Part shown: positions 1-64,000 of the stretch, one piece after another
Layout: every line of letters starts with the position of its first letter
Numbering within the stretch: the stretch's first letter is position 1
Origin: Pseudomonas triclosanedens
GTDB taxonomy: Bacteria > Pseudomonadota > Gammaproteobacteria > Pseudomonadales > Pseudomonadaceae
Reading direction: 5' to 3'
DNA length: 64,000 nt
Assembly: GCF_026686735.1 (NCBI RefSeq)
Contig: NZ_CP113432.1
Span: 2,170,001-2,234,000 of the forward strand
Made by a program: the position numbers and the translations under genes
The notes under the pieces: generated by a model
The model's input: the letters and a program-made list of their open reading frames with translations, nothing else
What the model was told of the DNA's origin: nothing
The model's database searches: none

Positions 1-268
1 TGGCCCAGGACAGCACTGTGGCGCTCCACAGCCAACCTTTGCCGGGCGTGCCCGCCGGGGCTTGCCGGAAGTACGCCCGCGCCAGGACAATCCGCCCCAG
101 CGTGAGCACGTAGATCACTGCCAGCCACACCAGCATCTCCGTCGGCGACAGAACGCCCCGGAAGATGTACAGCACCGGCAGGGGTATCACCAGGTTGGCG
201 AACAGGACTGCATAGGACTGGCGAAACAACAGGTCGACCAGCTCGCGCTGCTGGAGTCTGCTAAGCAT
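1..268 (-). CDS. Membrane sensor protein, N-terminal part only (cut by window edge)
   Basis: An open frame runs from an ATG at 268 leftward off the window. The visible 89 residues start MLSRLQQRELVDLLFRQSY and contain two hydrophobic stretches at about residues 17-36 and 44-62, separated by a short loop. This is the look of the N-terminus of a multi-spanning membrane sensor such as a hybrid histidine kinase or a GGDEF/EAL protein; the catalytic part is outside the window, so the class is not proven. A GAGG element precedes the ATG. The gene is divergent from the LuxR-type response regulator at 294, with only 25 bp between start codons, so the two probably share a control region and could be a cognate pair (inference). 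Confidence 0.6.
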   Translation of the reverse strand, partial: MLSRLQQRELVDLLFRQSYAVLFANLVIPLPVLYIFRGVLSPTEMLVWLAVIYVLTLGRIVLARAYFRQAPAGTPGKGWLWSATVLSWA

Positions 269-293
269 TACCGATAGCCTCGGGAGAGGAACG

Positions 294-950
294 ATGGAAA
301 GAAAGGGCGTACGAGTACTGATCGCCGACGATCACGGTATCGTGCGTGATGGGCTGCGTCTGCTGCTGTCCACCCAGGAACAGGTGGAAGTGGTCGGCGA
401 GGCTGGCGACGGCATTCGTCTGCAGGCGTTGCTGACGCAGTGCCCGGCTGACCTGTTGCTGCTGGATCTGAACATGCCGGGGCTCAACCGCCTGCAGTTC
501 ATCCACGAACTGCGCCAGCGCCATCCCCGCCTGAAAATCCTGGTGCTCACCGCCAACACCGAATTGGCGACGGTGCGCTCGGTACTCGATGCGGGCGTGC
601 ATGGCTACCTGAGCAAGGGGGAGGATACCGGCGAATTGCTCGAGGCGCTGGAAGCCCTGCGCAATGGGCACACCTACCTCGCGCGCAGCCTGCGCTTCGT
701 ACTCGACGGCCCGCACGTACGCCCGAGCGGCGAGGCGGACCTGCTGGCGGCTGTAGAGCTGACCCGGCGCGAGCGGCAGATTCTTACTCTCGCAGCCCAG
801 GGCCGCAGCGCGCGGGAGATCGCCGAACACTTCAGCATCAGCCCGCTTACCGTGCGTAAACACAGGGAGAACCTGATGCGCAAGCTCGACCTGCACAGCA
901 CCGCCGAACTGGCGGCCTATGCCGTGCGCCTGGGCGTGCCCAGCGCCTGA
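294..950 (+). CDS. NarL/FixJ-type response regulator (REC + LuxR HTH)
   Basis: A 218-aa two-component regulator. The receiver domain spans about residues 5-120, with the acidic pair D12/D13, phospho-acceptor D58 (in LLLLDLNMPG), T86 and K108 all in place. A LuxR-type helix-turn-helix follows at about 150-212 (TRRERQILTLAAQGRSAREI, then the recognition helix near PLTVRKHRENL). Purine-rich GGGAGAGGA just upstream of the ATG fixes the start. It should be a phosphorylation-controlled DNA-binding protein; the target genes cannot be read from the sequence. The cognate kinase may be the divergent membrane sensor gene at the window edge. Confidence 0.9.
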   Translation: MERKGVRVLIADDHGIVRDGLRLLLSTQEQVEVVGEAGDGIRLQALLTQCPADLLLLDLNMPGLNRLQFIHELRQRHPRLKILVLTANTELATVRSVLDAGVHGYLSKGEDTGELLEALEALRNGHTYLARSLRFVLDGPHVRPSGEADLLAAVELTRRERQILTLAAQGRSAREIAEHFSISPLTVRKHRENLMRKLDLHSTAELAAYAVRLGVPSA

Positions 951-1162
951 ACCGGGCCGAGGCTTTGCGTGCATGGGGGAAGGCATGTCGCCGACTCCTT
1001 CGAACCTGTCGTATCGAAGCCTAGCTTCGTCGCGGAGCTGAAAAAATACGGCAACTGCCGTATGTGCGCGGGTGGCGTGCGTCCCTAACCTTCCCTCTAC
1101 CGGCCCGCGGCCCCTTGCGAGGCGCGTCGGACGACACCCTCGATCAAGGGAAGGATCACATC

Positions 1163-1795
1163 ATGACGATGTCTGCCCATTGGGCCACTTTCGCCTTGGC
1201 GACGCTGGCCTTTGCCTGCATGCCCGGCCCCGCCATCCTCTACATGACCTCGCAGACCCTGGCCCACGGCCGTCGAGCGGGGTTGCAGGCCGCGCTGGGC
1301 ATCCACCTGGGCTGCTTTGTGCATATCCTGGCTGCCAGTGCCGGGCTGGCCGCATTGCTGCATCACGCGCCAAACCTGTATCTCGCACTGAAACTGGCGG
1401 GGGCAGCTTACTTGATCTGGCTGGGCGGCTCGATGATCTTCGGTCGCCGGCGGCTGGGCGACGGTCCCGGCCAGTCCGTCGAAGCGCGGCCCAAGGTATT
1501 GCGCGACAGCATCATCGTCGAAGTGCTCAACCCCAAGACCGCGCTGTTCTTCCTGACCTTCCTGCCGCAGTTCGTCGATGCCGGCGCCGGCCTGCCGGTG
1601 GGCCTGCAGTTCTTCATCCTCGGCATGATCGTCAACCTGGTGTTCTCCGCCGCCGACGTGCTCGCGGTGCTGTTCGCCTCGCTGCTGCTCGACATGCTGG
1701 GCGAGGGGCGCGGCCAGCGTCTGATGCCGCGTCTGTGCGGCTCGATTCTGGTGGGGCTGGGTGTGTTGCTGGTGGCGCGTGGCGGACCGGTGTAG
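1163..1795 (+). CDS. LysE/RhtB family amino-acid exporter
   Basis: A 210-aa inner-membrane protein with about six hydrophobic segments and the family signature near the N-terminus (FACMPGPAILYMTSQTLAHG), followed by a glycine-rich second helix and the conserved NPKTALFFLTFLPQFV segment in the middle. Members of this family export amino acids or related small metabolites by proton antiport; the substrate is not readable. The open frame extends upstream to 1064, but the ATG at 1163 is preceded by AAGGGAAGGA, and the extra residues are not membrane-like, so 1163 is preferred. It stands alone, with no co-transcribed neighbour. Confidence 0.85.
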   Translation: MTMSAHWATFALATLAFACMPGPAILYMTSQTLAHGRRAGLQAALGIHLGCFVHILAASAGLAALLHHAPNLYLALKLAGAAYLIWLGGSMIFGRRRLGDGPGQSVEARPKVLRDSIIVEVLNPKTALFFLTFLPQFVDAGAGLPVGLQFFILGMIVNLVFSAADVLAVLFASLLLDMLGEGRGQRLMPRLCGSILVGLGVLLVARGGPV

Positions 1796-1904
1796 GCGTG
1801 CCTTGACGAGCATCCTGCGTGGGCGGCAATACAGGACGAAGCGGAGGGGGCTGCTGGAATGTTGCCGGATGCACGTCGCAGCCTACGTGCAATGCTGAAG
1901 CGAG

Positions 1905-1925
1905 CCCGGCCCGTGAAAGGCCGGG
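1905..1925 (-). terminator. Possible hairpin terminator after the parvulin gene
   Basis: CCCGGCC and GGCCGGG form a 7-bp GC stem with a 7-nt loop just downstream of the parvulin stop codon. There is no clear T-tract on the minus strand, so termination is only suggested. Confidence 0.35.
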
Positions 1926-1938
1926 ACGCTCGGGGCGA

Positions 1939-2220
1939 TCAGTCTTCGCGGCTGGTCACTTCCACCAGGTGGTAGCCGAACTGGGTCTTTACCGGACCCT
2001 GCACGACGTTCAGCGGGGCGCTGAATACGACCTGGTCGAACTCGCGGACCATCTGGCCCGGGCGGAAGCTGCCAAGGTCGCCGCCACTGCGGCCGGACGG
2101 GCAGGTGGAGTTGTCGCGAGCCACCTGGGCGAAATCGGCGCCACCTTCGATGGCGGCTTTGAGTTCATTGCACTTGGCTTCGCTGGAAACCAGGATGTGG
2201 CGGGCGGATGCACGGGCCAT
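1939..2220 (-). CDS. ppiC: Parvulin-type peptidyl-prolyl cis-trans isomerase (PpiC-like)
   Basis: A 93-aa single-domain parvulin, the usual size for cytoplasmic PpiC. It begins MARASARHILVSSEAKCNEL and contains the typical blocks FAQVARDNSTCPSG, GGDLGSFRPGQMVREFD and VKTQFGYHLVEV. No signal peptide is present, so it should act on proline peptide bonds of cytoplasmic proteins. The frame is open further upstream, but the ATG at 2220 matches the family N-terminus exactly. The short gap to mdaB (99 bp) is on the same strand, so weak co-transcription is possible. Confidence 0.9.
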   Translation of the reverse strand: MARASARHILVSSEAKCNELKAAIEGGADFAQVARDNSTCPSGRSGGDLGSFRPGQMVREFDQVVFSAPLNVVQGPVKTQFGYHLVEVTSRED

Positions 2221-2319
2221 TGGAAAACTCCTGAACAGGCAGTAGGGAAGGGCGAAGCCTAGCTGATTCGCGTGACGAACCCAATGCCGGGCGCCATCGA
2301 TCCCGTCCCGCACCCGCTA

Positions 2320-2910
2320 TTACGCCTGGGCGCCGAACACCTCGGCCAGGTGCTGCTTGTAGCGCTCCACGTCGTTCTCGATGCTCGGGCGCTTCATCAC
2401 GTCCACGCAGAGGAAGGTCGGCAGCGGGCTCATGCCCAGGAACTGATTGGCCTTGTGGAAGGGGAAGTACACCGCGTCCACGCCCTTGCCTTCGAAGAAG
2501 TCGCTCGGGTCGTCGAAGGCTTGCTGCGGCGCGTTCCAGGTGGCCGAGATCATGTATTGCTTGCCGTGCAGCAGGCCGCCGCTGCCGTACTTCTGCGAGG
2601 CATCGGAGCGGGTGCGGCCGTCATTGGCGTAGAGGCTGCCGTGGCCTGCGGTGAACACCTCGTCAATGTACTGCTTCACGGTCCAGGGCGCGCCCATCCA
2701 CCAGCCGGGCATCTGGTACACGATGACATCGGCCCAGAGCATCTTCTGCACTTCTTCCTGGATGTCGTAGCCGCCATCGATGAAGGTTTCCTTCACGTCA
2801 TGGCCGGCATGGTCGAGGAAGGCGATGGCAGCCTCGTGCAGAGTCGCGTTGTACTGGCCGTTGGAGTGGGCGAACTGCTTGCCGCCGTTGATCAGCAGGA
2901 TCTTTTTCAT
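2320..2910 (-). CDS. mdaB: MdaB-type NAD(P)H:quinone oxidoreductase
   Basis: A 196-aa flavodoxin-fold oxidoreductase. It starts MKKILLINGGKQFAHSNGQY, with the FMN/FAD phosphate-binding loop at residues 8-20. The blocks YQMPGWWMGAPWTVKQYIDE and GLLHGKQYMISATWNAP follow, typical of MdaB (modulator of drug activity B, about 193 aa). It reduces quinones by two electrons using NADPH, which avoids semiquinone radicals. An in-frame extension upstream to 3003 exists, but the internal ATG at 2910 matches the family start and follows a GGAGCC element. It is divergent from a quinol monooxygenase gene at 3090; in E. coli mdaB and ygiN are also neighbours, supporting a joint quinone redox role. Confidence 0.92.
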   Translation of the reverse strand: MKKILLINGGKQFAHSNGQYNATLHEAAIAFLDHAGHDVKETFIDGGYDIQEEVQKMLWADVIVYQMPGWWMGAPWTVKQYIDEVFTAGHGSLYANDGRTRSDASQKYGSGGLLHGKQYMISATWNAPQQAFDDPSDFFEGKGVDAVYFPFHKANQFLGMSPLPTFLCVDVMKRPSIENDVERYKQHLAEVFGAQA

Positions 2911-3089
2911 GAGGGGCTCCAGAAAGGAATCTCGTCGGGTGAGAAGTTTCGATGGCGGCAGGATATCGAGCGGGCGGGAGTAGAAAAACCTGCTTCCGGA
3001 CAAATGATCCGTGCGTAAGATTCAATAATGGGAATGATTGATTTGCGTCAGGATAGGGCAATCTTTCCACCCTCCCAGGAGCTCCTGTC

Positions 3090-3386
3090 ATGTACGCCTT
3101 TATCCTCCAGGCGCATACCCGCCCGGAAAAAGCCGCTGATTTCGAAAGACTCTTCCGCGCATACTTGGCTCCCAGCCGCACGGAGGATGGCTGCGTCCAG
3201 TACCACATGCTGCGCGACGTCACCGACCCTACGCTATTTACCTTCTTCGAGGTCTGGCAGAGCCGCGAGCACCTTGCCGTGCACAGCGCGCTGCCGCACA
3301 TGCGCGAGTTCCACCAGCGGCGCATGGACTATCTGCGCCGCGACTTCGATATCCGGCAGGTCGAGGTCATGCAGCCAGCGGCCTGA
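3090..3386 (+). CDS. ABM-domain quinol monooxygenase-like protein (YgiN-like)
   Basis: A 98-aa antibiotic-biosynthesis-monooxygenase (ABM) ferredoxin-like fold protein. The family pattern is visible: MYAFILQAHTRPEKAADFER at the start, then a central EDGCVQYHMLRDVTDPTLFT and FFEVWQSREHLAVHSALPHM. Such small proteins act as dimers without metals or cofactors. E. coli YgiN oxidises menadiol and is partnered with MdaB. Here the gene is divergently transcribed from mdaB with a 179-bp shared control region. Function as quinol monooxygenase is inferred from family and context. Confidence 0.8.
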   Translation: MYAFILQAHTRPEKAADFERLFRAYLAPSRTEDGCVQYHMLRDVTDPTLFTFFEVWQSREHLAVHSALPHMREFHQRRMDYLRRDFDIRQVEVMQPAA

Positions 3387-3723
3387 GCCCCGGGCCCTGA
3401 CCCGGTTGCGCCCCGCTTGCATGGCCGTGAGCGGGTTTCGGCACCAGGCAGCCTTCGGGCGATGTTCGGAAAGTCGTCGGTTTGGTGGATTTTTCGAAAT
3501 GCCCGGAGGCGTTCAATCGCAGTTCCGGCAAGCCTTTGCGTATGTCAGGGAGGCTCTGTAAATGCCGGCGAGTGAGGGCTTCGAGGATTTCAGGACGTTT
3601 CCGGGCTGCCAGCAGGACCAGTATTCACGCTTGCCGCCAGTGAGCCGGTTTGCTCGTGCTCGCGGCAGCCAAACGCTGAAGAATCGCGCATCATGTAGGT
3701 CATTTCGCCAAGGGGAACCCCGC
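3387..3723. other. Intergenic stretch with no recognised element
   Basis: About 340 bp between the ABM gene and the CAP-domain gene. Open frames here are short, lack family-like sequence and are not preceded by convincing ribosome sites. Only the AGGGGAA element at the far right end, before the ATG at 3724, was recognised. Confidence 0.5.
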
Positions 3724-4572
3724 ATGGGTGCAACGACCTTCATCACACGCAGCCTGCTGTTGTCGCTGGGCCTGCTGTCCGCCACCTTCGCCGTCGCCGC
3801 TGACCAGGAGCAACTGGTCGAAGCCATCAACGCCTATCGTGGGGACGTGCAGTCCTGTGGCGGCGGTGCCTCGCAAGCGCTGCCTCCGCTGGCCGTGGAG
3901 CAGCGCCTGGCCATACCGGCCAGTATCGTCGACTGGAAATCCGCACTGACCCGGACGGGGTACCCCATGAGCAGCGTGCGCATGCTCAGCCTCACCGGTC
4001 CGCGTGATGCGGGGGCCGCGATGAAGGCGCTGCAGGAAAGTTTCTGCCAGGTGCTGCTCGACCCGCAATTCGTCGACGTGGGGGTCAACCGCGAGGGCGA
4101 CGACTGGCGCATCCTCCTTGGCCGTCCGCTGCTGCAAGGCAAGCTCGGCACCTGGGAGGCCGAGGGCCAGCAACTGCTGCAGGCCATCAATGCCGCGCGC
4201 GGCCAGGCGCGCCAGTGTGGCGGGCAGAACTTCGGCAACGCCCCCGCGCTGAACTGGAACGCCACCCTCGGCAGCGTCGCCGAGGCGCATAGCCGCGACA
4301 TGGCCAACAACAACTATTTTGACCACAAGGATCGCGACGGCCGCACCCCAGGCGATCGCGCCGAACTGGGTGGGTACAGTTTCCGGCAGATCGGCGAGAA
4401 CATCGCGGCCGGCCAGGGCAATGCACGCAAGGTGGTGGATAGCTGGCTGGCCAGCCCCGGCCACTGCGCCAACCTGATGAACCCTCAGTTCAGCGAACTG
4501 GGCGCCGCCTATGCCGCCGATCCGAAGAGCGACGCGGGCATCTACTGGACCGCCCTGTTCGGCTCGCCCTGA
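3724..4572 (+). CDS. Secreted CAP-domain (SCP/PR1-like) protein with an N-terminal half-repeat
   Basis: A 282-aa exported protein. A signal peptide with core TRSLLLSLGLLSATFAVAA is followed by a predicted cleavage near residue 27. The CAP domain occupies about residues 155-282, with GSVAEAHSRDMANNNYFDHK, IGENIAAGQ and a terminal HCANLMNPQFSELG block. The first half (about 28-140) begins with a sequence resembling the start of the CAP domain: DQEQLVEAINAYRGDVQSCGGG against EGQQLLQAINAARGQARQCGGQ. This indicates a degenerate duplicated domain lacking the catalytic-pocket histidines. The ATG at 3724 has an AGGGGAA ribosome site; in-frame upstream codons add non-signal residues. Cell role unknown; possibly envelope or secreted. 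Confidence 0.85.
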   Translation: MGATTFITRSLLLSLGLLSATFAVAADQEQLVEAINAYRGDVQSCGGGASQALPPLAVEQRLAIPASIVDWKSALTRTGYPMSSVRMLSLTGPRDAGAAMKALQESFCQVLLDPQFVDVGVNREGDDWRILLGRPLLQGKLGTWEAEGQQLLQAINAARGQARQCGGQNFGNAPALNWNATLGSVAEAHSRDMANNNYFDHKDRDGRTPGDRAELGGYSFRQIGENIAAGQGNARKVVDSWLASPGHCANLMNPQFSELGAAYAADPKSDAGIYWTALFGSP

Positions 4573-4575
4573 TAC

Positions 4576-5115
4576 TCAGCGCAGGCTGCCGGCGCCATCG
4601 TTGCCGGTGGCCTCCTGCTGGCGCCTGGCGAGGCTTTGCGTCTTCGCCTCCAGGATGGCCGCCTCGACCGCCCGCAGCGTGCCAGTGCCCGCCGGAAACT
4701 CGAACACACCGCTCTCGGTCAGCGTGTGTACGCGCTCACCGTTATTCAGGGTGAAGTCCAGGAATGCCAGATGCTCCGACCAGGAGCGATAGCGCCTCAC
4801 CATGAACAGGCTGTGCCGCGAGCGAACCGCTCTGATCGAGGTCAGGGGAATGCGGCGAAAGCCGCTTTCGTTGCACAGGACCAGTTCGCCCTTGTCGATG
4901 AAGGCGGGCTCGCACTTGGCGACCCGCAGCCATTCCACGGCGAAGCGCCCCACCATCACCAGCAGGATGAGCGGTACGGGAGAGAAGAGGGTGATGGCGC
5001 CGGCGGCCAGCTTGATCAGCGCGAAGACCACCAATGCCAGCAGGATGAGCAGCGTGAAGGCTCGGTAGAAATGCACATTGTCGAACTCTGCCCGGGACAG
5101 CAAACGAACATCCAT
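4576..5115 (-). CDS. Conserved hypothetical membrane protein, PH-like C-terminal domain
   Basis: A 179-aa protein converging with the CAP gene, with 3 bp between stops. Two adjacent hydrophobic helices at about residues 18-62 are followed by a beta-rich soluble domain with aromatic strands (FIDKGELVLCNESGFRRIPL and HLAFLDFTLNNGERVHTL). This layout resembles bacterial PH-domain/YdbT-type membrane-anchored proteins, but no catalytic motif is visible. The start at 5115 (MDVRLLSRAEF) is chosen because upstream in-frame sequence is low-complexity and a GGAGAGG-like element lies just before it. Function unknown. Confidence 0.65.
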   Translation of the reverse strand: MDVRLLSRAEFDNVHFYRAFTLLILLALVVFALIKLAAGAITLFSPVPLILLVMVGRFAVEWLRVAKCEPAFIDKGELVLCNESGFRRIPLTSIRAVRSRHSLFMVRRYRSWSEHLAFLDFTLNNGERVHTLTESGVFEFPAGTGTLRAVEAAILEAKTQSLARRQQEATGNDGAGSLR

Positions 5116-5230
5116 ACGACCTCTCCTCGTCTGTAACTGCGAACGCCGCTCAGCCGAGGTTTGTAGCAGACTGAAGCGCAACCCCTGTGCGAGGCAGGTC
5201 ACAGCTACGGCCTCAAGGGCCGCAAAAGAA

Positions 5231-5256
5231 AAAACCGGCGCCTGGGCGCCGGTTTT
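5231..5256 (-). terminator. Intrinsic terminator downstream of allE
   Basis: A perfect 12-bp inverted repeat (AAAACCGGCGCC / GGCGCCGGTTTT) with a tiny loop. On the minus strand it is followed by a T-rich run, which places it as the terminator of allE. Confidence 0.85.
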
Positions 5257-5303
5257 CATGCGTGCTGCAGGAGCTCTGTCGAACTCCCGGCAGAACCCGC
5301 CGC

Positions 5304-6140
5304 TTAGTGCGGCTGGTTCAGGGTCAGGCGCATATGACGGTTCACATCCTTGTACAGCAGGTAGCGGAAGCGACCCGGACCGCCCGAGTAGCAAGCCTGC
5401 GGGCAGAAGGCGCGCAGCCACATGAAGTCACCGGCTTCCACCTCGACCCAGTCCTGGTTCAGGCGATACACCGCCTTGCCTTCCAGCACATACAGGCCGT
5501 GTTCCATCACGTGGGTTTCGGCGAACGGAATCACGCCGCCCGGCTCGAAATTCACGATGTTCACGTGCATGTCGTGGCGCATGTCGCTCATGTCCACGAA
5601 GCGGGTGGTGCTCCAGCGGCCTTCGGTATCCGGCATCACCTTCGGCTCGATGTCCTGCTCGTTGGTGACGAAGGCTTCGGGCAGCGGTACGCCGTCGACC
5701 TTCTGGTAGTGCTTGCGGATCCAGTGGAAACGCGCGTGCTGGCCGCTGGTGTTGCGAATCTTCCAGTCGGCACCCGGAGGAATGAACGCGTAGCCGCCCG
5801 GCTGCATGTTGTGCACCTGGCCTTGCAGGGTCAGGCTCACTTCGCCTTCGACGATGAACAGCACCGCTTCGGCGTTGATGTCCTGCTCCGGCTTGTCGCT
5901 GCCGCCGTTGGGCGCCAGCTCGACGATGTACTGCGAGAAGGTCTCGGCGAAGCCCGACAACGGGCGGGCGATGACCCACATGCGCATGTTGTCCCAGAAG
6001 GGCAGGTGGCTGGTGACGATGTCACGCATCACACCCTTGGGGATCACGGCATAGGCTTCGGTGAACATGGCGCGGTCGGTGAGCAGCTCGGTCTGTGCCG
6101 GGTGCCCGCCGTGCGGCGCGTAATAAGTGGATTTGGCCAT
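5304..6140 (-). CDS. allE: (S)-ureidoglycine aminohydrolase
   Basis: A 278-aa bicupin that releases ammonia from (S)-ureidoglycine to give (S)-ureidoglycolate, a late step of purine/allantoin breakdown. The N-terminal cupin spans about residues 70-130 (EAVLFIVEGEVSLTLQG). The C-terminal cupin contains the metal site FAETHVMEHGLYVLEG, with the E-x-H-x3-H ligands expected for the Mn centre. Length and order match AllE/YlbA throughout (RYLLYKDVNRHMRL near the end). It is a single-gene unit with its own terminator and is followed by a LysR-type gene in the same orientation. The product path leads to glyoxylate, which the gcl-hyi-glxR-ttuD genes at 60-64 kb can consume. Confidence 0.93.
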   Translation of the reverse strand: MAKSTYYAPHGGHPAQTELLTDRAMFTEAYAVIPKGVMRDIVTSHLPFWDNMRMWVIARPLSGFAETFSQYIVELAPNGGSDKPEQDINAEAVLFIVEGEVSLTLQGQVHNMQPGGYAFIPPGADWKIRNTSGQHARFHWIRKHYQKVDGVPLPEAFVTNEQDIEPKVMPDTEGRWSTTRFVDMSDMRHDMHVNIVNFEPGGVIPFAETHVMEHGLYVLEGKAVYRLNQDWVEVEAGDFMWLRAFCPQACYSGGPGRFRYLLYKDVNRHMRLTLNQPH

Positions 6141-6323
6141 TGGGGCGTTTCCTCATCGTTATCTTGCTGCCCGGCGTATGGCGCCGGACCGAGCAATTCG
6201 TGCAGAGCGGCGCGCCGTGGGCACTTGCCGTCGCTGGGAGCCACGATATCCAGCGGCAGGTTCATGCACAAATTAAATGTTGGAATCCACCGTATTCATA
6301 TTTCGAATGCGTGGCTGCGCCTC

Positions 6324-7208
6324 TCAGGCACGCGTGTCCTGGGCCAGAACCTTCGAAAGTACGCGGGCCAGCTCCTTCACCATAGGGTCCGCCGCCGGAC
6401 GGTGCAGCAGCGCCACCTCGAACACATCCACCGAAGGCAATCCGGTGTTCTTCGGCAGTACCGCGTGCTCTGCCGTTACCGCCCGCTGCGGCAGCAGGCC
6501 GATGCCCATGCCATCGGCGATGGCCGACTGGATACCCGAGAGGCTCGAACTGGTGAAACTGATGTGCCAGCGCCGGCCGATGGTTTCCAGCGCTGCGATC
6601 ATCTCGTCGCGGTAAACCCCGCGCGGCGGGAAGGTCACGATGGGCAGCGGATCCAGTTCGAGGCAGGGGTTCTTCGCACTGTCCACCCAGCGCGTCTTCT
6701 CCGGCCAGCAGGCCACCGCCTCGCGGGCGTTCTGCCGCTGCTTGAGCAGCACCAGGTCCAGCTCGCCGCGGTCGTAGCTGGCGGAAAGGTCGCGGCTCAT
6801 GCCGCTGGTGACCTCCAGCTTCACTTGCGGATAGCGCCGGTTGAACGCCGCCAATTGCGCCGTGGTGCGCCCGCTGGCGAAGTCGTCCGGTACCCCGATG
6901 CGCACCGTCAACGCCACAGTGGCGCCGGAAAGCGCCTCCACCATCTCATCGTTCAGTGCCAGCAGGCGCCGTGCATAGCCCAGCAGCGTCTCCCCGGCAT
7001 CGGTGGGCAACACATCGCGGTTGCCGCGCTCCAGCAGCCGATGCCCGGCCATATCCTCCAGTCGGCGGATCTTCTGGCTCACCGTCGACTGCGTGGAATG
7101 CAGCCGCGCCGCCGCGGTGGTGAAGCTGCCGCAATCGGCCACTGTGACGATGGCCCGCAACAGGTCGAGGTCGAAGAGGCGTGTATTTGGTTTTTCACTA
7201 TCGCTCAT
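6324..7208 (-). CDS. LysR-family transcriptional regulator
   Basis: A 294-aa LTTR. The winged HTH is at about residues 14-72 (LDLLRAIVTVADCGSFTTAA, then STQSTVSQKIRRLE), and the effector domain follows from about 95, including the VRIGVPDDFASG and GMGIGLLPQRAV blocks. The start at 7208 gives the normal LTTR N-terminus; the longer open frame reaching 7361 adds unlike sequence. It lies upstream of allE in the same orientation with a 183-bp gap containing AT-rich DNA (about 6265-6310), so it may control allE (inference). The effector is unknown. Confidence 0.88.
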   Translation of the reverse strand: MSDSEKPNTRLFDLDLLRAIVTVADCGSFTTAAARLHSTQSTVSQKIRRLEDMAGHRLLERGNRDVLPTDAGETLLGYARRLLALNDEMVEALSGATVALTVRIGVPDDFASGRTTAQLAAFNRRYPQVKLEVTSGMSRDLSASYDRGELDLVLLKQRQNAREAVACWPEKTRWVDSAKNPCLELDPLPIVTFPPRGVYRDEMIAALETIGRRWHISFTSSSLSGIQSAIADGMGIGLLPQRAVTAEHAVLPKNTGLPSVDVFEVALLHRPAADPMVKELARVLSKVLAQDTRA

Positions 7209-7403
7209 GGCGGAATCGGGATTCTGAATGGTGATAGCGGTTGTAGCAGCTCGACCCCGAGCGGGCAATCGGCGCGTGGAGGATGCCAAGGGACCTTGCA
7301 GGAGGGCGGAGCGGAGGCTTGCCCGCCAGGACCGGCGTTGCGCCGACTCTCCCGCCGCCATCTAGACTCCACCTGCCGACCAACCACCACGGAGCGCGCC
7401 ACC

Positions 7404-7727
7404 ATGAATCATCTACCGAAGACCCTGCCGGTGCTGGCGGCGATTGCCATGCTGTCTGGCTGCATGAGCGACCAGGAATTCCTCGCCTCCAACCAGCAGG
7501 CCGCTATCAACGCCACCGAGTCGCGGGCCAAGTTCGAGCTGAACTGCGAGGCGGTGACCAGCAGCGTGCTGTCGAGCAAAGTCACCAGCGTGCGGCGGGC
7601 CATGCAGCGCACCGAATACACCATCGGCGTGCGTGGCTGTAACAGGCAGGCGACCTACATCACTTATTGCCTGAACCCCACTGACTGTAACGCCATCGCC
7701 AATACCGCCCGCACCAGTACGCCATGA
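7404..7727 (+). CDS. Small cysteine-containing lipoprotein, function unknown
   Basis: A 107-aa protein with a lipoprotein signal peptide: KTLPVLAAIAMLSGC gives a lipobox LSGC with lipidated Cys at about residue 20. The mature part is short and hydrophilic, with four further cysteines (NCEAV, RGCNR, YCLNPTDC) that could form two disulfides in the periplasm. The ATG at 7404 follows GGAG at normal distance. No family is recognised. It diverges from the LysR gene, sharing a 195-bp control region. Confidence 0.7.
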   Translation: MNHLPKTLPVLAAIAMLSGCMSDQEFLASNQQAAINATESRAKFELNCEAVTSSVLSSKVTSVRRAMQRTEYTIGVRGCNRQATYITYCLNPTDCNAIANTARTSTP

Positions 7728-7773
7728 GGTTGTTCGAGTTGGGGGGCGCCATCCTGGGTTTTGCCAATGTCTC

Positions 7774-7828
7774 GCAGGGTGGATGGGGCGCAGCGAAACC
7801 CATGCCGGTTGGGCACGGGTGTCGATTC
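7774..7828. repeat. Degenerate copy of a dispersed GGGTGGA..GCGCAGCGA..CCCATG repeat
   Basis: Sequence with GCAGGGTGGATGGGGCGCAG, then CGAAACCCATG and a diverged right arm. It belongs to the same dispersed family as copies at 18645, 32414, 49060-49370 and 62512. The rest of the 7728-8034 gap holds nothing else except the terminator at 7994. Confidence 0.55.
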
Positions 7829-7993
7829 AGCCGGGCATGGGAATGACTGCTTTCACGTGGCGAGAAGGAATCCGGGCCAGCCGCGTCCTTTTGTCCGTTA
7901 CACGCATCATCAGCGGCTTACCGGGCGGCCGGACCGTTTCATCATCCCTTCCAGGATCACAGACGAGCCAGTAGTAACGGTGCAAAAACGAAA

Positions 7994-8015
7994 ACGCCCG
8001 GCATCTGCCGGGCGT
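7994..8015 (-). terminator. Intrinsic terminator of the APC permease gene
   Basis: A perfect 10-bp stem ACGCCCGGCA / TGCCGGGCGT, followed on the minus strand by TTTCGTTTTT. It lies 20 bp after the permease stop. Confidence 0.88.
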
Positions 8016-8034
8016 CTTCATTTCAAGCTGCCAC

Positions 8035-9522
8035 TCAGCGGCGATGGAGCTTCCAGGCGTCGCCCGCCGGCGCGTTGCCCTTGTCGTAGGGGCGGAAGAG
8101 GGTCATGTAGAGCAGCCCCACGACGATGACGATGGTGCCCACCAGGATAATCCCGTAATTGATGTACCACGGAGCATCCGGGGTACGAGGCCAGGACATG
8201 TTGACGATCGCCAGCACGCCGTAGATTTGTGCAGCGATGTTCACCGGCCAACCCCACTTGCCGAGGGTGAAGGAGCCGCTGGGCTTCCAGCCGCGCAGCC
8301 GGGCGAACAGTGCGGCACCGACGATCATCTGGAAGGCGAGGTAGATGCCGATGGCGGCGAAGCTGACCACGGTGCCGATGGCGTTCTGCATATAGAGGCC
8401 GAGGCAGACGATGGCGCTCGGAATCACGCCGCAAGTCACCAACGCGGCGGTTGGTACGTGGGTGTTGGGCGACAGGCGTTGCAGCAGGCGGCTGCCCATC
8501 ACCATCTCGTCGCGGGCATAGGAGTACAGCAGGCGGCTGGCGGCGGCTTGCAGACTGAGCACGCAGGAAACAAAGGAGACCAGGATCACCAGCATCACCA
8601 GGCGAGCGCCAGTCGGGCCGAAGGCGCTGCCGAGGATAGTGCTCATCGGATCCTTGTCGGTACCGGAAATCACCGCCTGCATGTCCGGCACGGCGAGGAT
8701 CAGCGCCAGCGCGGCAAACATCGATGCGCCACCGCCGATCCAGATGGTCATGCGCATGGCCTTGGGAATGCGCTTGCTCGGGTTTGGAGTTTCCTCCGCG
8801 ACGTCACCGCAGGCCTCGAAGCCGTAGTACAGGAACATGCCGGCCAGGGAGGCGGTGAGGAACGCCGGCCAGTAGGCGCCATCGATGCGGATATCGAAGG
8901 TATTGAACAGCACTGAAAGCGGTTGGTGGCGTTCGAAGATCAGCAGGTAGCCACCGATCACGATGGCGCCGATCAACTCGCAGAGGAAGCCGAACATCGC
9001 AACCCTTGCCAGCAGCTTGGTGCCGCTGAGGTTGAGTAGGGTGGCAATCAGGGTCAGTGACAGGCCTATCACGGTATTGGTCACCGGGTTTGCCTCGAAC
9101 CCGAGCAGCGTAGCTACGTACGGGCCGGCGCCCAGGGCCACCGCGGCAATGGTCACGCACAGCGAGACCGAGCAGATCCAGCCGACCATCCACGCCCAGC
9201 GCTTGCCTACCAGGCGTCGTGCCCATGGATAGACACCACCGGAAATCGGGAACTGCGAGACCACTTCGCAGAAAATCAGACACACCAGCATCTGTCCCAG
9301 GCCGACCAGCAGGTAAGACCAGAACATCGGTGGGCCACCAGCGGCCAGGCACAGACCAAAGATGCTGTACACGCCTACGACCGGCGAAAGATAGGTGAAG
9401 CCCAGGGCGAAGTTCTGCCACAGACTCATGCTGCGCTCGAAGTTGGAGGTGTAGCCCAGCGCGCGGAGCTGTTCCGCGTCGCGGTCGACCGGGAGGAGGC
9501 CGGGTTGGATCGGACTGTTCAT
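8035..9522 (-). CDS. APC-superfamily amino-acid/amine permease
   Basis: A 495-aa inner-membrane transporter with about 12 hydrophobic helices. The APC consensus is clear: LWQNFALGFTYLSPVVGVYS in helix 1, FCEVVSQFPISGGVYPWAR in helices 2-3 and the loop FEACGDVAEETPNPSKRIPK. It imports an amino acid or amine with cation coupling; this subfamily includes GABA/choline-type permeases. The start at 9522 (MNSPIQPGLLPVDRDAEQLR) is preferred over a longer frame to 9672. It is the last minus-strand gene of the putative amine-catabolic island and has its own AT-rich promoter region, so it is the likely uptake component. Confidence 0.9.
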   Translation of the reverse strand: MNSPIQPGLLPVDRDAEQLRALGYTSNFERSMSLWQNFALGFTYLSPVVGVYSIFGLCLAAGGPPMFWSYLLVGLGQMLVCLIFCEVVSQFPISGGVYPWARRLVGKRWAWMVGWICSVSLCVTIAAVALGAGPYVATLLGFEANPVTNTVIGLSLTLIATLLNLSGTKLLARVAMFGFLCELIGAIVIGGYLLIFERHQPLSVLFNTFDIRIDGAYWPAFLTASLAGMFLYYGFEACGDVAEETPNPSKRIPKAMRMTIWIGGGASMFAALALILAVPDMQAVISGTDKDPMSTILGSAFGPTGARLVMLVILVSFVSCVLSLQAAASRLLYSYARDEMVMGSRLLQRLSPNTHVPTAALVTCGVIPSAIVCLGLYMQNAIGTVVSFAAIGIYLAFQMIVGAALFARLRGWKPSGSFTLGKWGWPVNIAAQIYGVLAIVNMSWPRTPDAPWYINYGIILVGTIVIVVGLLYMTLFRPYDKGNAPAGDAWKLHRR

Positions 9523-9885
9523 CTTTATTGTTCCTGTTTGGCTATGCACGTGGCATCGAACAGATGGATCTGGACTTGGCGGGCCGCTGCGCACGGGGTA
9601 TGGCGATAGCGGTGGAGACCGTGGCGGCCAGTTCAGGGGTAACAGCTTTGGCCGCCGGAAGAGAGCAAGCACAGCTCATGCCATATTAAATATGATTTAA
9701 AATGTTTAAGGCGTAGCCGGGGAGCTGCCATTGCCTCTGCAGGGACGAGCGCGAGCTAGAGCGGTTGCATTGGCGGCAGCAGTTGCTGGTCAAGCGCACC
9801 GGCAAGTGACGCGGTGCTTCGAGAGGCGACCAAAACTGGGGCAGGGTAACGCCCGGCTGCTCCCATAGGGAGCAGCCGGGCGCAT
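9523..9885. promoter_or_regulatory. Promoter region of the permease gene with an AT-rich palindrome
   Basis: A 363-bp gene-free stretch in which 9680-9710 is strikingly AT-rich and contains the perfect palindrome CATATT-A-AATATG at 9682-9694, followed by GATTTAAAATG. An AATATGAT element also occurs in the P450/GATase divergent region near 17614. A GntR-type repressor encoded nearby could bind here; this is inference. The left end holds the hairpin listed separately. Confidence 0.45.
9850..9882 (-). terminator. Strong hairpin after the dCache gene
   Basis: A perfect 15-bp inverted repeat, CGCCCGGCTGCTCCC and its complement with loop ATA, sits 3 bp after the dCache stop codon. The minus-strand side lacks a good T-tract, so it may stabilise the 3' end rather than be a classical terminator. 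Confidence 0.55.
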
Positions 9886-10629
9886 TCAGGCTGCGCGGCG
9901 GCGTTTGTCCGGCAACTGCACCAGGGTCCAGTGGGCGGATTGCTCGGCCAGCGGAGCATGCTGGCAGCGGGCGTCGGCGGCGAAGCCGGCGCTGGCCATT
10001 TCGCCGGCGATGAAGTTGGCAGTATTGGCCGCCACCACGCGGCCTTCGCCGCTAAGGATCAGCGCCTCGTGCTGCAGGTGCATGAGTTTGGCGGTGACTA
10101 CCCGTTCGAAGCGATTGAGGGCGATATCGGCGGCAGCCATGCCGATGAAATGGCCATCCACCAGGATCGGGCTGGAAAAGGTCAGGATGTACATGTCCTG
10201 GCCGTAGAGGTCGACATAGGGGCCGACCACGCTGCTGCGCCCGCTGTCTCGCGGGGTGGCGAACCAGGGCATGTCTCGGTAGTCGTAGAAATTCTCGCAG
10301 CGCCGGTTGAAGTTCAGGCTCAGCGGCACGGCTCTTCCGCCGCTGCCGAGCTGGCGCCACTCCAGGTACATCTCGCGGTCCTGCAGCACGCCCGGTTGCA
10401 GGACCACGCCGCATCCCTGCAGGCAAGAGTCGCGCTGGGTCAGGCAGGTTTCGATGAGCGGTCTCAGGCTTGCCAGATCCGCCGACGAGACCGGCTTGCC
10501 GTCGGTCTTGCGCCAGGTGCGATCAATGGCCTCGGCAAGGGTCCCGATCTGGGCAAAAATGTTACTGATTGAAACATCGATGCGCTGGGCGCACTCGTTC
10601 AGTTCGTCGATGCATTGTGCGCTTGCCAT
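9886..10629 (-). CDS. Stand-alone soluble dCache (PDC) sensor-domain protein
   Basis: A 247-aa protein with a dCache/PDC-like ligand-binding core at about residues 65-200: YLEWRQ, NFYDYRDMPWFATPRDSGRS, VGPYVDLYGQDMYILTFSSP and FIGMAAADIALNRFE. No signal peptide, membrane helix or output domain is visible. That is unusual, because Cache domains are normally extracellular parts of chemoreceptors or kinases. It lies directly behind the GntR gene on the same strand (111-bp gap). In the amine context it may sense the substrate in the cytoplasm or influence the regulator (inference). The start at 10629 has a GAGAGT-like site. Confidence 0.75.
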   Translation of the reverse strand: MASAQCIDELNECAQRIDVSISNIFAQIGTLAEAIDRTWRKTDGKPVSSADLASLRPLIETCLTQRDSCLQGCGVVLQPGVLQDREMYLEWRQLGSGGRAVPLSLNFNRRCENFYDYRDMPWFATPRDSGRSSVVGPYVDLYGQDMYILTFSSPILVDGHFIGMAAADIALNRFERVVTAKLMHLQHEALILSGEGRVVAANTANFIAGEMASAGFAADARCQHAPLAEQSAHWTLVQLPDKRRRAA

Positions 10630-10740
10630 GGTTTGGACTCTCTTATTCTACGGGCTGGTACTGCGGGGCAGCGCCTCTGTTAGATAAAAATTCTAAAGCA
10701 GAGGTTTGTTGTCCAAAAAAGCGGGCAAGTGCTGTGCCAA

Positions 10741-11490
10741 CTAGGCCTTTTCTTCTGCAAGGAGTTCCAGCTTCATGTCGATCAGTCGCTTGATGCCGCG
10801 GCTCACTTGGGCCTCGACCATAGCTCCGGCCAGGTTCGGATCGCCGGCGACTATGGCTTCACGGATCGCCATGTGTTCCTGCTGAATGCTTTCCACGCTG
10901 GGTGCGCCGGGCACCGGCAGCCAGAGTAGTTCGCCGATCTCGGCCTGCAGACGAATTTCCGCGCGGGTCAGTCGGACCGACTGCGAGGCCACGGCGATCT
11001 CGATGTGGAAGCGCGCGTCGGCGCGGCGGCGCTCGTGGCGGCTACTGGCCTTGCCCAGGGCTTCGATATATTGCGCCAGGTGCTGGTGGTGTTCGCGCGA
11101 AGCGCGCTTGGCGGCCAGTCGAGCGGCGGTGCCGGAAATGGCGATGTGCTCGTCGCAGAGGTCGCGCAGGTCGATGGTGCTCAGCTCGTCGAGGCGACTG
11201 AGGACGATCTCCGAGGGAATTTCTTCGATGGTACGGATGAAGCTGCCGCCGTTGCGTCCGCGGCGGGTCTCGATGACGCCGCGCTGGCGCAGGTAGGCCA
11301 GGGCTTCGCGCAGAGTCACAGTGGCGACGCCGAACTGCATGGCCAGTTCTGTCTCGCTGGGTAGCTGCTGGCCTTCGGCGAACAGGCCGAGGTCGATAGC
11401 GTCCATCAGCCGACGCACGACTTCTTCGGTACGCCCCTCCTGACGGAGGCGAATGAACGGGCCGGGTGCGGTGGGTGAGGATCCATTCAT
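10741..11490 (-). CDS. GntR-family regulator with FCD domain
   Basis: A 249-aa FadR-subfamily regulator. The N-terminal winged HTH at about residues 15-80 shows EEVVRRLMDAIDLGLFAEGQ and QLPSETELAMQFGVATVTLR. The FCD ligand domain at about 105-235 contains D/H metal-ligand-like positions (ARFHIEIAVAS, then EHMAIREAIVAGD). It sits in the middle of the putative amine-catabolic cluster between the dCache gene and the binding-protein gene, so it probably represses the cluster and is released by an intermediate. AT-rich DNA upstream (about 11574-11592) is a possible autoregulatory site. Start at 11490 chosen for family length. Confidence 0.88.
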   Translation of the reverse strand: MNGSSPTAPGPFIRLRQEGRTEEVVRRLMDAIDLGLFAEGQQLPSETELAMQFGVATVTLREALAYLRQRGVIETRRGRNGGSFIRTIEEIPSEIVLSRLDELSTIDLRDLCDEHIAISGTAARLAAKRASREHHQHLAQYIEALGKASSRHERRRADARFHIEIAVASQSVRLTRAEIRLQAEIGELLWLPVPGAPSVESIQQEHMAIREAIVAGDPNLAGAMVEAQVSRGIKRLIDMKLELLAEEKA

Positions 11491-11641
11491 GTTGCGGTGG
11501 GGCCTCGGCGTGGGGCTGGCGCCGGTGGCCGAACTCCTTTTAGGGGCCGTAGGTTGGGGGCTGACGCAGTATAACCTCATCCTTAGATTTTAATGTCGAA
11601 ATGGACCGCCCCGTGGGGCGGTCCAGATGTCGCAGGCGTGC

Positions 11642-12334
11642 TCAGAACGGGTAGGCCAGGCTCGGCATCCACCGCTGCCAGATGCGCTCCAGCTCGCCGT
11701 TGGCCTTCATTGCGGCCAGGGCACTGTCCACTTCGTCGAGCCAGGAACGGTTGCGGAGCTTGACTGCGATGCCCCAGCGGTTGCCCGTGGGAACGGTGAA
11801 GCCAATGGCCAGGTCAGGCTCCTCGGCGAGCGGTACCAGCGCGACATCGTCATCCACCAGAGCGTCGATGCGGCCGTCGCGCAGGGCCTGGACCATGTCT
11901 CCGAGCACGTCGTCGGTGTCACCGCCGAAGGGCACGGTGATACAGCCCTCGAAGGTCTCCGCCAGGGCCATGTTGAGGCTGTTGGCGATCGCCCCGACCT
12001 TTTTCCCGATCAGGTCCGTCGGGCTGCGCACCAGGCTGCCGCGCAGCACCATCACCGCTTCGTCGAACACCGCGTAGGGCGCGGTGAAATCGGCGAGGGT
12101 CAGACGGTAGTTGGAGATACCCTGACCGCAGAGCAGCAGGTCGCCGTCGCCGGCCTCCAGCGCGGGGTAGAAGTCCGCCCAGTTGCGGTAGACGAACTCC
12201 ACCTCGCGGCCCAGGTGCGCCGCCAGGGCGCGCGCAACATCGGACTCGTAGCCGTGGCGGTAGCCATCGGCGTCCTTGTGGAACAGCGGCGGGGCCGGCA
12301 GGTCGGCGCAGATAACGCGCAATACGCGGCTCAT
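11642..12334 (-). CDS. Family 3 solute-binding fold protein lacking a signal peptide
   Basis: A 230-aa protein with the SBP_bac_3 (PBPb) fold from the first residues: VLRVICADLPAPP, ALAAHLGREVEFVYRNWADF, LIGKKVGAIANSLNMALAE and WGIAVKLRNRSWLDEVDSAL. Relatives are periplasmic receptors, but no signal peptide is present. The start at 12334 overlaps the ligase stop by 4 bp (ATGA), so translation is coupled and there is no room for an export sequence; upstream in-frame residues are not hydrophobic either. A cytoplasmic ligand-binding or enzymatic (cyclohexadienyl-dehydratase-like) role is possible. No ABC permease genes are nearby. Confidence 0.8.
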   Translation of the reverse strand: MSRVLRVICADLPAPPLFHKDADGYRHGYESDVARALAAHLGREVEFVYRNWADFYPALEAGDGDLLLCGQGISNYRLTLADFTAPYAVFDEAVMVLRGSLVRSPTDLIGKKVGAIANSLNMALAETFEGCITVPFGGDTDDVLGDMVQALRDGRIDALVDDDVALVPLAEEPDLAIGFTVPTGNRWGIAVKLRNRSWLDEVDSALAAMKANGELERIWQRWMPSLAYPF

Positions 12335-13704
12335 GGCAGGTAGTCCATGTACATTTTGCTTTCCCATTCGGTGACGACGGAGCAATAGCGCGCCCATTCG
12401 TCGGCCTTGAGGTCGCGGTACAGCTCAGCCATCGTCGGCGGCAGCGCACCACGTACTACAGCGTCTTGGTCGAAGGCCTGCACGGCCTCGCCCAGAGTCA
12501 TCGGCATGCGCACGTTCTCGCGGGCGGCAGGGATGCTGTCGCTGTTGTCCGGCGCGCCCGGATCGGTGCGGTTGACCAGGCCGTCGCGGATGCCGGCCAG
12601 CAGCAGGGTGTGCGACAGGTAGGGGTTCACGCTGGCATCGGGCAGCTTGTATTCCAGACGGCCGTTGGCCGACAGGCGCACGGTGCAGGTCTTGTTGTCC
12701 ATACCCCAGTTCAGGCGGTTGGGGGCGAACAGGCCGGCGTCCCAGAAGCGCTTGTAGGAGTTCACCGTGGAAGCCATCACCAGCATCGAGCCGGGGGCGT
12801 GGGCCAGCAGGCCACCCAGGGCATGGCGGCCGGTCTCGGTCAGGTGCAGTTCGCGGCGGCCGGGTTCGGACAGCACGTTCTGCTCGCCGCGCCAGAGGCT
12901 GAAGTTGTGGTGGCAGCCGCTGCCCATGCTGCCGGTGGTGGGCTTGGGCATGAAGCTGGCGCGTACACCGAATTCGTTGGCGACCTGACGGCAGATCAGA
13001 CGGTAGGTCACCAAGCGGTCGGCGGTGAGATGGCAGTCGTCGAACATCCAGTTCAGCTCCAACTGGCCTGGGTCTTCGTAGTCGCCCTCGATCATGTCCA
13101 GACCCATGGCGCCGGCGTACTGCATCACGCGCTGGAAGATCGGCCGCATGGTCTCCAGGTTGCCCAGGTGATAGGCCGGGCTGGCGCCGGGACGCACCTT
13201 GACCTCCAGCTTGTCCCCGAACCAGGTCATCTCCGGCTCGCAGCCGGTCTTCAGGCTCAGCCCGGTATCGGCGTGGAATGCCTTGTGGCTGTCGATCAGC
13301 AGGCCGCGGGCGTCGGTGGCGAGAACCTGGCCGGCGACTTCCGGGCGATGATCGGGTTCGTACAGGCGGCAGAAGAAACTGCCGATGGATTTGTCCCACG
13401 GCAGCACGTTGAAGCTGCTCACGTCAGGAATGGCGGTGAACTCGGCGGCCTGGGCGCCGCCACCGAGCAGTACGCCGGCGCGGGTGCTCTGCAGGTCGGA
13501 GAGCGCGGTGCGGTGGAACTGCACACCCTTCTCCAGGTTGCGCAGCAGGTGCTTGGCCGGGACCACCTTGGCCAGCACGCGGCCGCTGAGGGTGACCACC
13601 TGGTAGTACAGGTATTCCACGCCGGAATCGCGGATGCGCGCGGCGAGTTCCTGGGCGACGGCGGAGCTGGTGTTGTATTCCTTGTGTAGATCGAGCGCTG
13701 TCAT
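12331..13704 (-). CDS. glnT: Type III glutamine-synthetase-like ligase (GlnT/gamma-glutamylamide synthetase-like)
   Basis: A 457-aa GS-fold ligase. It has a beta-grasp at about residues 25-110 and a catalytic domain with CEPEMTW (E156, E158), EGDYEDPGQLELNW, the ATP/glutamate loop KPTTGSMGSGCHHNFSLW (254-271), NRLNWGMDNKT and the LEYKLPDASVNPYL segment. Type III GS relatives join glutamate to ammonia or to an amine, as in methylamine, isopropylamine and aniline pathways. Genetic linkage to a P450 system and two amidotransferases suggests a gamma-glutamylamide synthetase acting on an exogenous amine rather than housekeeping nitrogen assimilation. The symbol follows automatic naming; substrate unproven. 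It is preceded by an AT-rich promoter region and overlaps the next gene by 4 bp. Confidence 0.85.
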   Translation of the reverse strand: MTALDLHKEYNTSSAVAQELAARIRDSGVEYLYYQVVTLSGRVLAKVVPAKHLLRNLEKGVQFHRTALSDLQSTRAGVLLGGGAQAAEFTAIPDVSSFNVLPWDKSIGSFFCRLYEPDHRPEVAGQVLATDARGLLIDSHKAFHADTGLSLKTGCEPEMTWFGDKLEVKVRPGASPAYHLGNLETMRPIFQRVMQYAGAMGLDMIEGDYEDPGQLELNWMFDDCHLTADRLVTYRLICRQVANEFGVRASFMPKPTTGSMGSGCHHNFSLWRGEQNVLSEPGRRELHLTETGRHALGGLLAHAPGSMLVMASTVNSYKRFWDAGLFAPNRLNWGMDNKTCTVRLSANGRLEYKLPDASVNPYLSHTLLLAGIRDGLVNRTDPGAPDNSDSIPAARENVRMPMTLGEAVQAFDQDAVVRGALPPTMAELYRDLKADEWARYCSVVTEWESKMYMDYLP

Positions 13705-13840
13705 GTTGTGGTACTCCTCGGGCAGCGGCAGGCAAGGCGCGCTGCGGTAGGGTGGGATGATTATAGATATAAGCTATGTTTTTATATGTTTTTATTCGAA
13801 AAACAGATCTCCCCTACAAGTCCCAGGCGGCTTGGAAAGT
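13705..13840 (-). promoter_or_regulatory. AT-rich promoter/operator region of the ligase operon
   Basis: Between the amidotransferase stop and the ligase ATG lies an island of AT-rich DNA at about 13755-13800 with TTATAGATATAAGCTAT and TTTTTATATG, in a genome otherwise about two-thirds GC. ATAG...CTAT forms a short dyad. This is likely the promoter and operator for the ligase/binding-protein pair. It shows the four-gene P450 unit is probably a separate transcript. Confidence 0.5.
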
Positions 13841-14545
13841 TCAGGCCGGATGGCTGTGTTCGCGGAAGAAGCCCGCCGCCCAGTGGGCGACCTGGGTGTT
13901 GTCCGGGGTCAGCCGCTGCAGCGATTCGCCAGCGCGGGCGGTTACGTCGGCGGGTAACAGGCCGTTGCCGTAGCGATCCAGCAGCGCGGCCACGTAGTCG
14001 TGGGTGAACTCCGGGTGGAACTGTACCGAGCGCGCCGGGAAGGCGTACTCCAGCACGCCGTGCGGGCAGTGGGCGGAGCCGCCGACCACCCGTGCCTCGG
14101 GCGGCAGGCTGCTGACCTGGTCCTGGTGAAACACCAGGGTCGGGGCATCCTCCAGGCCTTGGGCGGCATAATGGTAGGCTTGTGCGCCGACGCCCCAGCC
14201 CGCCTCGGCGCGGGTCGTGCGGCCGCCATAGGCATCAGCCATGATCTGGTGACCGAAGCAGATGCCGAACACAGGCTTGCGCAGGCTCCGCAGCCGACGC
14301 AGGAAGGTAATCTGGCGCAGCATCCAGGGGCTGTGCTCATAGCAGCTGTGGCGCGAGCCGGTGAGCAGGTAGCCATCGAAGGCTTCGGCGTCGGGCAGGG
14401 TTTCTCCGTTCACCGCCGAGACATAGGTGAAGCGCGCCTCGGGCAGGGCCGGGGCCAGCCAGCGTTCGATCATTGCCGGGTAGCTGCCGAAGCGCTCCTG
14501 CAGTGGTTCGGGGACCAGGCCATTCTCGATGATGCACAGGCGCAT
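13841..14545 (-). CDS. Class I glutamine amidotransferase-like hydrolase (first of two)
   Basis: A 234-aa GATase1 domain protein. The nucleophile elbow PVFGICFGHQ gives C96, and ARSVQFHPEF gives H177 and E179, completing the Cys-His-Glu triad. There is no synthetase domain, so it is a free-standing hydrolase, like PuuD-type or aniline/isopropylamine-pathway enzymes that cleave gamma-glutamyl amides. It is 11 bp after the flavodoxin gene in the P450 operon, so it is likely co-expressed. I infer that it releases the hydroxylated amine from its gamma-glutamyl carrier; an alternative is a repair or detoxifying glutaminase. Confidence 0.87.
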   Translation of the reverse strand: MRLCIIENGLVPEPLQERFGSYPAMIERWLAPALPEARFTYVSAVNGETLPDAEAFDGYLLTGSRHSCYEHSPWMLRQITFLRRLRSLRKPVFGICFGHQIMADAYGGRTTRAEAGWGVGAQAYHYAAQGLEDAPTLVFHQDQVSSLPPEARVVGGSAHCPHGVLEYAFPARSVQFHPEFTHDYVAALLDRYGNGLLPADVTARAGESLQRLTPDNTQVAHWAAGFFREHSHPA

Positions 14546-14556
14546 GGCGCTCTCCT

Positions 14557-14997
14557 TCAGATCTGCCCGAGCAGGGTCTTGGCCCAGGCCAGTGCCGCGT
14601 CGCCGGGTAACTCGCCGCTGGAGGCATCGTGTTGGCCGTGTTCCCCGACCGCCACCGCGCCCAGTTCCACCAGGGCCTCGGCGATGATCTGGCTGCCACG
14701 GTTGAAGGTCTCGTAGAAGCTGTCGCCCAGGCCGAAGGTGGCAAAGCGCAGACCTGCGAGGTCCGGTCGCTGGCCGAGCAGCGCGGCGTGGAACGGCTGG
14801 GCGCTATTGGGCAACTCACCGTCACCGTAAGTGGAGCAGACGATGACGTGGAAGTCGCTGGCGTTCAGTTCCGTCGGGTCGAAGTCGGCCATGTCGCGGA
14901 CCTGCGTGGCGTAGTCGGTGCCGAAGGCATCGGCGAGGTCGTCGGCGACCATCTCGGCGTTGCCGGTCTCGGTGCCGAAGAGGATGAGAATGTTCAT
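14557..14997 (-). CDS. Flavodoxin (FMN electron carrier, probable P450 donor)
   Basis: A 146-aa flavodoxin. The FMN phosphate loop LILFGTETGNAEMVADDLA is at residues 3-21, with STYGDGELPNSAQPF and FATFGLGDSFYETFNRGS for the isoalloxazine ring. The start overlaps the reductase stop by 4 bp (ATGA). Its position directly behind the P450 and reductase genes marks it as the one-electron shuttle between NADPH reductase and P450. Most bacterial class I P450s use a ferredoxin; flavodoxin partners are rare (P450cin/cindoxin is the known precedent). Confidence 0.9.
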   Translation of the reverse strand: MNILILFGTETGNAEMVADDLADAFGTDYATQVRDMADFDPTELNASDFHVIVCSTYGDGELPNSAQPFHAALLGQRPDLAGLRFATFGLGDSFYETFNRGSQIIAEALVELGAVAVGEHGQHDASSGELPGDAALAWAKTLLGQI

Positions 14998-16274
14998 GCG
15001 GGGTTCTCCAGAGGGCTGCGGGCGATGGCGAGCATGCCGGCGCGGTCGGTAATCTTGCGGCGTACGCGCCCGGGGGCGGCGGCCTGGGTCTCGGCGTGGT
15101 CGATGCGCTTCCAGTCGGCGTAGCTCACGGCGTCGGCCAGCAGTCCGCCGGGCAGGGCGGCCAGCCCTGCGCGGCCGCTGCGTGGTGCGGTCTGCTGGTC
15201 GACGATCATGGTCTCGGCCACCAGGCGTGCATCCTGCCGGTTCTCCGGGATGGTTCCGCGTGGTCCGCGGCGCAACCAGCCGACGCAGTAGAGACCGGCG
15301 TCCAGGCGGCCCGCATCCAGGTCAACGCCTGCACCACGCAGGGCATCACGGCGCAGCGCAGCGTTGGCGGCTTCCTCGAAACCAATGGCGCTGACCAGGC
15401 TGTCCAGTTCCAGGCGCAGTTCATGGCCATCCACCCGGCGCAACTGCAGCGCCTCGACCCGGTCCTTGCCAAGGATGGCCTGCGGCGTCCAGCCGAAGCG
15501 GAACACCAGTTCGCGGCCTGTTGCCGGTTGTTCCTGGCTGGCGAGGCCGCGCAGCACCTCCAGGCGCGCCAGCTCGGTGGCGTCGGTGGACTGGTAGTGC
15601 GCAGGCGGCAAGTCCTCGACCCGCAGGCGCACACCGGCCAGCTTGCCCAGCTCGCGCAGCATCACCGGGTCGAAACGGGCCTGGGCGGCGGGCGAGCGAC
15701 CAATGATGTCGATGCGCTCCACGCCTTCGGCAAGCAGTGCGCGCAGGGCGTCGTCGGCGATGTCCGAACCCTCGAAGTCACTGGCGGACTTGGCCAGCAG
15801 GCGCAGCACATCGATAGCGACATTGCCGTTGCCGATGACCGCCACGCGGCGGCCAAGGCGCGGGGTGAAACCCTGTTCGTCGGGATGGCCGTTGAGCAGC
15901 CGGGTCAGTTGGCCGGCACCGTAGACGCCTTCCAGCGTCTCGCCCGGAATATCCAGGCGGCGATCGCCATACAGACCGGTGGCGAGCACCACCAGGTCGA
16001 AGGCCTCGCGCAGTTGCTCCAGCGACAGGTCGCGGCCTATCTCGAGATTGCCGAGAAAGTCCACGCGCTCGCGTTCGAACAGCCGCTCGAACTGCCGGCA
16101 CACCGCCTTGGTGCCCTGGTGGTCAGGGGCCACGCCATAGCGCACCAGGCCAAAGGGGGCGGGCAGACGCTCGATCATCACGATCGGCGCGTCCGCCCAC
16201 TGCTTGCGCAGGGCCTGGGCCAGATAGCAGGCCGATGGCCCACTGCCGACGATGGCGACACTGGGCGCGTTCAT
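14994..16274 (-). CDS. NADPH-dependent adrenodoxin-reductase-type flavoprotein
   Basis: A 426-aa FAD/NADPH oxidoreductase. The FAD-binding motif VAIVGSGPSACYLAQAL is at residues 6-22, and the adrenodoxin/ferredoxin-NADP reductase block GRRVAVIGNGNVAIDVLRLL binds NADPH. Other family blocks are PFGLVRYGVAPDHQGTK and LFVLATGLYGDRRLD-like strands near 105-120. It would take electrons from NADPH to the flavodoxin encoded next. Both ends overlap neighbouring genes by 4 bp (ATGA), showing tight translational coupling P450-reductase-flavodoxin. Confidence 0.9.
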   Translation of the reverse strand: MNAPSVAIVGSGPSACYLAQALRKQWADAPIVMIERLPAPFGLVRYGVAPDHQGTKAVCRQFERLFERERVDFLGNLEIGRDLSLEQLREAFDLVVLATGLYGDRRLDIPGETLEGVYGAGQLTRLLNGHPDEQGFTPRLGRRVAVIGNGNVAIDVLRLLAKSASDFEGSDIADDALRALLAEGVERIDIIGRSPAAQARFDPVMLRELGKLAGVRLRVEDLPPAHYQSTDATELARLEVLRGLASQEQPATGRELVFRFGWTPQAILGKDRVEALQLRRVDGHELRLELDSLVSAIGFEEAANAALRRDALRGAGVDLDAGRLDAGLYCVGWLRRGPRGTIPENRQDARLVAETMIVDQQTAPRSGRAGLAALPGGLLADAVSYADWKRIDHAETQAAAPGRVRRKITDRAGMLAIARSPLENPA

Positions 16275-17491
16275 TCGTCACGCACCGCGTCGAAACGGAT
16301 CGGCAGGCGAATGGCGCCGGTGTTGCCGCTGTCCGGCAGCCACTGCGACTCACCGTTGGTGACCGGGTTTTTCAGCCGTTCGGCGAGCAGCGCCAGGGCC
16401 GCGGTCATGTCGCCGCGGGCGATGAAGTGCCCGATGCAATGGTGCGCGCCGGCACCGAAACCAAAGTGCGGCAGGCGCTTGGCGGTGATGTCGAAACTGC
16501 TGTCGTCGAAGGCGCGCGGGTCGCTACCGGCGGACTGGCTGAACAGATGCAGAGTGGTGCCCTTGGCGATTGCCAGGCCCTGATACTCGAAATCCTCCAG
16601 CGCTTCGCGGGTCACCCAGGTCACGGTGGGCCGCACGCGCATCACCTCCTCGACGGCGGCGCGCGCCAGCTCCGGGTCGTCGCCCAGCAGGCGCCACTGC
16701 TCAGGGTGCTGGAGGAAGGTATCCATGGCCAGGCTCAACTGGTTTCGCGTAGTGTCGATGCCGCCGAAGATCGCCAGGACGATCATGTCGTACAGCTCCT
16801 GGTCGCTGAGGGCCTGCTTGTCTTCCTCGTTGGCGCGTACCAGGCTGCTGAGGAAGTCCTCGCCCAGGCCATTGCGCTTGAGTGCTTCCACTGCCTGGCG
16901 GGCGTATTCGAACAGCTTGTCAGTGGCGGCGTTGATCCGTGCCTCGTCGCGCTTGAAGGTCACGCCCAGAGCCAGGCCCATTTCCACCGCGAGATCGGCC
17001 AGGCCCTTCCATTCGCTGATCGGCAGGCCGAGCAGCAGGCAGATCACCTGGGTGGCGTAGGGTTCAGCGAATTCGCTGACGAACTCGCACTCACCGCGTG
17101 CGGCGAACTGCGCGATCAGATCGCCGGCCAGGCGCTGGAAGTCCGGCATCATCTGCTTCACCAGCTTGGGCGAGAAGGCCGGGTTGGCCAGGCGGCGCAG
17201 GCGCGAATGGTCGGCGCCTTCCTTGCTCAGCAGCATGCGCATCCACCAGTCGGCGAAGCTGCCGCTGGCATTGTTGTGCGCCGGCCAGGCATAGCTGCCC
17301 TGCCGCAGACGCTGATCGCGCAACAGCTTGTTCACCTCGTCGTAACGCAGCACGGCGATGCCATAGGGCGTCCGGGCGAACCAGCTGCGCTCGCGCGCTT
17401 CGCGCACCGCGGCGGAACGGATAGAGAAGTTCGGGTCGGTTACGTCCAGGTAGGGCGCATCGTCGAGACGGGTGGGAGCACTAGTAGTCAT
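16271..17491 (-). CDS. Cytochrome P450 monooxygenase
   Basis: A 406-aa soluble bacterial P450. The heme-thiolate loop PHFGFGAGAHHCIGHFIAR gives proximal C352. The I-helix oxygen groove is IFGGIDTTRNQ (GGIDTT 243-248, acid-alcohol pair D246/T247). The ExxR of helix K is E282-R285, and DHSRLRRLANPAFSP near 94-108 is the usual C-helix contact. All catalytic features are intact. A strong GGAGGTG ribosome site precedes the ATG at 17491. It is the first gene of a coupled operon with reductase, flavodoxin and amidotransferase. Substrate unknown; context argues for a gamma-glutamylated or free amine. Confidence 0.95.
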   Translation of the reverse strand: MTTSAPTRLDDAPYLDVTDPNFSIRSAAVREARERSWFARTPYGIAVLRYDEVNKLLRDQRLRQGSYAWPAHNNASGSFADWWMRMLLSKEGADHSRLRRLANPAFSPKLVKQMMPDFQRLAGDLIAQFAARGECEFVSEFAEPYATQVICLLLGLPISEWKGLADLAVEMGLALGVTFKRDEARINAATDKLFEYARQAVEALKRNGLGEDFLSSLVRANEEDKQALSDQELYDMIVLAIFGGIDTTRNQLSLAMDTFLQHPEQWRLLGDDPELARAAVEEVMRVRPTVTWVTREALEDFEYQGLAIAKGTTLHLFSQSAGSDPRAFDDSSFDITAKRLPHFGFGAGAHHCIGHFIARGDMTAALALLAERLKNPVTNGESQWLPDSGNTGAIRLPIRFDAVRDE

Positions 17492-17778
17492 TCGAACACC
17501 TCCGGTCTTGCGCTGCCGCCTCTTGGGGCGGTGCGTTCATTGTTGTTGTGAGCGACACCGGGCGATGCCGCCGTCCGCCGTTGGTGGGCAGCGGGGGATG
17601 GATTTAAATTTAAAATATGATCTTATAGTTTTCAACAGGCTTTTTTCGTCCCTGGGTACCTTTCAGGGGGTGTGGGCTGTCGGGAACAGGAGGGGCAAAC
17701 CCAGCACCCACGCGGTTTTCGAAGGCATCAGCAGGTCGAATAAATAGCCTGTTTCAAAATCTTTTTTGGAGGAAAAGC
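17492..17778. promoter_or_regulatory. Divergent promoter region between P450 operon and second GATase
   Basis: A 287-bp control region. At 17600-17640 it turns AT-rich (TTTAAATTTAAAATATGATC, then TTATAG), with the motif AATATGAT seen also upstream of the permease gene. The right end carries TTTTTTGGAGGAAAAGC, an excellent ribosome site for the ATG at 17779. Likely shared binding site for the cluster's GntR regulator (inference). Confidence 0.5.
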
Positions 17779-18459
17779 ATGAAAGCATCCCGCGCCATCG
17801 CCGTGGTGCACGACGTCGGCGACGTTGCCGGTTGTCTGCCGCCGTTGTTCGCCGAGCAGGGTATTGACCTGGAATTGCGCTGCGTGGACGCCGGCCTGCC
17901 GGATCCGGCAAGCCTGGAGTTATTGCTGGTGCTGGGCAGCCCGGAGTCGGCCTACGATCATCGGGTGCCCTGGTTGGCCGGCGAACTGGCCTGGCTGAAG
18001 GCCGTGCAACTGCGCGGCGTGCCGACTCTGGGTATCTGCTTTGGCAGCCAACTGCTGGCTCGCGCGCTGGGTGGCGAGGTGTACCGTAATCGTGAGGCGG
18101 AAATCGGCTGGACCACCCTCGACACCCCGCACGCCGACTGGTCGCTGAAAGGCCCCTGGCTGAACTTCCACTTCGATGCCTTCACTCCACCGCCGGGCTC
18201 CACTCTGCTGGGCAGCACCGACCTGGCCGCGCAGGCCTATCGTCATGGCCGCAGCCTGGGCGTGCAGTTCCACCCGGAAATCGACACGGCGATGTTCGAT
18301 ACCTGGATCGCCTACTGGCAGCGTAGCGAAGAGGGGCGACGCTTCATGGCCGAGGCGGGCGACCTGCCGGAGCGCATCCGCGCCCAGATTGCCGAGCGCG
18401 AGCGGGCCAACCAGGATAATTGCCGCGTGCTGCTGAAAGACTTCCTGGAGCGGAGTTGA
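17779..18459 (+). CDS. Class I glutamine amidotransferase-like hydrolase (second of two)
   Basis: A 226-aa GATase1 protein with complete triad: TLGICFGSQLLARALGG gives C87, and LGVQFHPEID gives H165 and E167. It differs clearly from the first amidotransferase (13841-14545), so it is not a recent duplicate. It is divergent from the P450 operon across a common AT-rich promoter region and has a near-ideal GGAGG site 8 bp before the ATG. Two such hydrolases in one cluster suggest two distinct gamma-glutamyl intermediates, or one hydrolase for product release and one for recycling. Confidence 0.87.
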   Translation: MKASRAIAVVHDVGDVAGCLPPLFAEQGIDLELRCVDAGLPDPASLELLLVLGSPESAYDHRVPWLAGELAWLKAVQLRGVPTLGICFGSQLLARALGGEVYRNREAEIGWTTLDTPHADWSLKGPWLNFHFDAFTPPPGSTLLGSTDLAAQAYRHGRSLGVQFHPEIDTAMFDTWIAYWQRSEEGRRFMAEAGDLPERIRAQIAERERANQDNCRVLLKDFLERS

Positions 18460-18644
18460 CGTGTGTGAGCGACCTGCAGGGTGAACAGTAAGCAAGCGGC
18501 GAAGTAGCGCATTCGATGCCAGGGATACCATCAAATCCACTGTCGATTCGATGGCTGGAGGCCGCCACCGACAGGCGCTCGTTTATCCGGGAAAGGTACA
18601 TCCTCAGGTGAAGGCGCGAATACCGGCTCGGCCCTGGGCCCGAA

Positions 18645-18716
18645 GGGTGGAGCGCAGCGAAATCCATGCTCCCGGTACGCGGGAGTGATGGGTATTGCTG
18701 CGCTCGCGGATCGCCG
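18645..18716. repeat. Dispersed palindromic repeat copy
   Basis: GGGTGGAGCGCAGCGAAATC, CATG, a CCGGTACGCGGGAG centre, then TGATGGGTATTGCTGCGCTC form an imperfect long dyad. It belongs to the same family as the 49060-49370 array. It fills most of the gap between the second GATase and the Bro-N gene. Confidence 0.65.
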
Positions 18717-18734
18717 CCCGATGCCTCCTGCGGT

Positions 18735-19193
18735 TCAACCTTCGGCGATCAGCTCCGGCCATTGGCGGTACGGTACCCAGAGCACGCCTTGCCAGCGCAA
18801 TACGGTCAGCGCCTGAGTTGGGCCCTTCAGGGTTTCGCGGCGGGGTTGGTGGTGGTCGTGGCGCTGTTGGTCACGCAGGGTGGGGATGACGTGTTGGGTG
18901 ATCCACTGGCGGATGCAGCGGTTTTCCGGGTGGAAGAAGTGGATCAGCGTGGCGTACAGGCCGGACTCGCTGATCAGCAGTTCATCCACGTACTCGCCAT
19001 TGCCGTCGCGCACCCAGGCCCGGCGGTGCTGGTCGTCATCCAGGTTGCGCGCCACGCGGTCTTCCAGCACGGGAAAGCCGATCAGCTTGCCCAGGTCGTG
19101 GGCGCAGAACCAGCATTGGTCTTCCAGCAGCACGGCGCGTAGCTGGCGCCGGTGGCGGGTGAAGGTGGTGGGGATCAGGACCTCTTCAGACAT
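18735..19193 (-). CDS. Stand-alone Bro-N (phage antirepressor-like) domain protein
   Basis: A 152-aa protein with the Bro-N pattern: an N-terminal strand pair (RHRRQLRAVLLEDQCWFCAH), the DLGKLIGFPVLEDRVARNLD helix, then DELLISESGLYATLIHFFHP and WITQHVIPTLRDQQ. Bro-N domains occur in phage and baculovirus antirepressors and bind DNA or regulators. No other phage gene is adjacent, so this is either a domesticated remnant or a cargo gene beside the RAYT element. The C-terminus ends in an unusual VLWVPYRQWPELIAEG tail. Function unknown. Confidence 0.75.
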   Translation of the reverse strand: MSEEVLIPTTFTRHRRQLRAVLLEDQCWFCAHDLGKLIGFPVLEDRVARNLDDDQHRRAWVRDGNGEYVDELLISESGLYATLIHFFHPENRCIRQWITQHVIPTLRDQQRHDHHQPRRETLKGPTQALTVLRWQGVLWVPYRQWPELIAEG

Positions 19194-19385
19194 GGCGCAC
19201 CTCCGGGTTGGAGGGGGAAGAGGGCGGGTACAGCGAAGCGCCTTTGGGGCGAAGGCTGGGGGTGAAAGGCATATCCATTACCTCAATGGGTACACCGCTG
19301 CTTTCGGGAGCAGTATTGCCGCTATGTGAAGCGTTTCTTAGGCGCTGGCCGCAACGCTATTGACGGCTGGGCGCGCGGTCAACCG

Positions 19386-19418
19386 TAGGGCGCATAACTG
19401 CGAAGCAGTTATGCGCCA
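19386..19418. repeat. REP-like hairpin 1 (5' GTAG foot)
   Basis: GTAG immediately precedes a perfect 13-bp stem, GGCGCATAACTGC / GCAGTTATGCGCC, with loop GAA. It lies downstream of the RAYT gene. Confidence 0.85.
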
Positions 19419-19463
19419 ATCTGCTTGCCGTCGCGCTGTAGCTGAGGTGTGCATAAGCACTTC

Positions 19464-19496
19464 GGCGGATAACGCTTCGCGTTATTCGCCCTACGG
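19464..19496. repeat. REP-like hairpin 2 (inverted orientation)
   Basis: GGCGGATAACGC, loop TTC, GCGTTATTCGCC followed by CTAC. The CTAC is the complement of the GTAG foot, so this copy is inverted relative to hairpin 1 and the two make a BIME-like pair. Confidence 0.85.
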
Positions 19497-19525
19497 GTGG
19501 GCCGAGCCTCGGAGTTTGCATTGGC

Positions 19526-19558
19526 GTAGGGCGCATAACTGCGCAGCAGTTATCCGCC
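19526..19558. repeat. REP-like hairpin 3 (5' GTAG foot)
   Basis: GTAG, then GGCGCATAACTGC, loop GCA, GCAGTTATCCGCC. Same orientation as hairpin 1; ends just before the RAYT stop codon. Confidence 0.85.
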
Positions 19559-19565
19559 ATCGACC

Positions 19566-20099
19566 TCACCGCCGCTCCGCCGCCCGCACATCCAGCGACA
19601 CATCACCCGCCCAATCTTCGGTGTAAATGCCATCGGCAACCGCCCGGCGAAAGGTGGAATACGGCCAATCCTTCACCGCCGTCACCCATCCATGTTTCAC
19701 CGGGTTGATGTGGATGTAGTCGAAGTGCCGCTGGTAGTCCGTTTCATCACGGATCAGATGTTCCCAATAGCGCGGCTGCCAGATGCCGCGCTCTCCGCGC
19801 ATCTGTTGCTCGATGCTCCGCGGCTCTCCATGAGGAATGCGCCGCGCGAAACCGGATTTGATGACCTTCCACCGCGTGGCGAAATCGGCGTCGCCCGGTG
19901 GCAGCGTCCACAGGCAGTGCATGTGTTCGGGCAGCACGACCCAAGCATCGATCTGGAAAGGGTGATTGCGTTTGGTCTGGGCGATGATGCGGCGCAGCAG
20001 ATTGACTTCCTGGGTGAGGAGGCTGGAGCGGCGGTCACGTAGCGTGACCGTGAAGAAGTAGGTGCCACCCTGCACCCAGGCGCGTCGGTAGTTTGGCAT
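19566..20099 (-). mobile_element. REP-associated tyrosine transposase (RAYT, Y1/IS200-like)
   Basis: A 177-aa Y1-transposase-fold protein. The HUH-type metal motif is visible in VVLPEHMHCLWTLP (H-x-H), and the catalytic-helix region is YWEHLIRDETDYQRHFDYIH, where a tyrosine is expected. The first residues MPNYRRAWVQGGTYFFTVTL are the standard RAYT start. RAYTs are single-copy domesticated relatives of IS200/IS605 transposases that process REP hairpins with a GTAG foot. Three such hairpins lie immediately downstream, one lies upstream at 20148 and two more lie at 61466-61547, which fits this gene as their driver. Confidence 0.92.
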
Positions 20100-20147
20100 T
20101 GGGCCCCTCCGAGTTCGGTTGGAGACTGAAGGGTACCCTAAGGATTC

Positions 20148-20178
20148 GGCGGATAACGCGGGGCGTTATTCGCCCTAC
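20148..20178. repeat. REP-like hairpin 4 upstream of the RAYT gene
   Basis: GGCGGATAACGC, loop GGG, GCGTTATTCGCCCTAC. Same inverted orientation as hairpin 2, so the RAYT gene is bracketed by oppositely oriented elements. Confidence 0.85.
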
Positions 20179-20260
20179 ACAAATTTCAGCTACGGCGTAG
20201 GAGTTTGGGATCTGATGGTCCGAGCTGCTTGCTAAGTTTTAAATAGAAATTTTAATAGTA

Positions 20261-20287
20261 AAGCACATGATGATTGATCATGTGCTT
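20261..20287 (-). terminator. Terminator of the ParA-like gene
   Basis: An 11-bp perfect stem, AAGCACATGAT / ATCATGTGCTT with loop GATTG, lies 8 bp after the ParA stop. On the minus strand it continues into a TTTACTATTAAAATTT tract. Confidence 0.7.
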
Positions 20288-20294
20288 ATGAGGT

Positions 20295-21350
20295 TTAGAT
20301 GCAGTTTGATATGATATGGTCAGCTAGCTTGTCATACTCTTTGTCCATCTCGAGCATCAGATCGACTTGGTTTTGTGCCCACTTTCCTTTGGTTAGAAGT
20401 CGTGTCGGTCTGTGCTCGGGAAGGTATTTTATAGGGACGTTCTGAATTATGCTATCCGGTGCCATGACGTTAAGGTCTTCAATTAAAGCTACCGGCTCAA
20501 ATTCTCCCTTGGTAGGAGTTGCGAAGTAACTTGAGATTCCAGAAAGTGCGGGATAAAGCTTTTCTTCTACTGCCTTGCTAATAGAGATATGGTGTGCTCT
20601 ATCTGCGCCAACTTGATGTTTGACTCCAAGGGATCGCTTGGTATCGAATCCATTAAATATCCAGCCGGAAAATTTTGGTTGACCTTTGGCTGGTATAAGT
20701 GTGTCGTAACTGTTGCTGGCAAGGTAGCGCTCCTTTCCTTGTTCCCAGTCCTTGATGAAACTGGGGAGCATCTGACCGATTAGGCCAACGCAGTATGCGG
20801 AGAAAAGATCTGCTGTGCACGGGACTAGGAAGTAGTCTGAACAGTAGAGGGCAGAGCGGACAAGGGTGTTAAATGAAGGAGGGAGATCTATAAGTACATA
20901 GTCGTATTTTACTCCGCTAGTCTCTTCAGCTTTTGTGGAAATCAGATGAGGTAGCAGGAATCGATAGAGGCCGCCGCCACCAATTACATCGGTACCAACA
21001 TTCAGTGTGTCGGAGAAATTGTTTAGCCAGAAATCGCCGGGAATTACGTGAAGGGTACCGTTTTTAATTGGGCTTTTGGGCTCGGATATAAATACATTGC
21101 CCTGTTGGTTTTGTTGGATGTATGGAAGCGTGAAGGCCTTGATTGTTTTTCCGAATGGATGAGTTGAACTGGTTTCGAGAAGCTTTGAGAATTCTTCGTC
21201 ACCAAGGCATGCAATGGATAGGTTGCATTGAGGGTCGAAGTCTATTATTAAGACTTTGTTATCTTTCTCTGCTAGGGAAACGGCCGTGTTCCAAAGGATG
21301 GTGGTTTTTCCAACGCCGCCTTTGTTATTGAAAAACGATACTGTAATCAT
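20295..21350 (-). CDS. Lone ParA/MinD-family ATPase (AT-rich, probably acquired)
   Basis: A 351-aa deviant-Walker ATPase. It starts MITVSFFNNKGGVGKTTILW with the KGGVGKTT loop; Walker A' is LIIDFDPQCNLS and Walker B is YDYVLIDLPPSFN. The C-terminal 150 residues (KHQVGADRAHHISISK, GISSYFATPTKGEFEPVALI) are not a ParA family I recognise. No ParB, parS or replication gene is near, so it is not a plasmid partition unit. Base composition is visibly far more AT-rich than all neighbours, implying recent transfer. An in-frame ATG exists at 21362, but GGAGA at 5-nt spacing supports 21350. Candidate orphan accessory or defence gene; role unknown. Confidence 0.85.
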   Translation of the reverse strand: MITVSFFNNKGGVGKTTILWNTAVSLAEKDNKVLIIDFDPQCNLSIACLGDEEFSKLLETSSTHPFGKTIKAFTLPYIQQNQQGNVFISEPKSPIKNGTLHVIPGDFWLNNFSDTLNVGTDVIGGGGLYRFLLPHLISTKAEETSGVKYDYVLIDLPPSFNTLVRSALYCSDYFLVPCTADLFSAYCVGLIGQMLPSFIKDWEQGKERYLASNSYDTLIPAKGQPKFSGWIFNGFDTKRSLGVKHQVGADRAHHISISKAVEEKLYPALSGISSYFATPTKGEFEPVALIEDLNVMAPDSIIQNVPIKYLPEHRPTRLLTKGKWAQNQVDLMLEMDKEYDKLADHIISNCI

Positions 21351-21363
21351 CGGTTTCTCCATG

Positions 21364-21391
21364 AAAAAGCCCCGCACTAGGCGGGGCTTTT
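21364..21391 (-). terminator. Intrinsic terminator of nrdB, abutting the ParA start
   Basis: AAAAGCCCCGC / GGCGGGGCTTTT form a perfect stem, followed on the minus strand by TTTTTC. The parA-like ribosome site begins within a few bases, so the foreign gene was inserted right behind this terminator. Confidence 0.9.
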
Positions 21392-21473
21392 GTCTTTCTA
21401 TCACTGCCCCAAAATCCATTTCGGTCTACAGCGTTTCTAATGGTCTTGACTTGCGGTGGTGCTACTACTTCCG

Positions 21474-22721
21474 TCAGTCCCAGCTCAGCGCGCCGCCGGT
21501 CTGGTACTCGATTACGCGGGTCTCGAAGAAGTTCTTTTCCTTCTTGAGGTCCATGATTTCGCTCATCCACGGGAACGGGTTGCTGGTGCCCGGGTATTCC
21601 TCTTTGAGGCCGATCTGGGTCAGGCGGCGGTTGGCGATGAACTTGAGGTAGTCCTCCATCATCGCGGCGTTCATGCCCAGCACGCCACGCGGCATGGTGT
21701 CGCGAGCGTATTCGATCTCCAGTTGGGTGCCCTGGAGGATCATCTGGGTGGCCTCGTCCTTCATCTGGGCATCCCACAGGTGCGGGTTTTCGATCTTGAT
21801 CTGGTTGATCACGTCGATGCCGAAGTTCAGGTGCATGGATTCGTCGCGCAGGATGTACTGGAACTGCTCGGCGGTGCCGGTCATCTTGTTGCGGCGGCCC
21901 ATGGAGAGGATCTGGGTGAAGCCGCAGTAGAAGAAGATGCCTTCCAGTACGCAGTAGTAGGCGATCAGGTTACGCAAGAACTGGCGGTCGGTCTCCGGGG
22001 TGCCGGTCTGGAACTGCGGGTCGGAGATCGAGCGGGTGTACTTGAGGCCCCAGGACGCTTTCTTCGCGACCGAAGGAATCTCGTGGTACATGTTGAAGAT
22101 TTCGCCCTCGTCCATGCCCAGCGATTCGATGCAGTACTGGTAGGCGTGGGTGTGGATGGCTTCTTCGAAGGCCTGGCGCAGGATGTACTGGCGGCACTCG
22201 GGGTTGGTGATGAGGCGGTAGACGGCCAGCACCAGGTTGTTGGCGACCAGGGAGTCGGCGGTGGAGAAGAAGCCGAGGTTGCGCATGACGATGCGGCGCT
22301 CGTCTTCGCTGAGGCCGTCCTTGCTCTTCCACAGGGCAATGTCGGCGTTCATGTTCACTTCCTGGGGCATCCAGTGGTTGGCGCAACCATCCAGATACTT
22401 CTGCCAGGCCCAGTCGTACTTGAAGGGTACGAGCTGGTTGAGGTCGGCGCGGGCGTTGATCATCTGCTTGTCGCCGACTTGTACGCGGGCGGCGGAGCCT
22501 TCGAGATCGTCCAGGCCTTCCTGGATGTCCAGGGCGTCGAGGGCCTGCTTGGCGCGAGCGACGGCGTCGGAGTCGTTGGCGGATACGGCGCGCGCTTCTT
22601 CGACGGAGCCTGCGGCGTCGGCGTCGAGTTTGTCAGCGTTCTGCGCGGCGGCCTGGGCAACGGCCGGGGCGGCCTTGGCTTCGGTGGCGTCTTCTTTGTC
22701 GAATTCGTCCCAGCTCAGCAT
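21474..22721 (-). CDS. nrdB: Class Ia ribonucleoside-diphosphate reductase, beta (small) subunit
   Basis: A 415-aa R2 subunit housing the diferric-tyrosyl radical cofactor that initiates ribonucleotide reduction. The radical segment [12 protein letters not shown] carries the E-x2-H-x3-Y arrangement matching E. coli E115, H118 and Y122. Further ligands occur in [15 protein letters not shown] and [16 protein letters not shown]. An N-terminal extension rich in alanine and acidic residues (about 1-60) is typical of Pseudomonas NrdB. It lies downstream of nrdA with a 322-bp gap, normally one transcription unit, and ends in a strong terminator. Confidence 0.97.
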
Positions 22722-23043
22722 GGGCTTCCTCTCCTGGTTCGGTGGCTGCTCTGTGGCGGCCTGATGTCTGATGGCGTGGTGTGCACGCTAAGAGCTTGTG
22801 CGTCTTCCGTTCACGACGGAGGAGGCTGTTGTTCTGCGAGGGCAGGGGCCTGAAAGCGCCCCTCTCCCTAGCCCTGGCTACGCGCCCCAGAGGGGCTTTA
22901 ACGCTGCGGAGTTCTGGCGGTACCTCGGAGCGAGGCCGCGCTAGGTGCCTGGTAGGTCGGAGCCCCTGGGCGTACGACTGTACGTGGTGGGGGCCGACCT
23001 GCCGGGCAACGATGCGCAGACCGTTCCGAGGGCCGCTTACCTC
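22722..23043. other. nrdA-nrdB intergenic region with GC-rich hairpins
   Basis: A 322-bp gap without an open frame of merit. GCCCCTCT near 22858 and AGAGGGGC near 22889 can pair around a 20-nt loop, making an attenuator-like or processing hairpin that could set the NrdA:NrdB ratio. GTCGGAGCCCC near 22956 and GGGGGCCGAC near 22990 form a second dyad. No promoter was recognised. Confidence 0.45.
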
Positions 23044-25935
23044 TTACTGGCAGGCTTCGCAGTCGGGGTTGTCGATGGAGCAGGCCTGCGGAACCGGAGC
23101 CGGCTTAGGCTCGGCAGCCACAGCGGCCTGCAGGCCATCGTTGCCACCAGCGGACACGGCGTTGAGCTTGCCGGTGTTGATGGTGGACTTCTCGGTGCTG
23201 GTGGCGGCCAGGGCACGGAGGTAGTAGGTGGTTTTCAGGCCACGGTACCAGGCCATGCGGTAGGTGACGTCCAGCTTCTTGCCCGAGGCGCCGGCGATGT
23301 AGAGGTTCAGGGACTGGGCCTGGTCGATCCACTTCTGGCGGCGGCTGGCGGCATCGACGATCCACTTGGTCTCGACTTCGAACGCGGTGGCGTAGAGATC
23401 TTTGAGGTCCTGCGGAATGCGCTCGATCTGCTGTACGGAGCCGTCGTAGTACTTCAGGTCGTTGACCATGACCGGGTCCCACAGGCCGCGTGCCTTGAGG
23501 TCGCGTACCAGGTAGGGGTTGATCACGGTGAATTCGCCGGAGAGGTTCGATTTCACGTACAGGTTCTGGTAGGTCGGCTCGATGGACTGCGATACGCCGG
23601 TGATGTTGGCGATGGTCGCGGTCGGCGCGATGGCCATGATGTTCGAGTTACGGATGCCTTTCTGTACGCGAGCACGTACCGGAGCCCAGTCGAGGGATTC
23701 GGTGAGGTCGACGTCGATGTACTTCTGACCACGGGCTTCGATGAGGATCTGCTGGGAGTCCAGCGGCAGGATGCCCTTGGACCACAGGGAGCCTTCGAAG
23801 GTCTCGTAGGCGCCACGCTCGTCGGCCAGGTCACAGGAGGCCTGGATGGCGAAGTAGCTCACCGCTTCCATGGACTTGTCGGCGAACTCGATGGCAGCGT
23901 CCGAGCCGTACGGGATGTGCTGCAGGTATAGCGCGTCCTGGAAGCCCATGATGCCGAGGCCAACCGGGCGGTGCTTGAGGTTGGAGTTGCGCGCCTGCGG
24001 GACCGAGTAGTAGTTGATGTCGATGACGTTATCGAGCATGCGTACTGCGGTCTTGACGGTTTTCTCGAGCTTGGCGGTGTCCAGCTTGCCGTCGACGATG
24101 TGGTTGACCAGGTTGATCGAGCCCAGGTTGCAGACCGCGATCTCGTCCTTGTTGGTGTTCAGGGTGATCTCGGTGCACAGGTTGGAGCTGTGGACCACGC
24201 CCACGTGCTGCTGCGGGCTGCGCAGGTTGCACGGGTCCTTGAAGGTCAGCCACGGGTGGCCGGTCTCGAAGAGCATGGAGAGCATCTTGCGCCACAGGTC
24301 TTTGGCCTGGACGACCTTGAACACCTTGATCTTGTTGTACTCGGTCAGGGCCTCGTAATACTCGTAGCGCTCTTCGAAGGCCTTGCCGGTCAGATCGTGC
24401 AGGTCCGGTACTTCGGACGGGGAGAACAGGGTCCACTTGCCGTCGTCGAAGACGCGCTTCATGAACAGGTCCGGAATCCAGTTCGCGGTGTTCATGTCGT
24501 GGGTACGGCGACGGTCGTCACCGGTGTTCTTGCGCAGTTCGAGGAACTCCTCGATGTCCAGGTGCCAGGTTTCCAGGTAGGCGCAGACGGCGCCTTTGCG
24601 CTTGCCGCCCTGGTTTACGGCGACGGCGGTGTCGTTCACGACTTTGAGGAACGGAACCACGCCCTGGGACTTGCCGTTGGTGCCCTTGATGTAGGAGCCC
24701 AATGCACGGACCGGCGTCCAGTCGTTGCCCAGGCCGCCTGCGAACTTGGACAGCATGGCGTTGTCGTGGATGGCGTTGTAGATGCCCGACAGGTCGTCCG
24801 GAACGGTGGTCAGGTAGCAACTGGAGAGCTGCGGACGCAGGGTGCCGGCGTTGAACAGGGTCGGGGTCGACGACATGTAGTCGAACGAGGAGAGCAGGTT
24901 GTAGAACTCAATGGCGCGCGCTTCACGGTCCTTCTCTTCGATGGCCAGGCCCATGGCCACGCGCATGAAGAAGACCTGCGGCAGTTCGAAGCGGATGCCG
25001 TCCTTGTGGATGAAGTAGCGGTCGTACAGGGTCTGCAGGCCGAGGTAGGTGAACTGCTGGTCGCGCTCGTGGTTCAGCGCGGCGCCCAGCTTGGCCAGGT
25101 CGAATTCCTTGAGTTTGCTGTCGATCAGCTCGAATTCGGCGCCTTTCTCGACGTAGGCGGCCAGGGCCTTGGTGTAGAGGTCGGCCATCTCGTGGTGAGT
25201 GGCGCTCTCGGCCACGCCCAGGAAGCCCAGGGCTTCGGCGCGCAGGGTGTCCATCAGCAGGCGGGCGGTGACGTAGGAGTAGTTCGGCTCGCGCTCGACC
25301 AGGGTACGGGCGGTCATCACCAGGGCGGTGTTGACGTCCTTCTCGGCAACGCCGTCGTACAGGTTTTTCAGGGTTTCGCGTTCGATCAGGTCGCCATCGA
25401 CTTCGGCCAGGCCTTCGCAGGCTTCGCGGATGATGGTCTGCAGGCGGCCCATGTCCAGCGGCTGGGTGCTGCCGTCGGCCTTGGTAATGCGGATGCTCGG
25501 GTGCGGCTGGGCGATGTCGCTGGCGGCGCCAGCATTCTTGCGTTCGTTGGCACGGGCTTCGCGGTAGATCACGTAGTCGCGGGCGACTTTCTGCTCGCCG
25601 GCACGCATCAGGGACAGTTCGACCTGGTCCTGGATTTCTTCGATGTGGATGGTGCCACCGGAAGGCATGCGGCGCTTGAAGGTAGCGGTGACCTGTTCGG
25701 TCAGGCGGCGCACGGTTTCATGGATGCGCGACGAGGCGGCAGCGGTGCCGCCTTCCACGGCGAGGAACGCCTTGGTGATGGCTACGGTGATCTTGTCATC
25801 GGTGTAGGGAACTACGGTGCCGTTGCGCTTGATCACGCGCAGCTGGCCCGGAGCGGTGGCGGCCAGATCCTGGGCGGATTCAGCGGCCACGGGCGCTGCG
25901 GCCTGCGGGTTCTCGCGAGTGGTGTCGATTTGCAT
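23044..25935 (-). CDS. nrdA: Class Ia ribonucleoside-diphosphate reductase, alpha (large) subunit
   Basis: A 963-aa R1 subunit, the length known for P. aeruginosa. Two N-terminal ATP-cones are visible, at about residues 32-120 (LRVIKRNGTVVPYTDDKIT) and about 135-225 (IRITKADGSTQPLDMGRLQT); E. coli has one. Catalytic elements are SSCYLTTVPDD (first redox Cys), SSNLCTEITLN (Asn-Cys-Glu radical site) and AVCNLGSINL. The C-terminal CEACQ carries the CxxC re-reduced by thioredoxin/glutaredoxin. It makes dNDPs for DNA synthesis under oxygen. The ATG at 25935 is the family start; the longer open frame to 26454 is intergenic sequence. Confidence 0.97.
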   Translation of the reverse strand: MQIDTTRENPQAAAPVAAESAQDLAATAPGQLRVIKRNGTVVPYTDDKITVAITKAFLAVEGGTAAASSRIHETVRRLTEQVTATFKRRMPSGGTIHIEEIQDQVELSLMRAGEQKVARDYVIYREARANERKNAGAASDIAQPHPSIRITKADGSTQPLDMGRLQTIIREACEGLAEVDGDLIERETLKNLYDGVAEKDVNTALVMTARTLVEREPNYSYVTARLLMDTLRAEALGFLGVAESATHHEMADLYTKALAAYVEKGAEFELIDSKLKEFDLAKLGAALNHERDQQFTYLGLQTLYDRYFIHKDGIRFELPQVFFMRVAMGLAIEEKDREARAIEFYNLLSSFDYMSSTPTLFNAGTLRPQLSSCYLTTVPDDLSGIYNAIHDNAMLSKFAGGLGNDWTPVRALGSYIKGTNGKSQGVVPFLKVVNDTAVAVNQGGKRKGAVCAYLETWHLDIEEFLELRKNTGDDRRRTHDMNTANWIPDLFMKRVFDDGKWTLFSPSEVPDLHDLTGKAFEERYEYYEALTEYNKIKVFKVVQAKDLWRKMLSMLFETGHPWLTFKDPCNLRSPQQHVGVVHSSNLCTEITLNTNKDEIAVCNLGSINLVNHIVDGKLDTAKLEKTVKTAVRMLDNVIDINYYSVPQARNSNLKHRPVGLGIMGFQDALYLQHIPYGSDAAIEFADKSMEAVSYFAIQASCDLADERGAYETFEGSLWSKGILPLDSQQILIEARGQKYIDVDLTESLDWAPVRARVQKGIRNSNIMAIAPTATIANITGVSQSIEPTYQNLYVKSNLSGEFTVINPYLVRDLKARGLWDPVMVNDLKYYDGSVQQIERIPQDLKDLYATAFEVETKWIVDAASRRQKWIDQAQSLNLYIAGASGKKLDVTYRMAWYRGLKTTYYLRALAATSTEKSTINTGKLNAVSAGGNDGLQAAVAAEPKPAPVPQACSIDNPDCEACQ

Positions 25936-26120
25936 GGGTGGTTGTCTCCACGTTCTCGTAATTGGTGTGTTACTGGCACCAGGGGTGCCATCCCGAAATA
26001 AAGAGCGAAAAGAGCGAAAGCCCGCGGCGAGCCGCAAGCTGAAAAATTCGTTGGAACAGGGGGAAAGAGACCCGAAGCGCCTCCCTGGCCCAAGTCGGGT
26101 GCCGGCCTTACGGGCCGGGA

Positions 26121-26136
26121 CCACAATACCTAGTGG
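26121..26136 (-). promoter_or_regulatory. Candidate NrdR box upstream of nrdA
   Basis: CCACAATACCTAGTGG matches the NrdR consensus ACACWATATATWGTGT at about 12 of 16 positions and is flanked by the dyad ACCAC...GTGGT. It lies about 185 bp before the nrdA start. The 25936-26684 gap (749 bp) has no gene; it holds this site, a DnaA box and a second NrdR-like site. Confidence 0.5.
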
Positions 26137-26396
26137 TGTTGAACGTATCGTTGCAACACCCGTACCGCATTTCCATCGACATGAATCGCTCCTTGCGGTC
26201 AGGGCCGCCTGGCACATCAGTACGTCTGGAATACGTTGTGGCTGAACCGGAGGAGCCGTGGAACAGGCTCGCGACTTCGACTTTCTTCTTGTGTCCGGTT
26301 CATAGTGGCAACCCCAAGATGTAGGGGTATGCCGTAACGGGGATACAAGATAATGCGCTATTGGGGGGTTTGCAAGGCGAGAGGCGTGGGAAAAGC

Positions 26397-26405
26397 TGTG
26401 GATAA
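26397..26405 (-). promoter_or_regulatory. DnaA box in the nrdA upstream region
   Basis: TGTGGATAA is a perfect match (complement TTATCCACA) to the DnaA consensus. DnaA is known to modulate nrdAB in E. coli, so control of nrdA timing is plausible. Confidence 0.5.
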
Positions 26406-26527
26406 AATGTGCGTGAAATGTGGGTGGATCGAGGGAAGTCGCGCAAGGCCGCATCGTGCCTACCTTTCGCCGTTCGTCGCGGCTGGAGAAAGAATTTTCC
26501 TACGCTGCGCGGGCTTCGAGGTGATGC

Positions 26528-26553
26528 AAACACTACCACAATATGTAGTGTTT
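26528..26553. promoter_or_regulatory. Palindrome containing an NrdR-like box
   Basis: A 9-bp inverted repeat, AAACACTAC / GTAGTGTTT, with an 8-bp spacer. The internal 16-mer CCACAATATGTAGTGT matches the NrdR consensus at about 14 of 16 positions. It is about 130 bp upstream of the response regulator start and could serve either direction. Confidence 0.55.
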
Positions 26554-26684
26554 TCGCCCGCCAGCCTCTTGACCTTTCGCTGCAATGGCTTCTTACCTGG
26601 CTCGAGTGCTGCGCGGGCGTCACATTGGCTACAATGCCGGCCGTTCCGGCGGGTTGGCCCGCGACCGGTGTGGTAGGAGGCAAG

Positions 26685-27389
26685 GTGGAGCAAGAAGCGC
26701 GCATTCTCATCGTCGAGGACGATCAGCGTCTGGCCGAGCTGACCCAGGATTATCTGGAGAGCAATGGCCTGGAGGTCGCCATCGAGTCCAATGGCGCGGC
26801 GGCGGTGGCGCGGGTACTGGCGGAGCGTCCGGATCTGGTGGTGCTCGATCTGATGTTGCCCGGCGAAGACGGCCTGTCGATCTGCAAGCGCCTGCGCCCG
26901 GATTATGACGGCCCGATCCTGATGCTCACCGCGCGCACCGACGATATGGATCAGGTGCAGGGCCTGGAGATGGGCGCGGACGACTACGTGTGCAAGCCGG
27001 TGCGTCCTCGTGTATTGCTGGCGCGCATTCGTGCACTGTTGCGGCGCAGCGAGCCGGTGGAGTCGGCACTGCCGCAGGGCGGTAAACGCCTGGTCTTCGG
27101 CACGCTGGTGATCGACAACGCGATGCGTGAGGCGTGGCTGGACGGGCAGACCATCGAGCTGACCAGCGCCGAGTTCGATCTGCTCTGGCTGCTGGCTTCG
27201 AACGCGGGGCGCATTCTGTCTCGCGAGGAAATCTTCAATTCCCTGCGCGGCATCGAGTACGACGGCCAGGACCGCTCCATTGACGTGCGCATTTCGCGCA
27301 TCCGCCCCAAGATCGGCGACGACCCGATGCACCCGCGGCTGATCAAGACGGTGCGCAGCAAGGGCTACCTGTTCGTCGGGGAGCTTTGA
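26685..27389 (+). CDS. OmpR-family response regulator (RstA-like)
   Basis: A 234-aa two-component regulator starting at GTG 26685, chosen because GGAGG lies 4 bp upstream; the frame is open further left without a ribosome site. The receiver has E11-D13 acidic residues, phospho-acceptor D55 (VVLDLMLPGEDG), T and K positions in MLTARTDD and DDYVCKPVRP. The winged-helix trans_reg_C domain spans about residues 135-230, with VDVRISRIRPKI-type recognition helix and KTVRSKGYLFV wing. Partner kinase is at 27947, with a GNAT gene in between. Confidence 0.92.
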   Translation: MEQEARILIVEDDQRLAELTQDYLESNGLEVAIESNGAAAVARVLAERPDLVVLDLMLPGEDGLSICKRLRPDYDGPILMLTARTDDMDQVQGLEMGADDYVCKPVRPRVLLARIRALLRRSEPVESALPQGGKRLVFGTLVIDNAMREAWLDGQTIELTSAEFDLLWLLASNAGRILSREEIFNSLRGIEYDGQDRSIDVRISRIRPKIGDDPMHPRLIKTVRSKGYLFVGEL

Positions 27390-27392
27390 GCG

Positions 27393-27950
27393 ATGGCTGG
27401 CCAGGGGTTTCCCGAGTTGCACGCTGAGCGCTTTTTGCTGCGTGCGTTCTCCGATGCGGACCAGCCGGCGGTGTTTCGCGCGCTGTCGCACCCGCAGGTG
27501 ATCCGCCACTACGGCGTTTCCTACGCGACGTTCGAAGCGACCCGCGAGCAGATGGAGTGGTTCGAGCGTATTCATGCAGAAGGCAGCGGCATCTGGTGGG
27601 CGATATGCCGGCCCGAGGCGCCCGCTGAGGTTATCGGTGGCTGCGGCTTCAATAACTGGCAGCGGGAACATCGCCGCCTGGAACTGGGGTACTGGCTGAT
27701 GCCGGAGTATTGGGGGCAGGGGGTGATGAGTGAGTGTCTGCCGTTGATCCTGCGGTATGCGTTCTTCGAAATGAATGTGCATCGCATCGAGGCCGAGGTG
27801 GAGACAGAGAACACCGCCAGCAGCCGCCTGCTGCTCAGGCATGGTTTCGTCCATGAGGGGCGGCGCCGTGAGTGTGAGGTGAAAGACGGCGCGTTCGTCA
27901 GCCTGGATGACTTCGGCTTGCTCGCTCCGGTGGCTTTGCCTCAACCATGA
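27393..27950 (+). CDS. RimJ/RimL-type GNAT N-acetyltransferase
   Basis: A 185-aa acetyltransferase placed between the response regulator (3-bp gap) and the sensor kinase (4-bp ATGA overlap). Acetyl-CoA-binding features are present: ELGYWLMPEYWGQGVMSECL, with the Q/G-x-G loop as GQGV, and VETENTASSRLLLRHGFVHEG for the C-terminal helix. Family members acetylate N-terminal amino groups, ribosomal proteins or small amines. Tight coupling implies co-regulation with the two-component pair, possibly to modify a resistance target or the regulators. Substrate unknown. Confidence 0.9.
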   Translation: MAGQGFPELHAERFLLRAFSDADQPAVFRALSHPQVIRHYGVSYATFEATREQMEWFERIHAEGSGIWWAICRPEAPAEVIGGCGFNNWQREHRRLELGYWLMPEYWGQGVMSECLPLILRYAFFEMNVHRIEAEVETENTASSRLLLRHGFVHEGRRRECEVKDGAFVSLDDFGLLAPVALPQP

Positions 27951-29563
27951 AATCCATCTTTCTGCGCATCTATGGCGGCATGTTGCTGACCCTGGTGTTG
28001 GTCGCTGCGCTTGGTGTGCTGGCTCTGCATCTGGTCAACGAGGTGCGTGGCGAGCGTTATCGGGAGGATCTGGCGCGCGGCACGTTCCGCCTGATGGCCG
28101 ATGAGTTGCTGCCGATGAGTGAGGTGGACCGCAAGCGCGCGCTGACTCAGTGGAGCCGCCTGCTGGGCATTCCGCTGAGGCTGACCAGCCTGGATGCGCT
28201 GGGCATGGAAGGGCGCAGCCGGGCGCGCCTTATGAATGATCAGGTGCTGGTGCAGGCGAGCGCGCCGCACATGGTGAAGGTGCTGACTCAGGTTAGCGCG
28301 GCGGAGAGCCTGATCCTCACCGGCGAGGTGGAGCAGGTCAGCGAGCAGTTGGCCCGTGCCACCATCTATCTGCTGATGGACGAGCTCAAGCGCTATCCGG
28401 CCAGCGAGCAGCCTTATCACCTGGCACGCATCGTCCGCGACAAGCGCTTCGGTTTCGATGTGCACCTGCTGCGCCTGAAGGAAATCGACCTCGACGACGA
28501 TCAGAGTCGTCGCGTGGAGGAGGGCGACACGGTGCTGGCGCTGGGCAAGGACGGCGATTCGATCCGCGTGCTGGCCGGCATTCTCGATACGCCCTGGGTG
28601 TTGGAACTGGGGCCGATTTATCAGATGAACCCTTATCCGCCGCAACTGCTGTCGATCATTGTGGTGGTGGCGCTGAGTCTGATCGGTCTTACGCTCTATC
28701 TGCTCATCAGTGGCCTGGAGCAGCGCCTGCGCAGCCTGGAGTCGGCGGCCACGCGCATTGCCCGGGGCAGCCTGGATACCCGCGTGGAGGCCCGTGGCGC
28801 GGACTCGGTGGGGCGGCTCGCGGGGGCGTTCAACCACATGGCCGAACAGTTGCACCTGTTGCTGACGGTGCAGCGCGAGCTGGTGCGTGCGGTGTCCCAC
28901 GAGTTGCGCACGCCGGTGGCGCGGCTACGTTTCGGCCTGGAGATGATTGAGTCCGCCGAAACCGACGTGGCGCGGCGCAAGTACATGGAGGGCATGGATG
29001 GCGACATTCAGGATCTCGACCAGTTGGTGGACGAGATGCTCACCTACGCCCGCCTGGAGCAGGGCTCGCCGGCTCTGACGTATCAGCGCCTGGAGCTGGC
29101 AGCGCTGGTAACCCAGGTGGTGTCGGAGATTGCGCCGCTGCGGCGGGAGATTACCGTCAGTATCGAGCCGGGACCGCTGGTTCCGTTCGATCAGGGCAGT
29201 TGGGTGGAGGCGGAGCCGCGCTACCTGCATCGCGCCCTGCAGAACCTGCTGACCAATGCCTTGCGCTACGCTGAAAGCCGTGTCCGGGTGAGCTTCCGGC
29301 TCAGCGTTGAGCAGTGCCAGGTGGATGTCGAGGACGATGGCCCCGGTGTACCGGAAGTGCAGTGGCCGCGCCTGTTCCAGCCGTTCTTCCGCGCCGACGA
29401 CAGCCGTGCGCGGGTTACGGGTGGGCACGGGCTGGGGTTGTCGATCGTGCGGAGGATCATTCATTGGCACGGCGGTCGCGCACAGATCGCGCACAGCGAG
29501 TCCCTGGGCGGGGCGTGCTTCACGTTGGTGTGGCCGCGTCGGCAGGCTCCGCGGGGCGAGTGA
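27947..29563 (+). CDS. Sensor histidine kinase (RstB-like)
   Basis: A 538-aa membrane kinase. TM1 is at about residues 5-28, a periplasmic domain spans about 29-225, and TM2 (LLSIIVVVALSLIGLTLYLL) is followed by a HAMP domain (LRSLESAATRIARGSLDTRV). The H-box is RAVSHELRTPVARLRFG with H318. ATPase boxes are YLHRALQNLLTNALRYAES (N), DVEDDGPGVP (G1) and GGHGLGLSIVRRI (G2). It should phosphorylate the OmpR-type regulator at 26685. The large periplasmic domain has no recognised ligand motif. Confidence 0.93.
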   Translation: MKSIFLRIYGGMLLTLVLVAALGVLALHLVNEVRGERYREDLARGTFRLMADELLPMSEVDRKRALTQWSRLLGIPLRLTSLDALGMEGRSRARLMNDQVLVQASAPHMVKVLTQVSAAESLILTGEVEQVSEQLARATIYLLMDELKRYPASEQPYHLARIVRDKRFGFDVHLLRLKEIDLDDDQSRRVEEGDTVLALGKDGDSIRVLAGILDTPWVLELGPIYQMNPYPPQLLSIIVVVALSLIGLTLYLLISGLEQRLRSLESAATRIARGSLDTRVEARGADSVGRLAGAFNHMAEQLHLLLTVQRELVRAVSHELRTPVARLRFGLEMIESAETDVARRKYMEGMDGDIQDLDQLVDEMLTYARLEQGSPALTYQRLELAALVTQVVSEIAPLRREITVSIEPGPLVPFDQGSWVEAEPRYLHRALQNLLTNALRYAESRVRVSFRLSVEQCQVDVEDDGPGVPEVQWPRLFQPFFRADDSRARVTGGHGLGLSIVRRIIHWHGGRAQIAHSESLGGACFTLVWPRRQAPRGE

Positions 29564-29715
29564 CTTTTCGGTGTCGCATCTGCAGGGTTTGACCTTGAAG
29601 TCAAAAAATGCAGAATGCTTCGGTGCTATCGCCGTCTGATGGCACTCACCGATGCGTTCCTTCGCCGTCTGTTCAACGAGATTTCCTGAGATATCCCTTG
29701 CGGGGTATTGCATAG

Positions 29716-30573
<858 letters not shown>

Positions 30574-30604
30574 TTCTCGCGAATCCATCGGCAAGGAACC
30601 GGCG

Positions 30605-31285
30605 ATGCCCCTGACGCAGGAGGATTTCCAGGCAATCTGGCTCACCATCGAGCTGGCGTCCCTGAGCACCCTGATTCTCCTGCTGATCGGCACGCCCATA
30701 GCCTGGTGGTTGGCGCGCACGCGCTCGTGGCTGAAGGGCCCGCTTGGCGCGGTGGTCGCGCTGCCGCTGGTGTTGCCGCCGACGGTGATCGGCTTCTACC
30801 TCCTGATCACTCTCGGCCCCAGCGGTTTCATCGGGCAACTGACCGAGAGCCTTGGCCTGGGTCGACTGCCGTTCACCTTTGCCGGCCTGGTGGTTGGCTC
30901 GGTGTTCTATTCGCTGCCCTTCGTGGTGCAGCCGCTGCAGAACGCTTTCGAGTCGATCGGCGACAAACCGCTGGAGGCTGCCGCAACGTTGCGGGCCAGT
31001 CCCATGGATACCTTCTTCAGCGTGGTGTTGCCGCTGGCCCGGCCAGGCTTCCTCACTGCCAGCATCCTCGGCTTCGCGCATACGGTGGGCGAGTTCGGTG
31101 TGGTGCTGATGATTGGCGGCAACATTCCGGGCAAGACCCGTGTGGTGTCGGTGCAGATATTCGATCACGTCGAGGCGATGGAGTACGCCCAGGCTCACTG
31201 GCTGGCCGGTGGCATGGTGGTGTTCTCCTTCTTCGTTCTGCTGGCGCTTTACGCGAGCCGTCGCAGCCGTTCGGCGTGGGTCTGA
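30605..31285 (+). CDS. modB: Molybdate ABC transporter, permease
   Basis: A 226-aa inner-membrane protein with about five helices. The EAA loop that contacts ModC is [20 protein letters not shown], followed by [20 protein letters not shown]. The N-terminus [20 protein letters not shown] is standard. An AAGGAACC ribosome site precedes the ATG; the gap to modA is 31 bp. It forms the channel of the ModABC importer. Confidence 0.95.
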
Positions 31286-31292
31286 GGTGGGC

Positions 31293-32396
31293 ATGAACGA
31301 AGCCGTGACCGAGCGTTCCATCGAGGCGCGTTTCCAGATCGCCTATTCGGGCTTCAGCCTGGATGTCGACCTGCGCTTGCCGGGGCGAGGCGTGACCGCG
31401 CTGTTCGGCCATTCCGGTTCGGGCAAGACCACTTGCCTGCGCTGCGTGGCGGGGCTGGAGCGGGCGCCGCTCGGCCGCCTGGTGGTGAACGGGGACGTCT
31501 GGCAGGACAGCGCCAGCGGCGTGTTCCTGCCGCCGCACAAGCGTGCGCTGGGCTATGTGTTCCAGGATGCCAACCTGTTCGAGCACCTGTCGGTGAAGCG
31601 CAATCTCACCTACGGCATGCGCCGCGTGCCGCGCGACCAGCATCGCGTGGAGCTGGCGCAGGCGACCGAGCTGCTCGGCATCAGCCACCTGCTGGAGCGC
31701 ATGCCGGGGCATCTGTCCGGCGGCGAGCGGCAGCGCGTCGGCATGGCCAGGGCCTTGCTGACCAGCCCACGCCTGCTGTTGATGGATGAACCACTGGCGG
31801 CGCTGGACCTCAAGCGCAAGGCGGAAATTCTGCCCTACCTGGAGCGCCTGCACGACGAACTGGACATTCCGATCCTCTATGTCAGCCACTCGCCGGACGA
31901 AGTCGCACGGCTGGCGGATCATCTGGTGCTGCTCGACCAGGGCCGGAGCATCGCCAGCGGCCCGGTGATGCAGACTCTTGCGCGGACCGACCTGCCGATC
32001 TCGCACCTGGACGACGCCGGCGTGGCGATCGATGGCCGCGTCGCCGGCTATGACGAAGCCTATGGTCTGCTGACCCTGGCATTGCCCGGATGCGAGGAGC
32101 GCATTCGCGTGGCTCATGCGCCGATGGCGCTGGGCAAAGCGTTGCGGATCAAGGTACAGGCGCGGGATGTGAGCCTGAGCCTGGAGCCGGCGGCCCACAG
32201 CAGCATCCTCAACGCATTGCCGGCGACGGTGGTGGAGATCGTCCCGACGGACAATCCCGCGCACCTGCTGGTGAAGCTGGCGGTGGCCGGTACTCCTCTG
32301 CTGGCGCGGATCACGCGCTATTCCCACGACCAGCTCGGCCTGCATGCCGGACAGGTGGTCTGGGCTCAGATCAAGTCGGTAGCGTTGCTGGCCTGA
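31293..32396 (+). CDS. modC: Molybdate ABC transporter, ATP-binding protein
   Basis: A 367-aa ABC ATPase, with Walker [13 protein letters not shown], signature [16 protein letters not shown], Walker [21 protein letters not shown] and H-loop [10 protein letters not shown]-terminal TOBE/mop-like domain (about 295-360) binds molybdate for feedback in this family. The ATG at 31293 is 7 bp after modB; the longer open frame overlapping modB is ignored. It powers molybdate import. After its stop lies a dispersed repeat rather than an obvious T-tract terminator. Confidence 0.95.
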
Positions 32397-32413
32397 GGCT
32401 GCACCTGCTTTTC

Positions 32414-32494
32414 GTAGGATGGCGTGGAGCGCAGCGATACCCATCGATCTGGCATGCCCTCAGCATGGGTATCGCCGCGCGCCCCCATCCTGAG
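32414..32494. repeat. Dispersed palindromic repeat copy
   Basis: GTAGGATGGCGTGGAGCGCA, CGATACCCATC, centre, then GCATGGGTATCGCC and CCCCCATCCTGAG form a long imperfect dyad. Closely related to the 49060-49370 tandem array. Confidence 0.75.
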
Positions 32495-32534
32495 AGTGCC
32501 TCGTGACGTCCAACTTTGCGGATGGATCAGAAAC

Positions 32535-32563
32535 AAGAAGGGCGGTCACTGGCCGCCCTTCTT
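32535..32563 (-). terminator. Terminator hairpin after the OprD-family gene
   Basis: A perfect 11-bp stem, AAGAAGGGCGG / CCGCCCTTCTT with a 7-nt loop, lies 16 bp after the porin stop. A short T-run follows on the minus strand. Confidence 0.7.
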
Positions 32564-32578
32564 CTTTCACACCACGCC

Positions 32579-33958
32579 TTACAGCAGCGGGATGGTGTAG
32601 CTGACGATCAGGCGGTTCTCGTCCTGGTCACGCTGGTTGGGAGTGCCGGGGGTGCTGGCGGCGGGCAGGCCGCTGCGCATGGTGGCGTTCTTCCAGGCCA
32701 GGCCAAGGCCCTTGAAGGTGCCTTCCGGGACGACGTAGCCCAGTGCGATGTCGCGTTCCCATTCGCCCTGGTCGCCCTGCCTGGTGTCGATGTTGTCGGC
32801 GTTCAGGTAGAGCACGCTGAAGGTCAGGCCCGGCAGGCCGAGATCGGCGAAGTCGTAGGCGTAACGGCCGATCCAGGTGCGCTCGCCGGCGCGATTGAAC
32901 TTGAGCAATTGGGCGTCGGAGATCAGGTAGGTGCTGGTGCCTTCGCCATCGCCGCGATTCAGGTAGGGGAAGTCGCTGTCGCCGGTCAGGACCTGGTAGC
33001 CGGCGCCGATGCTATGGGCACCCAGAGCATAGGTGAACATGCCGCTGTAGACGTTGTTGTCCACTTCGCCTTTAAGGCTGTTGCCGCCGTAGTAGCCGCT
33101 GCTGACGTAGCCGTCGGCCCGGCCGGAGGCGCTGCCGTTCTTGCCGTCGGAGTCGCTGATGAATACGCGCAGGTCCGACTTCAGGGTGCCTGGGCCGATC
33201 GCCCAGTTGTGTACCAGGCCGAGGTAGTTCTGCTTGTAGAAGTTGTCCAGCTCGCCGTAGTAGTACGACAGGGTCAGGTTCTTGCTGGCCTTGTAGTCGC
33301 CGCCGGCGAAGTAGAACTTGTTGCTGTCGCGGGAGGTCGGGCCGCTGCCGTTGGCACCGGAGATGGACATGCTGCGCCAGTCGGTCGAGTTGCGGCCCTT
33401 GGTATGAGTCAACTGGCCGCCGGTGATGGTCAGGTTGTCGATGTCGGTGGAGGTGACCTGGCCACCTTCGTAGGTCATCGGCAGCAGGCGCGCGTCGTTG
33501 TAGACCACCACCGGCAGCTTCGGCTGCAGGGTGCCGTAGCGGAACTCGGTCTTGGAGATTTTCGCCTTGGCGGTCAGGCCCAGGCTGCTGAATTCGTCGA
33601 CAGCGCTGCCATCGCTTTCCAGCGGGAAGATGGTGCCGGGCTGGCGATCGATGTTGGGCTTGCCGGCCTTGCCGCCGCCGTCCAGGCGTACGCCGAGCAG
33701 GCCGAGGGCGTCGACGCCGAAGCCGACGGTGCCTTGGGTGAAGCCCGATGCGTAGTTGAGCATGAAGCCTTGGCCCCACTCATCCTGCTTGCTGGGCATT
33801 TTGGGACCGTTGCCATTACGGTTGTCGGTGTTGATGTAGAAGTTGCGAAGGGTGAGGCTGGCCTTGCTGTCCTCGATGAAGCCGCCCGCGACCGCCGAGT
33901 GCGCGACGAGGCCGAGCGAGCTGGCCGCGATGGCTAGGGCCAGGGTGTTTCTGGTCAT
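32579..33958 (-). CDS. OprD-family outer-membrane porin
   Basis: A 459-aa porin precursor. The signal peptide (MTRNTLALAIAASSLGLVAH to SAVA) is followed by the family start GGFIEDSKASLTLRNFYINT. Repeated amphipathic strands with aromatic girdles follow, and the C-terminus RLIVSYTIPLL ends in a hydrophobic residue, as expected for BAM recognition. OprD porins carry basic amino acids, organic acids or peptides; the subgroup resembles OprE-like members, but the substrate cannot be read. Start at 33958 chosen for GGAG at 7-nt spacing and the signal peptide; an ATG at 33979 is also in frame. Confidence 0.93.
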   Translation of the reverse strand: MTRNTLALAIAASSLGLVAHSAVAGGFIEDSKASLTLRNFYINTDNRNGNGPKMPSKQDEWGQGFMLNYASGFTQGTVGFGVDALGLLGVRLDGGGKAGKPNIDRQPGTIFPLESDGSAVDEFSSLGLTAKAKISKTEFRYGTLQPKLPVVVYNDARLLPMTYEGGQVTSTDIDNLTITGGQLTHTKGRNSTDWRSMSISGANGSGPTSRDSNKFYFAGGDYKASKNLTLSYYYGELDNFYKQNYLGLVHNWAIGPGTLKSDLRVFISDSDGKNGSASGRADGYVSSGYYGGNSLKGEVDNNVYSGMFTYALGAHSIGAGYQVLTGDSDFPYLNRGDGEGTSTYLISDAQLLKFNRAGERTWIGRYAYDFADLGLPGLTFSVLYLNADNIDTRQGDQGEWERDIALGYVVPEGTFKGLGLAWKNATMRSGLPAASTPGTPNQRDQDENRLIVSYTIPLL

Positions 33959-34160
33959 TCCGATTACTCCGATGTGCATTTTTTCTTGTGGGTACCCCAA
34001 TCGCCAAGGCGCTTGACTTGGCTGTATTGGATTTTATATAGCGGAGGGCGTGCCGACGATTCCCAGGAAGGCAGAGCCTGCGGGGCAAAAGAGGTATGGA
34101 AGCGTCTGGACGGCGTGCATGACGCCAAATTCTGACTTTTAAGTCAATACTTTGCGCTGC

Positions 34161-34874
34161 TCAGTTGCCCGCGGGAATCGCTACCAGGCTGAGCAGTCGC
34201 TCGCCCATCAGGCTGAACTGGCCGTCGATTTCCTTGCCGTGGTGCCATTCCGGCGACAGGTCGGTAAGCAGCCTTAGGCGCGCGTGGCCGCCGGCCGACC
34301 ACTGGATCAGCTCGGCGTGCTCGAAATAGAAGCGCTGGCGCACCAGTGGGAACAGCGCCTTGAACAGGCTTTCCTTGAGCGAGAAGGTGAGCGTGACCTG
34401 TAGCGCGGCCTGCTCCGGGTGGAGGCGCGACAGTTCGCCTGGCGTGAGGATTTCCCCGGCCAGCCGCTGGGCGCGGGCGCTGTCGAGGCGGGTTTCCACG
34501 TCCAGTCCGAGGCCACGCCAGTCGCGGCTGTGGGCAACGACGGCGGCGGCCCAGCCGTCGCCGTGGGTGATGGAGCCGCAGAAGCCCGCCGGCCAGACTG
34601 GCGCCCGCTCTTCATCGGTGCCGGGCACGGTTGCATCGCTGCCGCTGGCCTGGAGCGCCGCGCGGGCGCAGAGACGGCCGGCGAGGTATTCGGCCTGGCG
34701 CTTGGCGACGGAGCGCTGGATGTTCGCCGGGGCTGCTACCTGGCTCAGGGAGAAGTCGTCGGGCAGCAGGCGCTGGCGATCGAAATGGGTACTGCGCATC
34801 TGGCAGCCGGCAAGGGGCGTGGGCAGGGGCCAGTCGGCGCTGAGCGGGGTGCAGAAGGCGGGGAGGGTGGTCAT
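34161..34874 (-). CDS. pcpS: 4'-phosphopantetheinyl transferase (PcpS/EntD-type)
   Basis: A 237-aa Sfp-superfamily enzyme that transfers the phosphopantetheine arm from CoA to carrier proteins. PcpS serves both fatty-acid ACP and siderophore NRPS carriers in P. aeruginosa. The magnesium and CoA motifs are present: WPAGFCGSITHGDGWAAAVV, RGLGLDVETRL (acidic Mg ligands) and FSLKESLFKALFPL (the SxKE catalytic block). Start at 34874 gives the PcpS-like N-terminus; a GTG/ATG further upstream adds ten unlike residues. Its position next to a dienelactone hydrolase matches PAO1 gene order (PA1165-PA1166). Confidence 0.92.
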   Translation of the reverse strand: MTTLPAFCTPLSADWPLPTPLAGCQMRSTHFDRQRLLPDDFSLSQVAAPANIQRSVAKRQAEYLAGRLCARAALQASGSDATVPGTDEERAPVWPAGFCGSITHGDGWAAAVVAHSRDWRGLGLDVETRLDSARAQRLAGEILTPGELSRLHPEQAALQVTLTFSLKESLFKALFPLVRQRFYFEHAELIQWSAGGHARLRLLTDLSPEWHHGKEIDGQFSLMGERLLSLVAIPAGN

Positions 34875-34920
34875 GGGCCTATTCTGCCGTTGCGGAACGT
34901 GGCTCACCAGTCACGCTGCG

Positions 34921-35099
34921 ATTACATTCCTTTGCAAACCTTCACCAAAGGCGTACGGATTCGTCCGTCGAGCTTTGCCAAACTGCACGCCGCGTCCCAC
35001 GGGGACGCAGGTGAGGTTGTTGTTGGAGTGCCGCCAAGGCGGGCTCTGACCTTTACACTTGATTGAGTGCGGGAGCCCCAAGGGGCTCCCGTTTTTTTT
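34921..35099 (+). ncRNA. Candidate structured small RNA between pcpS and dienelactone hydrolase genes
   Basis: A plus-strand segment between two minus-strand genes holds a series of stem-loops: ACGGA-TTCG-TCCGT (34955-34968, UUCG tetraloop), GCGTCCC-ACG-GGGACGC (34992-35008), CCGCC-AA-GGCGG (35031-35042), and a final terminator with eight Ts. The terminator points rightward, yet no annotated plus-strand gene precedes it, so a transcript must start nearby. An overlapping open frame ends at 35066 (tail GEVVVGVPPRRALTFTLD) but lacks a ribosome site; a small protein is the alternative. Exact 5' end unknown. Confidence 0.5.
35071..35099 (+). terminator. Strong rightward intrinsic terminator
   Basis: GGGAGCCCC-AA-GGGGCTCCC, then G and eight Ts. 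Its polarity excludes both flanking minus-strand genes; the minus-strand side has no T-tract. Confidence 0.9.
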
Positions 35100-35114
35100 G
35101 TGCTGGAAAAAGTC

Positions 35115-35906
35115 TCAGGACTTCTCGGCGAAGATGTCCTTGAAGAACGCCTGCAAGTCGGCCCACGACTTCTGGTCGGCGGTCTTGTCGTAGCCAACGT
35201 CCAGGCCGTGGCCCTTGTGCATGTCGGCGTCCGGGTTGGTGAAGCTGTGCTTGGCACCCGGCTGGATCACCAGCTTGTAGTCGGCCTTGGCGTTGTCCAT
35301 CTCGGTCTTGAAGGCCGCGACGCTTTCTGCCGGCACCAGGGTATCGGCGCCGCCGTGCTCGACGAGGATCTTCGCCTTCACAGCGCCTGTTTGCGCCGGG
35401 GTGTCTGTGGCCAGCACGCCGTGGAAGCTTGCCACGCCCGCCAGCGGCAGGCCGGCGCGGGCCATGTCCAGTACCACCTTGCCACCGAAGCAATAGCCGA
35501 TGGCGGCGATCTTGCTCGGGTCGGTCTGCGGTTGCTTCTTCAGCAGTTCGAGCCCGGCCTGGAAGCGCGCCCTTGAGGCGTCGGCGTTCTTCAGCGCTTC
35601 GGTCATGAATGCCTTGGCATCGTTCGGATGCTCGGTGTGCTTGCCGTCACCGTACATGTCGATGGCCAGGGCGCTGTAGCCCAGTGCGGCAAGGTCGCGG
35701 GCGCGGCGCTTGGCGTAGTCGTTCAGCCCCCACCACTCGTGCACCACGATCACACCGGGGCGGATGCCCGACTTGGCGTCGTCGTAGGCGAAATAGCCGA
35801 TCATCCTGGTGCCATCGGCGGACTGGTAGGGAATTTCCTGGGTCTTGATCGCGGCTGACGCACTGGCGGCGAAGGCGAATAGCAGAAAGGCGGTGAGCAG
35901 GCGCAT
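35115..35906 (-). CDS. Dienelactone-hydrolase-family alpha/beta hydrolase, exported
   Basis: A 263-aa protein with a signal peptide (RLLTAFLLFAFAASASA) and a DLH fold. The nucleophile elbow IAAIGYCFGGKVVLDMARAG carries cysteine as in true dienelactone hydrolase. Acid and base follow in VEHGGADTLVPAE and QPGAKHSFTNP. DLH-type enzymes hydrolyse lactones or esters; the periplasmic location is unusual for the classical chlorocatechol role, so the substrate is open. GGAGA precedes the ATG at 35906. PAO1 has an equivalent gene (PA1166) at this spot. Confidence 0.88.
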   Translation of the reverse strand: MRLLTAFLLFAFAASASAAIKTQEIPYQSADGTRMIGYFAYDDAKSGIRPGVIVVHEWWGLNDYAKRRARDLAALGYSALAIDMYGDGKHTEHPNDAKAFMTEALKNADASRARFQAGLELLKKQPQTDPSKIAAIGYCFGGKVVLDMARAGLPLAGVASFHGVLATDTPAQTGAVKAKILVEHGGADTLVPAESVAAFKTEMDNAKADYKLVIQPGAKHSFTNPDADMHKGHGLDVGYDKTADQKSWADLQAFFKDIFAEKS

Positions 35907-36069
35907 GGCGGGAGTCTCCGTGACGGGGCCGGGGGAGTGACCCAGAGAAGATAGCCGCTCCTGCGCTGGGTGGCGCGTCGCCGGCGTCAAGCACGCGGCT
36001 GCGGATGAAATGTGAGTCTCTCTCGACTACCCTTGCGCCCACTGTCCCGCCCCCGAAAGCGATAGGCCG

Positions 36070-36741
36070 ATGCTGGACCTGAGCACCTGGAACCTGACCA
36101 CTCCCCAGCGCGGCCCGGCCGCGACCGTTTCCACTGCAATGCTGCGCCGCGATTACCAGAGCCCGTACTTCCACCGCAGCGCCAGCGGCGTGGAGTTCTG
36201 GGTGCCGGTGAACGGCGCGCATACCCACGGCAGCGAATTCCCGCGTACCGAGCTGCGCGAGACTTCGCCCAGCGGCGCGCTGCTATCCTGGCGCTATCCG
36301 AATGCCGACAATCTTTTGGTGGCGACCCTGCGCGTGGATGCAGTGCCATCCAGCCGGCGCATGGTGATCGGGCAGATCCACAGCGATGGGCGCAGCAGCG
36401 CCGAGGCCCTGCCGCTGGTGAAGCTGGTGTACCAGCAGCGTCTGGACCAGGGCCGCGTGCAGGCGCTGGTGCGTGACCGGCCCGACGACGCGGCCACCCG
36501 CACCTACACCGTGTACGACGGCATTCCGCTGGGCACCGCTTTCAGCTACCGATTGGGTGTGTCGCGCAGTGGCATCCTGAGCATCCAGGTCAACGACGGC
36601 CAGTTGCGCCAGCAACTTGATCCGCAATGGGCCCACCAGGGGCTGTACTTCAAGGCCGGGCTCTATCTGCAGGACAATCGCGGCCCGGCGACCGAAGGCG
36701 GGCGGGCCACCTTCAGCAACCTGACCATCTTTCACCAATGA
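36070..36741 (+). CDS. Polysaccharide lyase family 7 alginate lyase
   Basis: A 223-aa PL7 enzyme cleaving alginate by beta-elimination. All three active-site blocks are visible: EFPRTELRE (catalytic Arg), MVIGQIHSDG (Gln/His) and YFKAGLYLQDNRG (Tyr). No signal peptide is present in this frame, so the enzyme may be cytoplasmic, as proposed for PA1167 of PAO1. The stop codon region overlaps the start region of sltB2 (11 bp before its ATG), suggesting one transcript linking alginate and murein breakdown. Confidence 0.92.
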   Translation: MLDLSTWNLTTPQRGPAATVSTAMLRRDYQSPYFHRSASGVEFWVPVNGAHTHGSEFPRTELRETSPSGALLSWRYPNADNLLVATLRVDAVPSSRRMVIGQIHSDGRSSAEALPLVKLVYQQRLDQGRVQALVRDRPDDAATRTYTVYDGIPLGTAFSYRLGVSRSGILSIQVNDGQLRQQLDPQWAHQGLYFKAGLYLQDNRGPATEGGRATFSNLTIFHQ

Positions 36742-36752
36742 GGACGTTCCCC

Positions 36753-37946
36753 ATGCCGTTGCGCAAATCCCTGGCTCTTTCCCTGCTGCTGCCGGCTGCC
36801 CTGGCGCAGGCGACGCCGGGGGACGATTTCGCCGACTGCCTGGATCGCCTGCGGGGCGCGGCGCAGTCCGCGGGCGTCAGCGCGGCCAGTTATGCGCGCT
36901 TCACCCAGGGCCTGCAGGCGGACATGAGCGTGCTGCCATTGCTCGATGCGCAGCCGGAGTTCACCACGCCGATCTGGGATTACCTGGCCGGGTTGGTGGA
37001 CGAGCAGCGCGTGGCCGACGGCAAGGCGAGGATGAGCGAGCACGCCGACCTGCTGCGCAAGGTTGCCGCGCGCTATCAGGTCGACCCGGCTGCGGTGGTC
37101 GCCGTGTGGGGCGTCGAGAGCGATTACGGGCGCATCACCGGCAAGCGGCCGTTGCTGGTGTCGCTGTCCACGCTGTCGTGCTACGGCCGTCGCCAGGCGT
37201 TCTTCCGTGGGGAGTTCTTCGCCGCGCTCAAGCTGTTGCAGCAGGGCGATATCCGCGACAGCGGCATCACCGGCTCTTGGGCGGGCGCCTTCGGCCAGAC
37301 GCAGTTCATGCCCTCCACCTACGCGCGCATTGCCGAGGATTTCGATGGCGACGGCCACCGCGACCTGGTGGGCAGCACCGCCGACGCACTGGCGTCCACC
37401 GCCAATTACCTGCGCAAGGCGGGCTGGCGCGAGGGCCAGCCGTGGGGCTACGAGGTACGCCTGCCGGCGGGTTTCGACCCGGCGCTGGCGGGGCGCACCA
37501 AGCGTCGGGCGATCTCCGACTGGACGGCGCGCGGTGTGATGCGCGTCGATGGCAAGCCGATCCCTGATATCGACTCCAGGGCGGCCATCCTGATGCCGGC
37601 GGGCAAGCAGGGGCCGGCATTCCTGGTGCTGCGCAACTATGACGCGATCTATTCGTACAACGCGGCAGAAAGTTATGCACTGGCCATCGCTCTGTTGTCC
37701 GATCGCCTGCGCGGCGAGCCGGGTCTGCGCACGCCGTGGCCGACCGACGATCCCGGGCTGAGCCGGGCCGAGCGCAAGACGTTGCAGGAGTTGCTGCTGC
37801 AACGCGGTTACGACATCGGCAAGGCTGACGGGATGATCGGCGACGTTACGCGCCGGGCGATCCAGGAAGAACAGCACAAGCGCGGCATCGAGCCGGCCGA
37901 TGGTCGCGCCGGGCAGAAGATTCTCAAGGCGTTGCAGGGCGGGTAG
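36753..37946 (+). CDS. sltB2: Lytic murein transglycosylase, MltB/SltB2 type
   Basis: A 397-aa exported murein lytic enzyme. The signal peptide core is KSLALSLLLPAALAQA. The MltB catalytic domain spans about residues 28-325: VVAVWGVESDYGRITG contains the catalytic glutamate, with SWAGAFGQTQFMPSTYARIA and DAIYSYNAAESYALAIALLS. A C-terminal peptidoglycan-binding domain 1 (about 335-395, TLQELLLQRGYDIGKADGMI) anchors to glycan. It cuts GlcNAc-MurNAc links to give 1,6-anhydromuropeptides. GAGGA 8 bp upstream supports ATG 36753 over the ATG at 36738. Confidence 0.92.
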   Translation: MPLRKSLALSLLLPAALAQATPGDDFADCLDRLRGAAQSAGVSAASYARFTQGLQADMSVLPLLDAQPEFTTPIWDYLAGLVDEQRVADGKARMSEHADLLRKVAARYQVDPAAVVAVWGVESDYGRITGKRPLLVSLSTLSCYGRRQAFFRGEFFAALKLLQQGDIRDSGITGSWAGAFGQTQFMPSTYARIAEDFDGDGHRDLVGSTADALASTANYLRKAGWREGQPWGYEVRLPAGFDPALAGRTKRRAISDWTARGVMRVDGKPIPDIDSRAAILMPAGKQGPAFLVLRNYDAIYSYNAAESYALAIALLSDRLRGEPGLRTPWPTDDPGLSRAERKTLQELLLQRGYDIGKADGMIGDVTRRAIQEEQHKRGIEPADGRAGQKILKALQGG

Positions 37947-37963
37947 ACGACACGCCAAAACGA

Positions 37964-37986
37964 CAAAGGCCCCGACGGGGCCTTTG
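37964..37986. terminator. Bidirectional terminator between sltB2 and napC
   Basis: CAAAGGCCCC / GGGGCCTTTG stem with loop GAC, followed by CTTTTT on the plus strand and GTCGTTTTGG on the minus strand. It separates two convergent genes. Confidence 0.85.
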
Positions 37987-38057
37987 CTTTTTGGCGGAGC
38001 GGACCGTGACCGAGATGCGCCGGTTGTTGTGGTGGTGGACGGAAAGCCTCCCGGCGC

Positions 38058-38657
38058 TCAATCCCAGCCCTTTACCCCCGTCATGTCTGGCAGGTGGTGG
38101 GCTATCCCCTTGTGGCAGTCGATGCACGTTGCCTCGCCCGATGCCAGGGCGGTGGAGTGCATCTGCCGCGCCCGCTGGCTCTGGCGGGTGAAGTCCATGA
38201 ACTCGAAGTTGTGGCAGTTGCGGCACTCCAGCGAGTCGTTGGCCTTCAGCCTTGCCCATTCGTGCTCGGCGAGTTCGCGACGATGGTCGAGGAATTTCTC
38301 GCGGGTGTTGATGGTGCCGAAGATCTTGCCCCAGACCTCCTTGGACGCCTGCATCTTGCGCGCGATCTTGTCGGTCCACTTGTGTGGCACGTGGCAGTCC
38401 GGGCAGGTGGCGCGCACACCGGAGCGGTTGGTGTAGTGGATGGTGTCCTTGAGCTCGACGTAGACGTTGTCGCGCATCTCGTGGCACGAGATGCAGAACG
38501 CCTCGGTGTTGGTCGCCTCCAGTGCGGTGTTGAAGCCGCCCCAGAAGATGATCCCGGCAACGAAGCCGGCCAGCGTCAGGAAGCCCAGGCTGTAGTGCAC
38601 GCTGGGCCTGCGCAGGATGCTCCAGTAGCCCTTGAGCCAGGCGAACAGTGCTTTCAT
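38058..38657 (-). CDS. napC: NapC tetraheme quinol dehydrogenase
   Basis: A 199-aa membrane-anchored c-type cytochrome with one N-terminal helix ([20 protein letters not shown]). Four CxxCH heme sites are present: [23 protein letters not shown] and CIDCHKG. It oxidises quinol in the inner membrane and passes electrons to NapB and NapA in the periplasm. It is the last gene of the napEFDABC operon. No napGH is present, so NapC is the only visible quinol link. Confidence 0.96.
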
Positions 38658-38666
38658 GCTGCCTCC

Positions 38667-39185
38667 TCAGGGATTTCCGGTGGATGTGCCGTCGGCCTTG
38701 CCGGTGGCGGTGCCCCGGGCGGCGTCGCGCTGGAGAATCTTGTCGATGTCCTCGAAGGTATTGCCCACCAGCGGCTTCACATCCTTCTGCGGGACGTGGC
38801 ACTGCACGCAGAAGTAGCGGCGTGGAGCGACGGAGGCGAGTGGCTGGCCGTCGCGGTCCATGTAGTGGGTGATGCTGATCATCGGCGCCTGCACCCGCGC
38901 GCTGTTCGACCGGCTGTGACAGGACAGGCACTTGTTGCTGTTGCTGTCGATGCGGTAGCCGGCGATGGTGTGCGGGATGGTTGGCGGCTGTTCGGGGTAG
39001 TTGCGTTCGCGGCGCACGTCCTTGTTCTCGTCGCTTGCCAGCGGCGGCGCGGGGCGGTCCTCGGTGATGCTGCCGCCGGGGCGGCGACCGTCGGGCGCCG
39101 GGGCGTCCAGCGGGTAGCTGACGTCGGCGGCCAGCGCGGCGAACGAGAGGAACATCAGCAGCAGGGTAGGGATCGTCTTGTTCAT
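38667..39185 (-). CDS. napB: NapB diheme cytochrome c subunit
   Basis: A 172-aa periplasmic small subunit. The signal peptide is KTIPTLLLMFLSFAALA. Two CxxCH motifs (KCLSCHSRS and FCVQCHVPQ) bind two hemes; conserved distal histidines lie in PTIPHTIAGY and MISITHYMD. It relays electrons from NapC to NapA. A GAGGAG site at 7-nt spacing selects the ATG at 39185 over the GTG at 39188. Ten bp separate it from napA. Confidence 0.95.
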   Translation of the reverse strand: MNKTIPTLLLMFLSFAALAADVSYPLDAPAPDGRRPGGSITEDRPAPPLASDENKDVRRERNYPEQPPTIPHTIAGYRIDSNSNKCLSCHSRSNSARVQAPMISITHYMDRDGQPLASVAPRRYFCVQCHVPQKDVKPLVGNTFEDIDKILQRDAARGTATGKADGTSTGNP

Positions 39186-39195
39186 CACGCGCTCC

Positions 39196-41700
39196 TCAGG
39201 CCAGGCTGACCAGTTCGATGCGCACCGCGCACTTCTTGAAGTCGGTCTGCTTGGAGATCGGGTCGGTGGCGTCCAAGGTGACCTTGTTGATCAGCTTGTT
39301 GGCGTCGAAGAACGGCACGAACACCAGGCCCTGGGGCGGCTTGTTGCGGCCTCGTGTTTCCACCCGCGCACGCATCTCGCCGCGCCGGCTGATCAGCTTG
39401 ACCTCGCTGCCGCGCCGCAGCTTGAGCTGGCGGGCATCGTCGGGGTGCATGTAGACCAGCGCGTCGGGCACTGCCTTGTACAGCTCCGGCACGCGGGCGG
39501 TCATGCTGCCGGTGTGCCAGTGTTCGAGCACGCGGCCGGTGCACAGCCAGAACGGGTACTGCTGGTCCGGTGCCTCGGCCGCCGGCTCGTAGGGCAGGGC
39601 GAAGATGATCGCCTTCTTGTCCGGGTAGCCGTAGAACTGCACGCCGCTGCCGGCGGTGACGTAGGGATCGTAGCCTTCGCGGTAGCGCCAGAGGGTTTCC
39701 TTGCCGTCGACCACCGGCCAGCGCAGGCCGCGCGCCTCGTGGTAGGCGTCGAATGGCGCGAGATCATGGCCGTGGCCGCGGCCGAAGCTGGCGTACTCCT
39801 CGAACAGGCCCTTCTGCAGGTAGAAGCCGAAGTCCTTGGCCTCGTCGTTTTCGAAGCCCTTGGCGATCTCGTCGTTGCCGAAGGCGTCGACCTGGCCGTT
39901 CTTGTAGAGCACCTCGAAGAGGGTCTTGCCCTTGAGTTGCGGCGCCTTGGCCAGCAGTTCGGCGGGCCAGACCTCGTCGGTGGTGAAGCGCTTGGAGAAT
40001 TCCACGAGCTGCCAGAGGTCGGATTTCGCCTCACCCGGCGCCTTCACCAACTGGTGCCAGAACTGCGTGCGGCGCTCGGCGTTGCCGAATGCGCCTTCCT
40101 TTTCCACCCACATGGCGCTGGGCAGGATCAGGTCGGCGGCCTGCGCCGAAACGGTGGGGTACACGTCGGAGACGATCACGAAGTTCTCCGGGTTGCGCCA
40201 GCCCGGCAGGACTTCCTGCATGATGTTCGGCCCGGCCTGCATGTTGTTGCATACCTGGGTCCAGTACACGTTGAGCACGCCGTCCTTGAGCATCCGGCTC
40301 TGCTGCACGGCGTGGAAGCCGACTTTCTCCTGGATGGTCCCGGCGGGCACCTTCCAGATTTTCTCGGCGGTCTCGCGGTGCTTGGGGTTGGTCACCACCA
40401 GGTCGGCCGGCAGGCGGTGGGAGAAGGTGCCGACCTCGCGTGCGGTACCGCAGGCGGACGGTTGGCCGGTGAGGGAGAAGGGGCTGTTGCCCGGCTCGCT
40501 GATCTTCCCGGTGAGCAGGTGGATGTTGTAGATCAGGTTGTTCGCCCAGACCCCGCGGGTGTGCTGGTTGAAGCCCATCGTCCAGAACGACACCACCTTG
40601 CGTTTGGGGTCGGCATACAGCTCGGCCAGGGCCTTGAGCCGCTCGGCCGGTACACCGGACTCCTTCGCCGTGCGCTCCAGCGTGTAGGGTTTGACGAAGG
40701 CGGCGAATTCGTCGAAGCCGATGTCGCTCCAGGTGTTGGCCTTGTCTGCGTTCTTTGCCTTCTGCTCCAGCGGGGCGGTGGGGCGCAGACCGTAGCCGAT
40801 GTCTTCCGCGCCGTGGGCGAAGCGGGTGTGCTTGTCGACGAAGTCGCGGTTCACCGCACCGCTTTCGATGATGTGGTTGGCGATGTAGTTGAGGATGTAG
40901 AGGTCGGTCTGCGGGTGGAACACCATCGGGATGTCGGCCAGGTCGAAGCTGCGATGCTCGAAGGTGGACAGCACCGCCACCTTCACCTGCGGCGCGCTGA
41001 GCCGGCGGTCGGTGACCCGTGACCACAGCACCGGGTGCATCTCCGCCATGTTAGAGCCCCACAGTACGAAGGTGTCGGTGGCTTCGATGTCGTCATAGCA
41101 GCCCATCGGTTCGTCCATGCCGAAACTGCGCATGAAGCCCATCACCGCTGAGGCCATGCAGTGGCGCGCGTTGGGGTCGATGTTGTTGGAGCGCAGCCCG
41201 GCCTTGAACAGTTTGTTGGCTGCGTAGCCTTCCCATACCGTCCACTGCCCGGAGCCGAACATACCGATGGAGCCCGGCCCCTTGGCCTTGAGCGAGGCCT
41301 TGAACTTCTCGGCCATGATGTCGAAGGCCTGGTCCCAGGTGATCGCCTGGAACTCGCCCTGCTTGTCGAACTTGCCGTCCTTTATGCGCAGCAGCGGGCG
41401 GGTCAGGCGGTCGCTGCCGTACATGATCTTCGACAGGAAGTAGCCCTTCACGCAGTTGATGCCGCGGTTCACCTCGGCCTTGATGTCACCGTGGGTGGCG
41501 ACGACCTTGCCGTCGCGGGTGGCGACCATCACGCTGCATCCGGTGCCGCAGAAGCGGCAGGGGGCCTTGTTCCAGTCCAGGCGGGTCATGTCCGCGTCGG
41601 TGATCAGGTTGCTGGCGGAGCTCAGGATCGGCAGCCCCGCGGCGGCCGCTGCGATGGCGGCGGCGTTGGCCTTGGCGAACTGGCGTCGGGTCAGGTTCAT
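39196..41700 (-). CDS. napA: Periplasmic nitrate reductase catalytic subunit
   Basis: An 834-aa molybdoenzyme reducing nitrate to nitrite in the periplasm. The Tat signal has TRRQF at residues 4-8. The [4Fe-4S] site is CRFCGTGC (C48, C51, C55) with C83. The bis-MGD molybdenum is ligated by C181 in [12 protein letters not shown]. The C-terminal MopB domain ends in [20 protein letters not shown]. Cofactor supply depends on molybdate import (modABC in this window) and on NapD/NapF maturation. Start overlaps napD stop by 4 bp. Confidence 0.97.
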
Positions 41701-42014
41701 CGGGCACCTCCGACCTGGGCGAGGGCGGGTTCGGGTTCGATCTGCGGGGCTTCGGGGGATTCGACGATCTCGTGATAGACCAGCACGGCGTTGAGCACGC
41801 CGGGCAGGTTCTGGATGGTGTTCAGGTTGTCGAGGATGCTCGCCTCATGTTCGGCTTCGAGCACCACCACCAGCTTTCCCATCGGGCTTTGCTGGTGGAC
41901 CTCCAGGTGCGGCAGTCGCAACAGGTTGGCCTTAACCGTCTCCAGCAGCTCGGGTTGGGTGTGCACGATCAGGCTGGCGATCTGGATGCTCTGGGGCATC
42001 TTGGATTCAGGCAT
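41697..42014 (-). CDS. napD: NapD Tat-proofreading chaperone of NapA
   Basis: A 105-aa chaperone that binds the twin-arginine leader of NapA until it is folded. The ferredoxin-like fold signature is [20 protein letters not shown] and [21 protein letters not shown] proline/glutamate-rich C-terminal tail (about 85-105) is a variable extension. Start at 42014 overlaps the napF end by 8 bp; stop overlaps napA start by 4 bp. Confidence 0.93.
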
Positions 42015-42483
42015 GGATGGCCTCACGGGTCAGATGGATGGCGTTGCCGGGGCAGGGTGCGAGGCACGCGCCGCAGCCGTTGCACAGGTCGGTATCGAGG
42101 GTCGGAAGCGCCGCGCCGCCCAGTTGTGGACGGAAGCGGATGGCGCGTGGCTCGCAGGCGTCGTCGCAACTGCGGCAATGGATACCGGCCAGTGCCAGGC
42201 AGTGCTCGTCGATGTGCGCGTGCCAGGCAAAGGCTTGCCGCGCGAGGTCGAACACGCCGGCCTTGCAGACGCTGGCGCACTCGCCGCACAGACTGCATCC
42301 GGCATGGCTGAAGTCGAGCTGCGGGAAGCCGCCGTCGCCGATGCGCAACACCTGCTCCGGGCAGGCGTCGACGCAGGCGTTGCAGCGGCTGCAGCCTTCG
42401 AGAAAATCGCTGGCGGTCCAGGGCGGGCGGCGAACGTCAGGCGCCCCACCGAGCCGCCGCAGCAAGGTGCGACGGGCGAGCAC
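42007..42483 (-). CDS. napF: NapF polyferredoxin maturation factor
   Basis: A 158-aa cytoplasmic iron-sulfur protein with cysteine clusters CSRCNACVDACP, CSLCGECASVCK, CRSCDDACEP and CNGCGACLAPCP, as in NapF, which interacts with NapA precursor and helps load its cluster. A GTG start at 42483 is chosen because GGAG lies 8 nt upstream and the following LARRTLLRRLGG matches the NapF N-terminus. The upstream extension to 42558 is not family-like and overlaps napE. Confidence 0.92.
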   Translation of the reverse strand: MLARRTLLRRLGGAPDVRRPPWTASDFLEGCSRCNACVDACPEQVLRIGDGGFPQLDFSHAGCSLCGECASVCKAGVFDLARQAFAWHAHIDEHCLALAGIHCRSCDDACEPRAIRFRPQLGGAALPTLDTDLCNGCGACLAPCPGNAIHLTREAIHA

Positions 42484-42493
42484 GATGGCACTC

Positions 42494-42661
42494 CTACGAT
42501 GGCGGGCCGGGCGGCCCCACCACCAGTTGGTACATCCAGACGATGAATCCATAGCCACCGACGATGGCCACGGACAGCAGAGGGAACAGGCAGATCACGA
42601 GGAACAGGAACAGCCGGGTCTCTTTGCCTTTCTCCGTGCTCGGTCCGGTCTCTTCGTTCAT
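42494..42661 (-). CDS. napE: NapE small membrane protein
   Basis: A 55-aa single-span protein: an acidic N-terminus (MNEETGPSTEKGKETRLFLF) is followed by one helix LVICLFPLLSVAIVGGYGFI and a GPPGPP tail. NapE is found at the head of nap operons and is proposed to assist the membrane complex; its exact role is unproven. It is the first gene of napEFDABC. No clear Anr/FNR site was found in its upstream region. Confidence 0.9.
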   Translation of the reverse strand: MNEETGPSTEKGKETRLFLFLVICLFPLLSVAIVGGYGFIVWMYQLVVGPPGPPS

Positions 42662-42770
42662 GGGGTCAGCCTCCCGCCAACGATTGGAGTTCAGACTAGA
42701 CCCTGCGCCGCATGTGGACAAAAGCCCGCGATGCAGCCGGACGAATGGCGAGGCACGCAACCTTCCGCTC

Positions 42771-42809
42771 GTTCAGCACTGGTTCAGTGAACCGACAGGT
42801 TCCGTTCAG
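42771..42809 (+). promoter_or_regulatory. Phased GTTCAG repeats, candidate PhoP box of oprH-phoPQ
   Basis: GTTCAG occurs at 42771, 42782 and 42804, that is, at 11-bp and 22-bp phasing. The spacing and sequence match the PhoP direct-repeat box described upstream of oprH. PhoP autoregulation at low magnesium is therefore expected. Confidence 0.75.
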
Positions 42810-42868
42810 TGGCCGGCCCTTAACCTGCTCCCGTCAACCAATTACTCATTCCTTGACGGGAGAATCCC

Positions 42869-43480
42869 ATGAAAACCATGAAGAAGATCGCCCTCGCCAG
42901 TGCCATCCTCGGTGCCAGCGTCGCCGCAACCGCAGCCAGTGCCGCCGAGCCGTTCGTAGGTATCACCTGGGGCGAAACCAGCAACAACATCCAGAAATCC
43001 GATGCGCTGAACCGCAACCTGAACAACCCCAAGTTCGACAGCGTGATCAACAACAGCGGCACCTGGGGTGTGCGCGCCGGCCAGCAGATGGACCAGGGGC
43101 GCTACTACGTGACCTACGAGAACGTGTCCGATACCGAGAACGGTCTCAAGCTGCGCCAGCAGAACCTGCTCGGCAGCTACGACGCCTTCCTGCCGCTGGG
43201 TGATAACGGCACCAAGCTGTTCGGCGGCGGTACCGCCGGCCTGGTCAAGCTGGAGCAGGACTCCAAGGGCTACAGCCGCGACAGCGACGTCGGTTACGCC
43301 ATCGGCGCCCAAGCCGGTATCCTCCAGGAAGTCGGCAAGAACGCATCGCTGGAAGGCGGCTACCGTTACCTGCGTACCAATGCCAGTACCGAGATGAGTC
43401 CGCATGGCGGCGGCAAGGTCGGATCGCTGGACCTGCACAGCAGCTCGCAGTTCTACCTGGGGGCCAACTACAAGTTCTGA
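42869..43480 (+). CDS. oprH: OprH outer-membrane protein (PhoPQ- and low Mg2+-induced)
   Basis: A 203-aa eight-stranded beta-barrel precursor with a signal peptide ending AATAASA. The mature sequence is strikingly OprH: FVGITWGETSNNIQKS, LRQQNLLGSYDAFLPLGDN and a C-terminal DLHSSSQFYLGANYKF. OprH binds LPS and stabilises the outer membrane when divalent cations are scarce, which limits polymyxin entry. First gene of the oprH-phoP-phoQ operon under PhoP control. Confidence 0.97.
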   Translation: MKTMKKIALASAILGASVAATAASAAEPFVGITWGETSNNIQKSDALNRNLNNPKFDSVINNSGTWGVRAGQQMDQGRYYVTYENVSDTENGLKLRQQNLLGSYDAFLPLGDNGTKLFGGGTAGLVKLEQDSKGYSRDSDVGYAIGAQAGILQEVGKNASLEGGYRYLRTNASTEMSPHGGGKVGSLDLHSSSQFYLGANYKF

Positions 43481-43490
43481 CCGATACTGC

Positions 43491-43514
43491 AACCGGGCCG
43501 CGCTAGGCCCGGTT
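43491..43514 (+). other. Intercistronic hairpin between oprH and phoP
   Basis: AACCGGGCC / GGCCCGGTT, perfect 9-bp stem, loop of 6 nt, no T-tract. Likely an attenuating or mRNA-stabilising hairpin that keeps oprH expression above that of phoPQ. Confidence 0.6.
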
Positions 43515-43536
43515 GCCTGATTAAGGGAGCAAGCGC

Positions 43537-44214
43537 ATGAAACTGCTGGTGGTGGAAGACGAGGCGCTGTTGCGTCATCACCTGTATACCCGGCTCGGCG
43601 AGCAAGGCCACGTGGTCGATGCCGTGGCCGATGCCGAAGAGGCGCTGTACCGCGCCAACGAATACCACCATGACCTGGCAATGATCGATCTCGGCCTGCC
43701 GGGCATGAGCGGCCTGGACCTGATCCGCGAGTTCCGCAGCCAGGGCAAGACCTTCCCGATCCTCATCCTCACCGCTCGCGGTAACTGGCAGGACAAGGTC
43801 GAGGGCCTGGCCGCCGGCGCCGACGACTACGTGGTGAAACCGTTCCAGTTCGAGGAGCTGGAAGCGCGCCTGAATGCGCTGCTGCGCCGCTCCAGCGGCT
43901 TCTCCCAGTCGACCATCGAAGCCGGGCCGTTGCTGCTCGACACCAATCGCAAGCAGGCGCTGGTCAACGGCGAGTCGCTGCAACTGACCGCGTTCGAATA
44001 CCGCATCCTCGAATACCTCATGCGACATCACCAGCAGGTGGTGGCCAAGGAGCGGTTGATCGAGCAGCTCTACCCGGACGACGAGGAGCGCGACCCGAAC
44101 GTGATCGAGGTGCTGGTCGGCCGCCTGCGCCGCAAGCTTGAGGCTGCCGAAGGTTTCAAACCCATCGATACGGTGCGCGGCCAGGGCTACATCTTCAACG
44201 AGTTGTGCAAGTGA
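43537..44214 (+). CDS. phoP: PhoP response regulator
   Basis: A 225-aa OmpR-family regulator. E8/D9, phospho-acceptor D51 (AMIDLGLPGMSG) and K101-type lysine in DDYVVKPFQFEE are intact. The winged helix spans about residues 130-222 (FEYRILEYLMRHHQQVVAKE, VEVLVGRLRRKL, GQGYIFNE). It activates oprH and resistance genes upon low magnesium. A GGGAGCAAG site precedes the ATG. The stop overlaps the phoQ start by 4 bp. Confidence 0.97.
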   Translation: MKLLVVEDEALLRHHLYTRLGEQGHVVDAVADAEEALYRANEYHHDLAMIDLGLPGMSGLDLIREFRSQGKTFPILILTARGNWQDKVEGLAAGADDYVVKPFQFEELEARLNALLRRSSGFSQSTIEAGPLLLDTNRKQALVNGESLQLTAFEYRILEYLMRHHQQVVAKERLIEQLYPDDEERDPNVIEVLVGRLRRKLEAAEGFKPIDTVRGQGYIFNELCK

Positions 44215-45554
44215 TCCGTTCGCTGCGCGTTCGTCTGATGATCGGTGCGGCGACCCTTGCCGTCCTGTTCATGGCGGCACTCCTGCCGGCGTTGCAGCGG
44301 GCGTTCAGCATCGCCCTGGAGAACGCCATCCAGCAGCGCCTGGCGGCGGACGTGGCGACGCTGGTGTCGGCCGCGCGCATAGAGGGTGATCGGCTGAGCA
44401 TGCCCGAGCATCTGCCGGTGGAAGACTTCAACCTTCCCGAATCCAAGCTGCTGGGCTTCATCTACGATCAGTCGGGCCAGCTTGTCTGGCGTTCCACCTC
44501 GGCTCAGGACGAGACTGTCGAATACTCGCCCAAGTACGACGGCATGATGGATGAGTTCACCCGCATCCGCGACGCTTCCGGCCAGGAGTTCTTCGTCTAC
44601 GACGTTGAAATCGACCTGCTCGGCGGCAAGCAGGCGGCCTACAGCATTGTCACCATGCAGCCGGAAAGCGAGTTCCGTGAATTGGTCAGCGGCTTCCGCG
44701 ACCAGCTCTATCTCTGGCTCGGCGGGGCCCTGCTACTGCTGTTGGGGATGCTCTGGCTCGGGCTGGGCTGGGGCTTTCGCTCGATGCGCGGGCTGCGGGC
44801 CGAGCTGGACCAGATCGAGGCCGGCGACCGTGAACGCCTGAGCGACGAGCACCCAGACGAAATGCTGCGCCTGACCGGCTCGCTGAACCGTCTGCTCGAC
44901 AGCGAACGTACCCAGCGCGAGCGCTACCGCAATTCCTTGGGCGACCTCGCGCACAGTCTGAAGACGCCGCTGGCGGTGTTGCAGGGCGTCAGCGAGAAGC
45001 TCGCCGCGCAGCCGCAGAACCGCGAGCAGGTGCATGTTCTGCAAACCCAGATCGAGCGCATGAGCCAGCAGATCGGCTACCAGTTGCAGCGTGCCAGCCT
45101 GCGCAAGAGTGGCCTGGTCCGCCATCGTGCGCAGCTCGATCCGCTGCTCGATACCATCAGCGGGGCGCTGGACAAGGTCTACCGCGACAAGCGCGTGCAA
45201 TTGCAGCGGGACATTCCTCCGGGCTTCGTTCTGCCGCTGGAGAAGGGCGCGCTGCTGGAGATGCTCGGCAACCTGCTGGAGAACGCCTACCGCCTGTGTC
45301 TGACCACGGTGAAGGTCAGCGCGCGGAAGAGTGGCCGATGGTTCGAGCTGTGCATCGAGGACGACGGCCCCGGTGTGCCGGTCAGCCAGCGCGAACGCAT
45401 CCTCAAGCGCGGCGAGCGCCTGGACACCCAGCACCCCGGCCAGGGTATCGGCACGGCGGTGGTGAAGGACATCATCGACAGCTACGACGGCGAGCTGGAG
45501 CTGGATGACTCCGAGCTGGGCGGGGCGTGTTTCCGGGTTCGCCTGCCGGGTTAG
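44211..45554 (+). CDS. phoQ: PhoQ sensor kinase
   Basis: A 447-aa membrane kinase starting at GTG 44211 (GTGA overlap with phoP). TM1 (about residues 8-28) is followed by a periplasmic PDC-like sensor with acidic patches that bind divalent cations, then TM2 near 170-190. The H-box is SLGDLAHSLKTPLAVLQG with H248. ATPase motifs are GNLLENAYRLCL, CIEDDGPGVP and GQGIGTAVVKDI. Senses Mg2+/Ca2+ and cationic peptides; cognate PhoP is immediately upstream. Confidence 0.96.
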   Translation: MIRSLRVRLMIGAATLAVLFMAALLPALQRAFSIALENAIQQRLAADVATLVSAARIEGDRLSMPEHLPVEDFNLPESKLLGFIYDQSGQLVWRSTSAQDETVEYSPKYDGMMDEFTRIRDASGQEFFVYDVEIDLLGGKQAAYSIVTMQPESEFRELVSGFRDQLYLWLGGALLLLLGMLWLGLGWGFRSMRGLRAELDQIEAGDRERLSDEHPDEMLRLTGSLNRLLDSERTQRERYRNSLGDLAHSLKTPLAVLQGVSEKLAAQPQNREQVHVLQTQIERMSQQIGYQLQRASLRKSGLVRHRAQLDPLLDTISGALDKVYRDKRVQLQRDIPPGFVLPLEKGALLEMLGNLLENAYRLCLTTVKVSARKSGRWFELCIEDDGPGVPVSQRERILKRGERLDTQHPGQGIGTAVVKDIIDSYDGELELDDSELGGACFRVRLPG

Positions 45555-45560
45555 CGCCGG

Positions 45561-46292
45561 TTACGCGCCATCTGCCGCCGGAAGGATTTCCAGCAGGGTG
45601 AGGTCCAGGCCCAGGGGCTGGAAGAAGTGTTCGATGATGGTCTTCTGGCTGGCCTGCAGGCGGTCGCCGGGTGCCTTGACCTCAACGAAGCGCACTTCTC
45701 CCTCCTTCCATAGCGTGAGGTCCGGCCAGCCGCGGCGGAACTGGTACGGATCGTCACCGAAGCGGCGGGCGATGGCCGTCAGGAGCTGCGCACCCAGCAC
45801 CTGGTAGAGCTCGACGAACATCCAGCGCTGCAAGCCGGGAAAATAGCTGTGGATCAGGGCGTCGCTGCGTGGCTGGTAGAGGCCGCTGGCCGGGTTTCGC
45901 TCGAACCAGTGTGCCAGGTTGGCCCCAAGCTGCTCGGGCGTGGTCCGGCTGATCTGATCGACCAGTTCGTCGACGGGAAAGCGGTCTTCGTCGAAGGCGA
46001 CATTCCCGGCGTAGAGGGCTTCTACGTAAATGGAAGCGTGCCGTGGAGCGAGCGATGCGAAGGACAGCGCCTTGATCAGGTTGAGCAGCAGGCCGCCCTC
46101 GCCGGCATAGCCGCGCCAGCCTTCGGCTTCGAACGCCGCCATCGCCGCACGCTCCACCCGCACCGCTTCACCGCTGGGCAGGCGCCATGTGCGAGGTTCG
46201 GCTCCGGGCTTCAACGCTATCGTTTGCGTTGCCACACCCAGGCGTTGGGCCGCCCGTTGCAGCGAGGAGGGTTTCACCTGCGAGTTGGTCAT
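45561..46292 (-). CDS. Short VRR-NUC (PD-(D/E)XK) nuclease-domain protein
   Basis: A 243-aa protein converging with phoQ (6-bp gap). The C-terminal VRR-NUC domain has GWPDLTLWKEGEVRFVEVKA, which contains the D...ExK catalytic triad, followed by RLQASQKTIIEHF. Full-length bacterial FAN1-like VRR-NUC proteins are about 550 aa; here the N-terminal SAP/helical regions are missing, though the reading frame is intact and the 140 N-terminal residues are coherent. Start at 46292 overlaps the AraC stop by 4 bp, so they are co-translated. Structure-specific DNA nuclease activity is inferred. Confidence 0.85.
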   Translation of the reverse strand: MTNSQVKPSSLQRAAQRLGVATQTIALKPGAEPRTWRLPSGEAVRVERAAMAAFEAEGWRGYAGEGGLLLNLIKALSFASLAPRHASIYVEALYAGNVAFDEDRFPVDELVDQISRTTPEQLGANLAHWFERNPASGLYQPRSDALIHSYFPGLQRWMFVELYQVLGAQLLTAIARRFGDDPYQFRRGWPDLTLWKEGEVRFVEVKAPGDRLQASQKTIIEHFFQPLGLDLTLLEILPAADGA

Positions 46293-47290
46293 TGTCGTTC
46301 GCCGTTGCGATAAGCCCCCGGTGTCAGCCCCGTCCACTTCTTGAACGCGCGATGGAAGGCCGAGGGTTCGGAGAAGCCGAGCTGGTCGGCGATGTCCTGT
46401 ATCGATAGCTCGTCGCGGCCCAGGTAGTAGATTGCCAGGTCGCGGCGCAGTTGGTCCTTGAGGTCCTGAAAGTTGGCGCCTTCCTCGCGCAGGTGGCGGC
46501 GCAGTGTCTGCGGGCTGATGTGCAGTTGCGCGGCGACCTGCTCTAGGTCCGGCCAGTTGCGACAGTCGCGGCCGAGCAGGCGGCGGATCTGGCTGGTCAG
46601 GCTGTCACCACCGTCCGGGCGGGCTAGCAGGTCGGCGGGAGAGTCCTTGAGGAAGTGCTTGAGCGTGCGTTCGTCCTGCAGCAGCGGCATGTCCAGGTAG
46701 CGCGCCGGCAGCAGCAGGCTGGTGGCGTCGGCGGCGAAGCGGCGCGGGCAGGGGAACAGCAGGTCGTACTCGGCCTGGTGCTCCGGCGCGGGGTAGGTGA
46801 AGGTCGCCTGTTCCAGGCGGATGCGCTGGCCGATCAGCCAACTGGCCAGGCGATGCCAGATCAGCAGCAGGCTTTCCACGAGAAAGTGGTCGGGGTCGCG
46901 CAAGTGCTGGTCGTCGAGCGTCAGGCGCGCCAGTTCGCCTTCGCGCTGCAGGTGAATCCGCGGCGCAGAGGGGAACAGGTTATAGAACAGCGTGCCCCGG
47001 CCCAGGGCCTTTTCCAGCGTGCGGCAGTGAATGATCGCGTTGCACATCATGGCGAAGGTTCCGCGTTTGCTCGGCATCGCGCCAAAGCCCATGTACTCGT
47101 CGTCCAGCGCTTCCCACAGGCGCTGTATCAGCCGGCTGAACTGGTCGGGGTCGATGCGTGCGCGGGGCTCGTCGAGGACCGCCGGGGCGATTCCGGCATC
47201 GCGCAGCAGGGCCGTCACGTCCAGCCCCTGGCGCCGTGCACCCTGCACGGCGGCGCGGACGAAATGACTGGCAATGGTGCGTTCTCGCAT
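46289..47290 (-). CDS. AraC-family regulator (OruR/ArgR-like type)
   Basis: A 333-aa regulator with the Arabinose_bd N-terminal domain (PF12625 type; LLRDAGIAPAVLDEPRARID and YMGFGAMPSKRGTFAMMC). The C-terminal AraC HTH spans about residues 235-330 (VAAQLHISPQTLRRHLREEG and IQDIADQLGFSEPSAFHRAF). Its effector is unknown. It lies divergent to dctA across a 369-bp region but is coupled by a 4-bp overlap to the VRR-NUC gene. In PAO1 an AraC gene also precedes dctA (PA1182, from memory). Confidence 0.88.
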   Translation of the reverse strand: MRERTIASHFVRAAVQGARRQGLDVTALLRDAGIAPAVLDEPRARIDPDQFSRLIQRLWEALDDEYMGFGAMPSKRGTFAMMCNAIIHCRTLEKALGRGTLFYNLFPSAPRIHLQREGELARLTLDDQHLRDPDHFLVESLLLIWHRLASWLIGQRIRLEQATFTYPAPEHQAEYDLLFPCPRRFAADATSLLLPARYLDMPLLQDERTLKHFLKDSPADLLARPDGGDSLTSQIRRLLGRDCRNWPDLEQVAAQLHISPQTLRRHLREEGANFQDLKDQLRRDLAIYYLGRDELSIQDIADQLGFSEPSAFHRAFKKWTGLTPGAYRNGERQ

Positions 47291-47394
47291 GGGAAATCCT
47301 TGTTGTTCTGCCCGTGCGTCATTCGTGCGCGCGGTGTCTCCGGCCGCCGCTGGAGCGGAGGTAGCGGGGTCTACAATCTACGGTACGAAAGGCG

Positions 47395-47450
47395 TGGCGG
47401 ATACCCGCCAGAGGGCGGGAAATCCGCCAGCTCGAAGGCGGGTTTCCGCC
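47395..47450 (+). promoter_or_regulatory. Three GGCGG-N4/5-CCGCC dyads, candidate DctD enhancer sites
   Basis: TGGCGG-ATAC-CCGCCA (47395-47410), GGCGG-GAAAT-CCGCC (47414-47428) and GGCGG-GTTT-CCGCC (47437-47450) form a tight array 80-130 bp upstream of the sigma-54 promoter. They resemble the inverted-repeat UAS bound by the DctD enhancer protein in rhizobial dctA promoters. Confidence 0.7.
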
Positions 47451-47526
47451 ATTTTCTATCCGTTCCGTGCCGCTCATTTGCGTGCAACTATTTGAAAATA
47501 AAGGATTAATTGATTTTATAAAGGTC

Positions 47527-47541
47527 TGGCACAGCACTTGC
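47527..47541 (+). promoter_or_regulatory. Sigma-54 (RpoN) promoter of dctA
   Basis: TGGCAC-AGCAC-TTGC is a perfect match to the -24/-12 consensus, 119 bp upstream of the dctA start. dctA in pseudomonads is known to be RpoN and DctB/DctD dependent. Confidence 0.9.
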
Positions 47542-47659
47542 CATAAGCGTTCAAGGCCTGCCCGTGGGCAAGCCCTGAAAACAAATTCTCCCATTGCAGG
47601 GAGATAACGCGTTCGGTCATGCGCCCCTCGGGAGCGCATGCCGTGAGGACAAAGCTGCC

Positions 47660-48964
47660 ATGACCAAGCAACCCTTCTACAAGAGCCTGTACGTACAGGT
47701 GCTGATCGCCATCGCCATCGGTATCGCTCTGGGCCACTTCTACCCGGATACCGCCAAGCTGATGAAGCCGCTGGGCGATGGCTTCGTCAAACTGATCAAG
47801 ATGGCCATCGCGCCGATCATCTTCTGCACCGTGGTCACCGGCATCGCCGGCATGCAGAACATGAAGGCGGTGGGCAAGACTGGCGGCATGGCGCTGCTGT
47901 ACTTTGAAATCGTTTCCACCATCGCGCTGATCATCGGCCTGGTCGTGGTCAACGTCGTCCAGCCTGGCGCCGGTATGCACGCCGACGTCGCCACGCTGAC
48001 CGCAGAGATGAACAAGAACGCGGCGCTCACCGGCTACATCGCTTCCGGTGCGAAGCAGAGCACCATCGACTTCTTCATGAACGTGATCCCCAACACCGTG
48101 GTCGGTGCGTTCGCCAATGGCGACATCCTGCAGGTGCTGTTCTTCTCCGTGCTGTTCGGCTACGCGCTGCACCGCATGGGCGACTACGGCCAGCCGGTGT
48201 TCCAGTTCATCGATCGCATCACCCACGTGATGTTCAACATCATCAACGTGATCATGAAGGTTGCGCCCATCGGTGCCTTCGGCGCGATGGCATTCACCAT
48301 CGGTGCCTACGGCCTGGGTTCGCTGGTGCAGCTCGGCCAGTTGATGCTGTGCTTCTACATCACCTGCATCCTCTTCGTGCTGATCGTCCTGGGCGGTATC
48401 GCCCGTGCCCACGGCTTCAGCATCCTGCGTTTCATCTCCTACATTCGTGAGGAGCTGCTGATCGTGCTGGGTACCTCGTCTTCCGAGTCTGCCCTGCCGC
48501 GCATGATCGCCAAGATGGAGAAGCTGGGTGCCGAGAAGAGCGTGGTGGGCCTGGTCATTCCGACCGGCTACTCGTTCAACCTCGACGGTACCTCGATCTA
48601 CCTGACGATGGCCGCCGTGTTCATCGCCCAGGCCACCGACACGCCGATGGACATCACCCACCAACTCACCCTGCTGGTGGTGCTGCTGATCGCATCCAAG
48701 GGCGCCGCTGGCGTTACCGGTTCGGGCTTCATCGTGCTGGCTGCCACTCTGTCCGCCGTCGGCCACCTGCCGGTTGCTGGCCTTGCGCTGATCCTGGGTA
48801 TCGACCGCTTCATGTCCGAAGCCCGCGCCCTGACCAACCTGGTGGGCAACGGCGTGGCCACCATCGTGGTCGCCAAATGGTGCAAGCAACTGGACGAGAA
48901 GACCCTGGCGAGCGAACTGGCCGCAGGCCCGAGCGGCTCGGCGGAAGTCCAGCCGTCCCATTGA
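47660..48964 (+). CDS. dctA: C4-dicarboxylate:cation symporter DctA
   Basis: A 434-aa DAACS-family transporter for succinate, fumarate and malate. Hallmarks are [19 protein letters not shown], the serine-rich hairpin [40 protein letters not shown] and [20 protein letters not shown]. Eight or more hydrophobic segments. GAGGA precedes the ATG at 47660. Upstream in-frame codons from 47594 are non-membrane and belong to the leader. Controlled by the sigma-54 promoter and dyads above. Terminated at 49016-49042. Confidence 0.96.
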
Positions 48965-49015
48965 GTATTCGATGAAAGATTCGGCCCGGTGAACGTGAAG
49001 CACCGGAGCCTTTCC

Positions 49016-49042
49016 AGCCCGCTCCCATGAGCGGGCTTTTTT
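49016..49042 (+). terminator. Intrinsic terminator of dctA
   Basis: AGCCCGCT-CCCATG-AGCGGGCT followed by TTTTT. Confidence 0.92.
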
Positions 49043-49059
49043 ATGGGCGAACGGTTGGC

Positions 49060-49370
49060 GATACCCATCGATGATTGCGTGGCTGCGTTGATGGGTATCG
49101 CATGCTCCACCCATCCTGCGTAGAGATCGGCGCAAGCCCGCTCCATCGGGTCCACTTTCCAGGCAGGTTCGTAGGATGGGTGGAGCGAAGCGATACCCAT
49201 CGATGATTGCGTGGCCGCGTTGATGGGTATCGCAAGCTCCCCCTATCCTGCGTAGAGATTGGCCCAAGCCCGCTCCATCGGGTCCACTTTCCAGGCAGGT
49301 TCGTAGGATGGGTGGAGCGAAGCGATACCCATCGATGATTGAGTAGCTGCGTTGATGGGTATCGCAAGCT
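49060..49370. repeat. 132-bp tandem array of palindromic repeats (2.4 copies)
   Basis: GATACCCATCGATGATTG starts units at 49060, 49192 and 49324, an exact 132-bp period. Each unit carries a dyad (GATACCCATC ... GATGGGTATCGC) followed by CTCCACCCATCCTGCGTAGA, a spacer with CAAGCCCGCTCCATCGGGTC, and GTAGGATGGGTGGAGCGAAG. Unit differences are few (for example CTCCACCCATC against CTCCCCCTATC), so the amplification is recent. No gene overlaps it. Confidence 0.9.
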
Positions 49371-49442
49371 GCTATCTGCGATTGCGGCAGGCGGCATATT
49401 CGCAGGAGCGCCTTGTCCGCGATCCCGGGGGGAGGAGAGAGG

Positions 49443-49463
49443 CGCCAGGCGAGTGGCCTGGCG
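49443..49463 (-). terminator. Hairpin after cyaB
   Basis: CGCCAGGC-GAGTG-GCCTGGCG, 8-bp perfect stem, 10 bp after the cyaB stop; the minus-strand tail has only a weak T content, so termination is tentative. Confidence 0.5.
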
Positions 49464-49473
49464 TCGGCAAGGA

Positions 49474-50865
49474 TCAGAGGATGATCTTGTCCTTGAGCTT
49501 CTCGGCGGCTTGCTGGAGCGCCTGGATGACCCGTTCCTTGTCGTAGTTCTGTACGTTGTTGGTGTCCAGGTACATGGAGAAGCCCGGCACTTCGTGTTCG
49601 ATGAAGCTGGGGTTGGAGCCCAGGTCGCGGCGGAAGTCGACCACCTGGTAGATCTGCACCGGCTTGCTGAAGCCCTTCACGGCGATCTGGCCCTTGTCGC
49701 GGCACATCAGCACATCCTTCACCAGCGAGTAGGTCTCGTGGCTGATGAGGATTTCACCAGCTTCGGCGGCGCTTTCCAGGCGGCTGGCGAGGTTCACTTC
49801 GCGGCCGATGATGGTGTAGTCCATGCGCGTGTCTGCGCCGAAGTTGCCCACCGTGCAGTAGCCGGTGTTCAGGCCCATGCGCACTTCCAGCGGCTTGGTG
49901 ATGCCCTGGGCGCGCCACTGCTGGCGCATGACCTTCATGTGCTTGCGCATGGCCACGGCCATCGATACCGCTGCCACGGCATCCTTCTTGGCGCCCTGGG
50001 TGGCGGGATCGCCGAAGAACACCATCACGCAGTCGCCGACGAACTTGTCGATGGTGCCGCCGTACTTGAGGGCGATCTTCGACATCTCGTTGAGGTAGTT
50101 GTTGAGCATGTCGGTGAGCGCTTCGGCTTCCAGTTCCTCGGACAGCTCGGTGAAGCCTTTTATATCGGAGAAGAACACGGTGAGTTTCTTGCGCTGGGTT
50201 TCCAGGCGCACGCTGCGCTTGCCGCTGAAGATCGATTCCCAGACCTGCGGCGATAGGTACTTGGCGAGGTTGCTGGCCAGTCGCGCGGCCTTTTCCTGCT
50301 CGCCGGTGATCTCCGCGCGGGCCTGGGCCAGGCGCAGGCCTTGCTGGTGGACGAAGAAGGCGGTGACACAGATATAGAAGGTGGAGAACAGTACGCTGAC
50401 CAGCGCCACCAGGGTTGGCGTGCCGCCCTTGTAGGACGGGGAGACCAGCGCGGCGGCGAACACCGAGGCGCTGAGCATCACCAGAAGCCCCAGGCCGAGG
50501 GTGCGCAGGCCGCCGATGATCAGTGCGGAGAACGCCATCACCAGTACCAGCATGAGGCTGGGCACTTCCGAGAAACCCATCAGCGAGGTGGCGACACCGG
50601 CGTGCAGCGCGTCGATGAACAGCAGGACCAGGCGGGTGCGCTGCGGGTTGTCATGCTTGTAGCGCCGGCTCAACTGCTGCGCGAGATGCGGGTAGAGCAG
50701 GGCGTACGGCACCATCCAGAGGATGTCGTAGCCGAAGTACTTGCCGAAGATGCCGGCGGTGATGGTTGCGGCGATGGCGATGTAGGCCAGCACGCGGGAA
50801 TGGTATTCGCGCAGGGGGGCGGCGGTGAGCGGGCTGATCGACCGCTCGGTGACGTGAGGCTTCAT
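49474..50865 (-). CDS. cyaB: Membrane-bound class III adenylate cyclase CyaB
   Basis: A 463-aa protein, the same length as P. aeruginosa CyaB. An N-terminal MASE2 membrane domain (about residues 25-180, six helices) is joined by a short coiled linker (about 180-205) to a class III cyclase domain. Metal-binding aspartates are D234 (FFSDIKGFTEL) and D278 (VGDCVMVFFGDP); purine and transition-state residues lie in KKLTVFF and GREVNLASRLES. It makes cAMP, which in P. aeruginosa drives Vfr and acute virulence genes. No partner gene adjoins it. Confidence 0.93.
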   Translation of the reverse strand: MKPHVTERSISPLTAAPLREYHSRVLAYIAIAATITAGIFGKYFGYDILWMVPYALLYPHLAQQLSRRYKHDNPQRTRLVLLFIDALHAGVATSLMGFSEVPSLMLVLVMAFSALIIGGLRTLGLGLLVMLSASVFAAALVSPSYKGGTPTLVALVSVLFSTFYICVTAFFVHQQGLRLAQARAEITGEQEKAARLASNLAKYLSPQVWESIFSGKRSVRLETQRKKLTVFFSDIKGFTELSEELEAEALTDMLNNYLNEMSKIALKYGGTIDKFVGDCVMVFFGDPATQGAKKDAVAAVSMAVAMRKHMKVMRQQWRAQGITKPLEVRMGLNTGYCTVGNFGADTRMDYTIIGREVNLASRLESAAEAGEILISHETYSLVKDVLMCRDKGQIAVKGFSKPVQIYQVVDFRRDLGSNPSFIEHEVPGFSMYLDTNNVQNYDKERVIQALQQAAEKLKDKIIL

Positions 50866-51012
50866 GCGCAGGAAGTATCCCTAGTGAGTGTCGGCGCGAT
50901 CCAGATAGGCGCCTGCCGCGCGATTGCGGTTGCGGGATCTTATTCCATGCGCTACCTGCTGGGCCAGCGGCGGTACGCGACGACTCGCCGCGCACCGTCG
51001 TTCACCCCGTTC

Positions 51013-51597
51013 CTATGCCATGCTGCCGTCCGGTTTCTGGTAGATCGATCGGCGCGGCTGGGCGAAAACCCGGCGCAGCATCGGCTCGAAGAACTCCAGT
51101 GGCAGGACTTCGCCCTCCGGATCGAACGCGGCGGCGTCGTAGCGGGCGCAGAACTCGATGGTGCGGGCGTACTGCGGGTGGTCCTTGAACTGCTCGCGCA
51201 GGTGCCGGTCCAGGCCCAGGTGATGGAAGAAGTAGTAGCCCTGGAAGATCGCGTGTTTCTCGATCATCCAGAGGTTCTCTTCGCTGACGAAGGGCTTGAG
51301 GATGGCGGCGGCGATGTCGGCGTGGTTGAAGGAGCCGAGCGTGTCGCCGATGTCGTGGAGCAGGGCGCAGACCACGTACTCCTCGTCGCGGCCATCGCGA
51401 TGGGCCAGGGTGGCGGTTTGCAGCGAGTGGGTCAGGCGGTCCACCGGGAAACCACCGAAGTCGCCATCGAGCAGGCGCAGGTGGCTGAGGATACGGTCGG
51501 GCAGTTGGGCGGCGTACTGGCCGAAGTCCTTGGCAATGATCGCCCAGTCCTCGGCGGTGCCGTCTTCCATGTGGGTGAAGCTGGCGCGTGCGTTCAT
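51013..51597 (-). CDS. HD-domain phosphohydrolase-like protein
   Basis: A 194-aa protein with the HD metal site: H in THSLQTATLAHRDG, the HD pair in VVCALLHDIGDTLGS, and later histidines in FNHADIAAAI and EKHAIFQGYYFFHH. The family includes myo-inositol-oxygenase-like and nucleotide-cleaving enzymes; the pattern with SFNHADIAA and FQGYYFFHHLG is that of bacterial HD proteins often beside phosphonate or peroxidase genes. Substrate unknown. It is isolated, with a 147-bp gap to cyaB. Confidence 0.8.
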   Translation of the reverse strand: MNARASFTHMEDGTAEDWAIIAKDFGQYAAQLPDRILSHLRLLDGDFGGFPVDRLTHSLQTATLAHRDGRDEEYVVCALLHDIGDTLGSFNHADIAAAILKPFVSEENLWMIEKHAIFQGYYFFHHLGLDRHLREQFKDHPQYARTIEFCARYDAAAFDPEGEVLPLEFFEPMLRRVFAQPRRSIYQKPDGSMA

Positions 51598-51726
51598 CAG
51601 GCTGTGCTCTTGTGATTGTTGGATGCGACAGCCTCAGTCTAGAACCGCAGTCCTCCGGCGATAGTGGCCGGGCGCGCCAGGCGGGTGTCCCACCAGCCCG
51701 CGAGCGAGCAGTTCGGACACGCAATG

Positions 51727-51761
51727 AAAAAGCCGGAGACGCTGGGCGTCTCCGGCTTTTT
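51727..51761 (-). terminator. Intrinsic terminator of sbp
   Basis: Perfect 16-bp stem AAAAAGCCGGAGACGC / GCGTCTCCGGCTTTTT with loop TGG. The T-run on the minus strand fits sbp, 43 bp away. Confidence 0.92.
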
Positions 51762-51804
51762 ATGTCGCTGGCGGGCGTTGCGCGGTTGTGCGCGGGAGCC
51801 CGGA

Positions 51805-52803
51805 TCAGTTCGGGGTGTAGATCTGGTCGAAGACGCCGCCGTCGATGAAGTGGGTCTTCTGTACGGTACGCCAGTCGCCGAAGGTCTTCTCCACGGAGAA
51901 GAAGTCCACTTTCGGGAAACGGTCCGAGAACTTGGCGAGGATTTCCGGGTTGCGCGGGCGCAGGTAGTTGTTGGCCGCGATAGTCTGGCCTTCGTCGGAC
52001 CACAAGTACTTCAGGTAGGCTTCGGCCTGTTCGCGGGTGCCTTTCTTGTCGACCACTTTGTCGACCACTGTTACTGGCGGTTCGGCTTCGGCGGATACGC
52101 TGGGGTAGACCACCTCGAAGCCGCCACGGCCGAACTCGCGGGCGATCATCTCGGCTTCGTTCTCGAAGGTCACCAGCACGTCACCGATCTGGTTCTGCAT
52201 GAAGGTAGTGGTCGCCGCGCGGCCGCCGGTATCCAGCACCGGGACGTTCTTGAACAGTTGGCCGACGAATTCCTTGGCCTTGGCTTCATCGGCGCCGTGC
52301 TTCTGCGCGTAGCCCCAGGCGGAGAGGTAGGTGTAGCGGCCGTTGCCCGAGGTCTTCGGGTTGGGCACCACGACCTGCACGCCCGGCTTCACCAGGTCGT
52401 CCCAGTCCTTCAGGCCCTTCGGGTTGCCCTTGCGCACGATGAACACGGTGGCGGAGGTGAACGGCGCGCTGTTGTTGGGCAGTCGCGCGGCCCAGTCCTT
52501 GGGTACCAGGCCACCGTTGTCGGCCAGGGCGTCGATGTCGGTGGCCTGGTTCATGGTGATGACGTCGGCGGGCAGACCGTCGATGACCGCGCGCGCCTGC
52601 TTGCTGGAGCCGCCGTGGGACATCTGGATGGTGATCTTCTCGCCTTTCTCTTCCTGCCAGTGCTTCTGGAAGGCAGCGTTGTAGTCCTTGTAGAAGTCGC
52701 GCATCACGTCGTAGGAGACGTTGAGCAGGGGCTGGGCAGCCTGGGCGGCGGAGGCCAGGGCGAGGCCGGCGGCCAGCAGCGAGGCGCTGAACAGACGTTT
52801 CAT
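51805..52803 (-). CDS. sbp: Sulfate ABC transporter substrate-binding protein
   Basis: A 332-aa periplasmic protein. The signal peptide is RLFSASLLAAGLALASAAQA. Sulfate-loop residues are in LLNVSYDVMRDFYKDYN and MSHGGSSKQARAVIDGLPAD; other conserved blocks are NPKTSGNGRYTYLSAWGYA and FENEAEMIAREFG. It delivers sulfate or thiosulfate to a CysTWA permease that is not encoded here, so the gene is an orphan binding protein. AT-rich promoter sequence (about 52845-52875) precedes it. Confidence 0.94.
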   Translation of the reverse strand: MKRLFSASLLAAGLALASAAQAAQPLLNVSYDVMRDFYKDYNAAFQKHWQEEKGEKITIQMSHGGSSKQARAVIDGLPADVITMNQATDIDALADNGGLVPKDWAARLPNNSAPFTSATVFIVRKGNPKGLKDWDDLVKPGVQVVVPNPKTSGNGRYTYLSAWGYAQKHGADEAKAKEFVGQLFKNVPVLDTGGRAATTTFMQNQIGDVLVTFENEAEMIAREFGRGGFEVVYPSVSAEAEPPVTVVDKVVDKKGTREQAEAYLKYLWSDEGQTIAANNYLRPRNPEILAKFSDRFPKVDFFSVEKTFGDWRTVQKTHFIDGGVFDQIYTPN

Positions 52804-52911
52804 GGCAGGTCCTTATCGGAGAAGAATTCCAGTCGCGCGACTATAACGACCGGTTATATAAAGGAACAATATCCAATTCGACTTTGCTTAGAACCAACCG
52901 CGCGCCCGCCG

Positions 52912-54555
52912 CTAGTCGAGCCCGGATACCTGCAGGTCTTTCGGGTATTCGACGCTGAAGGCCAGCTTCACGCTGCGTTTTTCCCCCGGCGCGAGGTTCC
53001 AGTCCCACTGCAGCCGGCCGTCGTCTTCGCGGCTGAAGCCCTGGCCCGCTGGCTCCAGTAGCGTGACCTGGATCTGCTCGTTGCGCGATACCGGCAACTG
53101 GTCCTTGAACAGCAGGCGCTGGGCGCTGCCGTGGTTGTTCTGCACGTCGATGCGGAATTCGTAGGTCACCCGCTTGCGACCGCCGGTGAGACCGGTGTAG
53201 TCGGTGTAGCGCTTGACCAGCTTGCGCTTGATCGACATCGCGTCGTCGCCGCCAAGGGCCAGTTCGAAGGGCTCGCCGGGCATCACCGCGCGCATCTCGC
53301 CGCTGGCGACGAAGGTGTTGCCGAGAAAGGTGTTGAGCGTGCCCGGCAGCAGCGGGAAGTCGCTGGTGTTGCGCGTCACGGCCTGGAGATAAGCGGTTTC
53401 GCGCAGCGCCGGGGCGGCGAGGTAGCGCAGGGTCGCCGGCAGCTTGAAGCGGGCGATGGCGACCTTCTGTGCGCCGCCACCGCTGTTGAGCGTGGCGCGA
53501 GCGGGGATATGGAAGGAGGCGCTGGTGGTGGCAGCGCTGACTTCCGCTTCGGGCGGCGGCATCTCCGCAAGTTCGGCGAGCACCTTGCTTTGCGCCGCCA
53601 TGTCGAGCATCGCCGTGGCCCTGGGCGCCGCTGGTGCCGGAGCGGGGCGGCTGGCAAGCGATGCGACGCGCTCGATGGCGGTGTCGACGAACCACGGCGT
53701 CAGCGCCGGCACCGCGCTGCCCAGGCTCGGCCGCGCGGTGGAAAGTGTCAGGTCGACATCGCTCCAGTCCTCCCCGCTGTTCTGCCGAACGATGCCCTGG
53801 TAGGTCATCTCCACCTGCTCCTCGCCGTCGCGCAGGCGGGCGTCGTAGGCGGGCCGCCAGGAGGCGTCGTAGAGCGTGTAGCTCAGTTGAACCCGGACCT
53901 GCGCCGGCTGCTCGGTGGCAATGCGCAACACGGCGCGCTTGTAGTGGGTGCCATCGTCGGCGAGGCTGCCGCGCTGGTTTTCCAGCGCTTCCTTGCGCCG
54001 CTCGAGTGCCTGGGTTTGCTCCTCCAGCTTGCGCTGCTCGGCGAGGATACGTTCCAGGCCGGTTTCGCTCAGTTGCAGCAGGCTCTTGAGTTCTTCGATA
54101 CCCGGCATGGGCTGGTCCTGGCGTGGCTTGCTGGTGCCGGCCTGGATGTCGGCGAGGTACTGCTTCTGGTTTTCCAGCACGCTGTTGCGGTCGCTGACCT
54201 CCCGCTGCTGGCGGGCAATCTCCCGCAATTGGTCATCGAGTCGCTGCAGGCGGTCATCGTCGGAGCGTTCGGCTATCTGTGCGGCGCTGCTGACGTCGAG
54301 CAGCGTGGCGGCGGCATTGGCACTGATCGATGCCTGCAGGCTGGCCTCGTCGATCCGCTCGGGGAGGCGCTCCAGGGCGATTTCATGCTGGCCTGCGGGC
54401 AGCTCCAGGCGTGCGGTGCGGGTGACGATGGCGCGGTCGGTGTACACCGTGACGGCGCTGATGCGGCTGTCGACAGCGCGTGGGGCGGCGAGAAGGAGCG
54501 GGCTGCCGAGCAGGCTGGTGGCCGCCAGGGCGAGCAGCAGTGGTCGATGGTGCAT
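52912..54555 (-). CDS. DUF4139/DUF4140 mucoidy-inhibitor-like secreted protein
   Basis: A 547-aa exported protein with signal peptide (PLLLALAATSLLGSPLLLAA). The DUF4140 domain is at about residues 30-125 (ISAVTVYTDRAIVTRTARLE), with a coiled-coil at about 95-205 (LEEQTQALERRKEALENQRG). DUF4139 covers about 215-545 (VQLSYTLYDASWRPAYDARL, IVRQNSGEDWSDVDLTLSTA, and the final NLAPGEKRSVKLAFSVEYPK). Molecular role is unknown; eukaryotic and bacterial members are called MuiA-like. The start at 54555 is the one giving a signal peptide. Confidence 0.85.
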   Translation of the reverse strand: MHHRPLLLALAATSLLGSPLLLAAPRAVDSRISAVTVYTDRAIVTRTARLELPAGQHEIALERLPERIDEASLQASISANAAATLLDVSSAAQIAERSDDDRLQRLDDQLREIARQQREVSDRNSVLENQKQYLADIQAGTSKPRQDQPMPGIEELKSLLQLSETGLERILAEQRKLEEQTQALERRKEALENQRGSLADDGTHYKRAVLRIATEQPAQVRVQLSYTLYDASWRPAYDARLRDGEEQVEMTYQGIVRQNSGEDWSDVDLTLSTARPSLGSAVPALTPWFVDTAIERVASLASRPAPAPAAPRATAMLDMAAQSKVLAELAEMPPPEAEVSAATTSASFHIPARATLNSGGGAQKVAIARFKLPATLRYLAAPALRETAYLQAVTRNTSDFPLLPGTLNTFLGNTFVASGEMRAVMPGEPFELALGGDDAMSIKRKLVKRYTDYTGLTGGRKRVTYEFRIDVQNNHGSAQRLLFKDQLPVSRNEQIQVTLLEPAGQGFSREDDGRLQWDWNLAPGEKRSVKLAFSVEYPKDLQVSGLD

Positions 54556-54697
54556 GGAGTCATCCTCAGGCATGGAGGGGTAAATGAATCGGGGCGCCTG
54601 CATGGCGCCGGTCCCTGATGCCTGTGACGAAGGTGCCGGAGCAAACGGGTTTAGGCCTGGCTGGGCGATTGCCGGAAGATACATGCGTTTGGCTGGC

Positions 54698-55540
54698 TCA
54701 GCGGGTGGGCGCGCGGGGGAACAGTGGGTTGCCACAGCGCGAACAGAATGCCGCGTCGGCTTCGTGGTGGCCCTTTGCGCAGGCCGGGCAAGGCTTTGCC
54801 AGTGCTCCCTGAGCGCGGCCTTGGCGCATGGCGTTATTCAATTCGGCGCTGAAAATGCCAGTGGGAACGGCGATGATCGAATAGCCGGTCAGCATCACCA
54901 GGCTGGCGATGGCTTGGCCGAGAGGCGTCTTCGGCGTGATGTCGCCAAAGCCCACGGTGGTGAGCGTGACGATGGCCCAATAGATGCTGCGCGGGATGCT
55001 GGTGAATCCGTGCGCCGGCCCCTCGACAACGTACATCAGCGAACCGAACACGGTGACCAGGCTCATCACCGAGACGAAGAACACCGTGATTTTCTGCCGG
55101 CTGCCGCGCAGCGCGGTGAGCAGGAAGTCGGCCTGGCGCAGGTACTGGCGCAGCTTGAGGATGCGGAAAATACGCAGCAGCCGCACCACGCGCACTACCA
55201 GCAGGTACTGGGCGTCGGGGTAGAACAGCGCGATCACTCCCGGCAGCACCGCCAGCAGGTCGATCAGGCCATAGAAACTCACGGCGTAGCGCAGGGGTTT
55301 GGGCGAGCAATACAGGCGCAGGATGTATTCGATCAGGAACAGGCCGCTGATGATCCATTCCACGACGCTGAGCAGTGTGCCGAACTGCTGGTGAATGTGC
55401 TCGACGCTGTCGAGGAAGGCTGCCAGCAGGCTCGCCAGGATGACGACCAGGAGGGCACTGTCGAAGCGTCGGCCAGCGATGGTGTCGGATTGGAAGATGA
55501 TGACGTAGAGGCGCTGGCGCCAGCTCTCGGGTGCGCTCAT
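54698..55540 (-). CDS. Voltage-gated-like potassium channel with C-terminal zinc ribbon
   Basis: A 280-aa ion channel of the Kv superfamily. S1-S4 span about residues 28-135; the S4 sensor VVRVVRLLRIFRILKL has arginines every third residue (R117, R120, R123, R126). The pore helix and filter TLTTVGFGD (195-200) match K+ channels, followed by S6. After S6 the tail carries CPAC...CSRC (C251, C254, C266, C269), a zinc ribbon that could gate or assemble the tetramer. No RCK domain is present. Isolated gene, with a gap to the DUF4139 gene. Confidence 0.9.
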   Translation of the reverse strand: MSAPESWRQRLYVIIFQSDTIAGRRFDSALLVVILASLLAAFLDSVEHIHQQFGTLLSVVEWIISGLFLIEYILRLYCSPKPLRYAVSFYGLIDLLAVLPGVIALFYPDAQYLLVVRVVRLLRIFRILKLRQYLRQADFLLTALRGSRQKITVFFVSVMSLVTVFGSLMYVVEGPAHGFTSIPRSIYWAIVTLTTVGFGDITPKTPLGQAIASLVMLTGYSIIAVPTGIFSAELNNAMRQGRAQGALAKPCPACAKGHHEADAAFCSRCGNPLFPRAPTR

Positions 55541-55626
55541 GGGAGAATCCGCAGAAAGGATTCACACACCTTAGCCGAGATGCCGCGGGGCGGCCGGTGC
55601 CGCCCCGCGCGCGATTGCGGGTGGGG

Positions 55627-56874
55627 TCAGGCGCGCTCGCCGGCCCCGGGGTTGCCCGCGTCGTCTTCGGCCAGGCAGGCCGCGGCGGTGAACAGGACGT
55701 CGGTGGAGGAGTTCAGGGCCGTTTCCGCCGAGTCCTGCAGGATGCTGATGACGAAGCCGACCGCCACCACCTGCATGGCGATTTCGCTGGAGATGCCGAA
55801 CAGTCCGCAGGCCAGGGGAATCAGCAGTAGCGAGCCGCCAGCCACGCCGGAGGCGCCGCAGGCACAGAGCGAGGCGACCACGCACAGCAGCAGGGCGCTG
55901 GGCAGGTCGACGGCGATGCCCAGGGTATTCGCGGCGGCCAGGCTCAGTACGCTGATGGTGATGGCCGCGCCGGCCATGTTGATGGTGGCGCCTAGCGGAA
56001 TGGAGACCGAGTAGGTGTCTTCGTGCAGGCCCAGGCGCTGGCAGAGTTGCAGGTTGACCGGGATGTTGGCCGCCGAGCTGCGGGTGAAGAACGCGGTGAC
56101 GCCGCTTTCGCGCAAGCAGGTGAGCACCAGCGGGTACGGGTTGCGGCGCAGCTTGACGAAGACGATCAGCGGGTTCACCACCAACGCCACGAACAGCATG
56201 CAGCCGAGCAGCACGGCGAGCAGGCGCAGGTAGCCCAGCAGCGCATCGAAGCCGGACTCGGCCAGGGTGCTGGCGACCAGACCGAAGATCCCGACCGGGG
56301 CGAAGGCGATGACCACGCGGACGATCAGCGTAACGCCGTTGGCCAGGTCGTCGACCATGTCACGGGTGGCCTGGCGCGCATAGCGCAGGGCGATGCCCAG
56401 GCCGACCGCCCAGGCGAGGATGCCGATGAAGTTGGCTTCCAGCAGGGCTTTCACCGGATTGGTGGCGATGCTGAAGAGCAGGGTGTGCAGCACTTCGCCG
56501 ATGCCGCCGGGCGGTGCGCTATCGGCAGCGGCCGCGGCCTTGAGCACCAGGGTGGACGGGAAGGCGAAACTCGCGGCTACCGCGACCAGCGCGGCGGCGA
56601 AAGTGCCCAGCAGGTACAGCACCAGGATCGGCCGGATATGGGTGCGCTGGCCCTGCTTGTGGTTGGCGATGGAGGACATCACCAGCACCAGCACGAGCAC
56701 CGGCGCGACGGCCTTCAGTGCGGAAATGAACAGATTGCCGAGCAGGCTGACCGCACGTGCTGCCTCGGGCCATACCAGAGCCAGGGCGATGCCCAGGAGC
56801 ATACCGATGAAGATCCGCATGACCAGGCTGGTGCGCTTGAGTCGCTGCAGGACGGTGGGAGCTGGAAGAGTCAT
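55627..56874 (-). CDS. sstT: Serine/threonine:Na+ symporter SstT
   Basis: A 415-aa DAACS transporter. Family blocks are [40 protein letters not shown] (the serine-rich re-entrant loop) and [20 protein letters not shown]. About eight to nine membrane segments. It imports serine and threonine with sodium. The internal ATG at 56874 ([14 protein letters not shown]) is family-like and preferred over the longer frame to 56907. Monocistronic. Confidence 0.93.
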
Positions 56875-57102
56875 GACGTCTTTCGCTGCAAGAGAATGGG
56901 GACGCACCCGTCGCCGGGGGCGGAAGGGGGCGGATTATGCCGTCTGCGGCGGGGATTTGCGCGGTTGCTCGTCGATTCGGCGGGTATTTGCCGTGCAGGC
57001 GGAGCCGTGTCGGCAGTCTGCATGGCAGGGCCGGCGGGCGTATTGATCCACGACGGCATAGGGGCCGAGGACGAGTGCGTTCGTCGGCGCGCCTGAGAGA
57101 AT

Positions 57103-57125
57103 TCGATGCGCCCCCGGCGCATCGA
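57103..57125 (-). terminator. Hairpin downstream of the urea transporter gene
   Basis: TCGATGCGCC-CCC-GGCGCATCGA, a perfect 10-bp stem 21 bp after the stop. No T-tract on the minus strand, so perhaps a stability element. Confidence 0.45.
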
Positions 57126-57145
57126 CGGAATGCTCGTACCTCCCG

Positions 57146-58048
57146 CTATGCGCGGGGATTGCCACCTGCCCTGCGAAGAGGACGTACGAGTGTGTGCAGC
57201 AGGCGTTGGCCGAGGATCACCAGCCAGCAGGCGAGGATGAAGGGCGCGGTGAACGCCGGCAGACCGACCAGCGCGAAAGCCGGGTGCAGCAGCACGGCGA
57301 GCAGGATGCCGCACAGCGGCGCCAGCGGATGGCTGAAGCGCAGCGACAGCGCGATGCCCGCCAGCGCGCCGTTGAGGCCGAGCAGGCCGGCTTGCGCCGA
57401 CGCGGCCGGCAGGCCCAGCAGCGGTGCGACGGCCAGCGCGCCCGCCGTACCGGCCAGCGCCCAGAAGGCGGCGCGGCGATCCACCAGCAGCAGGCCGAGG
57501 GCGATGGTCAGGCCGGCCAGGGGCTCGCCGAGGAAGATCACTTCGCCGAAGCCTAGCGCGGCGGAGTCCAGGTAAGGGTTGGCGATGCCGCAGGACAGGC
57601 AGCCCAGGGCCGTGGCCGGTGCGAGTCCGACGGCCGTGCCCAGCGTCACCGAGACCCAGCCCAGCAGTACGAACGCCAGGGTGTAGGCCGGCAGGCCGAA
57701 GCGCCGGCGCGACTGACGCAGCAGTACGGCCTGTACCGCGACGCTGGTCAGAATGGTGGCGATGCAAAGCATCGCCAGGCCCAGCGACCACTGGAACTGG
57801 AAGGGCAGCAGCAGGCCGATGAGGATCGGGTTGTAGTCATGCAGTCCGGCGTCGATGTCGGCCTGTGGCTCGCGCACGAAACGCGCGGTGAGCGGGCCGA
57901 GCAGCGCCCCTAGGAGAGCGCCGGGCAGCAACTGGGGCGCGGACCAGACGATGGCCAGCAGCAGGATCAGGCCGAAACGGGCGTCGGCCTGCAGGTATAT
58001 CTGACCGAATCCGATCAGCCGGGTACGAAGGAACTGGATGGGAGACAT
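57146..58048 (-). CDS. UT-family urea transporter
   Basis: A 300-aa membrane channel-like protein with two pseudo-repeats. The UT signatures are DYNPILIGLLLPFQF in the first half and GLNGALAGIALSLRFSHPLA plus GLPAFTAPFILACWLVI in the second. It facilitates urea entry. No urease gene lies in the window, but ureide breakdown (allE) and urea use are related nitrogen pathways. The start at 58048 gives MSPIQFLRTRLIGFGQIYLQ; the longer frame to 58093 is less likely. Confidence 0.88.
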   Translation of the reverse strand: MSPIQFLRTRLIGFGQIYLQADARFGLILLLAIVWSAPQLLPGALLGALLGPLTARFVREPQADIDAGLHDYNPILIGLLLPFQFQWSLGLAMLCIATILTSVAVQAVLLRQSRRRFGLPAYTLAFVLLGWVSVTLGTAVGLAPATALGCLSCGIANPYLDSAALGFGEVIFLGEPLAGLTIALGLLLVDRRAAFWALAGTAGALAVAPLLGLPAASAQAGLLGLNGALAGIALSLRFSHPLAPLCGILLAVLLHPAFALVGLPAFTAPFILACWLVILGQRLLHTLVRPLRRAGGNPRA

Positions 58049-58187
58049 GTCACTACAGGGCAGGTTCAGGGGGACTCCGCTGGGCCTCGGCATGCGGGGA
58101 GCGTCGAGGCTCCCTCGGTGGGCGCAGCGTGAGCATTCTGTGACGCCGGCATACGGGGCCGCGCTACGTGGTTGGAAAAAGAAAAGA

Positions 58188-58216
58188 GGCTGCCGGCGGG
58201 ATCACCGCCAGCAGCC
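58188..58216 (-). terminator. Intrinsic terminator, probably of pyk
   Basis: GGCTGCCGGCGG-GATCA-CCGCCAGCAGCC, 12-bp stem with one mismatch. It is followed on the minus strand by TCTTTTCTTTTTC. It lies 272 bp after the pyk stop with no gene between, implying a long 3' UTR. Confidence 0.8.
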
Positions 58217-58292
58217 CCAAATTCCATAGCCAGCTTGGGAGTCGCTCGTGGGGGGCTATGGACCGACAAGCATTCGGTCGATCAAGGTCAAA

Positions 58293-58342
58293 CCCGGACG
58301 GACGGGGACGCGGCCCCGTATTCCCGGCCCCGTCCGTCCGGG
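58293..58342. repeat. Perfect 15-bp inverted repeat with 20-nt loop
   Basis: CCCGGACGGACGGGG at 58293-58307 and its exact complement at 58328-58342. The loop (58308-58327) is itself GC-rich. It lies in the pyk 3' region and would form a very stable RNA hairpin or a cruciform. Confidence 0.75.
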
Positions 58343-58488
58343 AGTGACTCGGTGCGGAGCTGCGCGCTGGCGCAGCCCCTGAACTCGGTGTTGCTCCTCT
58401 TCCCGCCATCGCCGCCGGCTCTCCCGGTGGCGATGTGGCGGTTCTTCGCTGCGCGGGGTTCATTCGCCGCGCAGCACTTCTACTCGGC

Positions 58489-59919
58489 TCAGGCCTCCAG
58501 CGCCGGTGCCACGGTTTCGATGCGCAGCATGTTGGTGCTGCCCGGCTGGCCGAAGGGCACGCCGGCGGTGATCACCACGGTGTCGCCACGGCGCGCCATG
58601 CGCTGGGCGAGGGCGATGTCGAGCGCGGTGGAGCAGATCTCGTCGACGTGGGCCAGTTGCGCATTGACCACCGAGTGCACGCCCCAGGCCACGGTCAGGC
58701 GGCGGGCGGACTTGAGCTGCGGCGTCAGGCTGAGGATCGGTGCCTTGGGCCGCTCGCGGGAGGCGCGCAGGGTCGAGGCGCCGGACTCGGTGTAGTTCAC
58801 CAGCACCGCCACCGGCAGGATGCGGCTGATCCGGCGGATCGCGCAGCTGATGGCGTCGGAGACGGTGGCGTCGGGTTCCGGGCGATTGATTTCGAGCTGT
58901 GCCTGGTAATCCGGCTCGGCTTCGACCTGGCGGATGATCTTTGCCATCATCTCCACCGCTTCACGTGGGTACTGGCCGGAGGCGCTCTCGGCGCTGAGCA
59001 TCACGCAGTCGGCGCCTTCGCTCACAGCGTTGGCCACGTCGGTCACTTCGGCGCGGGTCGGTGCGGGGGAGAAACGCATGGATTCGAGCATCTGGGTCGC
59101 CACCACCACCGGACGGCCGAGCTGGCGGCAGACCTGGATGATGCGCTTCTGGATGCCCGGCACGCTTTCCGCCGGCATTTCCACGCCGAGATCGCCACGG
59201 GCGACCATGATGGCGTCGGACAGGCGGGCGATGGCTTCGATGGACTGCACCGCCGAGGGTTTCTCGATCTTGGCCATGAGGAATGCCTTGTCGCCGATCA
59301 GGGCGCGGGCTTCCTCGATGTCTTCGGGGCGCTGCACGAAGGACAGCGCTACCCAGTCCACGCCCAGTTCCAGGCCGAACTCCAGGTCACGGCGGTCCTT
59401 GGCGGTCAGCGGGCTGAGCTTGAGCACGGCTTCCGGGACGTTGACGCCCTTGCGGTCGGACAGCTCGCCGCTGTTCATCACGAGGGTCTCGATGGAGTCG
59501 GCGTGGGCACCCACCACTTGCAGGCGGATCTTGCCGTCGTCCAGCAGCAGGCTCATGCCCGGCTCCAGCGCCTGGATGATCTCCGGGTGGGGCAGGGTGA
59601 CGCGCTTGTCGTCGCCCGGTGCATCGTTCAGGTCGAGGGTGAAGGTCTGGCCCTTCTGCAACTGCACCGCGCCCTCGGCGAAACGACCGACGCGCAGCTT
59701 CGGCCCCTGCAGGTCCATGAGGATGCCGATGGGGTAGTTCAGCTCGGCTTCCACTTCGCGCACCCAGGCGAAACGCTGGGCGTGGTCGCTGTATTCGCCG
59801 TGGCTGAAGTTCAGGCGGAACAGGTTGGCGCCGGCTTCCACCAGGGCGCGGATGTCATCACGGCTTTTGATCGCCGGGCCCAGGGTGGCGAGAATTTTTA
59901 CTTTCTTATCAGGAGTCAT
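58489..59919 (-). CDS. pyk: Pyruvate kinase
   Basis: A 476-aa glycolytic enzyme converting phosphoenolpyruvate and ADP to pyruvate and ATP. Key elements are ILATLGPAIKSRDDIRALVE, NLFRLNFSHG, FLMAKIEKPSAVQSIEAIAR, the active-site MVARGDLGVEMP and the C-terminal allosteric domain from about residue 355. It ends the gcl-hyi-glxR-ttuD gene row, where glycerate formed from glyoxylate enters lower glycolysis; PAO1 has the same order (PA1498). Confidence 0.96.
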   Translation of the reverse strand: MTPDKKVKILATLGPAIKSRDDIRALVEAGANLFRLNFSHGEYSDHAQRFAWVREVEAELNYPIGILMDLQGPKLRVGRFAEGAVQLQKGQTFTLDLNDAPGDDKRVTLPHPEIIQALEPGMSLLLDDGKIRLQVVGAHADSIETLVMNSGELSDRKGVNVPEAVLKLSPLTAKDRRDLEFGLELGVDWVALSFVQRPEDIEEARALIGDKAFLMAKIEKPSAVQSIEAIARLSDAIMVARGDLGVEMPAESVPGIQKRIIQVCRQLGRPVVVATQMLESMRFSPAPTRAEVTDVANAVSEGADCVMLSAESASGQYPREAVEMMAKIIRQVEAEPDYQAQLEINRPEPDATVSDAISCAIRRISRILPVAVLVNYTESGASTLRASRERPKAPILSLTPQLKSARRLTVAWGVHSVVNAQLAHVDEICSTALDIALAQRMARRGDTVVITAGVPFGQPGSTNMLRIETVAPALEA

Positions 59920-59993
59920 GATCAGGCTCGAGTCAGGTGATTTCGTGGCCGCGTTGCTGGGTCCGCGTTCGCCAGGCTATGCGCGGAATGCAG

Positions 59994-61283
59994 CTAATGG
60001 CGTTCCCTTCTCGAGCCTGCATTCTCGAGGACCAGGATGGCGCGGAAGTCGTTGACGTTGGTGCGGGTCGGCCTGGTGATCACCAGATCGCCCAGTTCGG
60101 CGAAGAAGCCGTAGCCGTTGTTGTTATCGAGCTCGTGCAGCGGGTTCAGGCCGGCCTCGATGGCGCGGCCATAGCTGCATGGGCTCATCAGGGCACCGGC
60201 GTTGCTTTCCATTCCGTCGATGCCGTCGGTGTCCCCCGCCAGGGCCCAGATGTTCGGTTCACCTTTCAGGTCGGCGGTGAGGCTGAGGAGAAATTCGGCG
60301 TTGCGTCCGCCGCGGCCATTGCCGCGTACGGTCACGGTGGTCTCGCCACCGGAGAGGATCAGGCACGGCGCCTTCAGCGGCTGGCCATGCTTGCGGATCT
60401 GCCGGGCGATGCCGGCGTGGACTTTGGCCACTTCTCGGGACTCGCCCTCCAGGTCGCCCAGGATCAGCGTCGGGATGCCCGCCGCTTCGGCCTTGGCGGC
60501 CGCTGCGTCGAGGGCATGCTGGGGAGTGGCGATCAGCGTGAAGTGGCTGCGCGACAGGCATTCGTCTCCAGGCTTGACGGTTTCCGAGCGCGGGTCTTCC
60601 AGCCAGGCGCGGACATTCGCCGGGACGTCGATGCCGTAGCGCTTGAGGATCGCCAGGGCGTCGGCGGAGGTGGTCGGGTCGCCCACGGTCGGGCCGGACG
60701 CAATCACCGTGGCTTCGTCGCCTGGCACGTCGGAAATCGCGTAGGTGTAGACGCTGGCCGGCCAGCAGGCGCGGGCCAGGCGGCCGCCCTTGATGGCGGA
60801 CAGGTGCTTGCGCACGCAGTTCATTTCGCCGATGGCTGCGCCGGATTTCAGCAGCGCCTTGTTCACACTGCGCTTGTCGTCGAGGCTGATACCTTCGGCT
60901 GGCAGGGCGAGCAGGGCGGAACCGCCGCCGGAGAGCAGGAAGATCACCCGGTCGTTCTCGGTCAGGCCGCCGATCAGTTCCAGCACGCGGCGAGCGACGC
61001 GCTCGCCGGCATCGTCCGGCACCGGGTGCGAGGCTTCCACCACTTCGATGCTGCGGCAGTCGGCGCCATAGCCGTAGGGCGCCACTACCAGGCCCTGGAC
61101 CTGGCCGTCCCAGTGCTTCTCGGCAACTTCCGCCATCGCGCCCGCCGCTTTGCCTGCGCCGATGACGATGGTGCGCCCGCCCTTGTCGGTGGGCAGGTGC
61201 TTGGCCAGCACCTGGGCCGGATGTGCGGCGGCGATGGCGGTATCGAACAGCTCGCGCAGGAAGGCGCGTGGGTCCAGGCTCAT
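59994..61283 (-). CDS. ttuD: MOFRL-type glycerate 2-kinase / hydroxypyruvate reductase TtuD
   Basis: A 429-aa protein of the GckA/TtuD (DUF4147-MOFRL) family. Family marks are TIVIGAGKAAGAMAEVAEKH, FLLSGGGSALLALPAEGISL, SDVPGDEATVIASGPTVGDP and the MOFRL loop GNGRGGRNAEFLLSLTADLK. Historically called hydroxypyruvate reductase, members are now known mostly as glycerate 2-kinases giving 2-phosphoglycerate; either activity fits this pathway. The ATG at 61283 has CGGAGCC at 7-nt spacing; the longer frame to 61457 is not family-like. It is 74 bp upstream of pyk on the same strand. Confidence 0.93.
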   Translation of the reverse strand: MSLDPRAFLRELFDTAIAAAHPAQVLAKHLPTDKGGRTIVIGAGKAAGAMAEVAEKHWDGQVQGLVVAPYGYGADCRSIEVVEASHPVPDDAGERVARRVLELIGGLTENDRVIFLLSGGGSALLALPAEGISLDDKRSVNKALLKSGAAIGEMNCVRKHLSAIKGGRLARACWPASVYTYAISDVPGDEATVIASGPTVGDPTTSADALAILKRYGIDVPANVRAWLEDPRSETVKPGDECLSRSHFTLIATPQHALDAAAAKAEAAGIPTLILGDLEGESREVAKVHAGIARQIRKHGQPLKAPCLILSGGETTVTVRGNGRGGRNAEFLLSLTADLKGEPNIWALAGDTDGIDGMESNAGALMSPCSYGRAIEAGLNPLHELDNNNGYGFFAELGDLVITRPTRTNVNDFRAILVLENAGSRRERH

Positions 61284-61465
61284 GACAGGCTCCGGTGATT
61301 CTTGTAGTGGTTTCCCATTGCTCAGGCTCCTGCGGACAGGAGACTCAGCGATGGGTTCGAACGCCCCGGCCGGTGAGGCCGTGACTCCCTGCGGCCGGGT
61401 GTTCGAATCGCTTTGCAGCGTGGCGGGCAAGGCCACTCCCATAACCTGGCCCGTCACCTTGCTCT

Positions 61466-61547
61466 TTGGCGGATAACGCCGTTGGCGTTATGCGCCCTAC
61501 GTTGGAGTCCCGCGTAGGGCGCATGAGGCGGAACGCTTCATCCGCCG
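61466..61547. repeat. Pair of REP-like hairpins (5 and 6) between ttuD and glxR
   Basis: GGCGGATAACGCC-GTT-GGCGTTATGCGCC-CTAC (61468-61500) and GTAG-GGCGCATGAGGCG-GAA-CGCTTCATCCGCC (61515-61547) face each other, giving a BIME-like pair. The stems and the GTAG/CTAC feet match the hairpins around the RAYT gene at 19.4-20.2 kb. Confidence 0.85.
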
Positions 61548-61551
61548 ATTC

Positions 61552-62442
61552 TCAATCCTTGCGGATCGAGAAGTTGGCCATGTGCTCCAGCCCCTTGATC
61601 AGGCCGGAGTGGTCCCAGTTGCTGCCGCCGATGGCCGCACAGGTGCTGAACACTTGCTGGGCGTTGGCGGTGTTGGGCAGGTTCAGGCCCAGTTCGCGCG
61701 CGCCGGCCAGGGCCAGGTTGAGGTCCTTCTGGTGCAGGCTGATACGGAAGCCCGGGTCGAAGGTACCCTTGACCATGCGCTCGCCGTGCACTTCGAGGAT
61801 GCGCGAGGAGGCGAAGCCGCCCATCAGCGCTTCACGCACCTTGGCCGGGTCGGCGCCGTTCTTGGCGGCGAACAGCAGGGCTTCGGCGACGGCCTGGATG
61901 TTCAGCGCGACGATGATCTGGTTGGCTACCTTGGCGGTCTGGCCATCGCCATTGCCGCCGACACGGGTGATGTTCTTGCCCATCGCCTGGAACAGCGGCA
62001 GGGCGCGCTCGAAGGTGTTCGGGCAGCCGCCGACCATGATGCTCAGGGTCGCCGCCTTGGCGCCGACTTCACCGCCGGAAACCGGGGCGTCGAGGTACTG
62101 CGCACCAGTGGCCTTGATTTTCTCGGCGAAGGTCTTGGTGGCGGTGGGGGAGATCGAGCTCATGTCGATCACGACCTTGTTCGGGCCTACGCCCTCGGCG
62201 ATGCCGTCCTTGCGGAACAGTACGTCTTCTACCTGCGGGGTGTCCGGCACCATGACGATGATGAACTCGGCTTCCTGGGCCACTTCCTTGGGGTTGGCCA
62301 GCGCGACGGCGCCGGCTTCCACCAAGGCTGCCGGAGCGGCGTCGTGGTGGGTGGAAACGAAGATCTGGTGACCTGCCTTCTGCAGGTTCTGAGCCATGGG
62401 CAGGCCCATGATGCCGGTGCCGATGAATCCGATTTTGGCCAT
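61552..62442 (-). CDS. glxR: Tartronate semialdehyde reductase (2-hydroxy-3-oxopropionate reductase)
   Basis: A 296-aa beta-hydroxyacid dehydrogenase. NAD(P) binding is at KIGFIGTGIMGLPMAQNLQK (residues 3-22), the substrate loop is DAPVSGGEVGAKAATLSIMV, and the catalytic lysine is in GQTAKVANQIIVALNIQAV. It reduces tartronate semialdehyde to D-glycerate after glyoxylate carboligation. Start at 62442 corresponds to the family N-terminus. It is separated from hyi by a 119-bp gap holding a dispersed repeat. Confidence 0.96.
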   Translation of the reverse strand: MAKIGFIGTGIMGLPMAQNLQKAGHQIFVSTHHDAAPAALVEAGAVALANPKEVAQEAEFIIVMVPDTPQVEDVLFRKDGIAEGVGPNKVVIDMSSISPTATKTFAEKIKATGAQYLDAPVSGGEVGAKAATLSIMVGGCPNTFERALPLFQAMGKNITRVGGNGDGQTAKVANQIIVALNIQAVAEALLFAAKNGADPAKVREALMGGFASSRILEVHGERMVKGTFDPGFRISLHQKDLNLALAGARELGLNLPNTANAQQVFSTCAAIGGSNWDHSGLIKGLEHMANFSIRKD

Positions 62443-62511
62443 GAGGAATTCTCCTGGTTGTTCTTGTTGGGCTTCCGGCTCCCCGCGTACCCGGGGAGTC
62501 GATGAGCAGGC

Positions 62512-62549
62512 CGCAGGATGGATATCGCTTGGCTCCGCGCCATCCTGCG
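62512..62549. repeat. Short palindromic relic of the dispersed GATACCC repeat
   Basis: CGCAGGATGG ... GATATCG ... CCATCCTGCG: a 10-bp perfect inverted repeat with 18-nt core that resembles the ends of the 49-kb repeats. Confidence 0.6.
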
Positions 62550-62561
62550 AAGTGAGCCGGG

Positions 62562-63344
62562 TCACACGACGTTGTGGCTCTTCAGCCAGCCGAGACCGGC
62601 TTCGGTGGTGGTCTTGGGCTTGTATTCGCAGCCGACCCAGCCGCGGTAGCCGATGCGGTCCAGATGGTCGAACAGGAAGCGGTAGTTGATCTCGCCCGTG
62701 CCCGGTTCGTGGCGGCCGGGGTTGTCGGCCAACTGCACGTGGTTGATCGAGGCAAGGTTCTTCTCAAGAGTCCGCGCCAGGTCACCTTCCATGATCTGCA
62801 TGTGGTAGATGTCGTACTGCAGGAACAGGTTGGCGCTGCCGACCTTTTCGCGGATGTCCTGGGCCTGCTTCGTGGTCTGCAGGTAGAAGCCGGGAATGTC
62901 GATGGTGTTGATCATTTCCATGACCAGCTTGATGCCCGCGGCTTCGAGCTTGTCCGCCGCGTACTCCAGATTGTTCAGGAAGGTGTTCTCGATAGTCGCG
63001 CAGTCGTAGCCCTGCGGGCGGATGCCGGCCAGGCAGTTGACCTGCTTGTTGCCCAGCACCTTGGCGTAGGCGATGGCCTTGTCGACGCCGGCGCGGAATT
63101 CCTCGACGCGGTCCGGGTGGCAGGCGATGCCGCGCTCACCCTTGGCCCAGTCGCCGGCGGGCAGGTTGAACAGCACCTGTTCGAGCTTGTTGGCGTCCAG
63201 GCGGGCCTTGATCACTTCGGCCTCGACGTCATAGGGGAAGAGATACTCGACACCGCTGAAGCCGGCGCGCGCGGCGGCTTCGAAACGGTCGAGGAAGTCC
63301 ACCTCGGTGAACAGCATGGACAGGTTGGCGCAGAAACGGGGCAT
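62562..63344 (-). CDS. hyi: Hydroxypyruvate isomerase
   Basis: A 260-aa TIM-barrel AP-endonuclease-2-like isomerase interconverting hydroxypyruvate and tartronate semialdehyde. Start MPRFCANLSMLFTEVDFLDR, then FSGVEYLFPYDVEAEVIKAR, MEMINTIDIPGFYLQTTKQA (metal Glu) and the terminal YRGWVGCEYKPKTTTEAGLG (second metal Glu) are as in Hyi/GlxB. It sits between gcl and glxR in one strand run, so the three act consecutively. Confidence 0.95.
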   Translation of the reverse strand: MPRFCANLSMLFTEVDFLDRFEAAARAGFSGVEYLFPYDVEAEVIKARLDANKLEQVLFNLPAGDWAKGERGIACHPDRVEEFRAGVDKAIAYAKVLGNKQVNCLAGIRPQGYDCATIENTFLNNLEYAADKLEAAGIKLVMEMINTIDIPGFYLQTTKQAQDIREKVGSANLFLQYDIYHMQIMEGDLARTLEKNLASINHVQLADNPGRHEPGTGEINYRFLFDHLDRIGYRGWVGCEYKPKTTTEAGLGWLKSHNVV

Positions 63345-63382
63345 GTCGGGGCCTCCTAGTGGGCTTCTTGCTTGGTCCGCGA

Positions 63383-63403
63383 GGCCCCGCGCGAGGCGGG
63401 GCC
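63383..63403 (-). other. GC hairpin between gcl and hyi
   Basis: GGCCCCGC / GCGGGGCC, 8-bp stem, 5-nt loop. No T-tract; likely a processing or partial-termination hairpin that lowers hyi relative to gcl. Confidence 0.5.
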
Positions 63404-63413
63404 GGCGAACGTC

Positions 63414-64000
<587 letters not shown>

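Follow-up and report, generated by a model that had tools for sequence, protein, structure and literature searches.

What would a pseudomonad do with a cytochrome P450, a ligase of the glutamine synthetase (GS) fold, and two GATase-type proteins encoded close to one another? The question is raised by a gene block of Pseudomonas triclosanedens, located in a stretch of 64,000 nucleotides of contig NZ_CP113432.1 (positions 2,170,001 to 2,234,000), which is called the window here. A preliminary description read the block as a possible undescribed amine-degradation system. Every one of the ten proteins that it named is present in the block; all of their genes are open frames at the positions listed below, and their families matched as named.

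16271..17491, minus strand: P450, PipA/MorA-like (CYP151), predicted ring-amine hydroxylase; PF00067, heme Cys motif
14994..16274, minus strand: flavoprotein resembling FprA and adrenodoxin reductase, predicted to start the electron chain; match to FprA 1lqt
14557..14997, minus strand: flavodoxin, predicted to pass electrons on to the P450; PF00258 (Flavodoxin_1), 100.8 bits
13841..14545, minus strand: GAT1, class I GATase-type, predicted gamma-glutamyl amide hydrolase; PF00117, 66.5 bits
12331..13704, minus strand: GS-fold ligase, predicted gamma-glutamyl amine ligase; PF00120 (Gln-synt_C)
11642..12334, minus strand: leaderless amino-acid binding-protein fold (SBP); SBP_bac_3
10741..11490, minus strand: GntR/FCD regulator, PipR-like; PF00392 and PF07729
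9886..10629, minus strand: dCache protein without a signalling domain, predicted amine sensor and partner of the regulator; MCP-like_PDC_1
8035..9522, minus strand: APC-type permease (AA_permease), predicted amine uptake; PF13520, 172.5 bits
17779..18459, plus strand: GAT2, the other GATase-type protein, encoded divergently to the P450; PF00117, 50.7 bits
17612..17631, no strand: palindrome AAAATATG-N4-TATAGTTT, predicted operator between the P450 and GAT2 genes; 0 mismatches
13771..13790, no strand: the palindrome again, with 2 mismatches, upstream of the ligase gene

The starts of the permease (9522) and regulator (11490) genes were corrected by comparison with relatives. The SBP gene most likely starts at 12334, overlapping the end of the ligase gene by 4 bases; an alternative start, 12397, lies upstream, deeper inside the ligase gene.

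The P450, ligase, and SBP occur in the identical 16 of 198 genomes of the family; at the thresholds applied, the remaining 182 have none of them. This shared set rules out a chance juxtaposition of the P450 and the ligase, and the refuting outcome of a P450 separated from the ligase in every relative did not occur. P. citronellolis LMG 18378 is one laboratory strain with the cluster. The pairing is also found in mycobacteria and streptomycetes, and most loci of the 37 actinobacterial relatives contain the same kinds of genes (regulator, dCache, permease, ligase, and SBP). These locus counts, and the adjacency counts given below, rest on codon-model gene calls with uncertain start codons, in neighborhoods reaching at most about 9 kb on either side of the P450. 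A GS was absent from 9 of the 57 P450 loci, four of which (L030, L042, L044, and L056) are truncated; the five others (L031, L032, L038, L063, and L064) have sufficient length and count against the reading proposed below. The actinobacterial PipA/MorA-type loci also refute the idea that the block has no known relative.

The P450 itself bears the motifs FGAGAHHCIG (at 345), GGIDTT (at 243), and EVMR (at 282), and is 93% identical to its counterpart in P. delhiensis and 57–62% identical to those of 32 of the 37 actinobacterial loci. Its best PDB match is 3p3l (40%), presumably AurH, which acts on a polyketide. None of the 120 matches listed from 7999 scored candidates in the P450 homologue search was named PipA or MorA. 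The protein is 50% identical to that of G. chungangensis (L065), and PMC9477822 gives the Gulosibacter BioI/PipA protein about 53 and 52% identity to PipA of Mycobacterium smegmatis and MorA of strain HE5. By this bridge via Gulosibacter, rather than by direct comparison with PipA, the P450 belongs to the PipA/MorA-type family, whose substrates are given in that source as piperidine, pyrrolidine, and morpholine. The regulator, whose gene is present in the locus, is likewise of the FadR/FCD type represented by PipR; in M. smegmatis, the FadR-like, FCD-type protein MSMEG_6700 controls piperidine and pyrrolidine metabolism (PMC2018728). Because of this kinship of the P450 and the regulator, the word "undescribed" is only half true.

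The electron supply of the P450 differs from that of MorABC. Beside the P450, a MorABC-type ferredoxin with its matching reductase is absent, and a flavodoxin and an FprA-like reductase are encoded instead. The flavoprotein has FprA (1lqt, 200 bits) as its best PDB match, its gene overlaps that of the P450 by 4 bases, and all 13 loci with both a flavodoxin and the reductase have them side by side; a flavoprotein–flavodoxin chain feeding the P450 is likely. Among the 37 actinobacterial loci, a small ferredoxin (cluster c8) was found in 23 and a reductase (cluster c9) in 21.

The ligase had been called type III GS-like. The resemblance stands, but the class assignment does not, as the score against TIGR03105 (275 bits) is below the cut-off of 469.6; with 195 of 650 bits against the PuuA-type model GGputSyn, the ligase reached the cut-off of neither of these curated amine-ligase models, a point against the reading proposed below. 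Its active site is of the amine type. Asp50', which in GlnA holds ammonium and takes up its proton, is lost (His in 43 and Asp in none of 44 relatives), while the equivalents of Asp177 and Glu186 of GmaS, residues with catalytic roles in that enzyme (PMC7948447), are kept in all 44; at the Arg position of the RLE-x-R motif, 43 of them have Lys. In a tree where several long branches meet, the ligase falls into its own clade of 49 rows, which excludes two GmaS rows, with support of 100/100 for the pip clade. It stands apart from GlnA and six other GS paralogues of the genome; by its active site and by this tree, which includes no sequence named GlnT, it is not a housekeeping enzyme.

Two further enzyme types accompany the ligase. 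GAT1 (motifs GICFGHQ and QFHPE) was found in 11 and GAT2 (GICFGSQ and QFHPE) in all 12 of the 12 gammaproteobacterial loci. The actinobacterial GATase belongs to another branch, cluster c7, which is present in 32 of the 37 loci, with at least two copies in 26; the two members scanned with Pfam are of the C26 type. In relatives, a PuuC-like aldehyde dehydrogenase (ALDH) is encoded beside the cluster; in this genome no ALDH gene lies within the cluster, and the counterpart is unlinked, at 5.27 Mb. Among NCBIfam models, PuuC gives the highest score for the linked ALDHs, with 705 bits in P. citronellolis and 605 in S. brasiliensis, both below the cut-off of 850. The likeness is unspecific, since two ALDHs elsewhere in this genome share it (707 and 699 bits).

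Taken together, the breakdown of an amine by way of a gamma-glutamyl conjugate, the P450 serving as the oxidant, is the best reading of these sequences, as the preliminary description proposed. More specifically, a PipA/MorA-type P450, its likely flavoprotein–flavodoxin chain, an amine-type GS-fold ligase, and two GATases would probably, though far from certainly, cleave the ring of a small cyclic secondary amine of the piperidine or pyrrolidine type and keep the opened product linked to glutamate as a gamma-glutamyl conjugate. The amine would enter through the APC permease. The P450, supplied with electrons of NADPH by the FprA-like protein by way of flavodoxin, would hydroxylate the carbon adjoining the nitrogen; as the enzyme family and general chemistry suggest, the resulting carbinolamine would yield an omega-aminoaldehyde in equilibrium with a cyclic imine. 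The ligase, to judge from its active-site residues, may then attach glutamate to the free amine, which would prevent the aldehyde from re-closing to the imine. The PuuC-like ALDH would give a gamma-glutamyl omega-amino acid, from which GAT1 or GAT2 would release glutamate and the omega-amino acid (4-aminobutyrate or 5-aminovalerate). Such a scheme would amount to a Puu-like gamma-glutamyl route with the P450 replacing the amine oxidase.

The favored order, in which the P450 acts before the ring-opened amine is glutamylated, departs from that of the preliminary description, where the P450 oxidizes the glutamylated amine. Were the ligase to act first, the cyclic amine would become a tertiary gamma-glutamyl amide, which the P450 would hydroxylate to the same gamma-glutamyl aminoaldehyde before the ALDH and GATase steps. 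This order, for which the isopropylamine route is a precedent, is rather unlikely in our judgment. It is in line with the 1-naphthylamine pathway, whose oxygenase takes the glutamylated amine as its substrate (PMC11335346), and with the acceptance of dimethylamine, a secondary amine, by GmaS (PMC7948447); moreover, Arg249 in the I helix, invariant in 57 of 57 members of the P450 family and replaced by Asn in 3p3l, could hold the glutamyl carboxylate. We do not favor it because free morpholine is reportedly oxidized in vitro by MorA with its ferredoxin and reductase (Sielaff and Andreesen 2005, as cited in PMC9477822). The five long P450 loci without a GS in reach also speak against it, while the invariant residues of the P450 (Arg249, Trp69, Trp292, and others) do not settle the order of the steps by themselves.

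Related P450s vary in substrate, as the presumed polyketide substrate of 3p3l illustrates, and the same machinery might act on an N-alkyl or polyamine-type amine or on a larger ring such as azepane rather than on piperidine or pyrrolidine. PMC9477822 considers pipA-like genes of Gulosibacter for azepane carboxylate breakdown. A different substrate is nonetheless unlikely: P450, ligase, regulator, and dCache jointly match the pip-type actinobacterial loci, and a CoA-transferase (cluster c13, near 12 of 37 loci) and an aminotransferase (cluster c15, near 6 of 37) fit C4/C5 amino acids. The aminotransferase of one actinobacterial locus exceeds the cut-off for 4-aminobutyrate transaminase (567 versus 506.65). 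Highly improbable, finally, is a ligase that is an ordinary glutamine synthetase assimilating amine-derived ammonium, with no gamma-glutamyl intermediate, which is how the Gulosibacter authors read the GS beside pipA-like genes (PMC9477822). The lost Asp50', the kept Asp177 equivalent, and the separate clade led us to reject an ordinary GS; the genome has its own GlnA above the model cut-off (860/845), and this reading would leave two GATases and a PuuC-like ALDH unexplained.

If the ring-opening route with the P450 acting first is followed to its control, the FCD regulator, together with its dCache partner, would respond to the amine by acting at a common palindrome. Within the 64-kb window, two sites with at most 3 mismatches were found against 0.10 expected, a number reached in 1 of 100 shuffles. 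A site lies upstream of the GS in 10 of 12 gammaproteobacterial loci, and the unlinked ALDH has one at 5272605-5272624 with 0 mismatches, which makes the palindrome common to the P450, GS, and ALDH. It is not unique to the regulator of the cluster, since in three genomes in which the P450 was not found (G009, G019, and G023) an ALDH 94–95% identical bears this palindrome too, next to paralogues of the FCD regulator (62–65%) and the dCache protein (58%). All that is seen of such a pair near the unlinked ALDH of this genome (L114) is two pieces of dCache that lie in different frames; control of this ALDH by the cluster's own regulator is therefore no more than plausible.

The two sensor-type proteins call for a separate proposal. 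The dCache protein scores 39.4 bits against dCache_1, below the 45-bit cut-off, and 38.9 bits against MCP-like_PDC_1, above its cut-off of 27; its nearest folds are PctD, McpU, and TlpQ. The position of PctA Arg126 is occupied by Met in 42 of 44 rows, whereas Asp at the Asp173 place (44/44), Trp at Trp128 (44/44), and Tyr at Tyr144 (42/44) are kept, and the regulator gene adjoins that of dCache in 40 of the 41 loci with both. As for the SBP, hydropathy revealed no strongly hydrophobic N-terminal stretch in any of 47 members, and no ABC transporter gene is among the ten of the block. Its cleft keeps the Arg and Asp of amino-acid binding and has Gly where Ser or Thr is usual; together with two family-specific invariant cysteines, 9 and 69, this Gly suggests that the protein is possibly an enzyme. 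We tentatively propose that two extracellular sensing folds were internalized for one pathway: a soluble dCache reading the cyclic amine for the GntR/FCD regulator, as a split one-component sensor, and an SBP fold, co-transcribed with the ligase, that binds the reactive gamma-glutamyl aminoaldehyde or converts it chemically.

Within the reach of the searches, four elements are new: a gamma-glutamyl branch in a pathway hitherto described as a P450 plus a reductase, one P450 family with three electron supplies, a common palindrome that also precedes an unlinked ALDH, and two leaderless folds of the sensor type. Judged by title or the start of the abstract, searches of open-licence papers listed no report of a gamma-glutamyl step in piperidine, pyrrolidine, or morpholine breakdown, and in mycobacteria and streptomycetes such a step has apparently escaped notice. 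The three ring compounds are widespread plant and industrial amines. If the proposal is true, the picture of a P450 plus reductase misses half of its chemistry, namely a glutamate tag that tames the aminoaldehyde; the neglected ligase adjoining PipA-type P450s of mycobacteria, streptomycetes, and pseudomonads receives a role; Pseudomonas gains a candidate system for ring-amine oxidation; PipA-type P450s exist in natural flavodoxin-fed and natural reductase-fused forms; and the two leaderless sensor folds obtain a testable job.

Among known systems, PipA/PipR of M. smegmatis and MorABC of Mycobacterium sp. HE5 are alike in the P450 family, the FCD regulator, and the likely hydroxylation next to nitrogen, and pip/mor-type actinobacterial loci share the APC, dCache, ligase, and SBP genes with the Pseudomonas cluster. 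They differ in their ferredoxin and HcaD-like reductase, opposed here to a flavodoxin and an FprA-like reductase, and in GATases of a different branch; the gamma-glutamyl branch is not seen in their published picture. The Puu pathway (PuuA-PuuB-PuuC-PuuD) degrades putrescine with a ligase, the PuuC ALDH, and a GATase, a logic that keeps the aminoaldehyde from closing to a cyclic imine and that the cluster, with its PuuC-like ALDH unlinked, would have in common with it. In place of the oxidase PuuB, of which no similar amine oxidase gene was found in the block, stands the P450, and the ligase is far below the PuuA-type model.

The gamma-glutamyl amine routes known for 1-naphthylamine, aniline, and isopropylamine glutamylate first, an observation that runs against a model in which the P450 acts first. 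In Ipu, the isopropylamine pathway, the amine is activated as a gamma-glutamyl compound and the ligase is the first enzyme. The aniline and 1-naphthylamine pathways (PMC11335346) and Ipu resemble the cluster in gamma-glutamyl activation and a GATase-like protein, and differ in having the ligase first and non-P450 oxygenases, while the oxygenase of the cluster is a P450. GmaS agrees with the ligase in the kept Asp177 and Glu186 and the lost Asp50', although the two fall into separate clades and the ligase has Lys for the Arg of RLE-x-R. The dCache_1AM sensors PctD, McpU, and TlpQ are the nearest folds of the cluster's dCache protein, which keeps their aromatic and Asp positions and has lost the carboxylate-binding Arg; unlike these sensors, it is without a signalling domain, and its gene adjoins that of a GntR/FCD regulator.

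The block under study (8035-18459) comprises ten genes, recognised from open frames and family-profile matches:

minus strand: cytochrome P450, FprA-like reductase, flavodoxin, class I GATase-type protein (GAT1), GS-fold predicted gamma-glutamyl amine ligase, leaderless amino-acid binding-protein fold (SBP), PipR-like GntR/FCD regulator (FCD), dCache protein without a signalling domain, APC-type permease
plus strand, divergent from the other nine: second GATase-type protein (GAT2)

Four-base overlaps join P450/reductase, reductase/flavodoxin and ligase/SBP, which suggests common messages for these pairs. The genome is one contig of 6.25 Mb, with P. delhiensis and P. citronellolis as the closest relatives among the matches listed. 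At window positions 18735-21419, three ORFs were named from sequence: a short prophage-like one, one resembling a REP-type transposase (19566-20099) and one resembling ParA; this place beside GAT2 is occupied by an aldehyde dehydrogenase (ALDH) in relatives such as L016, and an insertion or rearrangement is likely here.

Among 198 Pseudomonadaceae genomes, P. triclosanedens included, the P450, ligase and SBP (E-values up to 1e-130, 1e-130 and 1e-55, respectively) were each found in 16, the identical 16, and lie within about 10 kb of one another in every case. A genome-contig scan yielded 152 P450 relatives, from which 79 loci (L-numbers) were retained; neighbourhoods were analysed in the 57 with at least 50% identity (L015-L071), while L072-L093 (28-35%) were omitted. 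The P450 is 57-62% identical to those of 32 of the 37 actinobacterial loci, and the other five reach 56% (L061), 54% (L062 and L064), 50% (L065) and 64% over part (L071). According to tblastn, APC, FCD, dCache, P450, GS and SBP are common neighbours in most actinobacterial loci.

When genes were called with a codon model, GS, SBP, reductase, flavodoxin and GAT2 were present in all 12 gammaproteobacterial loci, GAT1, FCD and dCache in 11 each, ALDH-type cluster c5 (a mixture of several ALDHs) in 8 and APC in 4. The same calls gave, for the 37 actinobacterial loci, SBP in 33, GS, APC and GATase cluster c7 in 32 each, FCD and dCache in 31 each, c5 in 26, ferredoxin c8 in 23 and reductase c9 in 21; the eight alphaproteobacterial loci contained GS, GAT1 and c5 in four each, and SBP, FCD, dCache or APC in none. 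GS is absent from nine of the 57 loci, four of them cut short (L030, L042, L044, L056) and five not (L031, L032, L038, L063, L064). The alphaproteobacterial P450s of L030, L031, L032 and L063 (63-65% identical) share a neighbourhood of another type, in which gene calls revealed no GS, SBP or GATase (L030 being cut short). The SBP may also serve the P450 product, since its gene follows the P450 rather than the ligase in L060, L061, L066 and L038, overlapping in three, and L038 has P450 and SBP with no GS in reach.

The ligase was aligned at its active site with 44 relatives (12 gammaproteobacterial, 32 actinobacterial; alphaproteobacteria left out). The GS Asp50' position holds His in 43 and Asp in none, and Lys replaces Arg of the RLE-x-R motif in 43. 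In the motif EGDYED..GQ.ELN, the positions of Asp177 and Glu186 of GmaS (gamma-glutamylmethylamide synthetase) are kept in all 44; P. triclosanedens GlnA has His at the former. In GmaS, Asp177 is assigned to amine deprotonation and Glu186 is the catalytic base, and dimethylamine is reported to be accepted (PMC7948447). In a 63-row GS tree, a 100/100 clade of 49 unites the 44 relatives' ligases, that of the window and one of two tandem GS from four alphaproteobacteria, separate from GlnA, six other P. triclosanedens GS paralogues and two GmaS. The separation covers GlnA and the six paralogues; the tree contains no sequences named IpuC, PuuA, TdnQ or GlnT. L026 and L028 each have a further, divergent GS-like gene arranged in tandem with that of the ligase.

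The palindrome AAAMTATR-N4-YATAKTTT has two window sites at up to three mismatches (0.10 expected; two reached in 1 of 100 shuffles), located 120 bases upstream of the P450 and 66 upstream of the ligase gene. The 12 gammaproteobacterial loci (197,594 bases) contain 23 at up to two mismatches: 12 before P450, 10 before GS and 1 before another gene. At up to one mismatch, all 12 sites in eight other cluster-bearing genomes lie within or beside the cluster, and four cluster-free genomes have four sites, of which three separate a paralogous FCD-dCache pair from an ALDH. The P. triclosanedens genome has six sites at up to two mismatches versus one for the reversed control; its only two perfect palindromes are at the P450 and before an ALDH at 5.27 Mb, a 90% homologue of the L016 cis ALDH. 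An ALDH-type gene lies near 8 of the 12 gammaproteobacterial loci; the P. triclosanedens homologue is unlinked, yet has the palindrome. We infer that FCD binds this element. Near actinobacterial P450s it was mostly not found (best 13 of 16 in L038, at most 11 elsewhere). In L126, L128 and L129 (genomes G009, G019 and G023, in which the P450 was not found), a paralogous FCD-dCache pair and a PuuC-like ALDH are arranged divergently, and this palindrome is present there too. P. triclosanedens (L114, and L110 near 6606) keeps palindrome and ALDH, with dCache only as pieces in different frames. A palindrome at L024:7429-7448 precedes a putative transporter gene (cluster c21, type read from sequence), also present in L019, L020 and L029, which may substitute for the APC permease.

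This single P450 family has three electron-supply versions: ferredoxin with HcaD-like reductase in actinobacteria (L033 scanned), flavodoxin with FprA-like reductase in gammaproteobacteria and Gulosibacter L065, and fusion to a flavodoxin-FAD-NAD reductase in a single 964-residue frame (L026 scanned). The last is a predicted self-sufficient form of a P450 resembling PipA, the P450 of piperidine/pyrrolidine breakdown:

L026:9001-11895: PipA-like P450-reductase fusion (family scan)
L028:9001-11892: PipA-like P450-reductase fusion (gene call only)

A gamma-glutamyl aminoaldehyde would be the common product of P450 and ligase in either order. The P450 probably acts first, a moderately confident reading based on the reported chemistry of MorA (the morpholine P450) and on the five long P450 loci without GS. 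Action of the ligase before the P450 has a precedent in the 1-naphthylamine pathway (PMC11335346), and the P450's invariant Arg249, which could hold a glutamyl carboxylate, may also speak for it. Under either order, the aldehyde would pass to an ALDH. PuuC is the best model for the P. citronellolis ALDH beside GAT2 (L016:6205-7698; 705 bits, cut-off 850) and for that of Streptomyces brasiliensis (L033; 605 bits); two ALDHs elsewhere in the P. triclosanedens genome score 707 and 699 bits, so this likeness is unspecific. The alphaproteobacterial ALDH of L026 best matches betaine-aldehyde dehydrogenase (423 bits; PuuC 343).

For GAT1 and GAT2 the better match is GATase PF00117, and the two L033 GATases, the only actinobacterial ones scanned, are Peptidase_C26 (159 and 137 bits); c7 genes number two or more in 26 of the 37 actinobacterial loci, one in 6 and zero in 5. 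That each of two lineages provides a GATase-type pair, from different branches, argues that removal of the glutamyl group would be required. Further actinobacterial genes fit C4/C5 amino acid products, though unspecifically. A class III aminotransferase of one locus (L061) exceeds the 4-aminobutyrate transaminase cut-off. A family III CoA-transferase cluster lies near 12 of the 37 loci (for L043, the succinate-glutarate model scores best, at 335 of 750 bits), and 7 of the 37 have an acyl-CoA dehydrogenase cluster nearby (for L043, FadE scores best, at 254 of 600 bits, and glutaryl-CoA dehydrogenase reaches 190 of 470).

Among published ring-amine systems, the Gulosibacter report places BioI/PipA at ~53 and 52% identity to M. 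smegmatis PipA and HE5 MorA, describes induction of M. smegmatis pipA by piperidine and morpholine oxidation by recombinant MorA with its own ferredoxin and reductase, and attributes the GS adjoining pipA-like genes to nitrogen assimilation (PMC9477822). Another study describes MSMEG_6700 as a FadR-like protein that regulates piperidine and pyrrolidine metabolism, and cites Poupin 1999, with PipR in its title (PMC2018728); we read the two as one and the same protein. Taken with these systems, the gene content makes a strong genomic case that the locus represents a novel version of the PipA/MorA route of ring-amine breakdown, with a predicted gamma-glutamyl branch that seems to have been missed.
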